This document shows, piece by piece, positions 1 to 64,000 of a stretch of DNA of 64,000 nt. A program made the translations under genes and the position numbers. How positions within the stretch are numbered: position 1 is the first letter of the stretch; each line of letters begins with the position of its first letter. The notes under the pieces are model-generated. The model did no database searches and was not told where the DNA came from. It worked only from the letters and a program-made list of their open reading frames with translations. This stretch comes from Cymodocea nodosa (Eukaryota; Streptophyta; Magnoliopsida; Alismatales; Cymodoceaceae): assembly GCA_036874045.1 (NCBI GenBank), contig CM072335.1:13350001-13414000 (forward strand), in the 5' to 3' direction.

Positions 1-1160
1 TGCCCATCTAGATCTTAATTTTCCTAAATGGTTATGAAGTCTAGTCATGTAAAGATATACTTCTTGTCCTATTTCAAAGATTTTTAGAATAATTTTCCTG
101 TCATGCCAGAACTTCATTTTTTCTTTTTCTTTTACAGTTTTTGAATAAGCTTCATTCCTAAATTCTTCTAATTCAATCTATTATATTTTCCTATTTTCAG
201 CAGCTTGATTTAAATTAGTATTCAGAGTTTTTAATGCCCAATAAGCTTTATGTTCAATTTCAGTTGGTAAATGACAACTTTTTCCATATACTAGCCTAAA
301 AGGTGGCATACCTAAGCTTGTCTTATAAGCAGTTCTATAAGCCCAAAGTGCATCTATCAATCTATTAGCCCAATCTATTCTAGTAGGATTTACTACTTTT
401 TCTAAGATTAACTTAATTTGTTTGTTGGCACTTTCTACTTGTCCACTTGTTTGCGAATGATATGATGTTGCAATTTTGTGGTTCACTCCATATTTCTTCA
501 TTAAGGCTTCAAAACTTCTATTACAGAAATGAGTTCCTCTATCACTAATAATAGCATTAGGTATTCCAAATCTGGCAATTATATTAGTTCTTATAAAATG
601 TATTACCACTTTGTTGTCATTAGTTTTTGTAGGAATAGCTTCTATCCATTTATATACATAATCCACCCCCAACAATATATAATTAAATTGATTAAACATA
701 GGAAATGGACCCATAAAATCTATTCCCCATACATCAAAGATTTCAACCTCAACAATAGGATTAAGAGGCATCATATTCCTCTTTGATATTCTTCCTATTT
801 ATTGAAATTTTAAATAACTTAAGAAATATTTATGAGCATCTTTGAATAGTGTTGGCCAATAAAATCCACATTGTAGAATTTTTGCAGTAGTTTTCCCTGA
901 ACCAAAATGCCCTCCACATGCTTGGTCATGATAGAAAAATAATATGCTCTGATAATCAGTTTCTGGAACACACTTCCTTAAAACCAGATCAGGACATTTC
1001 TTAAATAAGTATGGGTCTTCCCAATAGTAATATTTTACTCTTGAGAAAAATAATTTCTTATCCTGTCTATTCCAATCCTTAGGTGTTAAACCAGTAACTA
1101 AGTAATTAACTATGTTTGCATACCAAGGTATTGTTTTGATGGTCATTAATTGTTCATCAA
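1..1160 (-). pseudogene. gypsy integrase, element A (broken)
   Basis: Integrase inserts the cDNA into host DNA. The N-terminal zinc module (about 1100-799) keeps HDQACGGHFGSGKTTAKI, but the second metal pair reads YFLSYLKFQ where E has CLSCLRCQ, so both cysteines are lost. The catalytic core (774-181) keeps D in [10 protein letters not shown] in IISDRGTHF and E in [10 protein letters not shown], so the D,D-35-E triad is visible. The C-terminal tail continues from 180 to the window edge after stop codons around 178-183, and the GPY-type module would lie beyond base 1. A frame break separates the zinc module and core near 775-800. Confidence 0.9.
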
Positions 1161-1599
1161 GAAAATTATCCTTAATTTCAATATTTGATTTTTGTATTTG
1201 TAATCTTGATAAATGATCTACTGCTACATTCTCACAACCTTTTTATCTTTAATTTCTAAATCAAATTCTTGTAATAATAATATCCATCAAATCAATCTAG
1301 GTTTAGTCCTTTTTTTTCTATTATGTGTTTTAAAGTTGAATGATTCGTGTATACTATTACTTTAGCTCTAATTAGATACGATCTAAACTTCTCTAAGGCA
1401 AACACAACAGCTAATAGTTCTTTTTCAGTAGTTGTATAATTAACTTGAGTATCATTTAAGGTTTTGCTTGCATAATGAATCACTCTAGGAGATTTTTCTA
1501 TCTTCTGTCCTAACACTACTCCTATAGCAAAATCAGATGCATCGCACATTAATTCAAATGGATGACTTCAATCAGGTGCTTGAATTATAGGAGTTGAAA
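1161..1599 (-). pseudogene. gypsy RNase H, element A (broken)
   Basis: RNase H removes the RNA template during reverse transcription. MCDASDFAIG (first catalytic Asp) and [16 protein letters not shown] (catalytic Glu) are intact. The third site reads VYTNHSTLKH where E has [10 protein letters not shown]: the Asp codon is AAT at about 1343-1345, a G-to-A change that should abolish activity. An in-frame stop follows at about 1292. The rest (1161-1291) is the connecting region to integrase, readable as QEFDLEIKDKKG-like sequence with indels. Confidence 0.88.
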
Positions 1600-2575
1600 T
1601 TAAGCTAGTTTTAAGTTTGAAAAATCCTTGCAATTTTTATCAAAGTTGAATGGGACATCTTTTAATAGATTAGTTAAAGGTCTAGCTATTTTGCTAAAGT
1701 CTTTAATAAATCTTCTATAAAAACCAGCATGTCCTAGAAATGATCTAATATCTTTCACTGATTTAGGTTCTGGTAAATTAGAAATTACTTCTATTTTAGC
1801 TTTATCTACTTCCACCCCTTTCTTTGAAACATGCCTTAAGCCTATTCCTTGCTTAACCATGAAGTGACATTTTTCCCAATTTAGAACCAGATTTTTTTCC
1901 ACACAACGTTTTAATATTTGGTCTAAATTGTTTAAACACACTTCATATGAAGTGCCATAAATAGTAAAATCATCTATAAATATTTTTAAAGAATCTTTAG
2001 TCATTCCAGTAAATATGCCCTGCATACACCTTTGAAAGGTGACTAGTGTATTGCATAATCCGAATGGCATTCTCTTAAAAGCATAAGTTCCATTAGGACA
2101 GGTGAAAGTTGTTTTCTCTTGATCCTCTAATGCTACTAGAACTTGGTTATATCCTGAATACCCATCTAGGAAAAAAAATATTCTTGCCCTACTAATCTTT
2201 CTAGCATTTGATCTATAAAAGGTAAGGGAAAATGATCTTTCCTAGTTACAGCATTCAGCTTTTTATAGTCTATACACACTCTCCAGCCTGATTGAATTCT
2301 AGTAGGTATCAAGTCTTGACTTTCATTCCTAATAACTATTAATCCTAATTTCCTGGGAACTACATGGATTGGGCTAACCCATGAGCTACCAGAAATCAGG
2401 TAAATTATGTCATTATCTAACCATTTCACTATTTCCTTTCTGACTACTTCTTTAAGGTTTGGATTTAATCTCCTCTCAAGAATTCTAACAGGTTTAGCAT
2501 TCTGTTCTAAATATATGTGGTGACAGCATAAAGTTGCACTTAACCCTTTTATATCAGTCATAGTCCATCCTGTTG
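1600..2575 (-). pseudogene. gypsy reverse transcriptase, element A (frameshifted)
   Basis: The N-terminal half (2561-2166) contains LERRLNPNLKEVVRKEI, SSWVSPIHVVP and RVCIDYKKLNAVTRKDHFPL. A run of T near 2170 breaks the frame at what should be FLDGYSGYNQV. The C-terminal half (2070-1600) contains MPFGLCNTLVTFQRCM and the catalytic box IFIDDFTIYG (about 1963-1985). Gypsy elements usually have Y/F-x-DD here. LGHAGFYRRFIKDFSKIARP marks the connection domain. All catalytic aspartates are present, but the reading frame is interrupted. Confidence 0.9.
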
Positions 2576-3420
2576 CTTTTTTATAACTTTTTACTACATC
2601 TTTTAATTTAGCTATTTGATCCTCTTTTAAATCTGAAGCAATAATGATTGGACATGTTCATTTTTCTTCCAGAAATATATAGGTTAATTCAGGAGGTAAA
2701 TGTTTTAATTCTAAATGTTGCCCATCAAAAGCTAAAGCTCCTAATTGAACATCCTCATTTTCTAAATTAATTTCTTCCTGATCTCCTTCTATATTTATGC
2801 TTTCACTTTCCTCTAAAGTTTCAAAATTGAGTTGCCTATTTAATTCTTCTTGAATCACATCATCTAACATATCTCCTTCATCCTCTAAAAAGTCTATGGT
2901 ATGTAAGGACATTTCTAACTCCTCAAACTTTTCTAGTTTGAAAATGTTTAATTGAGTCTCCTCATTACCATATGATAACTTCATTACTCCACTTTTACAA
3001 TTTATAACAGCCTCTGATATTGCTAAAAATGGTATTCCTAAAATTAAAGATGTATCATTATGTTTATGCTTAATTTGTTGGGGATCCAAAATTACAATAT
3101 CAATAGGATATATAAAGTTTTTGATTCTAATTAAGACAACCTCTATTTTTCCTCTAGGGTATCTTATACTTCTATCAGCTAATTGAATAACCGTACTAGT
3201 AGGAGTTAAGCCTTCTAATCCTAAGGATGCAAATATATCACTTAGCATAACATTTATACCTCCACCTAAGTCTATTAAGGTTCTTTCTAGAATGGTATTT
3301 CCAATTGTGCATGATATAACAGGGATTCCAGGATCAGATAACTTTTTAGAAATTTGTGGCAAAAATAGGGAACTACTTTGCTCAGCTAAAAAGACCTTCC
3401 TAAGAACTTTTCACTCTCTT
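2576..3420 (-). pseudogene. gypsy aspartic protease, element A
   Basis: The retropepsin-like domain matures the polyprotein. The open stretch 3362-2658 includes TLIDLGGGINVMLSDIF (active-site Asp in the DLG form used by Athila-type elements), YPRGKIEVVLIRIKNFIYPI and LILGIPFLAISEAVINCKSG (flap and the ILG block). It is followed by an acidic linker (QEELNRQLNFETLEESES) leading to reverse transcriptase. This is the best-preserved protease in the window: E has lost the Asp codon by a one-base deletion. Confidence 0.85.
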
Positions 3421-4303
3421 TTCTTAGTACACCAATCCTTTAGAAATTTAGCACAATGTGGCATTTTCTACAATAGATCTAACAAAGGAATGTTAACTTG
3501 TACTTTTTCAAAAATTTCTCTAATTTTTTCTTATTTTTCAGGTATTGTTTGTTGTAATCTTTCAAGATAGGGTGCTAATGATTGTGATTTAAAAGATTCT
3601 TTTTCTTTCATTTGATTTGTTTGATCATTTTTAGTCTTATGAGCAGATTCAGATTATTCTTCATTGATTTTTAAATTATTTTTAGTTTTAAAGGGCATTC
3701 TTTAAATTCTCTTGCATTAGTATTTTCTTTTGTTTGTATATCTTGCAAATTATGTAGATCTATAACATTATAATTTTCATTGTCCTGTTGCATAACTTGT
3801 ATTTTCATTGTATATTCGTCCAATGCTTTTAGTTTTCTTTCCAAATCATCTAATCTCATTGCATTCAATTTTTGATCAATTTTCATTATGGTTTTTTCAG
3901 TTTCGTAAATGATATCCATTTTAGGTTCTGAATATGCTTCCTTATAGTTTAATTAGTTGAATTCTTGTTGTTGACACATAAAGTGTTCCAATTTATCCAT
4001 GTTTTGCTCTATACTACGCTCCAACCTATCATACCTATCCTAAACTTTCGTGTCTCTCAACATATTACACACTCTATACTAACCATCAGTTGGGTAAACC
4101 ATAGGATTCTCATACTCGACTCTATTATATTGAGGATAATTCATTTGTTGTTCATGGGATCTAGTCATCTGCAAACATCTCAGTTTCAAATAGTCAGAAA
4201 TGTCGTGACCTTCAGAATTGTAGAATTTACATATGCTAACTACAGGTTTCAAAAATCTTTGAGCATAATCATATGCCATATTCTCAATTATAGAAGAAAA
4301 CAC
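3421..4303 (-). pseudogene. gypsy gag C-terminal remnant, element A
   Basis: The reading starts at 4303 (MFSSIIENMAYDYAQRFLKP), only about 55 bases inside the primer site, and reaches the nucleocapsid finger almost at once: CKFYNSEGHDISDY, where E has CEFCNSKGHNISDC (C-x2-C-x4-H-x4-C). Two of the four metal ligands are changed to Tyr. Next come a Met/Gln-rich part, a coiled-coil-like stretch (DLERKLKALDEYTMKIQVM, 3919-3671) and a basic linker to protease. The capsid (retrotransposon gag) domain is absent, as in E. Confidence 0.75.
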
Positions 4304-4358
4304 ACAACACTCTTGCTATTAAAACAAAATAGCTCTTACAATTACTTAGCTTCTCAAA

Positions 4359-4376
4359 TCCCTAGCAACGGTGCTA
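4359..4376 (-). promoter_or_regulatory. primer-binding site, tRNA-Asp type (element A)
   Basis: On the minus strand the bases read TAGCACCGTTGCTAGGGA, close to the TGGCGCCGTTGCCGGGGA primer site that I recall for Athila elements. It sits just inside the LTR. E has the same site at 58177-58194 with other substitutions. Confidence 0.75.
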
Positions 4377-4384
4377 GAAAAACT

Positions 4385-6389
4385 TGTTGTTAGTTTTAGG
4401 TGGCACTAGAGAACTTGTTTAGTTCACAAGTAACATCACCAGAAAACTTGCATTTGTTAACTTCTATTTTTACTTGGTTAATTTATCCTTGTGCTTATAT
4501 CAATAATTTCTTTTTAGAAGTAAACAAACAACCTTTCACACAAATTAGATATTAATACCAATTTGTATTTTAACTACAAGTGCGCAGTGTATATTGTATT
4601 TGTGTGCAAGTACAGGTCCATCCCATAGAGATCTGATTGAGAATTGGGTACTATTCTATTTTTTATTATACTTAATGTGTTTAGTAATCACTCCATTGAG
4701 TTACAACAGACTAATCTCGTGGACATAAGTTAACTCCACGAGCCTATCTTTCCAGTTTAATATTGCTATTTACAGAGGGATTCAGCCAACCATTGGGCGG
4801 TTCCACAGATTGTAAATAACATCAATTAAGCTCTTTAATGTTAGTGAACATTAGATTTATCATTAAGCCATACTAATATTCAGATATTTCAAATAGTAAC
4901 CATTAAAATCTTTAAGTATTTTGAACGAATCAATTTCACTAAACTATAAAACTATTATCTTTTTTCTGAATCAAACAAACATAAAACATTCACAATAACA
5001 ATGATAACTTTAATTACGATACAAAACAAACAATACAACACTTAAATACGAAATACAAACATAGATAAGTTGTTGTTTTAAGTACTTTTGTTTTGAGATG
5101 TTCATGAAAATGGGCGAAAGGTGAAATGTAAAAATTCTCTATCGATAGTAAATACTTCCGTCACTACATGCTACGCGATTACACCATTAAAAACTTAATC
5201 ACTTACAATTCTACCTTCTCTCCCTATAGAATCGCGAGTCTAGAATTACAAGATGATCTCCTCTTCAACATACTGGCATCAACCCAAAACCAAGGCTAGA
5301 AGCTTTACGGTCTCTTAAGATATGAGTCGGTGCTTGGTGAAAATGGCTTCCCTTCCTGCGACGTGATCACTCCTCACAGTGGTTGTCAGGCACCGTGTTT
5401 GGCTTGGAATCAACCCGACATCAGGTAAGTATCTTCACAGACCTCCGATGGTTGGTGATTATGGTGGTGGTGGCGATGGTTGGTGTGGAACTTCAGGGAA
5501 CTTCTGACGCTGCCTACAGATAGCTTGATTTGTCCTCCTCTGCACACATACCCTTCTTCGTCTTTTCTCCTTTTCTTTTATATTTCTTTAGTGGTAACTG
5601 CTTCTGCTTAGATGATCGGTTGGATTTCCTTCATTCATATCAATGATGGTGATTTCTTCTCCCTTCCACGAGTGAATTCCTACGTGATACGTGCAATCGT
5701 GGTTTTCCTTCGAATGTCCTATTTCTGTAACTGCTATAGTGGTATATTAGAAAATAAATGGTCCGTGAAGTTACAGATAACTCAACGGACTTACTTTGTT
5801 GATTTAACTATAAAACACGTGTAATAAAGAAATAAGCTGTTAACATAACATGTTACCTTAGTGTGTATTCATATAACTCAACACGTCCAGTTATGCTAAC
5901 TTAACAAGTTAAACATGTGCATCTCACGTGATATACTAAAGCATTTAAATTCAACACGTGCATAATTCTAACTTAACGATTACAAATATTTTGGATACTT
6001 AAAAACCTAACTATCCGATGCCCAAATGCATTTCGGATAATTAACAGATAACTTACCGAAAATCCACTTAAGTCATGCATTATGGTTTCGACATGTGTAC
6101 TTCAAGAAATAATAAAATATTCTTTAAAACATAACTGTCTGATACATTACACATAACTCTCTGAAATAACAAAAAATTCGAATACTTAAGAATTTCACAG
6201 CCTGTAATTTACCAAGAGTTTAGAAATGTACTAAATTAACATTAATTCCTTGAAATTATGCAGATTCTTTCATTAAAGCATATAACAGTGCAATTATAAC
6301 ATAATGGCTTAATTCTCATATGTTAAGCTAAATATTATACAATTAACCATTATGTAACCATTAATATTATGCACTTTTTCATTCTAAAC
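4385..6389 (-). repeat. 5' LTR of gypsy element A
   Basis: About 2.0 kb, matching 58203-60178 over its whole length in the same orientation. It matches 10869-12011 and 35106-37150 in the opposite orientation over its middle. A TATA box (TATAAAAG on the minus strand) lies at 5575-5582. Palindromic AACTCAACGG-type units occur at about 4692-4742 and 5756-5812, and TTCGG/CCGAA units at about 5980-6090. Similarity to E ends at TTCTAAAC, which fixes the outer edge. The inner edge next to the PBS is uncertain by about ten bases. Confidence 0.85.
5575..5582 (-). promoter_or_regulatory. TATA box of gypsy LTR A
   Basis: CTTTTATA on the plus strand is TATAAAAG in element sense. The same box is at 11737-11744, 35973-35980 and 59405-59412 in the sister LTRs. 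Transcription would be expected to start about 30 bases downstream. Confidence 0.6.
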
Positions 6390-6888
6390 TGTCTCTTTGT
6401 TCCTTAGTGTTTAAAATAAAACACTTACAGCCAAAGGGTTTTAAATAACTTATTTTAGGAACCTTGTTATACTATATCTCACAAAGAGTTTTATCCAAAA
6501 TTGGTCTTAGATGTACTCTATTTATAGCATAACATGCTGTATGAACTGCTTCTGCCTAGAGAGATAGGGGTAACTTATTTTCATTTAACATGGTTCTGGG
6601 CATTTCCTGAAGTGATCTGTTTTTACATTCTACTATTCCATTTTGTGAAGGAGCTCTTGGAAATGAGTACCTATAATCTATGCCTAATTCTTCACAAAAG
6701 GTGTCTATTTGATCATTATCAAATTCTATACCATGATCACTCCTAAGTTTTTGAATTTTAACATTTTGCTCATTTTGAACTTTATTACAGAATATCTTAA
6801 ATATTTTAAAAACTTCAATTTTATTAGCTAGAAAATAAACCCAAGTAAACCTAGAATAGTCATCAACTAGTACAAAAGCAAATTCCAC
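6390..6888 (-). pseudogene. Ty1/copia integrase fragment
   Basis: The minus strand from 6888 reads VLVDDYSRFTWVYFLANK, KLRSDHGIEFDND (second catalytic Asp), SFPRAPSQNGIVECKNRSLQ (the usual catalytic Glu of VVERK is still E) and, after stops, KPFGCKCFILNTKEQ. It resembles the integrase of the 13 kb copia element (23340-23900) but is clearly diverged, so it comes from another copy. Both ends are cut: gypsy LTR A abuts at 6389 and a gypsy accessory-ORF fragment at 6889. Confidence 0.85.
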
Positions 6889-8037
6889 TAAAGAGGGAAA
6901 GTCTCTTCAACAAATTTTTGAGAGGATTCAAGAAAGAAGAGTGGAGAGTTTTGTCGGCTCTCCACCACAGATAGAAGTGGAAACAAGAATGCAGGAATCT
7001 TTGGATCATTTCTAACAAATTCAAGTTCAGCAAATTGAGGAGGAAATTCAAGAACAAACCCCTCTAGAGCAACAAATTCAAATTCCTAACCCATCTAAAG
7101 CAATAGTTCTGAATGAAGTACACTTTTGGAGTCAAGAAGCATACAATAATTATCAAGAGATTAGGGGTTATGATATTATATATAGTAGACTAGTAAATTG
7201 GGATGGTATGCAGGAAATTAAAGAATTATTTGAGTTCCAAGATCTACTACAATTTATTTCTCAATAGAAAGGGCATGCAGTATACGAAAATCTAGTGCCT
7301 TGCTTTTATGCAAACTTGAGAGAGGAAGAAGGAAAGTTAATTTCTAAGGTAGAGCAAGCTGATGTACAAATAACACTAGAGCTTCTCTACAACATTTTGA
7401 ATTGAAAAATGAAGAGATAGAAATTCTAGAGAACACAACTATAGTTGAGTCAACAGAATAGGAAATAAAGGATTGTTCATTCCTGATGTGCCATTATTAA
7501 ATAGATTGAAGAACTTAAATGGTAAAGCACACATGGTAGCTAACATTTTGATTAAAAATGTCTACCAATGACAAGGCCATGATATTGAACTAAGTCAGTT
7601 TGTTAAATGGGCCACATATGCAGTTGTAAACAGAATTCAATTTAATTGGTACAAAGTTTTTATCTCCAAGTTAAGAGCAACAAAGAAGAAATTATTTTAT
7701 GGGGATTTGATTCCACTGCTAATGGTAGATAGTATTGACTTCACAAAATGGACATCCAAAAGGATAAGATCTAGAGTCATTTAAGTGAAAGAGTATAGAA
7801 ATTATAATGTTATAGTTACTGAGGTATCTAGACCTTCTGGAGACATTATAGGAGCTGTTGAACAAATAAATCAATTAGAGCAACAACTAGAAAAACTCTA
7901 GAAGGAAGTAGATGAACTTAGGAAAAATGACTAAATGTATTGTTCGTCTACTTATATTTGTATTGAAAAATATCTAAATATATGTAAATGTAACTATTTA
8001 TATAAATGAATGTTTGAATTTCAGATGTTTTTGAATT
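6889..8037 (+). pseudogene. gypsy accessory (post-pol) ORF, 3' part
   Basis: Homologous to 50090-50740 in element C and extends further downstream. The readable frame has a Gln/Glu-rich start, then VHFWSQEAYNNYQEIRGYDI, EIKELFEFQDLLQFIS, FYANLREEEGKLIS, VVNRIQFNWYKVFISKL, KLFYGDLIPLLM, and ends in a coiled-coil-like tail (INQLEQQLEKL...KEVDEL) with a stop near 7935. Several stops and indels are present. The function is unknown. It resembles what Pfam calls a putative plant transposon protein domain, from memory and not checked. The last 100 bases are AT-rich, without a recognised feature. Confidence 0.75.
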
Positions 8038-9100
8038 AGAGTTAGAAGACGTTGCTCATGTGAACTTCATGGCAGATGAGTCTGAGGTAATATCTGATCC
8101 TGAAAGTCATTAAGATTTCAACTTTGATGAATTATTATGTACTTATCATGCATTATTACAAAAACTTAAAGTATGTAAACTGGAAAATAAGAATATTAGA
8201 AAATCTTCATCCATTATGGAAGAAGAAAATTGTTTCCTGTCTACTACTTTAGAAAAGTTTAAATGTGATAATGAAAATCATGCTAGAGATTTGCAAAAAT
8301 TTAGATTTAATGAATGCATCTTGCATGAACAAATACAGAATATAAATGTTGAAAAATTAAAGATAGAATCTGAAAATGAAATGTTGAGAAACAATATAAA
8401 TGAACTTTAATTAGAGATAGAAAAATTAAAACTGAGAGAGCAAGATTTAAATTCTACCTTTGAGAAATGGAATTTAAGTCAAACTAAGTTAGACAAACTA
8501 ACTAGTACCCCTGCGGTGTCTTATAAATTTGGCTTAGGATTTGATTATACTAAATCTCAAGCCAATAAAGGATTTATTAGTTGCAGTTCAAGTAAATCTA
8601 GGACTAAAATTCCTTTCATTATGAAACAAGGTAATAAATATGTAGAAGTAGGTACTTCAAAGGATGAATCATGCAGTAATAATATAAATCAATATGATTT
8701 GTCAAATTGTACTTCTAACATGACTATAAATGTTTCTAAAAATCTTATTTCTTGTTCTGGAAATTCAGTTTCTAATGTTTCTAAAATTTCAGACAATTAT
8801 AGTAAACTGAAAATTCAGAAACCTGAGCATGTAATTCAATACACTAGTATTAGACCAATTACTCATTCTGCATGTGATAAAACTAAAAATTCTTGTGTAG
8901 AAAAAGTTTTTGTATGTACGGAAAATGTTAATACAAGTACAAAATCTTGGTATGAACTTACTGAAATGTATAAGCATGACCAAAATAAATTAACATCTGA
9001 TAAAAATATGTTTGGTCTTGATTATACTACATCTAAAAACAAAAAGAATGATTGCAAAAGCAATAATGCTATAAGTGATATACTTAGGAGGGGTCGATAA
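8038..9100 (+). pseudogene. copia gag C-terminal half joined to accessory-ORF end
   Basis: One frame holds the long coiled-coil-like gag tail (NCFLSTTLEKFKCDNENHA, DLQKFRFNECILHEQIQ) and the Ser/Asn-rich part (NCTSNMTINVSKNLIS), with a stop at 8408-8410. At about 9070 it switches at AATGCTATAAGTG to the last codons of the element's accessory ORF (SDILRRGR). All of pol and most of the accessory ORF are deleted between. The same junction exists at about 33300 because the whole segment is duplicated. Confidence 0.8.
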
Positions 9101-9454
9101 CTGTTTTTGTTTGTTTCTACATACAAAATGTAATGTTTGTATTACTTGTTTGATTTGATTGAACAATACATTTTTCTATAAATGTTTTCAATTATTATTC
9201 TTTTTTATAGAAAGAGTTGTTGTAATTATATCTCTTATATATATATATATATATTCTCTGTAATTATCTTTTTGATTAATGACAAAAAGGGGGAGAAATA
9301 TTATAAAAAGATGATTATGATCTTAATTGCATATATATATTATAAAATGAGATGCTATTTAAATGGTTATTGTAATCTAACAAATGATAATTAGAAAACT
9401 GATACTTATATAATTATTGACATCTGAGAGTTTTAGTTCTGAGAGGTAAAATTT
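9101..9454 (+). other. copia 3' untranslated region with internal PPT-like run
   Basis: AT-rich and non-coding, matching 29649-29999. It contains the polypurine run AAAAAGGGGGAG at about 9284-9295, which is the upstream of two such runs in the intact element. The match ends at GAGGTAAAATTT, where an inverted LTR tip begins. Confidence 0.75.
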
Positions 9455-9574
9455 ATATCATTAAGCTTTTTCTGTATTAATTGATGATTTTAATTTCTTT
9501 TCACAAGCAATAGTAATTGAGCAAATATGATTATTTTCATTCAGCACACATCATCAAAACAAAAATACTCAACA
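9455..9574 (-). repeat. copia LTR tip, inverted (copy 1)
   Basis: About 120 bases equal to the reverse complement of the first bases of the SIRE-like LTR, ending in ...ATACTCAACA at 9574. It is followed by CTATC (9575-9579), the target duplication of the F-box insertion. Confidence 0.85.
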
Positions 9575-9579
9575 CTATC

Positions 9580-10359
9580 ACTAGAGAAGAATGGAATATA
9601 AGAAGGCCTAATAAATTTGAAGTACCAATTGAAAATTGTGGGTTAGCTTTAACATTTTCTAATAAAAATTTGACCATTCCTGAAAAATTGTATTACTAGA
9701 GACCAAATGGAAATTGGGATGAGGATTTATGCTTAAGTGTGTATAATTTTCTAAATAGATCCTGAACTGAAAATACTGTGATATATCTAGGATAGAAAGT
9801 ATTAATTAACAACATACATGTTATATTTAATGGATATATATATTTAGTCATAGATATATCAGTTGTATTTAGATCTGATTTATACATAGTAAGCATAGAT
9901 AGTTATGATGATGACTTTATAGAAATATTGCCTATATCGAGTGATATAGCTAAACCACCATCTGCAGAATATGATAAAATTCAATTAGGAATGTGGTATA
10001 ATAAATATGATGATCCTACTTTATATTTGATAAGATGGTGGGATGAACTTATGAAATTTCAAATATGGATTATGAAAGACCTAAATGAATGGAAGTGGGA
10101 AGAGGAATATATTGAAATATATGTTGAAATAGAAACAGCTACATTATCTTGGAATAGAAAAGGATCCCTTTCTACATTTCAATTCATTAATGGAAATACA
10201 CTTATATTTAGTATTGATAACATATCGCAAGTTTACAAGTTAAAAAGGAAAGAAAATTGCATTAAAATAGAATTAATATTAAGAAGAATTATGCCTAAAA
10301 AGTTTACTTGGACTAACACATTTATTTCAATTGTTACTACTTTTCAATCATGTTCTTAA
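9580..10359 (+). pseudogene. F-box protein C-terminal part, duplicated copy
   Basis: Copy of 33813-34592 without its own N-terminal half. The F-box-associated region is recognisable (FNGYIYLVIDIS, YIVSIDSYDDDFIEILPIS, FQIWIMKDLNEWKWEEEYIE, INGNTLIFSIDN). It shares two in-frame stops with the other copy and has one extra where the other copy reads GQK (CAG to TAG), so it has drifted since duplication. No start codon or promoter is available. Confidence 0.8.
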
Positions 10360-10868
10360 AGTATGATTCTGTGATTTTAATGTTGTATGTACTCTGCATT
10401 TATTTTTAGAAAAGGAAGAAAATTTTTTAGTTTTGTTTTATTTTATAAAAAGAAAAGAAAAGAAAATATAAATTCAGTTTTTTGGTATCTATTTTGGGAA
10501 ACCAATTGGCTTGCTTATGAGCCACCAAAGGCATAGGAGCTTGGGTTCCACACAAGACACTAATTTAACAATTTATGTTTTGTTATTTTTTTATATATTC
10601 TGCTTTTATTTGTGAATGAAAAGTTTTTCAGAATCAAAAGTAGGAAGATATTGAAGGAGATATAAAAGAACAAGCTATGTAATTGATTACTTATCCTGAA
10701 TTTACATTTAAACTCAGTTCGTGGAGTTATTCATTCACTCAACGAATTAAGTTCGTTGAGTTAGGTGCTAAGTCAATGAAACAATATTCATGCCTGCTAA
10801 CAATTACTGTATTTACTATAAAATCTTTTACATTGAGGACAATGCAAAATGTAGGTATGGGGGGGAGG
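10360..10868 (+). other. F-box 3' flank and gypsy 3' UTR with polypurine tract
   Basis: No gene. About 10380-10480 may be the F-box 3' flank. From about 10490 the sequence resembles an Athila-type 3' end: the block CATTGAGGACAATG at about 10830-10844 followed by the purine run GGTATGGGGGGGAGG (about 10854-10868). A palindromic unit CACTCAACGAA...TTCGTTGAGTT lies at about 10735-10762. The short open frame over this stretch is non-coding. Confidence 0.65.
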
Positions 10869-12011
10869 TAATTAGATTAAAAGCCAAGTAATTTTGTTAA
10901 TTAGAGGAATTAGAATGGTGTTGCAAAGTTCTGTGAAATTGAAAATTTTTTATGAATTTGCTATAACTAACTGAAATTTCCTATAACTATCCGATAATTG
11001 AGACTATCAAATTTTTAAGAACTGTAAATGCATGAATGTTATATTTAGAATCTTATATAAGATGCTACAAAATTTTACTATTAATACAAATCTGGATATA
11101 GTATCTTATGTTTTTGTTGAATTTTATGAGTATCCAAATTTTCTGTTATTTCGGAGAGTTATATTACATGTATTGAACAATTATGTTTTAAACACTTAAA
11201 GAATATTTTATTATTTCCTAGAGTACACGTGTTGTAACCTTAATGCATGACTTAAGTGGATTTTCGGTAAGTTATCTGGTAACTATCCGAAATGTGTCTA
11301 AGCATCAGATAGTTAGATTTGCAAGTATCTGAAATATCTCTTTACAATAAAACTGCCTGAGGACACGTGTTGCATTTTGGAAACTTGACTTAAGTTATCT
11401 TTCGGAAGGTTAGGTGCTAACTATCTGAAATGCATATAAGTTTCGGATACTTATAATTATAAATATCTAAAACATCTAAACTAGTTATTTCTTTATTGCA
11501 CGTATTTTATAGTTAAATCAACGAAGTAAGTCCGTTGAGTTATTTGTAACTCCATAGACCATTTATTTTCTAATATGCCACCATAGCAATTGTAGAAATA
11601 GGAAATTTGAAGGAAAACCACAATTGCACATATCACACAGGAATTAACTCATGGAATAAAGAATAAATCACCATTGTTGATATGAATGAAGGAAATCCAA
11701 CTGATCATCTAAACAAGCAGTTACTACAAAAAGAAATATAAAAGAAGAGGAGAAAGATGAAGAAAGGTGTGTGTGTAGAGGTGAACCGCGCTAACTACAG
11801 GAAGCGTTAGAAGTTCCTTGAAGCTCCACACCACCACCAAAATCACCAACCATCGGAGGTCTGTGAGAATACTTTCCTAATGTTAAGTCGATTTCGAGCC
11901 AAACACGGTGATTGACAACTACTGTGAGGAGTAATCGTGTCGTAGGAAGGGAAGCCATTTTCACTAAGCACCAACTCATATCTCAGGAGATTGTACAACT
12001 TCTAGCCTTGG
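10869..12011 (+). repeat. partial gypsy LTR (copy 1, truncated)
   Basis: Follows the polypurine tract, so it is a 3' LTR start, and matches 35106-36247. It holds the TATA box TATAAAAG at 11737-11744, the inverted TTCGG...CCGAA pairs at about 11260-11460, and a palindrome at about 11513-11560. It is cut at 12011, the duplication edge. Confidence 0.8.
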
Positions 12012-12708
12012 TTATAATGTTCAAATTTAAATGAGTTAAATTAGAATAGTGCATTAATGACATGTATTTAACTTTAATTACGTTGACAAAATGCAAGAAA
12101 AGAAAAAATATATAACTTTAATTAAGTTTTAGAAAAATTTACTAAGTGTTAACTCAATGAAGTAAGTCCGTTGAGTTAACCTTGACTCCACGAGGTCAAT
12201 AAGAAAATATAAGGTCACTCTGTTGAGTTATCTGTAACTCAACGAAGTTAGTCCGTGGAGTTAGCAAATAGACAACGAAGCTAGTCCGTTGAGTTAGTTA
12301 TAACTCATTGAGATTACTTCGTTGAGTAAGAAATAGTAACCAAAGCTAGTCCGTTGAGTTAACTATAACTCAACGAGGTTAGGTCGTAGATTAAGCTAAA
12401 CGGTTATTCTTTTAGCCACGAACGAAACTTCATGGGTTTAGCGGTTACTGAAATTTCAAATTAGAAGTGGAATATGTATCCATAAAAATAGGAACCATAT
12501 TGCACGTTACAATACACATTCTTGAAACAAGATTCATTTGCCTTATGGACGTGCATTATAAATATAGAACAGAATGTTATTTACGAGTTACTAGCACTTG
12601 AGGAAGAAAAGAAAATTCATTGGCGAACTAGAAGGAGAAGTAGATGATTCAACTTCCTCCATCAACAACTATTTACTAAGAACAAAGCATTAGACTAAAT
12701 CGCAATAG
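12012..12708 (+). promoter_or_regulatory. upstream region of the F-box gene with palindrome array
   Basis: No ORF. Positions 12148-12392 hold a run of palindromic units (AACTCAACGAAGTTAGTCC then GTTGAGTTA, with CTCCACG/CGTGGAG variants). A TATA-like TTATAAATAT at about 12557-12566 lies 143 bases before the ATG at 12709, a plausible core promoter. Whether the palindrome array belongs to the gene or to an old insertion cannot be told. Confidence 0.55.
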
Positions 12709-13068
12709 ATGAAATTAATGAAATTACCACTGGATGCACTAAGGGAAGTACTAAGTAACTTATTAGTTAAAGATCTATGCAAATTGTGTTGTGTATCAAA
12801 AGAAATTAAAAATTGTGTTAGAGAAAAATATTTTCATGGACTACAAGTTGCAAAAATGACTAAGATTAGAGATGGATTTTTTTGGAAGTCATTTAATCAT
12901 AGTTCAATCAGCTATGAATATCAGAATATGGAAGAAACTACTGGAATTCCACTCAATACATTAGAAGGAATAGATCATATTATGGGGATAGTTGAAAGAT
13001 TAATTATTTACAGAACCAAACTAAGGTATGCAATTCTATTACCTAATATTTTGATTAAAAATCCTATC
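12709..13068 (+). pseudogene. F-box protein gene, N-terminal part (interrupted)
   Basis: Codons 1-120 are open. Residues about 5-45 form an F-box (LPLDALREVLSNLLVKDLCK, then LCCVSKEIKNCV), the motif that binds SKP1 in SCF ubiquitin ligases. The part ends at ILIKNPI, exactly where an LTR begins. CTATC (13064-13068) is repeated at 33808-33812, and the frame continues there as TREEWNIRRPNKFEV, giving the 'NP-TRE' block typical of plant F-box proteins. The joined length, about 379 residues, is normal for the family. A TATA-like box lies upstream. It is disrupted by 20.7 kb and by two later stops, so it is a pseudogene. Confidence 0.88.
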
Positions 13069-14587
13069 TGTAGAATCGTATGGCTACACAAGAAGGGGGT
13101 GAATTGTGTATTTTTAATATTTTCTGAAATATAATTGAAACTTTAAAACTCAAAAACAAATCGAGACATTGTTTTCATAAAATCATTTTTATTCAAGGTT
13201 TCAATTACAATATACAATTCAATTCTCCTCAGAAATTGTAGATGCAATTATATTTCGATACCATGTATCATCTAAACAATTTCATAACTACAAACAGAGA
13301 AAACTAATTTGCGGAATTTAAAACTTTTCTCCCTGTTTGAGATCTTTCTTCTTCTTCTTTTTCTTCTTCAGCAATTCTTCAATGACGAAAATCTTACCTT
13401 TTTATGCTTCATTGAACTTTCTTCCACTTGACAGATTTTTCCCGAAGAGGTGTTTTTGATCCCTAAAAAAGATTTTTCTTTTCGTGTACAGGGGATGGTT
13501 TGATCCTTGAAAAGATTTTTCTTTTTGGTGTGCAAGGATAAATTGATCAACGAGAATTCTATGCCTTTTATACTGTATCTTCATTTCATGCATATCCTTC
13601 ACGTTTAACCACTACCAGTTTTCCACTTCTCCACGTCTTTTCTTTTTCCTTCATTGAAACACACACGTTCTAACCTACATTTATATTTCGAATTTTCTTT
13701 AATCATCAGTCCTGGATTTCTGAAAAATTTCCTAAAAATAAACTTTCTCGTCCAAAATTTTTTCATTAGTGTAATAAGAAGTCGTTACTTTAATGTTAAC
13801 TAAATGAGTAACACAAGTATATATATATAACTTAACATTTCTAACTTAACGAGTTCACCATGTGCTATTTCACGTGACAAGTACTGTAGCTAACTCAACG
13901 AACTAAGTCCGTGGTGTTATGCTATCTCAACAAACCATCTCTGTTGTGTTACGATAACTCAACGAACCAGTAATAAACAAATGTTTTTAAAATAAGAATT
14001 TTACCACGTGCAAAAATAACAACTTAAGTTTATAACGCTAAGCTAACGCGTTGCCTTAGTGTTCAATATAGCAACTCAAGGCGTTTACTTATGTTAACTT
14101 AACGAGTTAAACATGTGCACCTCACGTGATACAATACAACATTCGTAACTTATAATTTCACCACGTGTATAACACTAACTTAACGAGTTTGTCTCTTCTT
14201 TTACTCACTAACTTAACGAGTTATCACGTAACCTATTTTAACCTTTAAGCCTTTAACTTAACGAGTTCTCACGTGACCTCTATACAAACAAAACTCTAAC
14301 TTAATGAGTTGTCTAAACGTGCACTGTTCATGACACAGAAGATATAACATTAAAACATATCATGCTTTTCAATAAAAACACACGTTAACTTAACGTTTAG
14401 CTAAATGAGAAATTAATGCAACGAAACGACTAGTTATTAACTTCAGATCCAATACAGACAAGTATTTATATCAGTAAGCTTTTTCTGTATTAATTGATGA
14501 TTTTAATTTCTTTTCACAAGCAATAGTAATTGAGGAAATATGATTATTTTCATTCAGCACACATCATCGAAACAAAAATACTCAACA
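13069..14587 (-). repeat. SIRE-like copia LTR, inserted in the F-box gene
   Basis: Starts TGTAGAATCG and ends ATACTCAACA on the plus strand, the reverse complement of the LTRs at 18663 and 30145. A TATA box (TATAAAAG in element sense) is at 13565-13572. G-box and AACTCGTTAAG-type units lie at about 13850-14330. Left target duplication CTATC is at 13064-13068. The polypurine tract that follows (14588-14605) marks it as the 3' LTR of an antisense element. The matching 5' LTR survives only as a tip at 33687-33807. Confidence 0.9.
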
Positions 14588-14744
14588 ATCTCCCCCTTTT
14601 TGATGATGACAAAACCATATTAAATCAATTATGAAATATGTTTAACTCAACAAAGCACCTTCATTGGGTTAACTTTTAATTCAACAAACTTGTTTGTTGA
14701 CTTAAGTTCACTTAAGCTTATTTCTATTGTTTGTATAAATTTTA
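14588..14744 (-). other. copia polypurine tract and 3' UTR piece, antisense
   Basis: ATCTCCCCCTTTTTGATGAT is the reverse complement of the SIRE-type end AAAAAGGGGGAGAT. About 150 bases match 29990-30144 inverted, including palindromes around CAACAAACTTGTTTGTTG. At 14741-14745 the sequence flips to sense-strand gag, an inversion breakpoint. Confidence 0.8.
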
Positions 14745-16195
14745 ATACAATACACTAGTATTAGACAAATTACTCATTCTGCATGTGATAAAACAAAAAA
14801 TTCTTGTGTAGAAAAAGTTTTTGTATGTACGGAAAATGTTAATACAAGTACAAAATCTTGGTATGAACTTACTAAAATGTATAAACATGACCAAAATAAA
14901 TTAACATCTGATAAAAATATGTTTGGTCTTGATTATACTACATCTGAAAACAAAAAGAATGATTGCAAAAGCAATAATGCTATATGTGTGTATGAAGCTA
15001 ATGATAAATCAATAGTACTTACAACTAATAAGAATATAAATGATAATGTTAAACTATTTTTAAACAAAAAGAAGAAATATGCGTTTAATGAACTTGGTCC
15101 TCAACAACATTGGGTACCAAGAAAAAGTTTTTCTTAATTTGTGTTGCAGGAGGAAACAACATTAAAATGGATCTTGGATAGTGGAGCATCAAGTCACATG
15201 ACTGGACAGAAAAGTCTATTACAAAATCTTACAAATACCATGAAAGTAAGTGTAACATTTGGAAACAAAAGCAAAGATAAAATCATAGGTATGGGCAATG
15301 TTCAAATATCTCCTACTTGTGTTATTTCGAATGTACTATATGTAGAAAACCTAGGATTTAATTTGCTGTGTCACAAATGGATAAAGGTATATTTTTAAAT
15401 TAGGAAAAATATGCAGATGAAATGCTTAAGAAATTTAATTTTAATAATACAAGGATTCGAGGAACTCCTATGAGTACTACTTTAAAGTTAGATATTGATG
15501 ACATAGGAAAATCTATAGATCAAAGAAAATACAGAAGTATGATTGGTTCTTTACTTTATTTGACTGCTAGTAGACCTAATATTATGTTTGCTGTGTGTGT
15601 TTGTGCTAGATTTCAATCTAATCCTAAAGAATCACACTTAATTGCAGTTAAAAGAATATCTAGATATATACAAGGAACTAAAAATTTCAGACTGTATTAT
15701 TCTAAGGATAGTTCAATAGATCTTATAGGATATACTAATGCTGATTATGCAAGATCTAAATCTGATAGAAAGAGTACCAGTGGCACATGCTAATTATTGG
15801 GAAATAATTTGGTGTCATGGTTTAGTAAAAAGCAAAACTGTGTAGCACTTTCTACTACAGAAGCTGAATATGTTGCTGTTGCACTGTGTTGCACTTAGAT
15901 TCTGTGGATAAGACAAACTTTAGAAGATTTTGGATTATCTTATGATACAACTGAGATTTATTGTGACAGTAGTTCTGCAATAAATCTTTCTAAAAATCCT
16001 GTATTACATTCAAGAGTAAAACATACAGAGGTTAGATATCATTTTCTAAGAGATAACGTAATTAAAAGAAAAATTAAATTAGAATTTGTGTCTAGTAAAA
16101 ATCAATTAGCTGATATATTTACAAAACCTCTAGACGAAAATACATTTTGCTACATTAGATTAAATTTAGGTATTTGTAGGCTATGTGATATGTAA
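14745..16195 (+). pseudogene. copia gag end, protease and RNase H, integrase/RT deleted (X1)
   Basis: The gag tail ends QQHWVPRKSFS, then TAA at 15135-15137, and the same frame continues FVLQEETTLKWILDSGASSH, with the protease DSG intact here. At about 15370 the frame jumps from the protease end (NLGFNLL) to the end of reverse transcriptase (MDKGIFLN), removing integrase and the RT core. RNase H (15422-16195) is readable with two CAA/CAG-to-stop changes (GTC-stop-LL, CCT-stop-IL) and ends at TAA 16193-16195. Confidence 0.85.
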
Positions 16196-17750
16196 AATGC
16201 TTAAACTCCACATAAAAAGATAAATATTATTGATGATGTTGTTCACCTCATAGATATTATATACTTATTATAAATATCTAAAGTAATATCTAAACTGCCG
16301 CTTAAGATTCTATGTATTTATTGTAAAATCATAGTAGTATCTTATTGATTTTTAAGTAGTTTATCAATTTTAATAGTTTTTACGATTTTAAGTGGAAGTG
16401 TAAATGAAAAACATTAAATACTTTTGACATTCTGAAATTTTGATTAAATGTTTTCTTTAAATCAAGGAAAATGCATATGATCATGCATAAATTTGACTTA
16501 ATTAATTAAAATTGTAGAATAAGTTATATGTAAATCATCTTAAACTATTAATCAAAAGTATAAGCTTATTGAAATTGATTCATATTCTCAATAAAATCAT
16601 AGAAGTAAAAATTGTATGAGATTTGTGTTTTATTGCATCTGTATTAAATGGAATACATATATACTGTGCTTAAAATGAAAAGTGTTTACAAAGTAAAAAT
16701 CTTTGAGAGTTTACTGATCAGTTTGATCACAAGCCTTTTGTACTTGAGCAGATAGGTATGTAAGGATTGTTGTCCTAAAAAAGGATTCTTTAAATCTGGC
16801 AACCTAATGTCCTGATCAGATCTGGGATTGTTGACTGAAAGCTCATTACACGGGTACATTAGAAAGCTCTTGTATGATTCAAGCTTTTCAAACTAACTTT
16901 TAAAGAAAATTATCAATATTTACTGTTTTGAAAAGAAAAAGTTGTTTCATTAATTACAGATATCTTTGAATCGCATATAGTTTATACCAATATGACTACT
17001 GATTTATTGAATCAACATTAGTACTTCTGAAAAAGTTTATTTGAGATACATTCTTTTATTCTCCTTGAATTAATCTAATTGAGTTCAAAGTTGTGTTTTG
17101 ATTCATATACAGTAGAAATTGATTCTGGAAATCATTTTTGATGATGTCAGGATAACGGAAGTCTTTGAAAAGAAAATTTAAAAGTATAGTTATACTTAAC
17201 ATCTATTGTCACTACAAGTATATTTTGTATTTTTATTGAATATATTTGAAGTATATTTGTAGGGGGAGGATTAACAATGTCAATAACAAATTAATATAAT
17301 TTAGAATACAAACTTAGTTAATCTGAATTAATGTCCTCTTAAAATCTTGATGAAATAATTTAAAAAGACAAATAAACTATTCTAGATTCAAAAGACAAAA
17401 TGTTCAAATAGTTTAAAATGTTCTCAAGATAATGTTAAGTTTAGCATGTGTGTTGTTTTCAGAAGGTTTCAGTTGGAAGTATCTGAAACTTGTTTAAGTG
17501 TACTAACTAGACATTATATTAGATAAGGTAACATGTAAAACTGCCTCTAGACAGCGTTTTACTCGTTAGGTTGGTTAACTCAACGAGTTATACTTGAATA
17601 TTTTGGGTACCTTGATTGAATAAACTTTATTCAATATTTATTTAATTTCTAAACCTGACTTCTCTTCACGTTGAGTTATACGCCTAAAAACCCTATAAAC
17701 ACTTATTACACACGGACTTAGGTTATTTGTAAACCTTGTCAAGAAAATCT
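16196..17750 (+). other. copia pol-to-accessory-ORF spacer (X1)
   Basis: A 1.55 kb stretch with no ORF, matching 25793-27350 base for base in most places. It carries a telo-box-like AAAAACCCTATAAAC near 17687 and AACTCAACGAG/CGTTGAG palindrome parts near 17577-17680. It ends at CAAGAAAATCT, where an LTR fragment is joined. Confidence 0.75.
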
Positions 17751-17996
17751 TCTCTATTTGTAGTTATGAAATTGTTTGGATGATACATGGTATTGAAATA
17801 TAATTGCATCTACAATTTCTAAGGAGAATTGAATTGTATATTGTAATTGAAACCTTGAATAAAAATGATTTTATGAAAACAATATCTCGACTTGTTTTTG
17901 TGTTTTAAAGTTTCAATTATATTTCAGAAAATATTAAAAATACACAATTCACCCCCCTCTTGTGTAGCCATACGATCCTACAAGTGTTATTAGAGC
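17751..17996 (+). repeat. copia LTR 3' fragment plus degenerate PBS
   Basis: The last 230 bases of a SIRE-like LTR (to TACGATCCTACA at 17982), then AGTGTTATTAGAGC. Intact elements have AGTGGTATCAGAGC, the initiator tRNA-Met primer site. The fragment joins the 3' end of X1 to the 5' end of X2, as expected from recombination between tandem elements. Confidence 0.8.
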
Positions 17997-18662
17997 TTTG
18001 TGAATAATCTTTGATATAAAATCGATACCAACTTATTTAACATCATTGCTTATTCAACCTTCCTTGTTTTTAAATAGAAATTAATATCTGAGCATACGTT
18101 TAACTCTATTGATTTAAGGCTCAAGTTGTTTTAAAGTTTTTAGACTGTTTAAAATCAAATAGGTTGAAAAATCTAAGGTAAAATGGCTACTAGAAATGGT
18201 AATTTTTCTTTATATGAAGGCTAAAATCTTAACCGTCCTCCTTTATTTGATGGAATACATTTTGAATATTGGAAATATAGGATGACTGTTTTTCTTCAAA
18301 GTATAGATCATAAATTGTGGTTCATGATTTCTAAACCATATACTCCGTTCACTACTCCTTATAATACTTGGACAATTACTGAAAAAGAAAATGAAACTCT
18401 GAATGCTAAGGGCTTAAATATTTTATTTTGTGCATTGAGTTATAAATAGTTCAGTAAAGTGTCAGCATATAAATCTGCTTATGAGGTGTGGCATGCATTA
18501 GAAGTTTCACATGAAGGTACTTCTCAAGTTAAAGAGACAAAAATAAACATGTTGATTCATAAGTATGAACTCTTTAAGATGTATGAAGACAAAAATATTT
18601 CTAAGATGTTTTCCAGATTTCTTGATATCATAAACTCTTTAAAATGTTTAGGAAAGAATATT
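17997..18662 (+). pseudogene. copia leader and gag N-terminus (X2, part 1)
   Basis: A leader of about 185 bases, then ATG at 18183. The gag frame reads RPPLFDGIHFEYWKYRMTVF, KINMLIHKYELFK and FLDIINSLKCLGKNI, with two stops. It is cut inside GKNI by the 13 kb element (target ATATT 18658-18662, repeated at 31687-31691). It continues in the same frame at 31692 as EQKDLVRKIL. Confidence 0.9.
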
Positions 18663-18939
18663 TGTTGAGTATTTTTGTTTTGATGATGTGTGCTGAATGA
18701 AAATAATCATATTTCCTCAATTACTATTGCTTGTGAAAAGAAATTAAAATCATCAATTAATACAGAAAAAGCTTATTGATATAAATACTTGTCTGTATTG
18801 GATCTGAAGTTAATATCTAGTCGTTTCGTTGCATTAATTTCTCATTTAGCTAAACGTTAAGTTAACATGTGTTTTTATTGAAAAGCATGATATGTTTTAA
18901 TGTTATATCTTCTGTATCATGAATAGTGCACGTTTAGAC

Positions 18940-19460
18940 AATTCATTAAGTTAGAGTTTTGTTTGTATAGAGGTCACGTGAGAACTCATTAAGTTAGAGG
19001 CTTAAAGGTTAAAATAGGTCACGTGATAACTTGTTAAGTTAGTGAGTAAAAGAAGAGACGAACTCGTTAAGTTAGTGTTATACACGTTGTGAAATTATAA
19101 GTTACGAATGTTGTATTGTATCACGTGAGGTGCACATGTTTAACTTGTTAAGTTAACATAACTAAATGCGTTGATTTACTATATTGAACACTAAGGCAAC
19201 GCGTTAGGTTAGCGTTATAAACTTAAGTTGTTATTTTTACAGGTGGTAAAATTCTTATTATAAAAACATTTGTTTATTACTGGTTCGTTGAGTTATCATA
19301 ACACAACGGAAATGGTTCGTTGAGTTATCATAACACAACGGAGATGGTTCGTTGAGATAGCATAACACCATAGACTTAGTTCGTTGAGTTAGCTACAGTA
19401 CTTGTCACGTGAAATGGCACATGAGGAACTCGTTAAGTTAGAAACGTTAAGTTATATATA
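18940..19460 (+). promoter_or_regulatory. G-box and AACTCGTTAAGTTA array in U3
   Basis: CACGTG occurs at 18975-18980, 19020-19025, 19122-19127 and 19406-19411. Each is followed within about 6-25 bases by AACTCGTTAAGTTA or a close variant. Between them (19280-19400) lie three TTCGTTGAGTTA...TAACACAACGG units. G-boxes bind bZIP/bHLH factors in plants, so a regulated promoter is likely by inference. Confidence 0.6.
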
Positions 19461-19708
19461 TACTTGTGTTACTCGTTTACTTAACATTTAAGTAACGACT
19501 TCTTATTACACTAACGAAAAACTTTTGGACGAGAAAGTTTACTTTGCAGGAAATTTTTCAGAGATCCAAGACTGATAATTAAAGAAAATTCGAAATATAA
19601 ATGTGGGTTAGAACGTGTGTGTTTCGCTGAAGGAAAAAGAAAAGACATGGAGAAGTGGAAAACTAGTAGTGGTTAAACGTGAAAGATATGCATGAAATGA
19701 AGATACAG

Positions 19709-19716
19709 TATAAAAG
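19709..19716 (+). promoter_or_regulatory. TATA box of copia 5' LTR
   Basis: TATAAAAG, repeated at 31191-31198 in the 3' LTR and at 13565-13572 (inverted). In the solo LTR it is mutated to TATCAAAG near 46484. Confidence 0.65.
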
Positions 19717-20276
19717 GCATAGAATTCTCGTTGATCAATTTATCCTTGCACACAAAATGAAAAATCTTTTCAAGGATCAAACCATCCCTGCACACCAAAA
19801 GAAAATCTTTTTCAAGGATCAAAAACACATTCTCAGGGAAAATCTCTCAAGTGGAAGAAAGTTCAATGAAGCATAAAAAGGTAAGATTTTCGTCACTGAA
19901 GATTTGATGTATCAGAAGAAAGCAAATTCGGTGAAGCATGAAAAGACAAGATATTTGTCACTGAAGAATTGCTGAAGAAGAAAACGAAGAAGAAGAAAGA
20001 TCTCGAACAGGGAGAAAAGTTTTAAATTCCGTAAATTAGTTTTCTATGTTTGTAGTTATGAAATTGTTTAGATGATACATAGTATCGAAATATAATTGCA
20101 TCTACAATTTCTGAGGAGAATTGAATTATATATTGTAATTGAAACCTTGAATAAAAATGATTTTATGAAAACAATGTCTCGACTTGTTTTTGAGATTTAA
20201 AGTTTCAATTATATTTCAGAAAATATTAAAGATACACAATTCACCCCCCTCTTGTGTAGTCATACGATCCTTCAAG

Positions 20277-20288
20277 TGGTATCAGAGC
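20277..20288 (+). promoter_or_regulatory. primer-binding site, initiator tRNA-Met
   Basis: TGGTATCAGAGC, two bases after the LTR end: the standard Ty1/copia primer site in plants. Confidence 0.92.
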
Positions 20289-20474
20289 TTTGTTAATAAT
20301 CTTTGATATAAAATCGATACCAACTTATTTAATATCATTGTTTATTCTACCTTCCTTGTTTTTAAACAGAAATTAATATATGAGCATACGTTTAACTTTC
20401 TTGATTTAAGGCTCAAATTATTTTAAAGTTTTTAGACTGTTTAAAATCAAATAGGTTGAAAAATCTAAGGTAAC

Positions 20475-22733
20475 ATGGCTACTGGAAATGGTAATTTTTC
20501 TTTATATGAAGGCTAAAATCTTAAACGTCCTCCTTTATTTGATGGAATACATTTTGAATATTGGAAATATAGGATGACTGTTTTCCTTCAAAATATAGAT
20601 CATAAGTTGTGGTTCATGATTTCTAAACCATATACTCCGTTAAGTACCCCTTATAATAGTTGGACAATTACTGAAAAAGAAAATGAAACTTTGAATGCTA
20701 ATGGCTTAAATATTTTATTTTGTGCATTGAGTTATGAACAGTTCAGTAAAGTGTCGGCATATAAATTTGCTTATGAGGTGTGGCATGCATTAGAAGTTTC
20801 ACATGAAGGTACTTCTCAAGTTAAAGAGACAAAAATAAACATGTTGATTCATAAGTATGAACTCTTTAAGATGGATGAAGACGAAAATATTTCTGAGATG
20901 TTTTCTAGATTTCTTGATATCATAAACTCTTTAAAATGTTTAGGAAAGAATATTGAACAGAAGGATTTTGTGAGGAAAATTCTCAGATCCCTAAGTTCTA
21001 AATGGTCTCAAAAAGTAACATCAATTGAGGAATCACGAGATTTAAATGTTTATACTATGAATGAACTTATAGGAAATTTAATAGCTTATGAAGTTCAATT
21101 AAATGAATCACTGAGTCACAACAAACTAAAAATGAAGAAAGAAATAGCCTTCGAAATTAATTCAGATTCTGATATATCTATTGATTTTGACGAGGATTTG
21201 ATTTTGCTGACTAGGAAATTCAAGAAAGCATGGAAAACTAGGAAACAGCAAAGGAACAAAAATGATAAGCCCTCAACGTCAAAATCATTGAATGACAAGA
21301 ATTCTTCATCTAGAAAGTATATATGTTACAACTGTAAGAAACCTGGACATCTTTCTCTAGATTGTCCTATGAGGAAAAATGAAAAGCAAAGTAGGACAAA
21401 TCAGAAGAAGACGGCTCAGAAAACTTAGAAGAAGTTTTACAAGAAAAAGGCTTTGAAGGGCACTTGGGATGACACATCTGAAGAGTCTGAATCTGAGGAA
21501 TCAGCATCGAAATCTTCACATTCAGAAGGAGAACAAAAGTTAGAAGACGTTGCTCATGTGTGCTTCATGGCAGATGAGTCTGAGGTAATATCTGATCCTG
21601 AAAGTCATTCAGATTTCAACTTTGATGAATTATTATGTGCTTATCATGCATTATTACAAAAACTTAAAGTATGTAAATTGGAAACTAAGAATATTAGAAA
21701 ATCTTCATCCATTATGGAAGAAGAAAATTGTTTCATGTCTACTACTTTAGAAAAGTTTAAATGTGATAATGAAAATCATGCTAGAGATTTGCAAAAATTT
21801 AGATTTAATGAATGTATCTTGCATGAACAAATATAGAATATAAATGCTGAAAAATTAAAGATAGAATCTGAAAATGAAATGTTGAGAAACAATATAAATG
21901 AACTTGAATTAGAGATAAAAAAATTAAAACTGAGAGAGCAAGATTTAAATTCTACCTTTTAGAAATGGAATTTAAGTCAAACTAAGTTAGACAAACTAAC
22001 TAGTACCCCTACGGTGTTTTATAAATTTGGCTTAAGATTTGATTATCCTGAATATCCTGAATCTCAAGCCAATAAAGGATTTATTAGTTGCAGTTCAAGT
22101 AAATCTAAGACTAAAATTCCTTTTATTATGAGACAAGGTAATAAATATGTAAAAGTAGGCACTTAAAGGGATGAATCATGTAGTAATAATATAAATCAAT
22201 GTGATTTGTCAAATTGTACTTCTAACATGACTATAAATGTTTCTAAAAATCCTATTTCTTGTTCTCGAAATTCAGTTTCTAATGTTTCTAAAATTTCAGA
22301 CAATTGTAGTAAACTGAAAATTCAGAAACCTGAGCATGTAATTCAATACACTAGTATTAGACCAATTACTCATTCTGCATGTGATAAAACAAAAAATTCT
22401 TGTGCAGAAAAATATTTTGTATGTATGGAAAGTGTTAATACAAGTACAAAATCTTGGTATGAACTTACAGAAATGTATAAGCATGACCAAAATAAATTAA
22501 CATCTGATAAAAATATGTTTGGTCTTGATTATACTACATCTGAAAACAAAAAGAATGATTACAAAAACAATAATGCTATATGTGAGTATGAAGCTAATGA
22601 TAAATCAATAGTACTTACAACTAATAAGAATATAAATGATAATGTTAAACTATTTTTAAACAAAAAGAAGAAATATGCGTTTAATGAACTTGGTCCTCAA
22701 CAACATTGGGTACCAAGAAAAAGTTTTTCTTAA
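20475..22733 (+). pseudogene. gag of the 13 kb copia element
   Basis: A single 753-codon frame from ATGGCTACTGG with five in-frame stops (20514, 21426, 21834, 21960, 22164) and no frameshift. The capsid-like N-terminus (RPPLFDGIHFEYWKYRMTVF, KINMLIHKYELFKMDEDE) is a UBN2-type copia gag. The zinc knuckle CYNCKKPGHLSLDC (21330-21370) binds RNA. An acidic Ser/Glu tract, long coiled-coil-like helices (FKCDNENHARDLQKFRFNE, ENEMLRNNINELELEI) and an Asn/Ser-rich tail ending WVPRKSFS follow. The length well beyond 400 residues is typical of SIRE gags. Confidence 0.9.
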
Positions 22734-25700
22734 TTTGTGTTGTAGTGGAGCGTCAAGTCACATGATCGGACAAAAAAGTCTATTACAAAATTTTACAAAT
22801 ACCATGAAAGGAAGTGTAACATTTGGAAACAAAAGCAAAGATAAAATTATAGGTATGGGCAATGTTCAAATAACTCGTACTTGTGTTATTTCGAATGTAC
22901 TATATGTAGAAAACCTAGGATTTAATTTGCTGAGTGTCATAAAACTAACTGAAAATAGATATTATGTAGTGTTTGAAGATAATGTATGTAAAATAATTGA
23001 TAAAAATACAGATGAAATTAAGTTTATTGCTAAAAGAAAAGGTTCTATATGTATTTTATCTTTACCTTCTGGTGCAGTTGATTTAAATTCATGTTTGCTA
23101 GCTGAAACTAGTGATGCATATCTATGGCATAGAAGGATTGGGCATATAAATATGAGACTGTTACATAAACTATCTAGAAAACATTTAGTGAGAGGTTTAC
23201 CAAAGATTAAATACTCAAAGAACTTTATGTATGATGCATGTGAGTTAGGTAAACTTCACAAAAACTCTTTTAAATCCAAAACTGATATTTCAAGCAAAAG
23301 AGTCTTAGAACTTATACATATGGATCTATTTGGACCAACAAGAATCATGAGTCTTGGTGGTAAACGGTATGTATTTGTTTTAGTAGATGACTTCTCTAGA
23401 TACACTTGGGTTTATTTTCTAGCATCTAAGACAGAAGTTTTTGAAAAATTTAAAATGTTTTGCAATTTTGTTCAAAATGAGCAAAGTGTCTCTATTCAAA
23501 AACTAAGGAGTGATCATGGAACTGAATTTAATAATGATCAAATGGATAACTATTGTAATGAGCATGACATTGATCACAAATTTTTCTTTTCCAAGAGCAC
23601 CGTGTCAAAATGGTGTTGTTGAGAGAAAGAATAGATCCCTTCAAGAAATGGCCAGAACTATGTTGAATGAACATAAGTTACCTCAAAATCTTTGGGCTGA
23701 AGCAGTAAATACAGTTTGTTATGTTATTAATAGAAGTCATTTAAGACCTCATGTTAATAAAACTCATTTTGAAATTATGTTTAATAGGGTTCCAAAAATT
23801 TCCTATATGAAACCATTTGGCTGCAAGTGTTTTATTCTTAATACTAAGGATAAAAGGGATAAATTTCAAGCCAAATCAGATGAAGGAATTTTTGTAGGTT
23901 ACTCTACTAGAAGTATAGCCTATAGAGTATATAACAAGACTTCTAGGACTATTGAAGAAACCCTCCATGTAAGCTTCAATGAAAATTCTCTTAGAGAATC
24001 TCAATCAAAAGCTGATAATGATGATATGATCAATTTTCCAAATGAGTTAGAGATCAATAGAGAGATTGATGATTTATCTGAGAAAATCAAAAATATGAAC
24101 TTAAATGATCAAACTAATGATGAAAGTGATGGACTTTCAAATGTTGATGAGAATATTGAGGAAAATCAGAGAAATTGGCGTTATTCTTCATCACATCCCA
24201 TTACTCAAGTCATTGGTAATATTAATGAGGGAGCTAAAACTAGAGCTTCAATAAATTTAAATAGTATGTGTATGTTTGTTTCTATGGTGGAACCAAAGAA
24301 TATACAAGAAGCATTATCTGATGAAAATTGGATAGTGGCAATGCAAGAAGAACTAAATCAATTCATCAGAAATGATGTATGAGAATTAGTTTCTCCACTA
24401 GAAAATCAGTCCATAATAGGTACAAAGTGGATCTTTAGAAACAAAACTAACGAAACTGGTCAAATTATAAGGAATAAAGCTAGATTAGTTGCACAAGGGT
24501 ATACACAGGAAGAAGGATTAGATTATGATGAAACATTTGCTCTTGTGGCTAGGTTAGAAAGTATTAGAATATTATTGGCCTATGCTTGTTATATGGATTT
24601 TAAATTATATCAAATGGATGTAAAGAGTGCATTTCTATGAAGAAGTCTATGTAAAACAACCACCTGGATTCCTGACTTTGTGTATAAATTGAAGAAAGCC
24701 TTATATGGATTGAAGCAAGCACCTAGATCATGGTATGAAAGATTGTCTACTTTTTTAATAGAAAAAGGCTATATCATGGGAAAAGTGGATCATACTCTAT
24801 TTATTAAGAGAGATGGTAAAGATCAGATTATTGTTCAAATATACGTGGATGATATAATCTTTGGAGCAACCTCTGATAAGTTGATAGAAATATTCTCTGA
24901 AGAGATGACTAATCAGTTTGAAATGAGTATGATAGGAGAACCTTCATATTTTCTAGGACTTCAAATTAAGCAAATGGATAAAGGTATATTTTTAAATTAG
25001 GAAAAATTTGTAGATAAAATGCTTAAGAAATTTAATTTTAATGATACAAGGATTCAAGGAACTCCTATGAGTACTACTTTAAAGTTAGATATTGATGACA
25101 TAGGAAAATCTATAGATCAAAGAAAATACAGAAGTATGATTGGTTCTTTACTTTATTTGACTGCTAGTAGACCTGATATTATGTTTGCTGTGTGTGTTTG
25201 TGCTAGATTTCAATCTAATCCTAAGGAATCACACTTAATTGTAGTTAAAAGAATATTTAGATATATACAAGGAACTAAAAATTTCAAACTATATTATTCT
25301 AAGGATAGTTCAATAGATCTTATAGGATATACTAATGCTGATTATGCAGGATCTAAATCTGATAGAAAGAGTACTAGTGGCACATGTCAATTATTGGGAA
25401 ATAATTTGGTGTCATGGTTTAGTAAAAAACAAAACTGTGTAGCACTTTCTACTACAGAAGCTGAATATGTTGCTCCTGCACTGTGTTGCACTCAGATTCT
25501 GTGGATAAGGCAAACTTTAGAAGATTTTGGATTATCTTATGATACAACTGAGATTTATTGTGACAGTAGTTCTGCAATAAATCTTTCTAAAAATCCTGTA
25601 TTACATTCAAGAGCAAAACATATAGAGGTTAGACATCATTTTCTAAGAGATAACGTAATTAAAGGAAAAATTAAATTAGAATTTGTGTCTAGTAAAAATC

Positions 25701-25792
25701 AATTAGCTGATATATTTACAAAACCTCTAGACGAAAATACATTCTGCAACATTAGATTAAATTTAGGTATTTGTAGGCTATGTGATGTGTAA
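22734..25792 (+). pseudogene. pol of the 13 kb copia element
   Basis: The protease starts at SGASSHMIGQKS. About 31 bases present in X1 are missing, which removes the catalytic LDSG Asp and shifts frame against gag. Integrase has the zinc ligands WHRRIGHINMRLLHKL and CELGKLH (first Cys changed to Ala in YDACELG spacing), MDLFGPT, RSDHGTEF and, after a one-base shift at about 23585, PCQNGVVERKN. RT has [20 protein letters not shown], a small deletion near 24636, then YGLKQAPRSWYE and IYVDDIIFG intact. RNase H reads SKSDRKSTSG and STTEAEYVAPA. Stop is at 25790-25792. Confidence 0.9.
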
Positions 25793-27383
25793 AATGCTTA
25801 AACTCCACATAAAAAGATAAATATTATTGATGATGTTGTTCACCTCATAGATATTATATACTTATTATAAATATCTAAAGTAATATCTAAACTGTTGCTT
25901 AAGATACTATGTATTTATTGTAAAATCATAGTAGTATCTTATTGATTTTAAGTAGTTTATCAATTTTAATAGTTTTTACGATTTTAAGTGGAAGTGTAAA
26001 TGAAAAACAATAAATACTTCTGACATTCTGAAATTTTGATTAAATGTTTTCTTTGAATCAAGGAAAATGCATATGATCATGCATAAATTTGACTTAATTG
26101 ATTAAACTTGTAGAATAAGTTATATGTAACTCATCTTAAACTGTTAATCAAAAGTATAAGCTTATTGAAACTGATTCATATTCTCAGTACAATCATAGAA
26201 GTAAAAATTGTATGAGATTTGTGTTTTATTGCATCTGTATTAAATGGAATACATATATACTGTGCTTAAAATGAAAAGTGCTTACAATGTAAAAATCTTT
26301 GAGAGTTTATTGATTAGTTTGATCACAAGCCTTTTGTACTTGAGCAGATACGTATGTAAGGATTGTTGTCCTAAAAAAGGATTCTTTAAATCTGGCAACC
26401 TAAGCTCCTGATCAGATTTGGGATTGTTGACTGAAAGCTCATTACACGGGTACATTAGAAAGCTCTTGTATGATTCAAGCTTTTCAAACTAACTTTTAAA
26501 GAAAATTATCAATAGTTACTGTTTTGAAAAGAAAAAGTTGTTTCATTAATTACAGATATCTTTGAATCGCATATAGTTTATACCAATATGACTACTGATT
26601 TATTGAATCAACATTAGTACTTTTGAAAATATTTATTTGAGATACATTCTTTTATTCTCCTTGAATTAATCGAATTGAGTTCAAAGTTGTGTTTTAATTC
26701 CTATACAGTAGGAATTGATTCTGGAAATTATTTTTTGATGATGTTAGGATAACGGAAGTCTCTTAAAAGAAAATGTAAAAGTATAGTTATACTTAACATC
26801 TATTGTCACTATAAGTATATTTTGTATTTTGATTGAATATATTTGAAGTATATTTGTAAGGGGAGCATTAACAATGTCAAAAACAGATTAATATAATTTA
26901 AAATTCAAATTTTAGTTAATCTGAATTAATATCCTCTTTAAATCTTGATGAAATAATTTAAAAAGACAAATAAACTATGTTAGATTCAAAGGACAAAATG
27001 TTCAAATAGTTTACTATGTTCTCAAGATAATGTTAAGGTTTAGCATGTGTATTGTCTTCGGAACGTTTAAGTTGGAAGCATCTGAAAATTGTTTTAAGTG
27101 TACTAACTAGACATTATGTTAGATAAGGTAACGTGTAAAACTGCCTCTAGACAGTGTTTTACTCGTTAGGTTAGTTAACTCAATGAGTTATACTTGAATA
27201 TTTCGGGTACTTTGATTGAATAGGCTTTATTCAATATTTATTTTATTTCTAAACCCGACTTCTCTTCACGTTGAGTTATACGCCTAAAAACCCTATTTAA
27301 ACACTTATTACACGGGGACTTAGGTTATTTGTAAACCTTGTCAAGAAAATTTTTCCCGCTTGTTACTGTTACAACCTGCGACG
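25793..27383 (+). other. long spacer between pol and accessory ORF
   Basis: 1.59 kb without a credible ORF, conserved in X1 (16196-17750). Its last 220 bases contain GTTAACTCAATGAGTTATAC, ACGTTGAGTTATACG, a telo-box AAAAACCCTA and a TATA-like CTATTTAAAC (about 27290-27301) some 85 bases before the accessory ATG. That could be a private promoter. Confidence 0.6.
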
Positions 27384-29648
27384 ATGGTCTCCAAGTTCTA
27401 CAAAGGTCGTGGCAGAGGAAAAGGCAAAAGCAGAAGAGATGCAAAAGGAAAAGAAATAGAGAATGATGAAGTTCCACGTACTTGGTTCAAGAAAATATTT
27501 TGAGTGGACAAAATGTTAGAAGAACTTTATAGAGATTACTTCTTTTCTCAAGATATATTAGATGAAGTTAGACAATAACTTCAACATACTGATGCAAGTA
27601 TTACATACATGGGTATTCAAAGTAAATATGATAGAGAATATAGAATGAAATGTGATGAGATTGCATTTTTGGAACAGTATGCAAAATATTTGGAGAAAGG
27701 TGTAGGTTCATCAAATAGAACACCTCAAACTCCTATAAACAGTACAAGACTACATGCATTACAGGAAGAGCATGAATCAGCTATCCCTACTCCTTTATAT
27801 TCAAAACAAGTAGAATCAGATATTGCTGTAGACAAAACAAAAGTTGACAGTCTTCGAAAGGCCATTGTAATAGAAAGTGTCTTAGAAGAATTAATGCAGA
27901 AAACTTTTATGGAGCAATTTGAAAAGAAAACAGCAATACTTGAAAAGGAGAAACAAAAATGTTATAGAAGAAGGAAAGTTAGAAAAATTATGTCTAAAGA
28001 AACAAAGTCTATTGAAAAAGGAAAATCAGATGAAAATTTATTTCCAAAGGACAATGTATGTCTAGACATTGTACCTTATTGTGCATCTGATAAACTCATT
28101 AGTTCCGAACACACTGAAACTGATGAAGATAATGAGACTTTATTTTCCCTTGATAGAAAACTTGAGAAGAAATCCAAGTCAAATATGAGCTCAAGTTTTT
28201 CTATTAGTACAAGTCCTGATGATGCAGAAATTGACAAATCAGAGCATCAGACACCTGACATTGAACAAGTTATTGCAGATATAATTGACAATGTTGAGGC
28301 AGTAACTAGTTCAAGGGCTGAATTGTCTGGAGTAGCAGATATTGAAAATGTTAAGACTCTAGAAGAGCTAAAAGTTAACCAGCCTTCTACAGAATCTATA
28401 GAAGCAGAGTCTAAGAATTCACAGCATGAATCAATAGAAATATCTGTTGAATAAAATGAACAATTACAGACAGATACACTAGTTGTAGAATTTGTGGAAA
28501 AATTGTACTCTGAACATTCTATAGAGACTGAACAGATGAATGCTGAGTATATTGACAATGTTCCTAACACTATTGAAGCTGAAGAATCAAGCTTACTTGA
28601 GCAGCTTCAAGATAATATTTTGGAAGAGGAACAACTTGACATTCATTTTGAAGAAGAGGTTCCTGAAGATGAATTAAACTCTGAATCACGGCTTCAGGTA
28701 TCACCTTCTTTGTGTATAATATTAAAAATTCAAGGTAATGCAATTCATTTTAGATCTGAAGAAGCATTGCAGAAATACAATAATCTGATTACATGTCAGA
28801 TTCTGCATGCTCGTTCAATAAAATTTAGAAATTTGATGGAAATAAGAGATCTGTTTGAGTTTCAAGGCCTCATTAAATTCTTGCCAGTAGGAACGAAATG
28901 GAAGCAATACACAAAGCTTATTACAGCTTTTTATAGCAATCTAGTCAAGAATGGAAATTTTTTGAAAACTCAAATAAATGAATAAGAGTTTATATTGTCT
29001 CCTGAGTTAATTTTTGAAGTTTTAGGATTAAAGAATGAAGGAGTTGTTGTTACCAACAGATTTGACATAATAAGACAATTGGAATGGAACACTCAGTCTT
29101 TATCAAAAATTCCAGATGTATATTCTGAAATGAGATTAATGGAAAATCTGAATGCAGAGGCAAGGTTTATTGCAAATATATTGCATGCAAATTTATTTCA
29201 GAGAGTTGGACACAATATGGAAGTCAGCAGAAGTTGTTTATATGCAACTTATAACTTGCTGAATAGAATTCAAATCAATTGGTTTGATGTTTTCACTTCT
29301 CAACTATAGCATATGAGTTCAAAGTTATTTTATGGTGATGCTGTATGTAGACTCATTGCAAGCCAATTGAATTTATCCGACTAGCCCTCTAAAACTAAAG
29401 GCATGAGAGCATTTAGTGTCAAAGATTTGCAAAAATTCTAGGCTATGCATAAACCTCAACGACAACAACAACAACCTGATACAGACCATATACAACAACA
29501 ACAACAAAGTTACTCAGTTCAAGTAGAACAGCAAACTCAGCTACCTCCTCACTTAGATGCAGTGCTTAACGACATCAGAAATGATATTAGGCATCTAGGA
29601 GATAAAATATGTAATGCTATAAGTGATATACTTAGGAGGGGTCGATAA
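27384..29648 (+). pseudogene. accessory (env-position) ORF of the copia element
   Basis: 755 codons in one frame with seven in-frame stops (27501, 27576, 28452, 28983, 29307, 29382, 29439) and no frameshift. The start MVSKFYKGRGRGKGKSRR is basic, like a nuclear signal. The middle is acidic and coiled-coil-like. Residues about 440-660 form a globular region (EIRDLFEFQGLIKFLPVGTK, FYSNLVKNG, LLNRIQINWFDVFTSQL, LFYGDAVCRLI). A Gln-rich stretch (PQRQQQQPD, IQQQQQSY) and the tail ISDILRRGR follow. I see no signal peptide or membrane segment, so an envelope role is not supported. The globular region matches the gypsy accessory ORF at 6889-8037. Confidence 0.8.
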
Positions 29649-30144
29649 CTGTTTTTGTTTATTTCTGAATACAAAATGTAATGTTTGTATTACTTGTTTG
29701 ATTCATTGAACAATACATTTTTCTATAAATGTGTTCAATTATTATTCTTGTTTATAGAAATCGTTGTTGTAATTCTCTTATATACATATATATATTCTCT
29801 GTAATTATCTTTTTGATTAATGACAAAAAGGGGGAGAAATATTATAAAAAGATGATTATGATCTTAATTGCATATATATATTATAAAAGGAGATGCTATT
29901 TAAATGGTTATTGTAATCTGATAGATGATAAATAGAAAACTGATACTTATATAATTATTGACATTTGAGAGTTTTAGTTCTGAGAGGTAAAATTTACACA
30001 AACAATAGAAATAAGCTTAAATGAACTTAAGTCAACAAACAAGTTTGTTGAATTAAAAGTTAACCCAACGAATGTGCTTTGTTGAGTTAAACATATTTCA
30101 TAATTGATTTAATATGGTTTTGTCATCATCAAAAAGGGGGAGAT
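29649..30144 (+). other. 3' UTR with two polypurine runs
   Basis: AT-rich. AAAAAGGGGGAG occurs at about 29826-29838 (context ATTAATGACAAAAAGG) and again at 30132-30143 (context GTCATCATCAAAAAGG), the second directly abutting the LTR and so the functional tract. CAACAAACAAGTTTGTTG and CCAACG...TTGTTGAG palindromes lie at 30033-30088. Confidence 0.8.
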
Positions 30145-31686
30145 TGTTGAGTATTTTTGTTTTGATGATGTGTGCTGAATGAAAATAATCATATTTCCTC
30201 AATTACTATTGTTTGTGAAAAGAAATTAAAATCATCAATTAATACAGAAAAAGCTTACTGATATAAATACTTGTTTGTATTGGATCTGAAGTTAATATAT
30301 AGTCGTTTCGTTGCATTAATTTCTCATTTAGCTAAACGTTAAGTTAACGTGTGTTTTTATTGAAAAGCATGATATGTTTTAATGTTATATCTTCTGTATC
30401 ATGAACAGTGCACGTTTAGACAACTCGTTAAGTTAGAGTTTTGTTTGTATAGAGGTCACGTGAGAACTCGTTAAGTTAGAGGCTTAAATGTTAAAATAGG
30501 TCACGTGATAACTCGTTAAGTTAGTGAGTAAAAGAAGAGACGAACTCGTTAAGTTAGTGTTATACACATGGTGAAATTATATGTTACGAATGTTGTATTG
30601 TATCACGTGAGGTGCACATGTTTAACTCGTTAAGTTAACATAACTAAACGCGTTGAGTTGCTATATTGAAAACTAAGGCAACGCGTTAGGTTAGCGTTAT
30701 AAACTTAAGTTGTTATTTTTGCACGTGGTAAAATTCTTATTTTAAAAACATTTGTTTATTACTGGTTCGTTGAGTTATCATAACACAACGGAAATGGTTC
30801 GTTGAGTTATCATAACACAACGGAGATGGTTCGTTGAGATAGCATAACACCACAGACTTAGTTCGTTGAGTTAGCTACAGTACTTGTCACGTGAAATGGC
30901 ACATGAGGAACTCGTTAAGTTAGAAACGTTAAGTTATATATATACTTGTGTTACTCGTTTAGTTAACATTAAAGTAACGACTTCTTATTACACTGTTGTA
31001 AAACTTTTGGACGAGAAAGTTTCTTTTGCAGGAAATTTTTCAGAGATCCAAGACTGATGATTAAAGAAAATTTGAAATATAAATGTGGGTTAAAACCTGT
31101 GTTTTTCGATGAAGGAAAAAAAAAAGACGTGGAGAAGTGGAAAACTAGTAGTGGTTAAACGTGAAGGATATGCATGAAATGAAGATACAGTATAAAAGGC
31201 ATAGAATTCTCGTTGATCAATTTATCCTTGCACACAAAACGAAAAATCTTTTCAAGGATCAAACCATCCCTGCACACCAAAAGAAAAATCTTTTTCAGGG
31301 ATCAAAAACACCTTCTCGGGGAAAATCTCTCAAGTGGAAGAAAGTTCAGTGAAGTATAAAAAGGTAAGATTTTCGTCACTGAATAATTGCTGAAGAAGAA
31401 AAAGAAGAAAAATCTCAAATAGGGAGAAAAGTTTTAAATTCCGCAAATTAGTTTTCTCTATTTGTAGTTATGAAATTGTTTAGATGATATATGGTATCGA
31501 AATATAATTGCACCTACAATTTCTGAGGAAAATTGAATTGTATATTGTAATTGAAACCTTGAATAAAAATGATTTTATGAAAACAATGTCTGGACTTGTT
31601 TTTGAGATTTAAAGTTTCAATTATATTTCAGAAAATATTAAAGATACACAATTCACCTTCCTCTTGTGTAGCCATACGATCCTACA
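30145..31686 (+). repeat. 3' LTR of the 13 kb copia element
   Basis: 1542 bp. TATA box at 31191-31198. Two hairpin repeats just downstream (31225-31312): ATCCTTG...CAAGGAT and ATCCCTG...CAGGGAT. It ends TACGATCCTACA at 31686, followed by target duplication ATATT (31687-31691). Confidence 0.92.
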
Positions 31687-31691
31687 ATATT

Positions 31692-33320
31692 GAACAGAAG
31701 GATTTGGTGAGGAAAATTCTCAGATCCCTAAGTTCTAAATGGTCTCAAAAAATAACATTAATTGAGGAATCACGAGATTTAAATGTTTATACTATGAATG
31801 AACTTATAGGAAATTTAATAGCTTATGAAGTTCAATTAAATGAATCACTGAGTCACAACAAATTAAAACTGAAGAAAGAAATAGCTTTCGAAATTAATTC
31901 AGATTCTGATATATCTACTGATTCTGACGAGGATTTGATTTTGCTGACTATGAAATTCAAGAAAGCATGGAAAGCTAGGAAACAGCAAAGAAACAAAAAT
32001 GATAAATTCTCAATGTCAAAATCATTGAATGACAAGAATTCTTCATCTAGAAAGTATGTATGTTACAATTGTAGAAACCTAGACATCTTTCTCCAGATTG
32101 TCCTATGAAGAAAAATGAAAAGCAAAGTAGGACAAACCAGAAGAAGACGGCTTAGAAAACTCATAAAAAGTTTTACAAGAAAAAGACTTTGAAGGTCACT
32201 TGGGATGACACGTCTGAAGAGTCTGAATCTGAGGAATTTCCATCAAAATCTTCACATTCAGAAGGAGAACAAGAGTTAGAAGACGTTGCTCATGTGTGCT
32301 TCATGGCAGATGAGTCTGAGGTAATATCTGATCTTGAAAGTCATTCAGATTTCAACTTTGATGAATTATTATGTGCTTATCATGCATTATTACAAAAACT
32401 TAAAGTATGTAAACTGGAAAATAAGAATATTAGAAAATCTTCATCCATTATGGAAGAAGAAAATTGTTTCTTCTCTACTACTTTAGAAAAGTTTAAATGT
32501 GATAATGAAAATCATGCTAGAGATTTGCAAAAATTTAGATTTAATGAATGTATCTTGCATGAACAAATACAGAATATAAATGCTGAAAAATTAAAGATAG
32601 AATCTGAAAATGAAATGTTGAGAAACAATATAAATGAACTTGAATTAGAGATAGAAAAATTAAAACTGAGAGAGCAAGATTTAAATTCTACCTTTGAGAA
32701 ATGGAATTTAAGTCAAACTAAGTTAGACAAACTAACTAGTACCCCTGCGGTGTCTTATAAATTTGGCTTAGGATTTGATTATCCTGAATATCCTGAATCT
32801 CAAGCCAATAAAGGATTTATTAGTTGCAGTTCAAGTAAATCTAAGACTAAAATTCCTTTCATTATGAAACAAGGTAATAAATATGTAGAAGTAGGTACTT
32901 CAAGGGATGAATCATGCAGTACTAATATAAATCAATGTGATTTGTCAAATTGTACTTCTAACATGACTATAAATGTTTCTAAAAATCTTATTTCTTGTTC
33001 TGGAAATTCAATTTCTAAAATTTCAAACAATTGTAGTAAACTGAAAATTCAGAAACCTAAGTATGTAATTCAATACACTAGTATTAGACCAATTACTCAT
33101 TCTACATGTGATAAAACTAAAAATTCTTGTGCAGAAAAAGTTTTTGTATGTACAGAAAATGTTAATACAAGTACAAAATTTGGTATGAACTTACTGAAAT
33201 GTATAAGCATGACCAAAATAAATTAACATCTGATAAAAATATGTTTGGTCTTGATTATAGTATATCTGAAAACAAAAAGAATGATTGCAAAAGCAATAAT
33301 GCTATAAGTGATATACTTAG
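31692..33320 (+). pseudogene. copia gag (X2, part 2) fused to accessory-ORF end
   Basis: Continues the gag cut at 18657. EQKDLVRKILRSLSSKW begins in frame. The zinc knuckle (CYNCRN at about 32065) is destroyed by a one-base deletion. The tail runs open from 32189 to 33178, then another one-base deletion shifts the frame at NTSTK. At about 33303 the sequence jumps to the accessory-ORF end (SDILRRGR), so pol is missing. Less decayed than the copy at 8038-9100. Confidence 0.85.
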
Positions 33321-33686
33321 GAGGGGTCGATAACTGTTTTTGTTTGTTTCTGAATACAAAATGTAATGTTTGTATTACTTGTTTGATTTGATTGAACAAT
33401 ACATTTTTCTGTAAATGTCTTCAATTATTATTCTTGTTTACAGAAAGAGTTGTTGTAATTATATCTCTTATATATATATATATATATTCTCTATAATTAT
33501 CTTTTTGATTAATGACAAAAAGGGGGAGAAATATTATAAAAAGATGATTATGATCTTAATTGCATATATATATTATAAAAGGAGATGCTATTTAAATGGT
33601 TATTGTAATCTGACAGATAATAATTAGAACACTGATACTTATATAATTATTGACATCTGAGAGTTTTAGTTCTGAGAGGTAAAATT
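33321..33686 (+). other. copia 3' UTR of X2
   Basis: Same sequence as 29649-29999, including the upstream polypurine run AAAAAGGGGGAG at about 33517-33528. It ends at GAGGTAAAATTT, where the inverted LTR tip starts. No ORF of note. Confidence 0.75.
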
Positions 33687-33812
33687 TATATCAGTAAGCT
33701 TTTTCTGTATTAATTGATGATTTTAATTTCTTTTCACAAGCAATAGTAATTGAGCAAATATGATTATTTTCATTCAGCACACATCATCAAAACAAAAATA
33801 CTCAACACTATC
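33687..33812 (-). repeat. copia LTR tip and right target duplication in the F-box gene
   Basis: About 120 bases of the LTR start in antisense, ending ATACTCAACA at 33807. CTATC (33808-33812) duplicates 13064-13068. This is the right edge of the insertion that split the F-box gene. The rest of this LTR was lost at ATTTATATCAG, which the LTR and the 3' UTR share as microhomology. Confidence 0.9.
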
Positions 33813-34592
33813 ACTAGAGAAGAATGGAATATAAGAAGGCCTAATAAATTTGAAGTACCAATTGAAAATTGTGGGTTAGCTTTAACATTTTCTGATAAAA
33901 ATTTGACCATTCCTGAAAAATTGTATTACTAGAGACCAAATGGAAATTGGGATGAGGATTTATGCTTAAGTGTGTATAATTTTCTAAATAGATCCTGAAC
34001 TGAAAATACTATGATATATCTAGGACAGAAAGCATTAATTAACAACATACATGTTATATTTAATGGATATATATATTTAGTCATAGATATATCAGTTTCA
34101 TTTAGATCTGATTTATACATAGTAAGCATAGATAGTTATGATGATGACTTTATAGAAATATTGCCTATATCGAGTGATATATCTAAACCACCGTTTGCAG
34201 AATATGATAAAATTCAATTAGGAATGTGGTATAATGAATATGATGATCCTACTTTATGTTTGATAAGATGGTGGGATGAACTTATGAAATTTCAAATATG
34301 GATTATGAAAGACCTAAATGAATGGAAGTGGGAAGAGGAATATATTGAAATGTTTGTTGAAATAGAAACAACTACATTATCTTGGAACAGAAAAGGATCC
34401 ATTTCTACATTTCAATTCATTAATGGAAATACACTTATATTTAGTATTGATAACATATTGCAAGTTTACAAGTTAAAAAGGAAAGCAAACTGCATTAAAA
34501 TAGAATTAATATTAAGAAGAATTATGCCTAAAAAGTTTACTTGGACTAACACATTTATTCCAATTGTTACTACTTTTCAATCATGTTCTTAA
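33813..34592 (+). pseudogene. F-box protein gene, C-terminal part (original locus)
   Basis: Continues codon 120 of 12709-13068 without loss of frame. TREEWNIRRPNKFEV completes the NP-TRE block. The F-box-associated region follows: NGYIYLVIDISVSFRSDLYI, SIDSYDDDFIEILPIS, LIRWWDELMKFQIWIMKDLN, EWKWEEEYIE, INGNTLIFSIDN. This substrate-binding part has the usual kelch-like strand pattern. Stops at about 33930 (YY-stop-RPNG) and 33990 (NRS-stop-TEN) are shared with the duplicate at 9580-10359, so they predate it. Terminal stop is at 34590-34592. Confidence 0.85.
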
Positions 34593-35105
34593 AGTGTGAT
34601 TCTATGCTTTTAATGTTGTATGTACTCTGCATTTATTTTTAGAAAAGGAAGAAAACTTTTTAGTTTTGTTTTATTTTATAAAAAGAAAAGAAAAAATATA
34701 TATATAAATCCAGTTTGTTGGTATCTATTTTGGGAAACCAATTGGCTTGCTTATGAGCCACCAAAGGCATAGGAGCTTGGGTTCCACACAAGACACTAAT
34801 TTAACAATTTATGTTTTGTTATTTTGTTATATATTCTGCTTTTATTTGTGAATGAAAAGTTTTTCAGAATCAAAAGTAGGAAGATATTGAAGGAGATACA
34901 AAAGAACAAGTTATGTAATTGATTACTTATCCTGAATTTACATTTAAACTCAGTTCGTGGAGTTATTCATTCACTCAACGAATTAAGTTCGTTAAGTTAG
35001 GTGCTAAGTCAACGAAACAATATTCATGCCTGCTAACAATTACTGTATTTACTATAAAATCTTTTACATTGAGGACAATGCAAAATGTAGGTATGGGAGG
35101 GAGGT
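34593..35105 (+). other. F-box 3' flank and gypsy 3' UTR with polypurine tract
   Basis: No gene. CATTGAGGACAATG at 35067-35080 followed by GTATGGGAGGGAGG (35091-35104) is an Athila-type end just before an LTR. A palindrome CACTCAACGAA...TTCGTTAAGTT lies at about 34973-35000. The rest is AT-rich, with nothing I recognise. Confidence 0.65.
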
Positions 35106-37150
35106 AATTAGATTAAAAGCCAAGTAATTTTGTTAATTAGAGGAATTAGAATGGTGTTGCAAAGTTCTGTGAAATTGAAAATTTTTTATGAATTTGCTAT
35201 AACTAACTGAAATTTCCTATAACTATCCGATAATTGAGACTATCAAATTTTTAAGAACTGTAAATGCATGAATGTTATATTTAGAATCTTATATAAGATG
35301 CTACAAAATTTTAATATTAATACAAATCTGGATATAGTATCCTATGTTTTTATTGAATTTTATGAGTATCCAAATTTTCTATTATTTCGGAGAGTTATAT
35401 TACATGTATCGGACAATTATGTTTTAAACACTTAAAGAATATTTTATTATTTCCTAGAGTACACGTGTTGTAATCTTAATGCATGACTTAAGTGGATTTT
35501 CGGTAAGTTATCTGGTAACTATCCAAAATGTGTCTAAGCATCAGATAGTTAGATTTGCAAGTATCTGAAATATCTCTTTATCATAAAACTGCCTGAGGAC
35601 ACGTGTTGCGTTTTGGAAACTTGACTTAAGTTATCTTTTGGAAGGTTAGGTGCTAACTATCCGAAATGCATATAAGTTTCGGATACTTATAATTATAAAT
35701 ATCTAAAACATCTGAACTAGTTATTTCTTTATTGCACGTATTTTATAGTTAAATCAACGAAGTAAGTCCGTTGAGTTATTTGTAACTCCACAGACCATTT
35801 ATTTTCTAATATGCCACTATAGCAGTTGCAAAAACAAGAAATTCGAAGGAAAACCACAATTGCACATATCACACAGGAATTCACTCATGGAATAAAGAAG
35901 AAATCACCATTGTTGATATGAATGAAGGAAATCCAACTAATCATCTAAACAAGTAGTTACTACAGAAAGAAATATAAAAGAAGAGGAGAAAGACGAAGAA
36001 AGGTGTGTGTGTAGAGGTGAACCGCGCTAACTACAGGAAGCGTTAGAAGTTCCTTGAAGCTCCACACCACCACCAAAATCACCAACCATCAGAGGTCTGT
36101 GAGAATACTTTCCTAATGTTAGGTCAATTTTGAGCCAAACACGGTGATTGATAACTACTGTGAGGAGTAATCGCGTTGCAGGAAGGGAAGCCATTTTCAC
36201 TAAGCACCGACTCATATCTCAAGAGATCGTACAACTTCTAGCCTTGGTTTCGGGTTGATGCCAGTATGCTGAAGAGGAGATCATCTTATAATTCTTGATT
36301 CATGATTCTATAGGGAGAGGAGGAAAGATTGTAAGTGATTAATTTTTCAGTGGTGTAATCACGCTGTATGTAGTGACGAAAGTTTTTATTATCGATAGAG
36401 ATTTTTACATTTCACCTTTCATTCATTTTCAAGAACATATCAAAACAAAAATATCAAAAACAACAAATTATCTATGTTTACATTTAGTATTAAAGTGTTG
36501 TATTATTTGTTTTGTATCATGATTAATGGTATCATTGTTAGTATTGTGAATGTTTTATGCTTGTTTGATTCAGAAAATAGAAAATAGTTTTATTGTTTAC
36601 TGACATAGATTCGTTCTAGATACTTAAAGATTTTAATGGTTACTATTTGAAATATTTGAATGTTAGTGTTGCTTAATGATAAATCTAATATTAACTAACA
36701 TTAAAGAGCTTAATTGATGTTATTAACATTCTATGGAACCGCCTAATGGTTGGCAAAATTCCTTTGTAAATAGCAGTATTTAACTAGAAAGGTAGGCTTG
36801 TGGAGTTAACTTAAGTCCACAAGGTTAGTCTGTTGAGTTAACCATAACTCCACAAACTAGGTTTGTTGTGTTAATTGTAACTCAACGGAGTGCTTAACTG
36901 AACACATATAAACTCCAATATAAAAATCAAAACAATACACAATTCTTACTCAATCTCTATGGGATCGACTTGTACTTGCACACAAATACAATATACACTG
37001 TGCACTTGCAGTTAAAAATACAAATTAGATTTAATATCTAATTTGTGTGAAAGGTTGTTTGTTTACTTCTAAAAGTAATTATTTATATAAGCATAAAAAC
37101 AAATTAAACAAGTTTTTTGGCACTACTATATAAACAAGTTTATGATTTAA
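35106..37150 (+). repeat. gypsy LTR of element C (sense)
   Basis: Preceded by a polypurine tract yet followed by the interior of a sense-strand element, so it serves two neighbours, a sign of tandem elements sharing an LTR. TATA box TATAAAAG at 35973-35980. It matches LTRs A and E inverted, from about 35365 on. The first 250 bases diverge. Palindromes at 35748-35800 and 36800-36890. The 3' edge is blurred: no recognisable primer site follows. Confidence 0.75.
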
Positions 37151-38172
37151 CTTTTCGCAACAATACAAGTAGCATTAGAGGATCAAGAGAAAACAACTTT
37201 CACATGTCCTAATGGAATTTATGCTTTTAAGAGAATGCCATTCGGATAATGCAATGCACTAGCTACCTTTCAAAGGTGTATGTAGGGCATATTCACTGGA
37301 ATGATTGAAGATATTTTAAAAATATTTATGGATGATTTTACTGTATATGGAACTTCATATGAAGTGTGTTTAAATAATTTAGATCTAGTATTAAAATGTT
37401 GTGTGGAAAAAAATTTGGTTCTAAATTGGGGAAAATGTCATTTCATGGTTAAACAAGGAATAGTCTTGGGACATGTTTCAAAGAAAGGGCTGGAAGTAGA
37501 TAAAACTAAAATAGAAGTAATTTCTAATCTACCAAAACCTAAATCAGTAAAATATATTAGATCATTTCTAGAACATGTAGGATTTTATAGAAGATTTATT
37601 AAAGATTTTAGCAAAATAGCTAAACCTTTAACCAATTTATTAAAAGATGTTTCATTCAACTTTGATAAAAATTGCAAGGAAGCATTTTTCAAGCTTAAAA
37701 CTAGCTTAATTTCAACTCCTATAATACAAGCACTTGATTGGAGCCATCCATTTGAATTAATGTGTGATGCATCTGATTTTTCAATAGGAGCAGTGTTGGG
37801 ACAAAAGATAGAAAAATCTCCTAGAGTGATTCATTATGCAAGCAAAACATTAAATGATGCTCAAGTTAATTATACAACTACTAAAAAAGCACTGTTAGCT
37901 GTTGTTTTTGCCTTAGAAAAGTTTAGATCATATCTAATTGGAGCTAAAGTGATAGTATACACAAATCATTTAGCTTTAAAACACCTAATAGCAAAGAAAG
38001 AGATTAAACCTAGATTGATCCGATGAATATTATTATTACAAGAATTTGATCTAGAAATTAAAGATAAAAAAGGTTGTGAGAATGTAGTAGCAAATCTTTT
38101 ATCTAGATTACAAATAGAAAAATCAAACATTGAAATTAAGGATAATTTTCCTAATGAACAATTAATGACCAT
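37151..38172 (+). pseudogene. gypsy RT C-half and RNase H, element C
   Basis: PBS, gag, protease and the RT N-half are deleted: the LTR end is followed within about 20 bases by VALEDQEKTTFTCPNG (37169). Two stops replace residues of MPFGLCNALATFQRCMQG. The catalytic box IFMDDFTVYG (37319-37348) is intact, then ISNLPKPKSVKYIRSFLEHV and FYRRFIKDFSKIAKPL. RNase H keeps MCDASDFSIG and LLAVVFALEKF but reads YTNHLALKHL, the same Asp-to-Asn loss as A, and TTKKALLAV lacks the Glu. It is cut at LMTI by a copia LTR (TSD ACCAT 38168-38172). Confidence 0.88.
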
Positions 38173-38675
38173 TGTTGAGTATTTTGTTTTGATGATGTGT
38201 GCTAAATGAAAGTAATCATATTTGCTCAATTACTATTGCTTGTGAAAGGAAATTAAGTACATCAATTAATACAGAAAAAGTTTATTGATATAAATAATTG
38301 TCTGTATTGGATCTGAAATTATACTAAGTTAAATAACTAGTCGTTTCATTGCATTAATTTCTTATTTAACTAAATGTTAAGATAACGTGTGTTTTTATTG
38401 AAAAGCATGATATGTTTTAAAGTTATATCTTCTGTATCGTGAACATTGCACGTTTAGACAACTCGTTAAGTTAGAGTGTTATTTGTATAGAGGTCACGTG
38501 AGAACTCGTTAAGTTAGTGAGTAAAAGAAGAGACGAACTCGTTAAGTTGGTGTTGTACACGTGCTGAAATTAAAGGTTACAAATGTTATATTGTATCATA
38601 TAAGGTGCACATATTTAACTTGTTAAGTTAACATAACTAAACGTGTTGAGTTACTATATTAAATACTAAGGCAAC

Positions 38676-39497
38676 TGTTAGGATCGATAGGCTCACTAGA
38701 GGGGGGGTGAATGGTGAAGGTGTGTAAGTTTACTTCTTTTTAATTAAGAATCAGTTGATTCTATCAAACAGTGTATTGAACTAAATTAAATGGATGCACA
38801 ACAATAAGAAGAAAATAACACAGTAATTTTTAGGTGATTCACCAACTCGGCTAGTCCACCCCCAAGATACACTTGAGCTTCACTAAGTAGACAAGTACTT
38901 ACAACACTTGCTTTCAGGTTGAAGCAAGAACTAACACTTAGAGCTTTTAGGTATAAGCTCAATAACCAACCTTTCTTCAAGCTTTCAAGTTGAAGCTCTC
39001 AACCAACAATGAGTTTTCAAGTTGAAACTCACAAACCAACAGCTTGAACTTTTTATTAGAGTATATGAGTTTCTGCACGTGGGTAATTGAATGACTTAAG
39101 TTTTAGATAGTTAGCTTTTCTAACTTGCCAAAAAGTCCTTTAGCTTTCGGATAGTTAACTCCTTAACTCTCCAATCATTCAATCTTTCTTAATTGTCCGA
39201 TCATTTAACTCTCTGAAGGCTTTGTAAATTCGGATAGTTATTCTTTTAACTATCCGATGGTATTTCTACTGCTTTACTCTTCAGATACTTAAGCCTGTAA
39301 CTTACCAAAAATTAACTTTCTTCTGAATACTTGGCTTGGTAATTATCTGATTTTCTTGTAGCTTTATAGCGGTAAATTCTAAACTACCTAAATCTGTTTA
39401 TCTACCTTCTGATCTTTAGCTGCACTATCTTCATTGTGAAATACAATATGTTTCCTCACATAGGTTTTTGCATTATCAAAATACTAGGGTCCTAACA
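38676..39497 (-). repeat. 3' LTR of element N (internally deleted)
   Basis: 822 bp against 1439 bp for the other LTR. About 620 bases are missing after TTTTTATTAGAGT (near 39065), rejoining at GTAATTGAATGACTTAAG. This takes out most of the region around the core promoter. Hairpin repeats at 38907-39030 are kept. Confidence 0.9.
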
Positions 39498-39911
39498 ATC
39501 TCCCTCTTTTTGATAATGACAAAACCCTTTACTTTTATTTACATGTATTTCACTCCCTAGATTGTTTCTATACATTCAGTCACACAGAAACTAAGTAAAG
39601 TAAAGATTCACAATGAATATAAAGAAGGGAAGTTAATTCCTCCCCTTGACTGTGTGCTGTCTTCTCCCCCTGTTTGTGTGCTGAGATTTCACTCCCCCTT
39701 TTAATACTTCTCTTTTTGTCTATGCTGGAAATACTGGAATTTTCCATATTCTTCTCCAATTGCCATATTCTTCTCCCCATTTTTGTCATTATATAAAAAA
39801 GGTGACTAATATCTGTAAAACTGTAAAATTGATATCTAATATATCCTGCACAAGTACATGTTAGCAGAAAGCAAGCTCCCATATGGTGAGCTTGAGGAAT
39901 AATAAAAGCAT
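39498..39911 (-). other. polypurine tract and 3' UTR of element N
   Basis: In element sense AAAAAGAGGGAGATT abuts the LTR (39512-39498). A second purine run in ATGACAAAAATGGGGAGAAG lies at about 39793-39774, with further short G-rich runs between (39655-39700). No ORF beyond chance. Confidence 0.75.
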
Positions 39912-42900
39912 TTAAAGATCATGTAATGAACATATGCCTAGATTTCTTCTAATATAATTAAAGATTGATTCATTTAAGGGTTTTGTGAAAATATCTGCAA
40001 GTTGATTTTCTGTTGGAACAAACTTGGGTGTGATGTTCCCTTTCTTCACATGATCTCTTAGAAAATGTGTCTCATCTTGATATGCTTGGCTCTGGAATGA
40101 AGTACTGTATTCTTAGATAAACTTATTGCACTACTATTATTACAAAATATAACTATATTCTGAATTTTCAATCTGTAGTCTACTAAAGTTTGCTGGATCC
40201 AAAGAATTTGAGCACAACACACACTTGCTACAATATATTCAGCTTCAGTAGTAGATAATGCAATACAGTTTTGTTTCCTACTGAACCATGAGATTAATGA
40301 ATTTCCAAGTAGTTGGCATGTGCCACTAGTACTTTTTCTGTCAGATCTGCTACCTGCATAATCTGCATCACTATAGCTTGTTAACATTAGATTGCTGTCA
40401 GTTGAGTAGAATAATCCAAAATCTTTGATGCCTTGTAGATATTTGATAATTCTTTTGATTGATTTCAGATGAGATTCCTTAAGTGATGCTTGAAATCTAG
40501 CACACAAGCATACATTGAACATAATATTTGGCCTACTTGCTGAAAGATACAACAGGGATCCAATCATGCCTCTATATTTCTTTTGATCTACTACAACACT
40601 TGAATCATCCATTTCAAGTTTAGTGCTTGAACTCATTGGAGTATTTGCAGATTTGATGTTTTTATAACCAAATTTCTTCAACATCTCTTTGCAGTATTTC
40701 TCTTGGTTGATAAAGATGCCATTTTGCACTTGATGGATCTGTAAGCCTAAGAAAAACTTCAATTCTCCCATTATGCTCATTTCAAATTTATTTTTCATCA
40801 AATTTTGAAATCTATGACAGAGTTTTTCTAAAGTGGCTCCAAAAACTATATCATCAACATATATCTATACAATCAAAATGTGCAAATCAAAAGTTTTGAT
40901 AAACAAAGTGCTGTCCACTTTGCCTATAGAGAAATTATTTACAGTTAAGAACTTTTTCAATTTCTCATACCAAGCCCTGGGTGCCTATTTCAGACCATAT
41001 AAAGCCTTTCTTAGTTTGTAGGCATGATCTGGCTTGACTTCATCTTCAAATCCAAGAGGTTGTTTAACAAAAACTTCTTCTTGAATTTCTCCATTTAAAA
41101 AGGCACTTTTCACATCCATCTAAAACAATTTTATTTTCATACTACTTGCAAAAGCAAGTAACATTCTGATAGCTTCTATTCTAGCTATAGGTGCAAAAGT
41201 TTCTTCATAGTCAATACCTTCTTGCTGGTTATAGCCTTGTGTAACTAGTCAAGCTTTATTTCTGAGTATGTTTCCTTCTTCATCTAATTTGTTTTTGAAA
41301 ATCTATTTAGTTCCAATTATGGATTTTCCTACAGGTTTTTCCACTAGTTCCTAGACATTGTTTTTCTGGAAATGATTTATTTCTTCCTACATAGCCATTG
41401 TCCAGTAAGTATCCTTACAGGCTTTATCTACTGATTTTAGCTCTATTTCTAACACAAATGCACAAAAATTGCAAATATCTTGTGCTTTGCTTTGAGTTTG
41501 TACCCCTTTAGTTATATTTCCAATTATTTGTTCCACGGGGTGGTCAGATTTGAACTTCCAACTGTTATAATTCTAATTTGAAGCTTGAGATTTGAGTTTT
41601 TACTTGTAGTTATCTTTTTCAAAACTTTCATTATCACTTTCACTGTGAATCTTCAAATATCTTAAATTCTATATCAATTCTTCATCAAACTGAACATTTA
41701 TGCTTTCTTCTACTCTTCTGTCTTTGGCAAAGTATACTCTGTATGCTTTACTTCTGGATGAGTATCCAACAAATATAGCAGGTTCAGATTTTGCATCAAA
41801 CTTGTCTTTAGCATTTCCAGTATTTAATACAAAGCATTTGCATCCAAAAGAGTTAAAGTGACCAACATTTGGAGTCTTATCAAACCAAAGTTCAAAAGGA
41901 GTTTTATTTTTCAAAGATCTGATATGAGTCCTGTTGGATATGTGACAGGTTGTACCTACAGCTTTAGCCCAAAGAAATTTTGGCAAATTAGTTGCATTCA
42001 ACATAGTTCTAGCCATTTCTTGCAATGTTCTATTTTTCCTTTCCACAACTCCATTTTGAGCTGTAGTTCTAGGACAGGAGAATTCATGCAGGATTCCAAA
42101 TGCATTGCAAAGATTTTCAAATTCATAGTTTTCAAATTCTCCTCCATAATCACTTTTGATTTTCTTCACTGTTAGTTCCTTTTGATTCTGAACTCTTATG
42201 CAGAAGTTTTTGAACTCATTGCAAGTCTCATTTTTATGTGTCAAAAATATTACCCAAGTTAATCTAAAGAAATCATCAACAATAACAAAGGTATATTTTC
42301 AACCCCCAAGACTTGATACTTGAGATGGGCCAAACAAATCCAAATGTAATAGTTCCAATGGCCTTTTGGTGGTAAATTCATTTTTGCTATGAAGAGAAGT
42401 TCTCTTCTGCTTCCCTAGCATACAATCACTACACACTCTATCTTTCTTAAATGTAAGTTTAGGTAGTCCCCTGACAAGATCACCCTTGGATAATTTTCTA
42501 AAAGTCTTCATACTGACGTGACCAAGTCTTTTATGCCACAACCAATCATCTTCACTAGATGCTACCAAACAGGAATTGCTTGCAGAATTTTCACATGGAA
42601 AGTTTAATGTATAAATTGAGCAATTTCTAATACTAGTAAATTTTATTTCATTTGTAGCTGGATCAATAATGTGACAATTTTCAGTAGTAAAAGAAACTGT
42701 ATAACCTTTATCACATAATTGTCCTACACTTAATAAATTTTGTTTTAATCCATTGACATGCAAGACATTCTCAATTATAACATTTTCAGATGTAATATTT
42801 CCTATTGCAGTTATTTTACACTTTTCATTATTTCCAAACTTAGCAGATCCTGAACTTAAACTTTTAACAAAATCAAGAAATCTTTTCTTACCTATCATGT

Positions 42901-42979
42901 GCTTTGAGCATCCACTATCCACAATCCATTTTGTTGTACGTGCTTGGAGCTCCTTGTCATCTTGCAAATTATACTGAAA
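39912..42979 (-). pseudogene. pol of copia element N
   Basis: Protease: WIVDSGCSKHMIG (42930-42890). Integrase: WLWHKRLGHVSMKTFRKLSK and CSDCMLGKQKR (HHCC zinc site), LELLHLDLFGPS, KIKSDYGGEFEN, AQNGVVERKNRTLQEMARTM, so all catalytic residues are present. One stop lies at GG-stop-KY (about 42300). [52 protein letters not shown] (about 40845-40870), with three or four stops. RNase H: SRSDRKSTSGTCQLLG and STTEAEYIVAS; the later catalytic Asp reads FCNNSSAISL instead of the usual C-D. Ends KPLNESIFNYIRRNLGICS with stop at 39912-39914. Confidence 0.9.
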
Positions 42980-44484
42980 TTAAGGCTTTTGGTACCCAAA
43001 TCTTCTTGGATCCAATAGAGTTAGTCCTTAAAACATTAAATCTATTGCCTCTTAGCAGCCACATATGACTTGATCTTCTTTTGATGGTAAACACAGTGGT
43101 GCCATCTCTATATGATCGAATCATTCCACCACAATAAGGTACTTCCTATGGTGTAGCATACCTTAGGCCATATTTATTTCCATTAGGTCGTTGAGATCCT
43201 ATCATTTTATTTAGTCCTTTTTGACCTTAAGTGAATTTACATATGGTATTTTTCAGATCAGATATTGTAGTTAATAAGTTTTTATTTTCTTCTTTTAATT
43301 CATAGTTATCACAACTATATTCATCCAAGTTAGATTTCAGATTTCTCTTTTCAACTACAGGTGTTTCTAATTTAGCAAGGGAATCTTCTAAACAATTATT
43401 CAACCTTTTAATTTCTTTCTTAAATTCTCTACATTTAACATATAGATTATTTACAGTAGACAGAAGACTACTAATATCTAATTCATCATGCTCATTTTTC
43501 AAGCTAGAGGAAGAAGTAGAACATACCTCCTGAGTCTAAAGAGCTATCTGATGAACTACTATCATTCCAAGTAGCTTTAAGAGCCATTTTCTTTTTGTTC
43601 TTCCACCTTTTCTTCCTTTTTGATTGCTCCTCTTCTACTTGCAATGGACAAAAGGTCTGTATGTGTCCTTGCCTTTTGCATTTGAAGCATGTGGGAATAG
43701 TTCTTTTGGAGGAGCTAATCTTATTCTTTTTCTTCATGAACTTCCTAAAGTTCCTTGCCAGCAACATAATCTCATCATCATCTGAACTTAGAGCTTCTTC
43801 AGTTGAAGGAAATGCAATTTCCTTTTTCTTTTTAACTTTCTTTTCAACTATTCCCTTTTGTTCCTTCTAGTCTTTCATTTGAACTTCGTCGGCCAGAAGA
43901 TTGCCTAATAGTTCTTCAACTGTATAATTGTTGAGATCCTTGGAATCTTGGATAGAGGTAGACTTCTGTTTTCACTCGACGGTTAAACTTCTTAGGATCT
44001 TCTGTACCTGTTCACGAGAAGAAAATTCCTTTCCTAGGCCTTTCAAACTATTAATAATTTCAGTGAATCTTAAAAACATTTCAGTTATGTTTTCATTATC
44101 ATCCATTTTAAATAGTTCTAGTTTTCTCAATAGAATGCTAATTTTAGTATCCTTCACTTGGCTTGTACCTTTGTGAGTCACTTGAAGGATTTTCCAAGCC
44201 TCATGTGTAGACTTACATGCAGAAACTTTGTTATATTATTCAGCAGTTAGTACACAGTATATAGCATTCAGCCCTCTAGCATCCAACTAGATGATTCTCT
44301 CATCCTCCTCAGACCAGTTCATAACATCACTAGTTGGAAGTGTAGTTCCAAGAACAACAATCTTCTAGAGTTTTACATCAGAACTCCTAAGGAAACACTC
44401 CATTCTATTCTTCCAATAGTTATAATTGGAACCATCAAATAGAGGAGGTCTGTGGATGTTTTGTCCCTTAGCAAATTAAGCCAT
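42980..44484 (-). pseudogene. gag of copia element N
   Basis: ATG at 44484, then HRPPLFDGSNYNYWKNRMEC, GTSQVKDTKISILLRKLELF, FTEIINSLKGLGKEFSSREQ. The zinc knuckle CFKCKRQGHIQTFC (43700-43655) is intact. A basic stretch KRKKRWKNKKKMALKATW and a Ser/Asp tract follow. The coiled-coil-like tail (NNLYVKCREFKKEIKRLNNC) is in a shifted frame (43502-43227). Several stops, mostly TAG/TAA in place of W or Q codons, and at least two indels. Confidence 0.85.
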
Positions 44485-44521
44485 AAATCCAGATGGTTAA
44501 ATCTTATAACGGATTAACCAA

Positions 44522-44533
44522 GCTTTGATACCA
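44522..44533 (-). promoter_or_regulatory. primer-binding site of element N
   Basis: In element sense TGGTATCAAAGC, the initiator tRNA-Met site with one mismatch, two bases inside the LTR. Confidence 0.88.
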
Positions 44534-44535
44534 AT

Positions 44536-45974
44536 TGTTATGATCGATAGGCTCACCAGAGGGGGGGTGAATGGTGAAGGTGTGTAATTTTACTTCTTTT
44601 TAATTAAGAATCAGTTGATTCTATTAAATAGTGCATTGAACTAAATTAAATGGATGCACAACAGTAATAAGAAAATAACACAGCAATTTTTAGGTGGTTT
44701 ACCAACTCAGCTAGTCCACTCCCAAGATATACTTGGGCTTCACTAAGTAGACAAGTACTTACAACACTTACTTTCAGGTTGAAGCAAGAACCAACACTTA
44801 GAGCTTTCAGGTATAAGCTCAATAACCAACCTTTCTTCGAGCTTTCAGGTTGAAGCTCTCAATCAACAATGAGTTTTCAGGTTGAAACTCACGAACCAAC
44901 AGCTTGAACTTTTTATTAGAGTTTATGCACAGGGAGCTTTTCTATTATAGTGACTCTTGAAGAGTATTCTTGAATGTTGCTACCTTGAGAGTGTATCTGG
45001 AATTTTTGTGTAGCTCACAATATGATATTTTCATTAGATTGATCTTCTCTTTACTTCTCATATATATACCAAGAAGTGTAACAAACATATTTACTTCCAA
45101 CAGATGTTTTCTGCTATACTAGATATGTAGCAGTCCCAAAAATAGTAAGTTACTGTTCTGTCTGATGTTTAGTAAGCAACCTTCCGATTCCCTTTGATTT
45201 TTAGATGGTTATATGTGTAACTCACCGAAGAACATCTTTAACTCACTGAAAAATCACTTAAGTCTTTCTGCCATGTAGGATTTCAGATCGTACAAAGAGT
45301 TGTCACCCGATCGGATAATTGTAACTGTAACTTACCGAACTATCCTTTGACTATTGGATAGTTAGCTATAGTAACCCTCCGAAATCCTTCTCTTTAAGTT
45401 TCCAACTGCTTTCTTATTTCAACACGTGCATAAAAGAATAACTTAAGTTTTCAGATAGATAAGTCTGTAACCTTCCGAAAATTCCTATTTTTCGGATAGT
45501 TAGCTTTCTAACTCACTGAAAAATCACTTAAGTCTTTTGTTCAAGATTTCCGCACATGTGTAATTGAATGACTTAAGTTTCGAATAGTTAGCTTTTCTAA
45601 CTTACCAAAAATTCCTTTAGCTTCCAGATAGTTAACTCTTTAACTCTCCGATCATTGAATCTTTCTTAACTGTCCGATCATTTAACTCTCCGAAGGCTTT
45701 GTAAATTCGGATAGTTATTCTTCTAACTATCCGATGGTATTTCTACTACTTTACTCTTCGGATACTTAAGCCTGTAACTTACCGAAAATTAACTTTCTTC
45801 CAGATACTTGGCTTGGTAACTATCTGATTTTCTTGTAGCTTTATAGCAGTAAATTCTAAACTACCTAAATCTGTTTATCTACCTTTTGATCTTTAGCTAC
45901 ACTGTCTTCATTGTGAAATACAATATGTTTCCTCACACAAGTTTTCGCATTATTAAAATACTAGGGTCCTAACA
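44536..45974 (-). repeat. 5' LTR of element N
   Basis: 1439 bp, TGTTATGATCG ... GGTCCTAACA on the plus strand. Hairpin array at 44768-44893. TTCGG-TAGTTA / TAACT-CCGAA inverted units at about 45190-45830. The family is shared with F (62895-64000). Confidence 0.9.
44768..44893 (-). repeat. tandem hairpin array in LTR of element N
   Basis: Four units with stems CTTACTT/AAGCAAG, GAGCTT/AAGCTC, GAGCTT/AAGCTC and GAGTTT/AAACTC around an eight-base loop TCAGGTTG or TCAGGTAT, separated by AACCAAC-type spacers. The other LTR has the same four units at 38907-39030. In element sense they lie 230-360 bases upstream of the primer site, in the part that should be the RNA leader. Confidence 0.8.
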
Positions 45975-47011
45975 TCAACATGTTATGTTAATGCTATAAA
46001 ACTTAAGTTGTTATTTTTGCACGTGGTAAAATTCTTATTATAAAAATATTTGTTTATTACTGGTTCGTTGAGTTATCTGTAACACAATGAGATGGTTTGT
46101 TGAGTTATCGTAACACTATGGAGATGGTTCATTGAGTTAGCGTAACACCATGGACTTAGTTCGTTGAGTTAGCTACAGTACTTGTTACGTGAGTAGGCAC
46201 ATGAGGAACTTGTTAAGTTAGAAATGTTAAGTTATATATATCTACTTGTTTTACTCGTTTAGTTAACATTAAAGTAATGACATCTTATTACACTTGATGA
46301 AAAATTTTGAACGAGAAAGTTTATTTTACAGGAAATTTTTCAGAGATCGAGGATTGATTAAAGAAAATTTGAAATGTAAACATGGGTCAGAATGTGTGTA
46401 TTTCGATGAAGAAAAAAGAAAAGACGTGAAAAAGTGGAAGACTGATAGTGATTAAACGTGGAGGATATACATGAAATGAAGATACAGTATCAAAGGCATA
46501 GAGTTCTCGTTGATCAGTTATCCCTGCACATCAAACGAAAAATCTTTTTAGGGATCAAAAATACCTTTCAGGGAAAAGCTCTAAGATGGAAGAAAATTCA
46601 GTGAAGTAGAAAAGGTCAGATTTATGTCACTGAAGATTTGAAGTATTAGGAGAAAGAAAATTCGGTGAAGTAGAGACTAGATATTTGTCACTGAAGAATT
46701 GCTGAAAAAGAAAAAGAATAAGAAGAAGAAGAAAGATCTCAAATAGGGAGAAATGTTTTAAATTCCGTAAATTAGTTTTCTCTGTTTGTAGTTATGAAAT
46801 TGTATAGATGAAACATGGTATCAATATATAATTGCATCTACAATTTCTGAGGAGAATTGAATTGTATATTGTAATTGAAACTTTGAATAAAAATGATTTT
46901 ATGAAAACAATGTCTCACTTGTTTTTAATTTTTAAAGTTTCAATTATAATCGAAAATGTTGAAAAACACAATTCACCCCTCTCTTGTGTAGCCATACGAT
47001 CCTACAACCAT

Positions 47012-48290
47012 CAACATAATGCCTTGGTATGCAGACATAGTTAATTACTTAGTTACTAGTTTAACACCTAAGAATTGGAATAGACAAGATAAGAAATTAT
47101 TCTTTTCAAGAGTAAAATGTTACCATTGGGAAGACCCATACTTGTTTAAGAAATGTCCTGATCTGGTTTTAAGGAGGTGTGTTCCAAAAATTGAATATTA
47201 GAGTATATTGTCTTTCTGCCATGACCAAGCATGTGGAGGGCATTTGGTTCAAGGAAAACTACTGCCAAAATTCTACAATGTGGATTTTATTGGCCAACAC
47301 TATTCAAAAATGCTCATAAATACTACTTAAGTTGTTTAAGATGTCAACAAATAGGAAGAATATCAAAGAGGAATATGATGCCTTTGAATCTTATTGTTGA
47401 GGTTAAAATCTTTGATGTGTGGGGAATAGATTTTATGGGTCCATTTCCTATATCTAATCAATTTAATTATATATTGTTGGGGGTGGATTATGTATCTAAA
47501 TGGATAGAAGTTATTCCTACAAAAACTAATGACAACAAAGTGATAATACATTTTATAAGAACTAATATAGTTGCTAGATTTGGAATACTTAAAGTTATTA
47601 TTAGTGATAGAAGAACTCATTTCTGTAATAGAAGTTTTGAAGCCTTAATGAAGAAATATGGAGTAAATCACAAAATTGTAACATCATATCATCCGCAAAC
47701 AAGTGGACAAATGGAAAGTGCAAACAAACAAATTAAGTTAATCTTAGAAAAAGTAGTAAATTCTACTAGAAAATATTAGGCTAATAGATTAATAGATGCA
47801 CTTTGGGCTTATAGAACTACTTATAAGACAAGCTTAGGTATGTCACCTTTTAGACTAATATATGAAAAAAGTTGCCATTTACGAGTTGAAATTGAATATA
47901 GAGCTTATTGGGCATTAAAAACTCTAAACACTAATTTAAATCAAGCTGCTGAAAACAGAAAAATGTAATTGATTGAATTAGAAGAATTTAGGAATGAAGC
48001 TTATTCAAAAACTATAAAAGAAAAAGAGAAAATGAAGTTCTGGCATGATAAGAAAATTATTCCAAAAACTTTTGAAATAGGACAAGAAGTCTATCTTTAC
48101 ATGACTAGACTCTATAACCATCCAAGAAAATTAAGATCTAGATAGGCAGGACCTTACATAATTGGAAATATTTATTCCTATAGAGCTATTGAAATTAAAA
48201 ATCTTAAAAATCAGAATATATTTAAAGTAAATGGACAAAGACTTAGACCTATTCTGAAAATTCCAAAAAGTTGCACGATTCAATCCAAAA
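47012..48290 (+). pseudogene. gypsy integrase, element C
   Basis: Resumes the polyprotein cut at 38172 (NIMPWYADIVNYLVTSLTPK). Zinc module: HDQACGGH, then a one-base deletion, then [14 protein letters not shown]. The core (47231-47779) has [24 protein letters not shown] (D kept, G to R) and SGQMESANKQ. A TGG-to-TAG change ends the frame in IDWAN (47777-47779). The C-terminal module keeps AGPYIIGNIY and IFKVNGQRLRPIL. Together with 37151-38172 this is one interrupted pol. Confidence 0.88.
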
Positions 48291-48930
48291 GAAATCATCG
48301 ATTTTACCGAAAATTATAGTAAAAGAAAAAATTGTTACGATTAACTAACAAGATCCATCGGTTTGACCGAAACATAAAAACATAAAAAAATCTATATATT
48401 ATATTAAGTAAATGTCAGTTTTACCGAAGCATGGTATCAGTTTAACTAGTAAAAAAAAAAGGTATTTAATTTCGATGCAACCGAGGAATATAACGGTTTG
48501 ACCAAAATTTTAAAATGTTGAAAAATTAAGAATTGGTTATACTAGAAATTCTTCAGTCTTGACTGAATTTAAAATTATTATTATAAGTATTTTTATTAAT
48601 TATAACTTTATGAGAAGTCCGTTGAGTTACGCTTAACTCAACGAACTTACTCCGTTGAGTCTAGGATAAGTTAACGAACTTATTCTGTTGAGTTAACTGT
48701 AACTCAACAGAGTGCTGTAGTTAAGTCCATGGACTTAGTTCGTGGAGTTAACCATAACTCCATGGAGAGGTAAGTGAGAGAGTGAGAGTTTGCATGGGAA
48801 AATGGCCCGATTAACCACCACAAACTTAGGGTTTGTTTATACTAAAACTTAGGATTTAGGGGCATTATCTGTAGAAATCATTTAGAACTTAAAACAGTAG
48901 AGATCAAAGTGATTCTATTCTGTTCCGTAA
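48291..48930 (+). promoter_or_regulatory. gypsy spacer before accessory ORF, palindrome array (C)
   Basis: No ORF. 48270-48560 holds loose repeats around ACCGA and CGGTTTGACCGA. 48605-48770 is a row of palindromes: AGTCCGTTGAGTTA / TAACTCAACGAAC, then TCCATGG / CGTGGAG variants. A telo-box TTAGGGTTTG with TTTATAC follows at about 48826-48842. The same layout, inverted, is at 53331-53968. Confidence 0.65.
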
Positions 48931-50740
48931 TGCCACGAAGACAAGATGACGCTTGAGTTCTAGGAGGAAGTTGACACCACGAGATTTCTCAGAGAGTCTA
49001 AGGAATGGCATACCAGATAAAAGATCAGAAACACCACAAGGGAAAAAGTACTAGAAAAGGTAGAATCTGATATCTTCTATTGGAGAAAAGTTTTGGTAGA
49101 TTTAGATATTAGCATACCTTAGATTATAGAAACGAGAATCAAAGTAGCTACAAAAGTAGTTGTGAATAGAGAAAGAAAAATCTGACCAAACAACAAGGTT
49201 GCCCTAGAGTTAATCTGGCGCAAGTCCATATTATGGTTCTTACGAGAAATTATTGGATGTGCAAGGGGTGTAATTAGGTGGCAACAACAACAAAGGAAAG
49301 CAATGGAAGAACCTACAGCAGTAAAACAAGTAGGACCTTTAGTTCCACCAACAGAACCATTACCATGAGTAACATTTGCTTAGTTAAGAACTGAAGAAGA
49401 AGACAAGGAGTTTGCTAGCTTGGTCAAAGCAGCAAAAGACCAAGTAGATAATGAAGAAATGGCTATGGCTAAGGCACATATTCTATATGATGCCATAAAG
49501 AAAAAGCAGGCTAAAGAAAAGTTGAAAGCCTAGTATAAAATTAAAGTAGAATAGCATCTAGAAGTAGTTAGATCAATGGCTGCAAGAGAAATTGAAGTTG
49601 GTCATTCGAGACTAATAATTATAGAAAAAGTAAAATAGGAAGAGTCAGTACCTATGACTCTAGAGCCTACAAAGCCTATTTTTGTAGACTTACTCTTAGA
49701 GGAGGAAGAGGAAGATCAGACAACGTTATTAAGGAAAAGAGGTAGTGCCTAAAGCTCACGTAGAGGTTAAATCTAAGCTTAAAATAGCAGTAGGGCCTAA
49801 AGAGCCTATTTTTGTAGGTTTGCTATCCAAATCTGAGGAGGAGCAAGAGTAGTAGTAGCAAGAGCAAAGAGAAGAAGAAAAACAAGCTGAAATTAGTTTA
49901 CAGCCTATACAAAGAGAAGAAACTGAAGTTAGGGTAGAAGCTGATTTGCTCGTAACTTCATCCAAATTTGCCATAGAATCAGAAAGAACAGTAACAATGA
50001 AGATTGGTAGTTAGGAGGAAGAAGAAAGAGAAGAAGCTAAACAAGTACATACTGAATAAAAAGGAAACGACTCGACAGATTCCACTGAAGAGGGAGAGAC
50101 TCTTCAACAAATTTTTGAAAGAATTCAAGAAAGAAGAGTGGAGAGTTCTGCTGGCTCTCCACCATAGATAGAAAGAGAAACTGAAATGCAGGAATCTCCC
50201 AATCATTTCCAACAAACTCAAGTTCAGCAAATTGAAGAAGAAATTCAAGAAAAAACCCATCTAGAGCAACAAATTCAGATTCCTGACTCGGCTGAAGCAA
50301 CTATTCTAAATGAAGTTCACTTTTGGAGTTAGGAAGCATACAACAAATATCAAGAGATAAAGGGGTATGATATTATATATAGTAGACTAGTAAACTGGGA
50401 TGGTATGTAGGAAATTAAAGACTTATTTGAGTTCTAGGGTCTACTAACATTTATTTCTCAATAGAGAGGGCATGTAGTGTATGAAAATTTAGTGTCTTGA
50501 TTTTATGCAAACTTGAGAGAAGAAGAAGGAAATTTAATTTCTAACGTGGAAGAAGTTAATATACAGATAACACTAGAGCTTCTCCACAACATTTTTGGAT
50601 TGAAAAATGAAGGAATAGAAATCCTGGAAAATACAACTACAACTGAATGGATAGAACAAGCAATCAAGCAATGTTTGGCCATCGACCTTAGTGTGCCATT
50701 ACTGAATAGACTAAAGTATTTAAATGGGAAAGTGTATTGA
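48931..50740 (+). pseudogene. gypsy accessory ORF, element C (decayed)
   Basis: Homologous to E's ORF (53330-51894) at its N-terminus and to 6889-8037 at its C-terminus. Fragments: EWHTR, KIRNTTREK, VESDIFYWRKVLVDL, YDAIKKKQAKEKLKA, PIFVDLLLEEEEED, a later EPIFVGLLS repeat, a Gln/Glu-rich middle, then EIKDLFEF and FYANLREEEGNLISNVEEVN, ITLELLHNIFGLKNEGIEI (50513-50740). Many stops and frameshifts. It is cut at 50740 by the LTR fragment of E, before the INWFDVF-type end. Confidence 0.75.
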
Positions 50741-51893
50741 ATTTGTTAACTTCTGTTTAACTGTGCAAAGTTAAATCTTAAACTTGCTTATATCAGTAAT
50801 TTCTTTTAGAAGTAAACAAACAACCTTTCACACAAATTAGATATTAATTTCAATTTATATTTTAATTGCAAGTGCACAGTGTATATTGTATTTGTGTGCA
50901 AGTACAGGTCAATTCCACAGAGAATTGAGTAAGAATTGTGTATTGTTCCAGTTTTAATAATGAAATTTATGTATTCAGTAAGCACTCCGTTGAGTTACAG
51001 TTAACACAACAGACCAAGTTCGTAGAGTTATGGCTAACTCAACGGACTAACTTCGTGGACTTAAGCTAACTCCACGAGCCTATCTTTCCAGTTTAATATT
51101 GCTATTTACAAAAGAATTCAGCCAACCATTGGGCGGTCCCACAGATTGTAAATAACATCAATTAAGCTCTTTAATGCTAGTTAATATTAGATTTATCATT
51201 AAGCCATACTAACATTCAAATATTTCAAACAGTAACCATTAAAATCTTTAAGTATCTGGAACGAACCAATTTCAGTAAACTGTAAAACTATTTTCTATTT
51301 TCTGAATCAAACAAATATAAAACATTCACAATACCGACAATGATAACTTTAATCATGATACAAAACAAACAATACAACACTTAAATACTAAATATAAACA
51401 TAGATAAGTTGTTGTTTTTGGTATTTTTGTTTTGATATGTTCATGAAAATGGGCAAAAGGTGAAATGTAAAAATCTCTATTGACAATAAATACTTTTGTC
51501 ACTACATGCAGTGCGATTACACCATTGAAAACTTAATAACTTACAATCCTGCCTCCTCTCCCTATAGAATCGCAAGTCCAGAATTGCAAGATAATCTCCT
51601 CTTCAGCATACTAGCATCAACCCGAAACCAAGGCTAGAAGCTTCACGATCTCCTGAGATATGAGTCGGTGCTTGGTGAAAATGGCTTCCTTTCCCGTGAC
51701 ATGATCACTCCTCACAATGGTTGTCAGGCACCGTGTTTGGCTCGGAATCGACCCGACATCAGGAAAGTATCCTCACAGACCTCCGATAGTTGGTGATTAT
51801 GGTGATGTTGGTGAATTGTTAGTGATGGTGTGGATGCTTCAGTGAACTTCCAACACTACCTGCAGTTAGCGCGGTCCTCCACCTCTACATGTA
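50741..51893 (-). repeat. 3' LTR fragment of E, lacking U3
   Basis: Matches 58262-59360. The U3 part and TATA box are absent. In element sense it begins about 30 bases after the place where the TATA box would be (compare 11737-11768), close to the expected transcription start. Its far end lacks about 60 terminal bases. Palindromes at about 50985-51085. Confidence 0.8.
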
Positions 51894-53330
51894 CTTCATT
51901 TAGAATTGTTGTTTCAGTCGAGTCAAGAATGTGAATTTGTTGCTCTAGAGGGGTTTGTTCTTGAACTTCTCTTCCATATGCTGAACGTGAACTTGCTGAA
52001 AATGCTATAAGGATTCCTGAATATTCGCTTCTACTTTTGTTTGTGGTGGTGAGCTGGCAAAACTCTCCACTCTATCTTGAATTCTTTCCATAAATTGCTA
52101 AAGAGTTTCTTGCTCTTCAGTGGAATCTGTAAAGTCATTTCTTTCCATATGGACTTGTTCAGCTTCTTGTTCAGTTTCTGTTCTTTCTTCTTCCTCCTGA
52201 CTACCAATCTGCATTGTCACTGTTCTTTCTGATTCTGTGGCAGATTGTGATGGAGTTACAGGATAATCAACTTCTACCCTAATTTCTGTTTCTTCTTCTT
52301 GTATAGGCTGCAGACTAGTTTCATCTTGTTTTTCTTCTTCTCTTTGCTTTTGCTGCTGCTCCTGCTCCTCCTTAGAAGCGGATAGCAGGTTTACAAAAAT
52401 TGGCTCTACAGGCCCTATTGATATTGGTACTTCAGATTTAATCTCCTCTTGATATTCAGGCACTATCTCTTTTCTTTCCTTCTTCTGATTAATTGTGCCT
52501 AGTCTTCCTCTTCCATATGCTGAGATTAAATCTACAAATATAGGCTCTACATGCCTTTGAGCCACAGGTACTAGCTCTTCCTGTTTAACTTTTTCAATAA
52601 TTGCTGGTCTCAAAGGACCAACTTTAGCTCCTCTTGTAGTAGGTCTAGCAATAGCTTCTTGATACTGTTCCACTTTGATTTTATATTGGGCTTTCAACTT
52701 TTCTGTAGCCCTCTTTTTATAAAGTGCATCGAACACTAGGTGTGTTTTAGCCACTACCAAATCTTCTAATTCTACTTGGTTTTTCCCAACTCGAACTAGT
52801 TCTTCAAATTCTATTAATTCTTCTTCATTTGAAGGCCCCATAACTACCACCCTTTCTAATGGTTTAGGAGGTGGAATTGAAGGTCGTAGCTGCTGCTCCT
52901 CAAGAATAGGTCTTTCAGCAGTCGGTTCCTCTTGTTCTTCCTTTTCTTTCTTTTATTGCTCTCGTCTAATTTCTCCCCTTACACAACCAACAATGTTCCT
53001 TTTGAACTATAGTCGAGACTTACATTGGATTAGTTCTAGGGCAACTTCATTATTTGGCCTGATTTTTCTCTCTTTACTTATAGTGATTTCTGTTGCTACT
53101 TTGATTCTAGTTTCCATTATTTGAGAGATTTGTATACCCATATCTACTAACTCTTTTCTCCAATAAAAAAGGTCAGATTCTACCTTTTGTAACTCTTTCT
53201 CCCTCGTCGTATTTCTGATTTTCTGCCTTGTATGCCATTCCTCTAAATCTTTTAGAATTTCTAACGTGTCAATTGCCTTTTCCCAAAACTCAGGTGTCAT
53301 CTTCCTCATCATGGAGTTATAAAACAGCAT
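51894..53330 (-). pseudogene. gypsy accessory ORF, element E
   Basis: Best copy of the N-terminal two thirds. MLFYNSMMRKMTPEFWEKAI, helical RNTTREKELQKVESDLFYWR, VDMGIQISQ (53330-53007). After a stop: LVVAKTHLVFDALYKK, a doubled block VEPIFVDLISA and VEPIFVNLLSA, and a Glu/Gln-rich coiled tract (EEQEQQQKQREEEKQDE) to 52098. Then stops appear and the C-terminal globular domain is lost at the junction with the LTR. No signal peptide or membrane helix. Function unknown. A TATA-like stretch and telo-box precede the start. Confidence 0.75.
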
Positions 53331-53968
53331 GGAGTCGCTCTGATCTCTATTGTTCTAAGTTCTAAATGATTCTACGGATAATGCCCCCAAAAACCCTAAG
53401 TTTAAGTATAAATAAGCCCTAAGTTTAGGTGGGTAATCAAGTCATTTCACATACAAAACTCTCACTCTCTCATCCGTGGAATTACAGTTAACTCCACGGA
53501 CTAAGTCCGTGGACTTAACTACAGTACTCCATTGAGTTATAGTTAACTCAACGGCGTAAGTTCATTAACTAATCCTAGACTCAACGGAGTAAGTTCGTTG
53601 AGTTAAGCGTAACTCAACGAACTTCTCGTAAAGTTATATCTAATAAAAATACTTAAGATAATAATTTTTCTTTGGTCAAGACCGAAGAGTTTCCGATCTA
53701 ACCGCTCTTACTTTTTCCATATTTTAAAATTTTTTCGATCAAACCATTATATTCCTCGGTTGAACTAAAATTAAATATTTTCTTTCTTTCTTCATTTTTT
53801 CTACCGGTTGAACCGATACTATGCTTCAGTAAAATCGACATTTTTACTAAATAATATATAGATTTTTTTATGTTTTTATGTTTCAGTCAGACCGATGGAT
53901 CTTGTCGGTTGAATCGCAACAATTTTTTTTTTCTTTTTTTTTTTATATTAAATAAAAATGATTTCTTA
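53331..53968 (-). promoter_or_regulatory. gypsy spacer before accessory ORF, palindrome array (E)
   Basis: In element sense: ACCGGTTGAACCGAT-like repeats (53960-53680), then palindromes AAGTTCGTTGAGTTA / TAACTCAACGAAC and AGTCCACGGACTTAGTCCGTG (53640-53465), then telo-box TTAGGGTTT and TTATTTATAC (53425-53385) about 60 bases before the ORF start at 53330. Same order as 48291-48930, so the arrangement is conserved between elements. Confidence 0.65.
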
Positions 53969-55290
53969 CTAAGTAAAGCTTGAGTAGTCCTCTACTCTTA
54001 CTTCTTCTATAATTCCAAAAGAACTTTTTGCTATTTTCAAAATAAGTCTAAGTCTTTGTCTATTTACTTTAAATATATTCTGATTTTTAGGAGTTTTAAT
54101 CTCAATAGCTCCATAGAGATAAATATTTCGAACTATGTAAGGTTCTGCCCATCTAGATCTTAATTTTCCTACATGGTTATGGAGTCTAATCATGTAAAGA
54201 TATACTTCTTGTCCTATTTCAAAGATTTTTGGAATAATTTTCCTATCATGCCAGAACTTCATTTTTTCTTTTTCTTTTACATTTTTTGAATAAGCTTCAT
54301 TCCTAAATTCTTCTAATTCTATCAACTGTATTTTTCTATTTTCAGCAGCTTGATTTAAATTAGTGTCTAGAGTTTTTAATGCCCAATAAGCTTTATGTTC
54401 AATTTCAACTGGTAAATGACAACTTTTTCCATATACTAGCCTAAAAGGTGATATACCTAAGCTTGTCTTATAAGCAGTTCTATAAGCCCAAAGTGCATCT
54501 ATCAATCTATTAGCCCAATCTATTCTAGTAGAATTTACTACTTTTTCTAAGATTAACTTAATTTGTTTGTTGGCACTTTCTACTTGTCCACTTGTTTGTA
54601 GATGATATGATGTTGCAATTTTGTGGTTCACTCCATATTTCTTTATTAAGGCTTCAAAACTTTTATTACAGAAATGAGTTCCTCTATCACTAATAATAGC
54701 TTTAGGTATTCCAAATCTGGCAATTATATTGGTTCTTATAAAATGTATTACCACTTTGTTGTCATTAGTTTTTGTAAGAATAGCTTCTATCCATATAGAT
54801 ATATAATCCACCCCCAACAATATATAATTAAATTGATTAGACATAGGAAATGGACCCATAAAATCTATTCTCCACACACCAAAGATTTTAACCTCAACAA
54901 TAGGATTAAGAGGCATCATATTCCTCTTTGATATTCTTCCTATTTGTTGACATCTTAAACAACTTAAGCAATATTTATGAGCATCTTTGAATAGTGTTGG
55001 CAATTAAAATCCACATTGCAGAATTTTTGCGGCAGTTTTCCCTGAACCAGAATGCCCTCCACACGCTTGGTCGTGATAGAAAGACAATATGCTTTGATAT
55101 TCAGTTTTTGGAACACACCTTAAAACCAAATCAAGACATTTCTTAAATAAGTATGGGTCTTCCCAATAGTAATATTTTACTCTTGAGAAAAACAATTTCT
55201 TATCCTGTCTATTCCAATCCTTAGGTGTTAAACTAGTAACTAAGTAATTAACTATGTCTGCATATCAAGGTATTGTTTTGATGGTCATTA
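53969..55290 (-). pseudogene. gypsy integrase, element E
   Basis: The core to C-terminus is one open frame of 344 residues (55003-53969), the longest intact gypsy frame here. [14 protein letters not shown] (zinc Cys pair kept), [10 protein letters not shown] (Gly to Arg next to the catalytic Asp), [44 protein letters not shown] and [13 protein letters not shown] (GPY-type module with Gly to Glu). The zinc module start (55195-55004) reads HDQACGGHSGSGKTAAKI and is separated by one frame break at 55003. Confidence 0.9.
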
Positions 55291-55760
55291 ATTATTCATT
55301 AGGAAAATTATCCTTAATTTCAATATTTAATTTTTCTATTTGTAATCTTGATAAATGATCTGCTACTACATTCTCACAACCTTTTTTATCTTTAATTTCT
55401 AGATCAAATTCTTATAATAATAATATCCATCGGATCAATCTAGGCTTAGTCTCTTTTTTTAGTATTAGGTGTTTTAAAGTTGAATGATCCGTGTATACTA
55501 TTACTTTAGCTCCAATCAGATATGATCTAAACTTCTCTAAGGAAAACACAACAGCTAATAGTTCTTTTTCAGTAGTTGTGTAATTAACTTGAGTATCATT
55601 TAAGGTTTTACTTGCATAATGAATCACTCTAGGAGATTTTTCTATCTTCTATCTCAACACTGCTCCTACAGCAAAATCAGATGCATCGTACATTAATTCA
55701 AATAGATGGCTCCAATCAGGTGCTTGAATTATAGGAGTTGAAATTAAGCTAGTTTTCAGT
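55291..55760 (-). pseudogene. gypsy RNase H, element E
   Basis: Reads [20 protein letters not shown] and [12 protein letters not shown] with the Asp that A and C have lost. The first Asp block is present as YDASDFAVGAVL (Cys to Tyr before it) with a stop nearby. It ends abruptly at 55760 where the RT core is deleted. Confidence 0.87.
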
Positions 55761-56210
55761 TCCATTAGGACAAGTGAAAGTTGTTTTCTCTTAATCCTCT
55801 AATGCTATTGGAACTTGGTTATATCCTAAATACCTGTCTAGGAAACAAAAATATTCTTGCCCTGCTAATCTTTCTAGCATTTCATCTATAAAAGATAAGG
55901 GAAAATGATCTTTCCAAGTCACAACATTCAGCTTTCTATAGTCTATACACACTCTCCAACCTGATTGAATTCTAGTAGGTATCAAGTCTTGACTTTCATT
56001 CCTAATAACTGTTAATCCTGATTTCTTGGGAACTACATGGATTGGGCTAACCCATGAGCTATCAGAAATCGGATAAATTATATCATTATCTAACCATTTC
56101 ACTATTTCCTTTCACTATGATAAATTATATATTTAGCATTCTCTTCTAAATATATGTGGTGACAGCATAAGGTTGCACTTAACCATTTTATATCAGTCAT
56201 AGTCTATCCT
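55761..56210 (-). pseudogene. gypsy reverse transcriptase N-half only, element E
   Basis: MKWLDNDIIYPISDSSWVSP, RVCIDYRKLNVVTWKDHFPL and FLDRYLGYNQVPIALED are readable. At about 55760 the sequence jumps from the Pro-Asn-Gly block to the RNase H linker, removing about 470 bases present in A (1612-2088), including the F-x-DD catalytic box. A small rearrangement at 56100-56150 replaces the region around LNPNLKE. Confidence 0.88.
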
Positions 56211-57080
56211 ATTGCTTCTTTATAACTTTTTACTACATCTTTTAATTTAGCTATTTGATCCTCTTTTAAATCTGAAGCAATAATGATTGGACATGTTTGT
56301 TTTTCTTCCAGAAGTATATAGCTTAATTTAGGAGGTAAATGTTTTAATTCTAAATGTTGTCCATCAGAAACTAGAGCTCCTAATTGAACATCCTCATTTT
56401 CTAAATTAATTTCTTCCTGATCTCCTTCTATATTTATGCTTTCATTTTCCTCTAAAGTTTCAAAATTGAGTTGCCTATTTAATTCTTCTTGAATCACATC
56501 ATCTAACATATCTCCTTCATCCTCTAAAAAGTCTATGGTATGTAAGGACATTTCTAACTCCTCAAAATTTTCTGGTTTGAAAATGTTTAATTAAGTATCC
56601 TCATTGCCATATAATAACTTCATTACTCCACTTTTACAATTTATAACAGCCCCTGATGTTGCTAAAAATGGTCTTCCCAAAATTAAAGATGTATCATTAT
56701 TTTTATGCTTAATATGTTGGGAATCCAAAATTACAATATCAATGGGATATATAAAGTTTTTGATTTTAATTAAGACATCCTCTATTTTTCCTCTAGGGTA
56801 TCTTATACTTCTATCAACTAATTGAATAACCGTACTAGTAGGAGTTAAGCCTTCTAATCCTAAGGATGCAAATATATCACTTGGCATAACATTTATACCT
56901 ACACTTAATCTATTAAGGTTCTTTCTAGAATGGTATTTCCTATGGTGCATGATATAATAGGAATTCCAAGATCAGATAACTTTTTAGGAATTTATGGCAG
57001 AAATAGGGAACTACTTTGCTCAGCTAAAAACACCTTCCTAAGAACTTTTCGCTTTCTTTTCTTAGTACACCAATCCTTCA
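56211..57080 (-). pseudogene. gypsy protease and linker, element E
   Basis: FASLGLEGLTPTSTVIQLVD, YPRGKIEDVLIKIKNFIYPI and LILGRPFLATSGAVINCKSG are intact. The active-site segment reads NRLSVGINVMPS because of a one-base deletion, so the catalytic Asp is out of frame. The acidic linker (EELNRQLNFETLEENESINI) runs to 56204. Confidence 0.85.
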
Positions 57081-58121
57081 AAAATTTAGCATAAGGTGGC
57101 ATTTTCTGTAATAGATCTAACAAAGGAATGTTAACATGTACTTTTTCAAAAATTTCTCTAATTTTTTCTTGTTTTTCAGGTATTGTTTGCTGTAATCTTT
57201 CAAGATAGGGTGCTAATGATTGTGATTTAAAAGATTCTTTTTTTTTCATTTGATTTGTTTGATCATTTTTAGTCTCATTAGTAGATTCAGATTGTTCTTC
57301 ATTAATTTCTATATTTTTGGATATTACATTCTCATTATCATTTTGATTTTTGCTCTTATCCACGTTCATATTATTTTCATTTTGAATTCTTGGTGGTATA
57401 TCAGTTCTAGATCTTAGTGTTATACATACATCTTCCAGATTTTCGTTACTCTCATGATGTTCTTGTATGTCATTTTCATGATTATGATCTTCAATTTTTT
57501 TAGTTTTAAAGTGCATTCTTTAAATTCTCTTGCATTAGTATTTTCTTTTGTTTGTATATCTTGCAAATTATGCAAATCTATAACATTATAATTTTCATTG
57601 TCCTGTTGCATAACTTGTATTTTCATTGTATATTCGTCCAATGCTTTTAGTTTTCTTTCCAAATCATCTAATCTCATTGCATTCAATTTTTGATCAATTT
57701 TCATTATGGGTTTTTCAGTTTCGTAAATAATATCCATTTTAGATTCTGAATATGATTCCTTATAGTTTAATTAGTTGACTTCTTGTTGCTGACACATAAA
57801 GTGTTCCAGTTTGTCCATGTTTTGCTCTATACTACGCTCTAGTCTATCATACATATCCCAAACTTCCATGTCTCTCAACATATTATACATTCTATACTAA
57901 CCATCAGTTGGGTAAACCATAGGATTCTCATATTTGGCTCTATTATATTGAAGATAATTCATTTGTTGTTCATGTGATCTAACCATCTGCAAACGTCTCA
58001 GTTTCAAACAATCAGAAATGTTGTGACCTTTTGAATTGCAGAATTCACATATGCTAACTATAGGTTTCAAAAATCTTTGAGCATAAGCATATGCCATATT
58101 CTCAATTATAGAAGAAAACAC
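57081..58121 (-). pseudogene. gypsy gag remnant, element E
   Basis: Starts MFSSIIENMAYAYAQRFLKP at 58121. The zinc finger CEFCNSKGHNISDC (58065-58022) is intact, unlike A. Coiled segment DLERKLKALDEYTMKIQVM, Asn-rich acidic tract, then the gag-protease linker KESFKSQSLAPYLERLQQTI, PLLDLLQKMPPYAKFLKDWC. No capsid domain: only about 55 bases separate the primer site from this point. Confidence 0.8.
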
Positions 58122-58176
58122 ATAACACTCTTGCTATTAAAACAAAATAGCTCTTACAATTGCTTAGCTTCTAAAT

Positions 58177-58194
58177 TCCCCGACAATGGTGTTA
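58177..58194 (-). promoter_or_regulatory. primer-binding site, tRNA-Asp type (element E)
   Basis: In element sense TAACACCATTGTCGGGGA. Together with the version in A it points to TGGCGCCGTTGCCGGGGA as the ancestor. Confidence 0.72.
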
Positions 58195-58202
58195 GAAAAA
58201 CT

Positions 58203-60178
58203 TGTTTGGGTTAGCTTTAGGCGACACTAGAGAATTTGTTTAGTTCATAGGTAACATCGCCAGAAAACTTGCATTTGTTAACTTCTATTTTTACTTGGTT
58301 AATTTATCCTTGTGCTTATATTAATAATTTCTTTTTAGAAGTAAACAAACAACCTTTCACACAAATTAGATATTAATTGCAATTTGTATTTTAACTACAA
58401 GTGCACAATGTATATTGTATTTGTGTGCAAGTACAGGTCGATCCCATAGAGAATTGATTGAGAATTATGTACTGTTCCATTTTTTATTATACTTAATGTG
58501 TTCAGTAATCACTCTGTTGAGTTACAGTTAACACAACAGACTAATCTCGTGGACTTAAGTTAACTCTACGAGCCTATCTTTCCAGTTTAATACTACTTTT
58601 ATAAAGGAATTCGGCCAACCATTGGGCAGTTCTACAGATTGTAAATAACATGAATTAAGCTCTTTAATGTTAGTGAGCATTAGATTTATCATTAAGCCAT
58701 ACTAACATTCAGATATTTCAAACAGTAACCATTAAAATCTTTAAGTATTTTGAATGAATCAATTTCACTAAACTGTAAAACTATTATCTATTTTCTGAAT
58801 CAAACAAACATAAACATTCACAATACTAACAATGATAACTTTAATCATGATACAAAACAAACAATACAACACTTAAATACGAAATACAAACACAGATAAG
58901 TTGTTGTTTTTGGTATTTTTGTTTTGAGATGTTCATGAAAATGGGTAAAAGGTGAAATGTAAAAATTCTCTATCGACAGTAAATACTTTCGTCACTACAT
59001 GTTACGTGATTACACCACTGAAAACTTAATCACTTACAATTCTGCCTCCTCTCCCTAGGGAATCGCAAGTCCAGAATTGCAAGATGATCTCCTCTTCAGC
59101 ATACTGGCATCAACTCAAAACCAAGGCTAGAAGCTTTACGATCTCCTGAGATATGAGTCAATGCTTGGTGAAAATAGCTTTCCTTCCTGCGATACGATCA
59201 CTCCTCACAATGGTTGTCAACACCGTGTTTGGCTTGAAATCGACCCGACATCAGGTAAGTATCCTCACAAACCTCCGATGGTTGGTGATTACGGTGGTGG
59301 TGGTGATGGATGGTGTGGAACTTCAGGGAACTTCCGACTCTACCTGTAGATAGCTCGGTTTGTCCTCCTCCGCACACACACCCTTCTTCGTCTTTTCTCC
59401 TTTTCTTTTATATTTCTTTAGTGATAACTGCTTCTGCTTAGATGATTAGTTGGATTTCCTTCATTCATATCAACGATGGTGATTTCTTCTCCCTTCCATG
59501 AGTGAATTCCTACGTGATACGTGCAATCGTGGTTTTCCTTCGAATGTCCTGTTTTTGTAACCGCTATAGTGGCATATTAGAAAATAAATGGTCTGTAGAG
59601 TTATAGATAACTCAATGGACTTACTTCGTTGATTTAACTATAAAACACGTGCAATAAAGAAATAAATCGCTAACATAATGCGTTACCTTTGTGTGTATTT
59701 ATGTAACTCAACACGTATAGTTATGCTAACTTAACAAGTTAAGCATGTGCATCTCACGTGATATACTACAGCATTTAAATTCAACACGTGCATAATTCTA
59801 ATTTAACAGTTACAAATATTTCAGATAGCTAATAGATAACTTACCGAAAATCCACTTAAGTCATGCATTATGGTTTCGACACGTGTACTTCAGGAAATAA
59901 TAAAACATTCTTTAAAACATAACTGTCTGGTACATTACACATAACTCTCTGAAATAACAGAAAATTTGAATACTTAAGAATTTCACAGCTTGCAATTTAC
60001 CGATAGTTCAAAAATGTACTAAATTAACATTAATTCCCTGAAATTATGCAAATTCTTTCATTAAAGCATATAATAGTGTAATTATAACATAATGGCTTAA
60101 TTCTCATATGATAAGCTAAATATTATACAATTAACCATCATTTAACCATTAATATTATGCACTTTTTCATTCTAAACA
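58203..60178 (-). repeat. 5' LTR of gypsy element E
   Basis: About 1.98 kb, collinear with LTR A. TATA box (element sense) at 59412-59405. Palindromes at 58508-58575 and 59590-59640. The outer edge is ...TTCTAAACA at 60178, which gives a canonical TG start in element sense. Confidence 0.85.
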
Positions 60179-60330
60179 CTACTTCATACCCTCGTGGAGT
60201 TAGGTCATAACTCAACGGACTTAGTTCGTTGAGTTAAGTAATAACTCTACGATACTACTAACTATAATTAAACTTATATTTTTTTTATATTTTTCTTTTT
60301 ATTTTTTTCTACTTACTATATTATACATAG
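60179..60330. promoter_or_regulatory. palindrome unit and AT-rich tract
   Basis: TAACTCAACGGACTTAGTTC then GTTGAGTTA at 60212-60240 is one of the most regular palindromes in the window, flanked by CTCGTGGAGTTA and TAACTCTACGA. An AT-rich run follows. No gene. Confidence 0.5.
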
Positions 60331-61324
60331 TTACTTTAGTTATGACGTTTCATTTAGCTACCCTCCCAAAGGAGGTATCAATTTCATTAACAGTTCTGTT
60401 AATAATGTTAGGTACTGCTTTCATTGGCAATCCTCCAATAGGTCTAACTTATATTGATTCTTTCTGTCTAGGGGGTATATTTCTATTTATATTTTGATTT
60501 TGAATTGCAGCATTTCCAAATACAAGATTTAGACGATCGTTTAATTGTTGAATTATCTTTTCTAACTTCTCTATTCTAGATCCTTGTTCAATTAATGCTT
60601 CATAACTTATATTTTTGTAATTTATATTTTCTCTTCAGAAATTGTTGTTTCTCCAAGATAAATTCAGATGATTTCTCCAATTAAGATTATAAGAATTTCT
60701 AAAGTTATCTTTTTTGGTTTCTTGCATAAATAATATCTAAATCATTAACGTTTGCACTCTTTTTTGCTAGTTTTTGATTTAATGATAACTTTTCTACTTT
60801 CTTTGTTAATTCAATTAATTTAACTTCAAGCATAGTGCTTGAATCTATTTCATGCATTCCCCTTGGCAATATTCTTTTATCTACAATAGCTTCAGTTGAG
60901 TTTTCCCACTATGCAATTCTTTTTGCAAAGTTTTCTAAATATGCCCATGCTTCTTCACTACACAATTTAAAAATCCATTTTAACAAGTGGATTCTAATAA
61001 AGATTTTGTTGAAACATCTATACCTTCATAAATTATACCTATCAATTGTGCTTCACTCATTGTATGATGTGGACATTGAGTTAGTAAATCTTTAAATCTT
61101 TCAAAATATTTCTAAAATGATTCTCACTGTTTTTGGCTACACATTAATATTTCTTTTTTCTTTTTAATCGTTTGATTTTAGGCACAATTTCCACTCAGTC
61201 TAAGTGAGCACTTTCTACTAATTTATGGTGCCTCTTGTAATACCAAATTTTTACTGTCATAATTGGTTTGGAGCTATAGATCAACTACTCCCCCTAAACC
61301 ATATAATCATGCAATTCAAACAAA
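60331..61324 (-). pseudogene. gypsy gag N-terminal (capsid) fragment
   Basis: Minus-strand pieces in different frames: KLVLQEAP-like and ISRKCSLRLSGNCA (61240-61180), YFERFKDLLTQCPHHTMSEA (about 61120-61060), EAWAYLENFAKRIA (60950-60910), GMHEIDSSTMLEVKLIELTK, VEKLSLNQKLAKKSA. This is the Athila gag capsid and post-capsid region that elements A and E lack. It has no protease or pol attached: copia F abuts on the right and the LTR of E lies on the left. Confidence 0.7.
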
Positions 61325-62842
61325 AATAGATTTTGGTACCCATACTTTCTTGGGTCCATAACTGTTAGCTTGACAATATTTAGTTTATTGCCTTTTGGTA
61401 GCCACATTGAACCAGATCTTCTTTTGATGGTAAACACTGTTGTACCATCTCTATAAGATCAGATAACACCACCACAATAGGGTATTTCCTATGGAGTAGC
61501 ATACCTTAGGCCAAATCTATTTGAGCCATGTCTTTGTGAACCAATGATTTGATCTAATCTTTTATGTCCATTGGTAAATTTATGCACAGAATTTTTTAGA
61601 TCAGTGATTTCTGATTTCAAATTTTCATTTTCATTTATCAATTTATCATTATTGCATTTTGTATCTTCAGCATGCAAATTTTCAAGTTTAGTATGTGCTT
61701 CTTCTAAGCATGCAGTTAAATGCTTAATTTCCTTTTTATACTGTTCGCATTTAACATATAAGCTGTCAATAGTAGACAAGAATATTTACATCTAAATTAT
61801 CATTGTCTACATCAGAATCACCTTGAGATGAAGTGGAACATACCTCTTGTGCTGTATAGCACACGTTTACTGGTACCTCTTCATCTGAACTGGATGAGCT
61901 ACTAGAAGAACTACTATCATCCCAAGTAGCCTTCAATGCCATTTTCTTTTTGTAGCTCCTCTTCTTCTTCTTCATTTCTTTTTCTTCTTCTTGTTGCAGT
62001 GGACAATCAGGTTGTATATGTCCCTACTTCTTGCATTTAAAGCATATTGGTGCATTACTTTTTGATGTGCTAACATGATTCTTTTTCTTCATCCATTTTT
62101 TGAATTTTCTAGCCAGTAGGATAACTTCATCATCATCTGAGCTTTGAAGTTCCTGTGTTGATGGAAAGGCTAGTTCTTTCTTTGTTTCAGTTTTCTTTTT
62201 ACCACTACCTTCCTCAACTTTCCATTCCTTCATTTGAACTTCATGGGCCAACAGGTTGCCCATTAGATCCTCTATTGAGTATTTGTTGAGGTCTTTGGAA
62301 TCTTGTATCGATGTGGACTTTTGCTTCCATTCCACAGTTAAGCTTCTGAGGATTTTCTGTACCTGTTCACGGATATAAAATTCCTTTCCCAAACCTCTTA
62401 GGCCATTAATAATCTTAGTGAATCTTGAAAACATATCAGTGATAGTTTCATCATCAAGCATTTTAAATAATTCAAGCTTTCTAAGTAAAATGCTTATTTT
62501 ATTGTCTTTCACTTGGCTGGTTCCTTCAAAGGTTATTTGAAGAGTGTTCCAAGCCTCGTGAGCAAATTTACAAGTTGAAACTTTATTATATTGTTTAGTA
62601 GATAAGGCACAGTAAATAATATTCAGCCCTCGAGTATCCATTGGGATGATTCTCTCATCCTCCTCAGTCTAGTCATCCTCATGACTAGGTGGAATAGGTG
62701 TTCCTAGAACAACCATTTTTCATAAACTCACATCTGAGCTTCTAAGGAAACATTCCATCCTGTTTTTCTAGTAATTATAATTAATACCATCAAACAGGAG
62801 AGGACGATGGATGTTCTGACCCTCTCTATGAAAAGATGTCAT
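61325..62842 (-). pseudogene. gag of copia element F
   Basis: ATG at 62842 (MTSFHREGQNIHRPLLFDGI). Open from 62641 to 62024: GLNIIYCALSTKQYNKVSTC, GTSQVKDNKISILLRKLELF, SLTVEWKQKSTSIQDSKDLN, KYSIEDLMGNLLAHEVQMKE. Zinc knuckle CFKCKK-stop-GHIQPDC (62040-62000) with a stop inside the finger. Basic stretch KKKKRSYKKKMALKATWDD, poly-Ser, acidic tract, then coiled tail (YVKCEQYKKEIKHLTACLEE, 61779-61489). Three stops before residue 70, at W and other codons. Confidence 0.87.
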
Positions 62843-62880
62843 GATCTCAAATGGTTAAATCTATAAAAAGAGATCAACCT

Positions 62881-62892
62881 GCTCTGATACCA
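62881..62892 (-). promoter_or_regulatory. primer-binding site of element F
   Basis: In element sense TGGTATCAGAGC, a perfect initiator tRNA-Met site, two bases inside the LTR. Confidence 0.9.
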
Positions 62893-62894
62893 AT

Positions 62895-64000
62895 TGTTAG
62901 GAACGAATGGCTTCACCAGAGGAGGGGTGAATGGAGAATAGTGTGAATTTAAGCCTATTTTTCACTTTACTAACTAATTTGATTAATCAGTTTGCACAAG
63001 TAATAATCAGATAAAAATATCATGTACAACGGAAATAAAGGTAAGAAACATAAGAGAATTTTAGGTGGTTCACCAACTCAGCTAGTCCACCCCCAAGGGT
63101 CACTTGGGCTTCATTAAGTGTCTCAACACTTACACACTTGCTTTCAGGTCGAAGCAAGAACCAACCATACAAAAGTTTTCAAGTATAAACTCTAGAAAAC
63201 CAACACTCAAAAGTTTTCAGGTATAAACTCTAGAAACCAACACTCAAAAGTTTTCAGCTATAAACTCCAGAAAACCAATACTTAGAAGTTTTCAGGTACA
63301 AACTCCAGAAAACCAACCTCTTGAGTTTTTAGGTCGAAACTCAAACCAACAACTGAATGAAGCTTTCAGGTTGAAGCCACGAACCAAATGATCCTTCTTG
63401 GATTAGACTTTCAGCACATGGAGAGCTTTAAGAATCTTCTTGTAAATCCAGCTTTCAATCGATTCCTTATTGAACTGAATTTGAGCTTTCTTCTATATCA
63501 GTAATTGATCTGCAATGTATACTATATCTCTGCATGTAATTGTATTTGTAATCTCACTTGTAAGCTCTTTTTGAATACCGAATGATCTGACTGTATATAT
63601 GCTTGAATATCCAACGATCATATTTTCTCCTCAACGGATTTATTCTACTGTACTTGATTTGACTTCAGTCCCAAATACGGTAAGTTACCGTTCAGAAAGA
63701 TATTTCAAGATATCTTTCCGATTTTCTTAACCTTTCAGATAGTTAGCTGTGTAACTCTCCGAAGAATGTTTGTAACTCACCGAAAGATCACTTAAGTCTT
63801 TCTACCATGTAGGATTCCAAATCATACAATGCGAGCTGTCATTCAATCAGATACTTGTAGCTGTAACTTACCGAACTGTTACTTAACTGTCGGATAGTTA
63901 GCTATAGTAACCCTCCGTTAAGTTTCTGATTGCTTCAATTCAACACGTGCATAAAAGACTAACTTAAGTTTCGGATGGTTATACTTGTAACTCACTGAAA
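62895..64000 (-). repeat. 5' LTR of element F (incomplete)
   Basis: TGTTAGGAACG at 62895, matching LTRs of N. At least 1106 bases are in the window. Contains the seven-unit hairpin array (63137-63377) and TTCGG/CCGAA inverted units from 63715 to the end. Confidence 0.88.
63137..63377 (-). repeat. tandem hairpin array in LTR of element F
   Basis: Seven units about 33-45 bases apart. Arms: CTTGCTT/AAGCAAG, AGTTT/AAACT (four times), TTGAGTTT/AAACTCAA, GCTT/AAGC. Loops are TCAGGTCG, TCAAGTAT, TCAGGTAT, TCAGCTAT, TCAGGTAC, TTAGGTCG, TCAGGTTG. Spacers contain AAACCAAC. The repeats are expanded compared with the four units in N. Confidence 0.82.

Follow-up and report, generated by a model that had tools for sequence, protein, structure and literature searches.

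Background

The env-like ORFs of plant retroelements have been viewed as heterogeneous and perhaps independently acquired, and doubt has been cast on their having a function (PMC6317226, PMC1142308, PMC3414828). In SIRE elements these ORFs form 19 groups with little mutual likeness and their function was questioned (PMC6317226), the env-like proteins of the Athila lineage are described as mostly dissimilar to each other (PMC1142308), and the origin of such ORFs was called unknown for Sireviruses and gypsy elements alike (PMC3414828). Described Sirevirus cases are the ENV-like ORFs of SIRE1, ToRTL1 and MtRetro3 (PMC2829016, PMC3414828, PMC4093653), the 774-aa ORF of the Medicago copia element MtRetro3 being related to SIRE1 and ToRTL1 (PMC4093653). 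On the gypsy side, a 3' accessory ORF with a match to the Pfam family Transposase_32 has already been published for sunflower Athila (PMC11728184). Extra ORFs common to diverse types of retroelements have a precedent in bdelloid rotifers, where the elements are animal ones and the likeness is one of description (PMC5408684).

Compared by description, the copia ORF analysed here resembles the Sirevirus ENV-like ORFs in lineage marks and post-pol place (PMC2829016, PMC3414828, PMC4093653), and its longest open frame, of 776 codons, is similar in size to the MtRetro3 ORF (PMC4093653). The SIRE1, ToRTL1 and MtRetro3 proteins are, however, described with transmembrane and coiled-coil regions, neither of which was seen here. 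The gypsy-type ORF resembles that of sunflower, again by description, in belonging to a gypsy element, in lying in sense orientation 3' of pol and in matching Transposase_32; the accessible text of the sunflower report mentions no copia counterpart, unlike the case here (PMC11728184).

The copia element and its accessory ORF

The window, that is the whole stretch of 64,000 nucleotides analysed (G000:C1:13350001-13414000), has a G+C content of 30.8% and belongs to a Cymodocea nodosa genome that was searched over 374.6 Mb in 28 contigs. The ORF at 27384-29648 sits within a full-length Sirevirus-type Ty1/copia element, 18663-31686, with the following features:

18663-20274 (+), copia 5' LTR; matches 30144-31403 (95.7% over 1260 bases) and 31338-31687 (91.0% over 356); TG...CA ends; ATATT duplication
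20277-20288 (+), primer binding site TGGTATCAGAGC, read from the sequence
20517-21425 (+), gag piece; PF14223 at 3.9e-29, zinc knuckle
22660-24379 (+), protease-side and integrase pieces in two overlapping open frames; Pol_BBD, gag_pre-integrs and rve in 22660-23619, the rest by eye
24383-25789 (+), RT and RNase H pieces, 3' of integrase as in Ty1/copia; by eye, open frames
27384-29648 (+), window copy of the accessory ORF in the ENV position; a single frame interrupted by seven stops
28689-29438 (+), shared domain in the copia ORF; BLASTP, Smith-Waterman shuffles and profile-profile comparison
29829-29836 (+), upstream polypurine octamer AGGGGGAG, read from the sequence
30135-30142 (+), terminal copy of the polypurine octamer AGGGGGAG; the 3' LTR begins 10 bases after its start
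30145-31686 (+), copia 3' LTR; LTR match, CA end and target duplication

The two LTRs, with TG...CA ends, are 95.7% alike over 1260 bases and 91.0% alike over another 356, and the target duplication ATATT lies at 18658-18662 and 31687-31691. The element is itself located within the gag of a sister copy from the same family. We take the primer binding site TGGTATCAGAGC to be a match to initiator tRNA-Met. The frame 25001-25789 gave no Pfam match at E 0.1.

Among the marks of Sireviruses are the octamer AGGGGGAG, placed 10 bp ahead of the 3' LTR, and an inverted repeat at the junction (PMC2829016). Both marks are present here: the octamer starts at 30135 and the LTR at 30145, and the polypurine tract/LTR junction is spanned by an inverted repeat (CATCATCAAAA at 30124, TTTTGATGATG at 30160). 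Two octamers were found between pol and the 3' LTR, both 3' of the ORF; the number of identical octamers tabulated per Sirevirus element is 3-5 (PMC2829016). Judged by its marks, the ORF-bearing copia element is Sirevirus-type.

The domain-bearing stretch of the copia ORF recurs at 97-98% identity in at least 39 further places (40 of 3317 candidates scored). Among 30 copia loci cut out of the genome, the window being one, four have open frames of 597-776 codons. One copy (L023) is open throughout, and the other 29 carry 1-10 stops on its frame. Counted from the first ATG, the open protein has 756 residues: a basic N-terminus (K+R 24% in residues 21-90) and an acidic middle (E+D 24% in 251-455) are followed by the domain and then by a Gln-rich end (24%). 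A candidate for a second ORF-bearing copia lineage, L063, was rejected, since it belongs to the same copia family and is a truncated piece adjoining another element.

Several other copia sequences of the window were recorded. The stretches 8038-12013 and 32272-36249, which are 96.6% identical, belong to deletion derivatives of the copia family in which gag is fused to the final codons of the accessory ORF; both break points have TAATGCTATA in common, and the derivative seems to have multiplied. Near these derivatives, 9796-10356 and 33999-34589 are copies of one ORF of 187-197 aa, the latter without a Pfam match at E 0.1, and the ORF at 12709-13131 presumably resembles an F-box protein, as judged by eye. 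In a further copia element, 38672-45974 (-), with paired repeats 93-94% alike, the domain was not seen in the interval from pol to the 3' LTR.

A homologous domain in the copia and gypsy ORFs

The preliminary description of this DNA had proposed, from three sequence blocks in each ORF, that a copia and a gypsy element have a domain in common in their post-pol ORFs. All six blocks were found at the places given, EIRDLFEFQGLIKFL at 28839, LLNRIQINWFDVFTSQL at 29256 and LFYGDAVCRLI at 29325 in copia, and EIKELFEFQDLLQFI at 7214, VVNRIQFNWYKVFISKL at 7623 and LFYGDLIPLLM at 7692 in gypsy. Piecewise BLASTP between the two gave E-values of 5e-13, 3e-12 and 4e-4. Against 300 shuffles, Smith-Waterman scores of these pieces reached z values of 15.4, 18.3 and 4.9, and two more collinear pieces reached 9.2 and 7.1. 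The profile-profile comparison that had been set as the test of the proposal was significant: with hhalign, 6 copia against 14 gypsy-type natural frames, all taken from this genome, gave a probability of 99.9 and an E-value of 1.6e-32 over 236 columns, the alignments being shallow. BLASTP, shuffle z values and profile-profile comparison thus agree, and the post-pol ORFs of Sirevirus-type copia and Athila-type gypsy elements have one homologous domain of about 236 residues.

The likeness claimed outside this domain held less well. A shared N-terminus with an MGIQ block was not borne out: N-terminal z values were 1.8 for the window copy and 0.3-1.4 for three others, that is 0.3-1.8 in 4 Athila-type copies, and MGIQ occurred in 0 of 8 further copies, so that MGIQ was rejected as a shared homology. 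The Glu/Gln-rich middle attributed to both ORFs is alike in composition, and in no more than composition.

Searches for more distant relatives were negative within their scope. Protein searches, one using the window piece (28 candidates) and another using the part of the open copy from residue 455 to 720 (990 candidates), gave no match at E <= 0.01, a sequence search of solved structures none at E <= 1, and a comparison of viral contigs with the domain piece, the gypsy integrase and the copia RNase H piece no confirmed relative. AlphaFold2 models built from alignments of 22 and 14 rows had mean pLDDT of 45.1 and 39.3 and pTM of 0.33 and 0.23, values too poor for the folds to be compared.

Gypsy-type elements and their accessory ORF

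The gypsy-type features of the window, which we take to be of Athila type (a label used here as a name only), are:

6889-8037 (+), fragment of a gypsy-type accessory ORF that includes the domain, open in 7016-7264 and 7572-7781; BLASTP, shuffles, frames
48965-50740 (+), gypsy-type accessory ORF 3' of integrase (47225-47776), domain pieces in 50300-50740; 79.6% over 3429 to the minus-strand copy
51859-53354 (-), second copy of the accessory ORF, ending before most of the domain; frames, homology
53972-57519 (-), pol of the second gypsy-type copy; rve at 3.6e-14 in 53972-55003, the rest by homology to 1-3410

The region 1-3410 itself has an RVT_1 match at 3.7e-22. Both ORFs had been placed 3' of pol. 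This position is right for copia, for 47007-50740 (+), for 53354-51859 (-) and for other genomic copies, but not for 6889-8037, which has copia sequence on either side and no gypsy pol of its own adjoining. In the gypsy-type element on the minus strand, the 3' LTR (50737-51890) apparently lacks about its first 800 bases and adjoins the truncated accessory ORF; it looks as though a single deletion had removed both the domain and the start of the LTR.

Searching the genome with the Transposase_32 profile (PF20167), with each of the 31 candidates scored, yielded 21 matches at E <= 0.01; 14 control genomes yielded none. By sequence, 17 of the 21 are of the gypsy type of the window, 2 are copia (L041, L043), and one each is of the types named here after L031 and L048. 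For 12 of them (L048, L041 and the first ten places) we read 10-kb contexts. In 7 of the 9 gypsy-type contexts (L053, L055-L059, L061) integrase precedes the two N-terminal ORF parts and the domain, all on one strand; this arrangement is absent from L054 and L060. In L057 and L059 the order is PR-RT-RH-IN, the Ty3/gypsy order, with integrase 3' of RT and RNase H.

Relation to Pfam Transposase_32

PF20167, annotated as a putative plant transposon protein, is the top family of copia, gypsy, L048-type and L031-type frames, most of the profile being covered. It is the top match of all seven domain frames scanned, at E-values of 7.2e-6 (L043) and 2.7e-6 (L041) for copia, 1.3e-5 (L046), 8.3e-5 (L051) and 3.8e-4 (L037) for the gypsy type, 2.8e-5 for L048 and 1.5e-11 for L031. 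It is also matched by 16 of the 22 alignment members and by three of the four long copia frames, L013 being the one without a match. Relative to the curated cut-off of 45 bits, the copia frames (17.8-27.8 bits), the gypsy-type frames (20.8-25.6) and L048 (24.5) fall short and L031 alone reaches it; in the six-frame search 1 of the 21 matches lies above it. On these profile matches, the shared domain is a distant relative of Transposase_32. Matches to ten further Pfam families, each from no more than two alignment members (best 0.0013), were taken as chance. PF20167 has been called related to PF03078, the Athila ORF-1 family (PMC11728184), yet none of the frames scanned here matches PF03078.

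The L048 type (in L062 at 1150-2817, -) combines the same domain with a proline-rich tail. It is a high-copy repeat family, with at least 147 scored matches at 71% identity or more (from 10,262 candidates), and is therefore not a single-copy host gene. At the L048 locus a gypsy-type element masks the upstream side. Upstream of the L031-type domain lie a gypsy-like RT and RNase H in degenerate form. The strongest match to Transposase_32 in this genome, L052 2461-6207 (-), follows degenerate pieces of this kind and directly precedes an RVT_3 frame. No host gene with the domain was identified in this genome.

Selection on the domain

Neutral decay after insertion drives dN/dS towards 1. Stop codons being skipped, the open copia frame compared with the diverged subfamily L054 gave a dN/dS of 0.36 over 233 domain codons, 0.45 in the N-terminal part and 0.65 at the C-terminal end; compared with L063 it gave 0.17 over 206 domain codons. 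In the domain of one gypsy-type frame compared with 12 others, the ratio was 0.15-0.40. Among the 30 copia copies, variants of the domain shared between copies were 28 nonsynonymous to 26 synonymous and singletons 93 to 34, and the corresponding counts for the N-terminal part were 105 to 31 and 218 to 54 (counted at codons present in at least 15 copies, with insertions relative to L023 removed). With ratios of 0.15-0.40 in the domain, purifying selection has therefore acted on it in both the copia and the gypsy lineages. These patterns indicate that both lineages used the ORF as a working protein, of which the domain is a well-kept part.

Relationships among the four domain types

To a tree of the domain within this one genome, 29 of 64 tblastn matches contributed, 13 repeats of the same place being dropped and 22 further copia copies left out. 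The tree comprises four types and unites the copia and gypsy rows against L031 and L048 with support of 99/94, the latter two being long single rows. We retain this grouping as weak because neither the pairwise identities nor the AU tests give it firm backing.

These data bear on the main alternative to a direct link, namely that copia and gypsy each took the domain independently from a third source, which might be a host gene or a different repeat family (the L048 type, for example), with no direct exchange between them. The genome does hold two further families with the domain, the L031 and L048 types. The gypsy domain is closer to L048 (38% identity) than to copia (32-36%), which counts against a direct copia-gypsy link, and a grouping of Athila with L031 was not rejected (p 0.234). 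The tree, on the other hand, separates copia and gypsy from both candidate sources, and a grouping of Athila with L048 was rejected (p 0.032), each of these results resting on the same two long single rows. We regard two separate captures as a serious contender, to which we would give about a third of our belief.

Possible function of the accessory protein

The usual Kyte-Doolittle threshold for a membrane helix is 1.6. Over 19-residue stretches, no value above 1.4 was found in seven frames (four of the domain, two of the N-terminus and the open copia ORF, the C-terminal ends of gypsy being only partly covered), and the maximum was 1.39. The earlier remark that the ORF is without membrane features thus stands for these frames. 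The older name of such ORFs implies a genuine envelope-like membrane protein, which would fit the position 3' of pol and the term envelope-like used in PMC2829016, PMC3414828 and PMC7264820; against the hydropathy values of the seven frames, partial at the gypsy C-termini as they are, we consider it very unlikely.

In its place we tentatively propose a soluble, probably nuclear accessory protein that would be translated from a subgenomic RNA and would aid a nuclear step, a proposal about which we remain more doubtful than confident. A subgenomic RNA encoding the protein is likely because the copia ORF starts 1594 bases past the end of the RNase H frame. The domain may bind a host or element partner, with the acidic linker joining it to the basic N-terminus, and the step aided might be the entry of pre-integration complexes, the choice of a target or protection against silencing. 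The sunflower Athila ORF with a Transposase_32 match was predicted to be nuclear (PMC11728184).

Probable horizontal sharing of the domain

We compared gag and pol of the window copia and gypsy elements in seven pairings covering gag, protease, integrase, RT and RNase H. One integrase piece is clearly above shuffles (22% identity, z 6.2), and the other six gave z values of -0.8 to 2.0, some of the copia pol pieces being short, which leaves the contrast with pol imperfect. In the same test, domain pieces gave z values of 17.4 and 17.8. Between the window and the 9 gypsy-type contexts, identity is 57-89% in the domain and 69-89% in integrase; the domain being no more conserved than integrase within the gypsy type, general slowness fails to explain its likeness between the superfamilies. 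Vertical descent, with the accessory domain present in the copia/gypsy ancestor and retained in these two lineages, agrees with a domain ORF lying 3' of pol in both elements and is nevertheless most improbable, because the domain is far more alike between the elements than gag or pol and yet is not slow within the gypsy type.

Horizontal sharing after the copia/gypsy split therefore appears likelier than common descent on the sequence comparisons. The preliminary description had offered exchange between superfamilies or capture of one host gene twice; the horizontal component of this view is favoured, and the L048 type, as a possible source, does not fit the single-copy host gene. Taken as a whole, we hold it probable that the two kinds of element have one homologous post-pol domain under purifying selection which reached at least one of the lineages horizontally. 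The route would have been recombination between retroelements or capture from a common mobile source, and the flanking ORF parts would since have been replaced or have diverged past recognition.

Significance

A sharing of the ORF domain between Sireviruses and Athila was not found stated in the literature searched, a body of papers in which subscription journals were mostly out of scope. The link between the Sirevirus ORF and the Athila-type ORF is a new relation between known kinds of genes, of which the gypsy half has already been published. If true, a gene has been shared between superfamilies that can barely be aligned in gag-pol. Purifying selection on a core domain in both of them speaks for a real function of the env slot, and the shared domain provides a definite unit to trace, fold and test, by which the question of the env slot becomes testable. 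More speculatively, and on balance less likely than not, the env slot of plant LTR retrotransposons might be largely filled by one mobile non-envelope domain cassette, in copia, gypsy and other elements, with the same host-facing nuclear function; the apparent unrelatedness of env-like ORFs would then come from their fast-changing ends.
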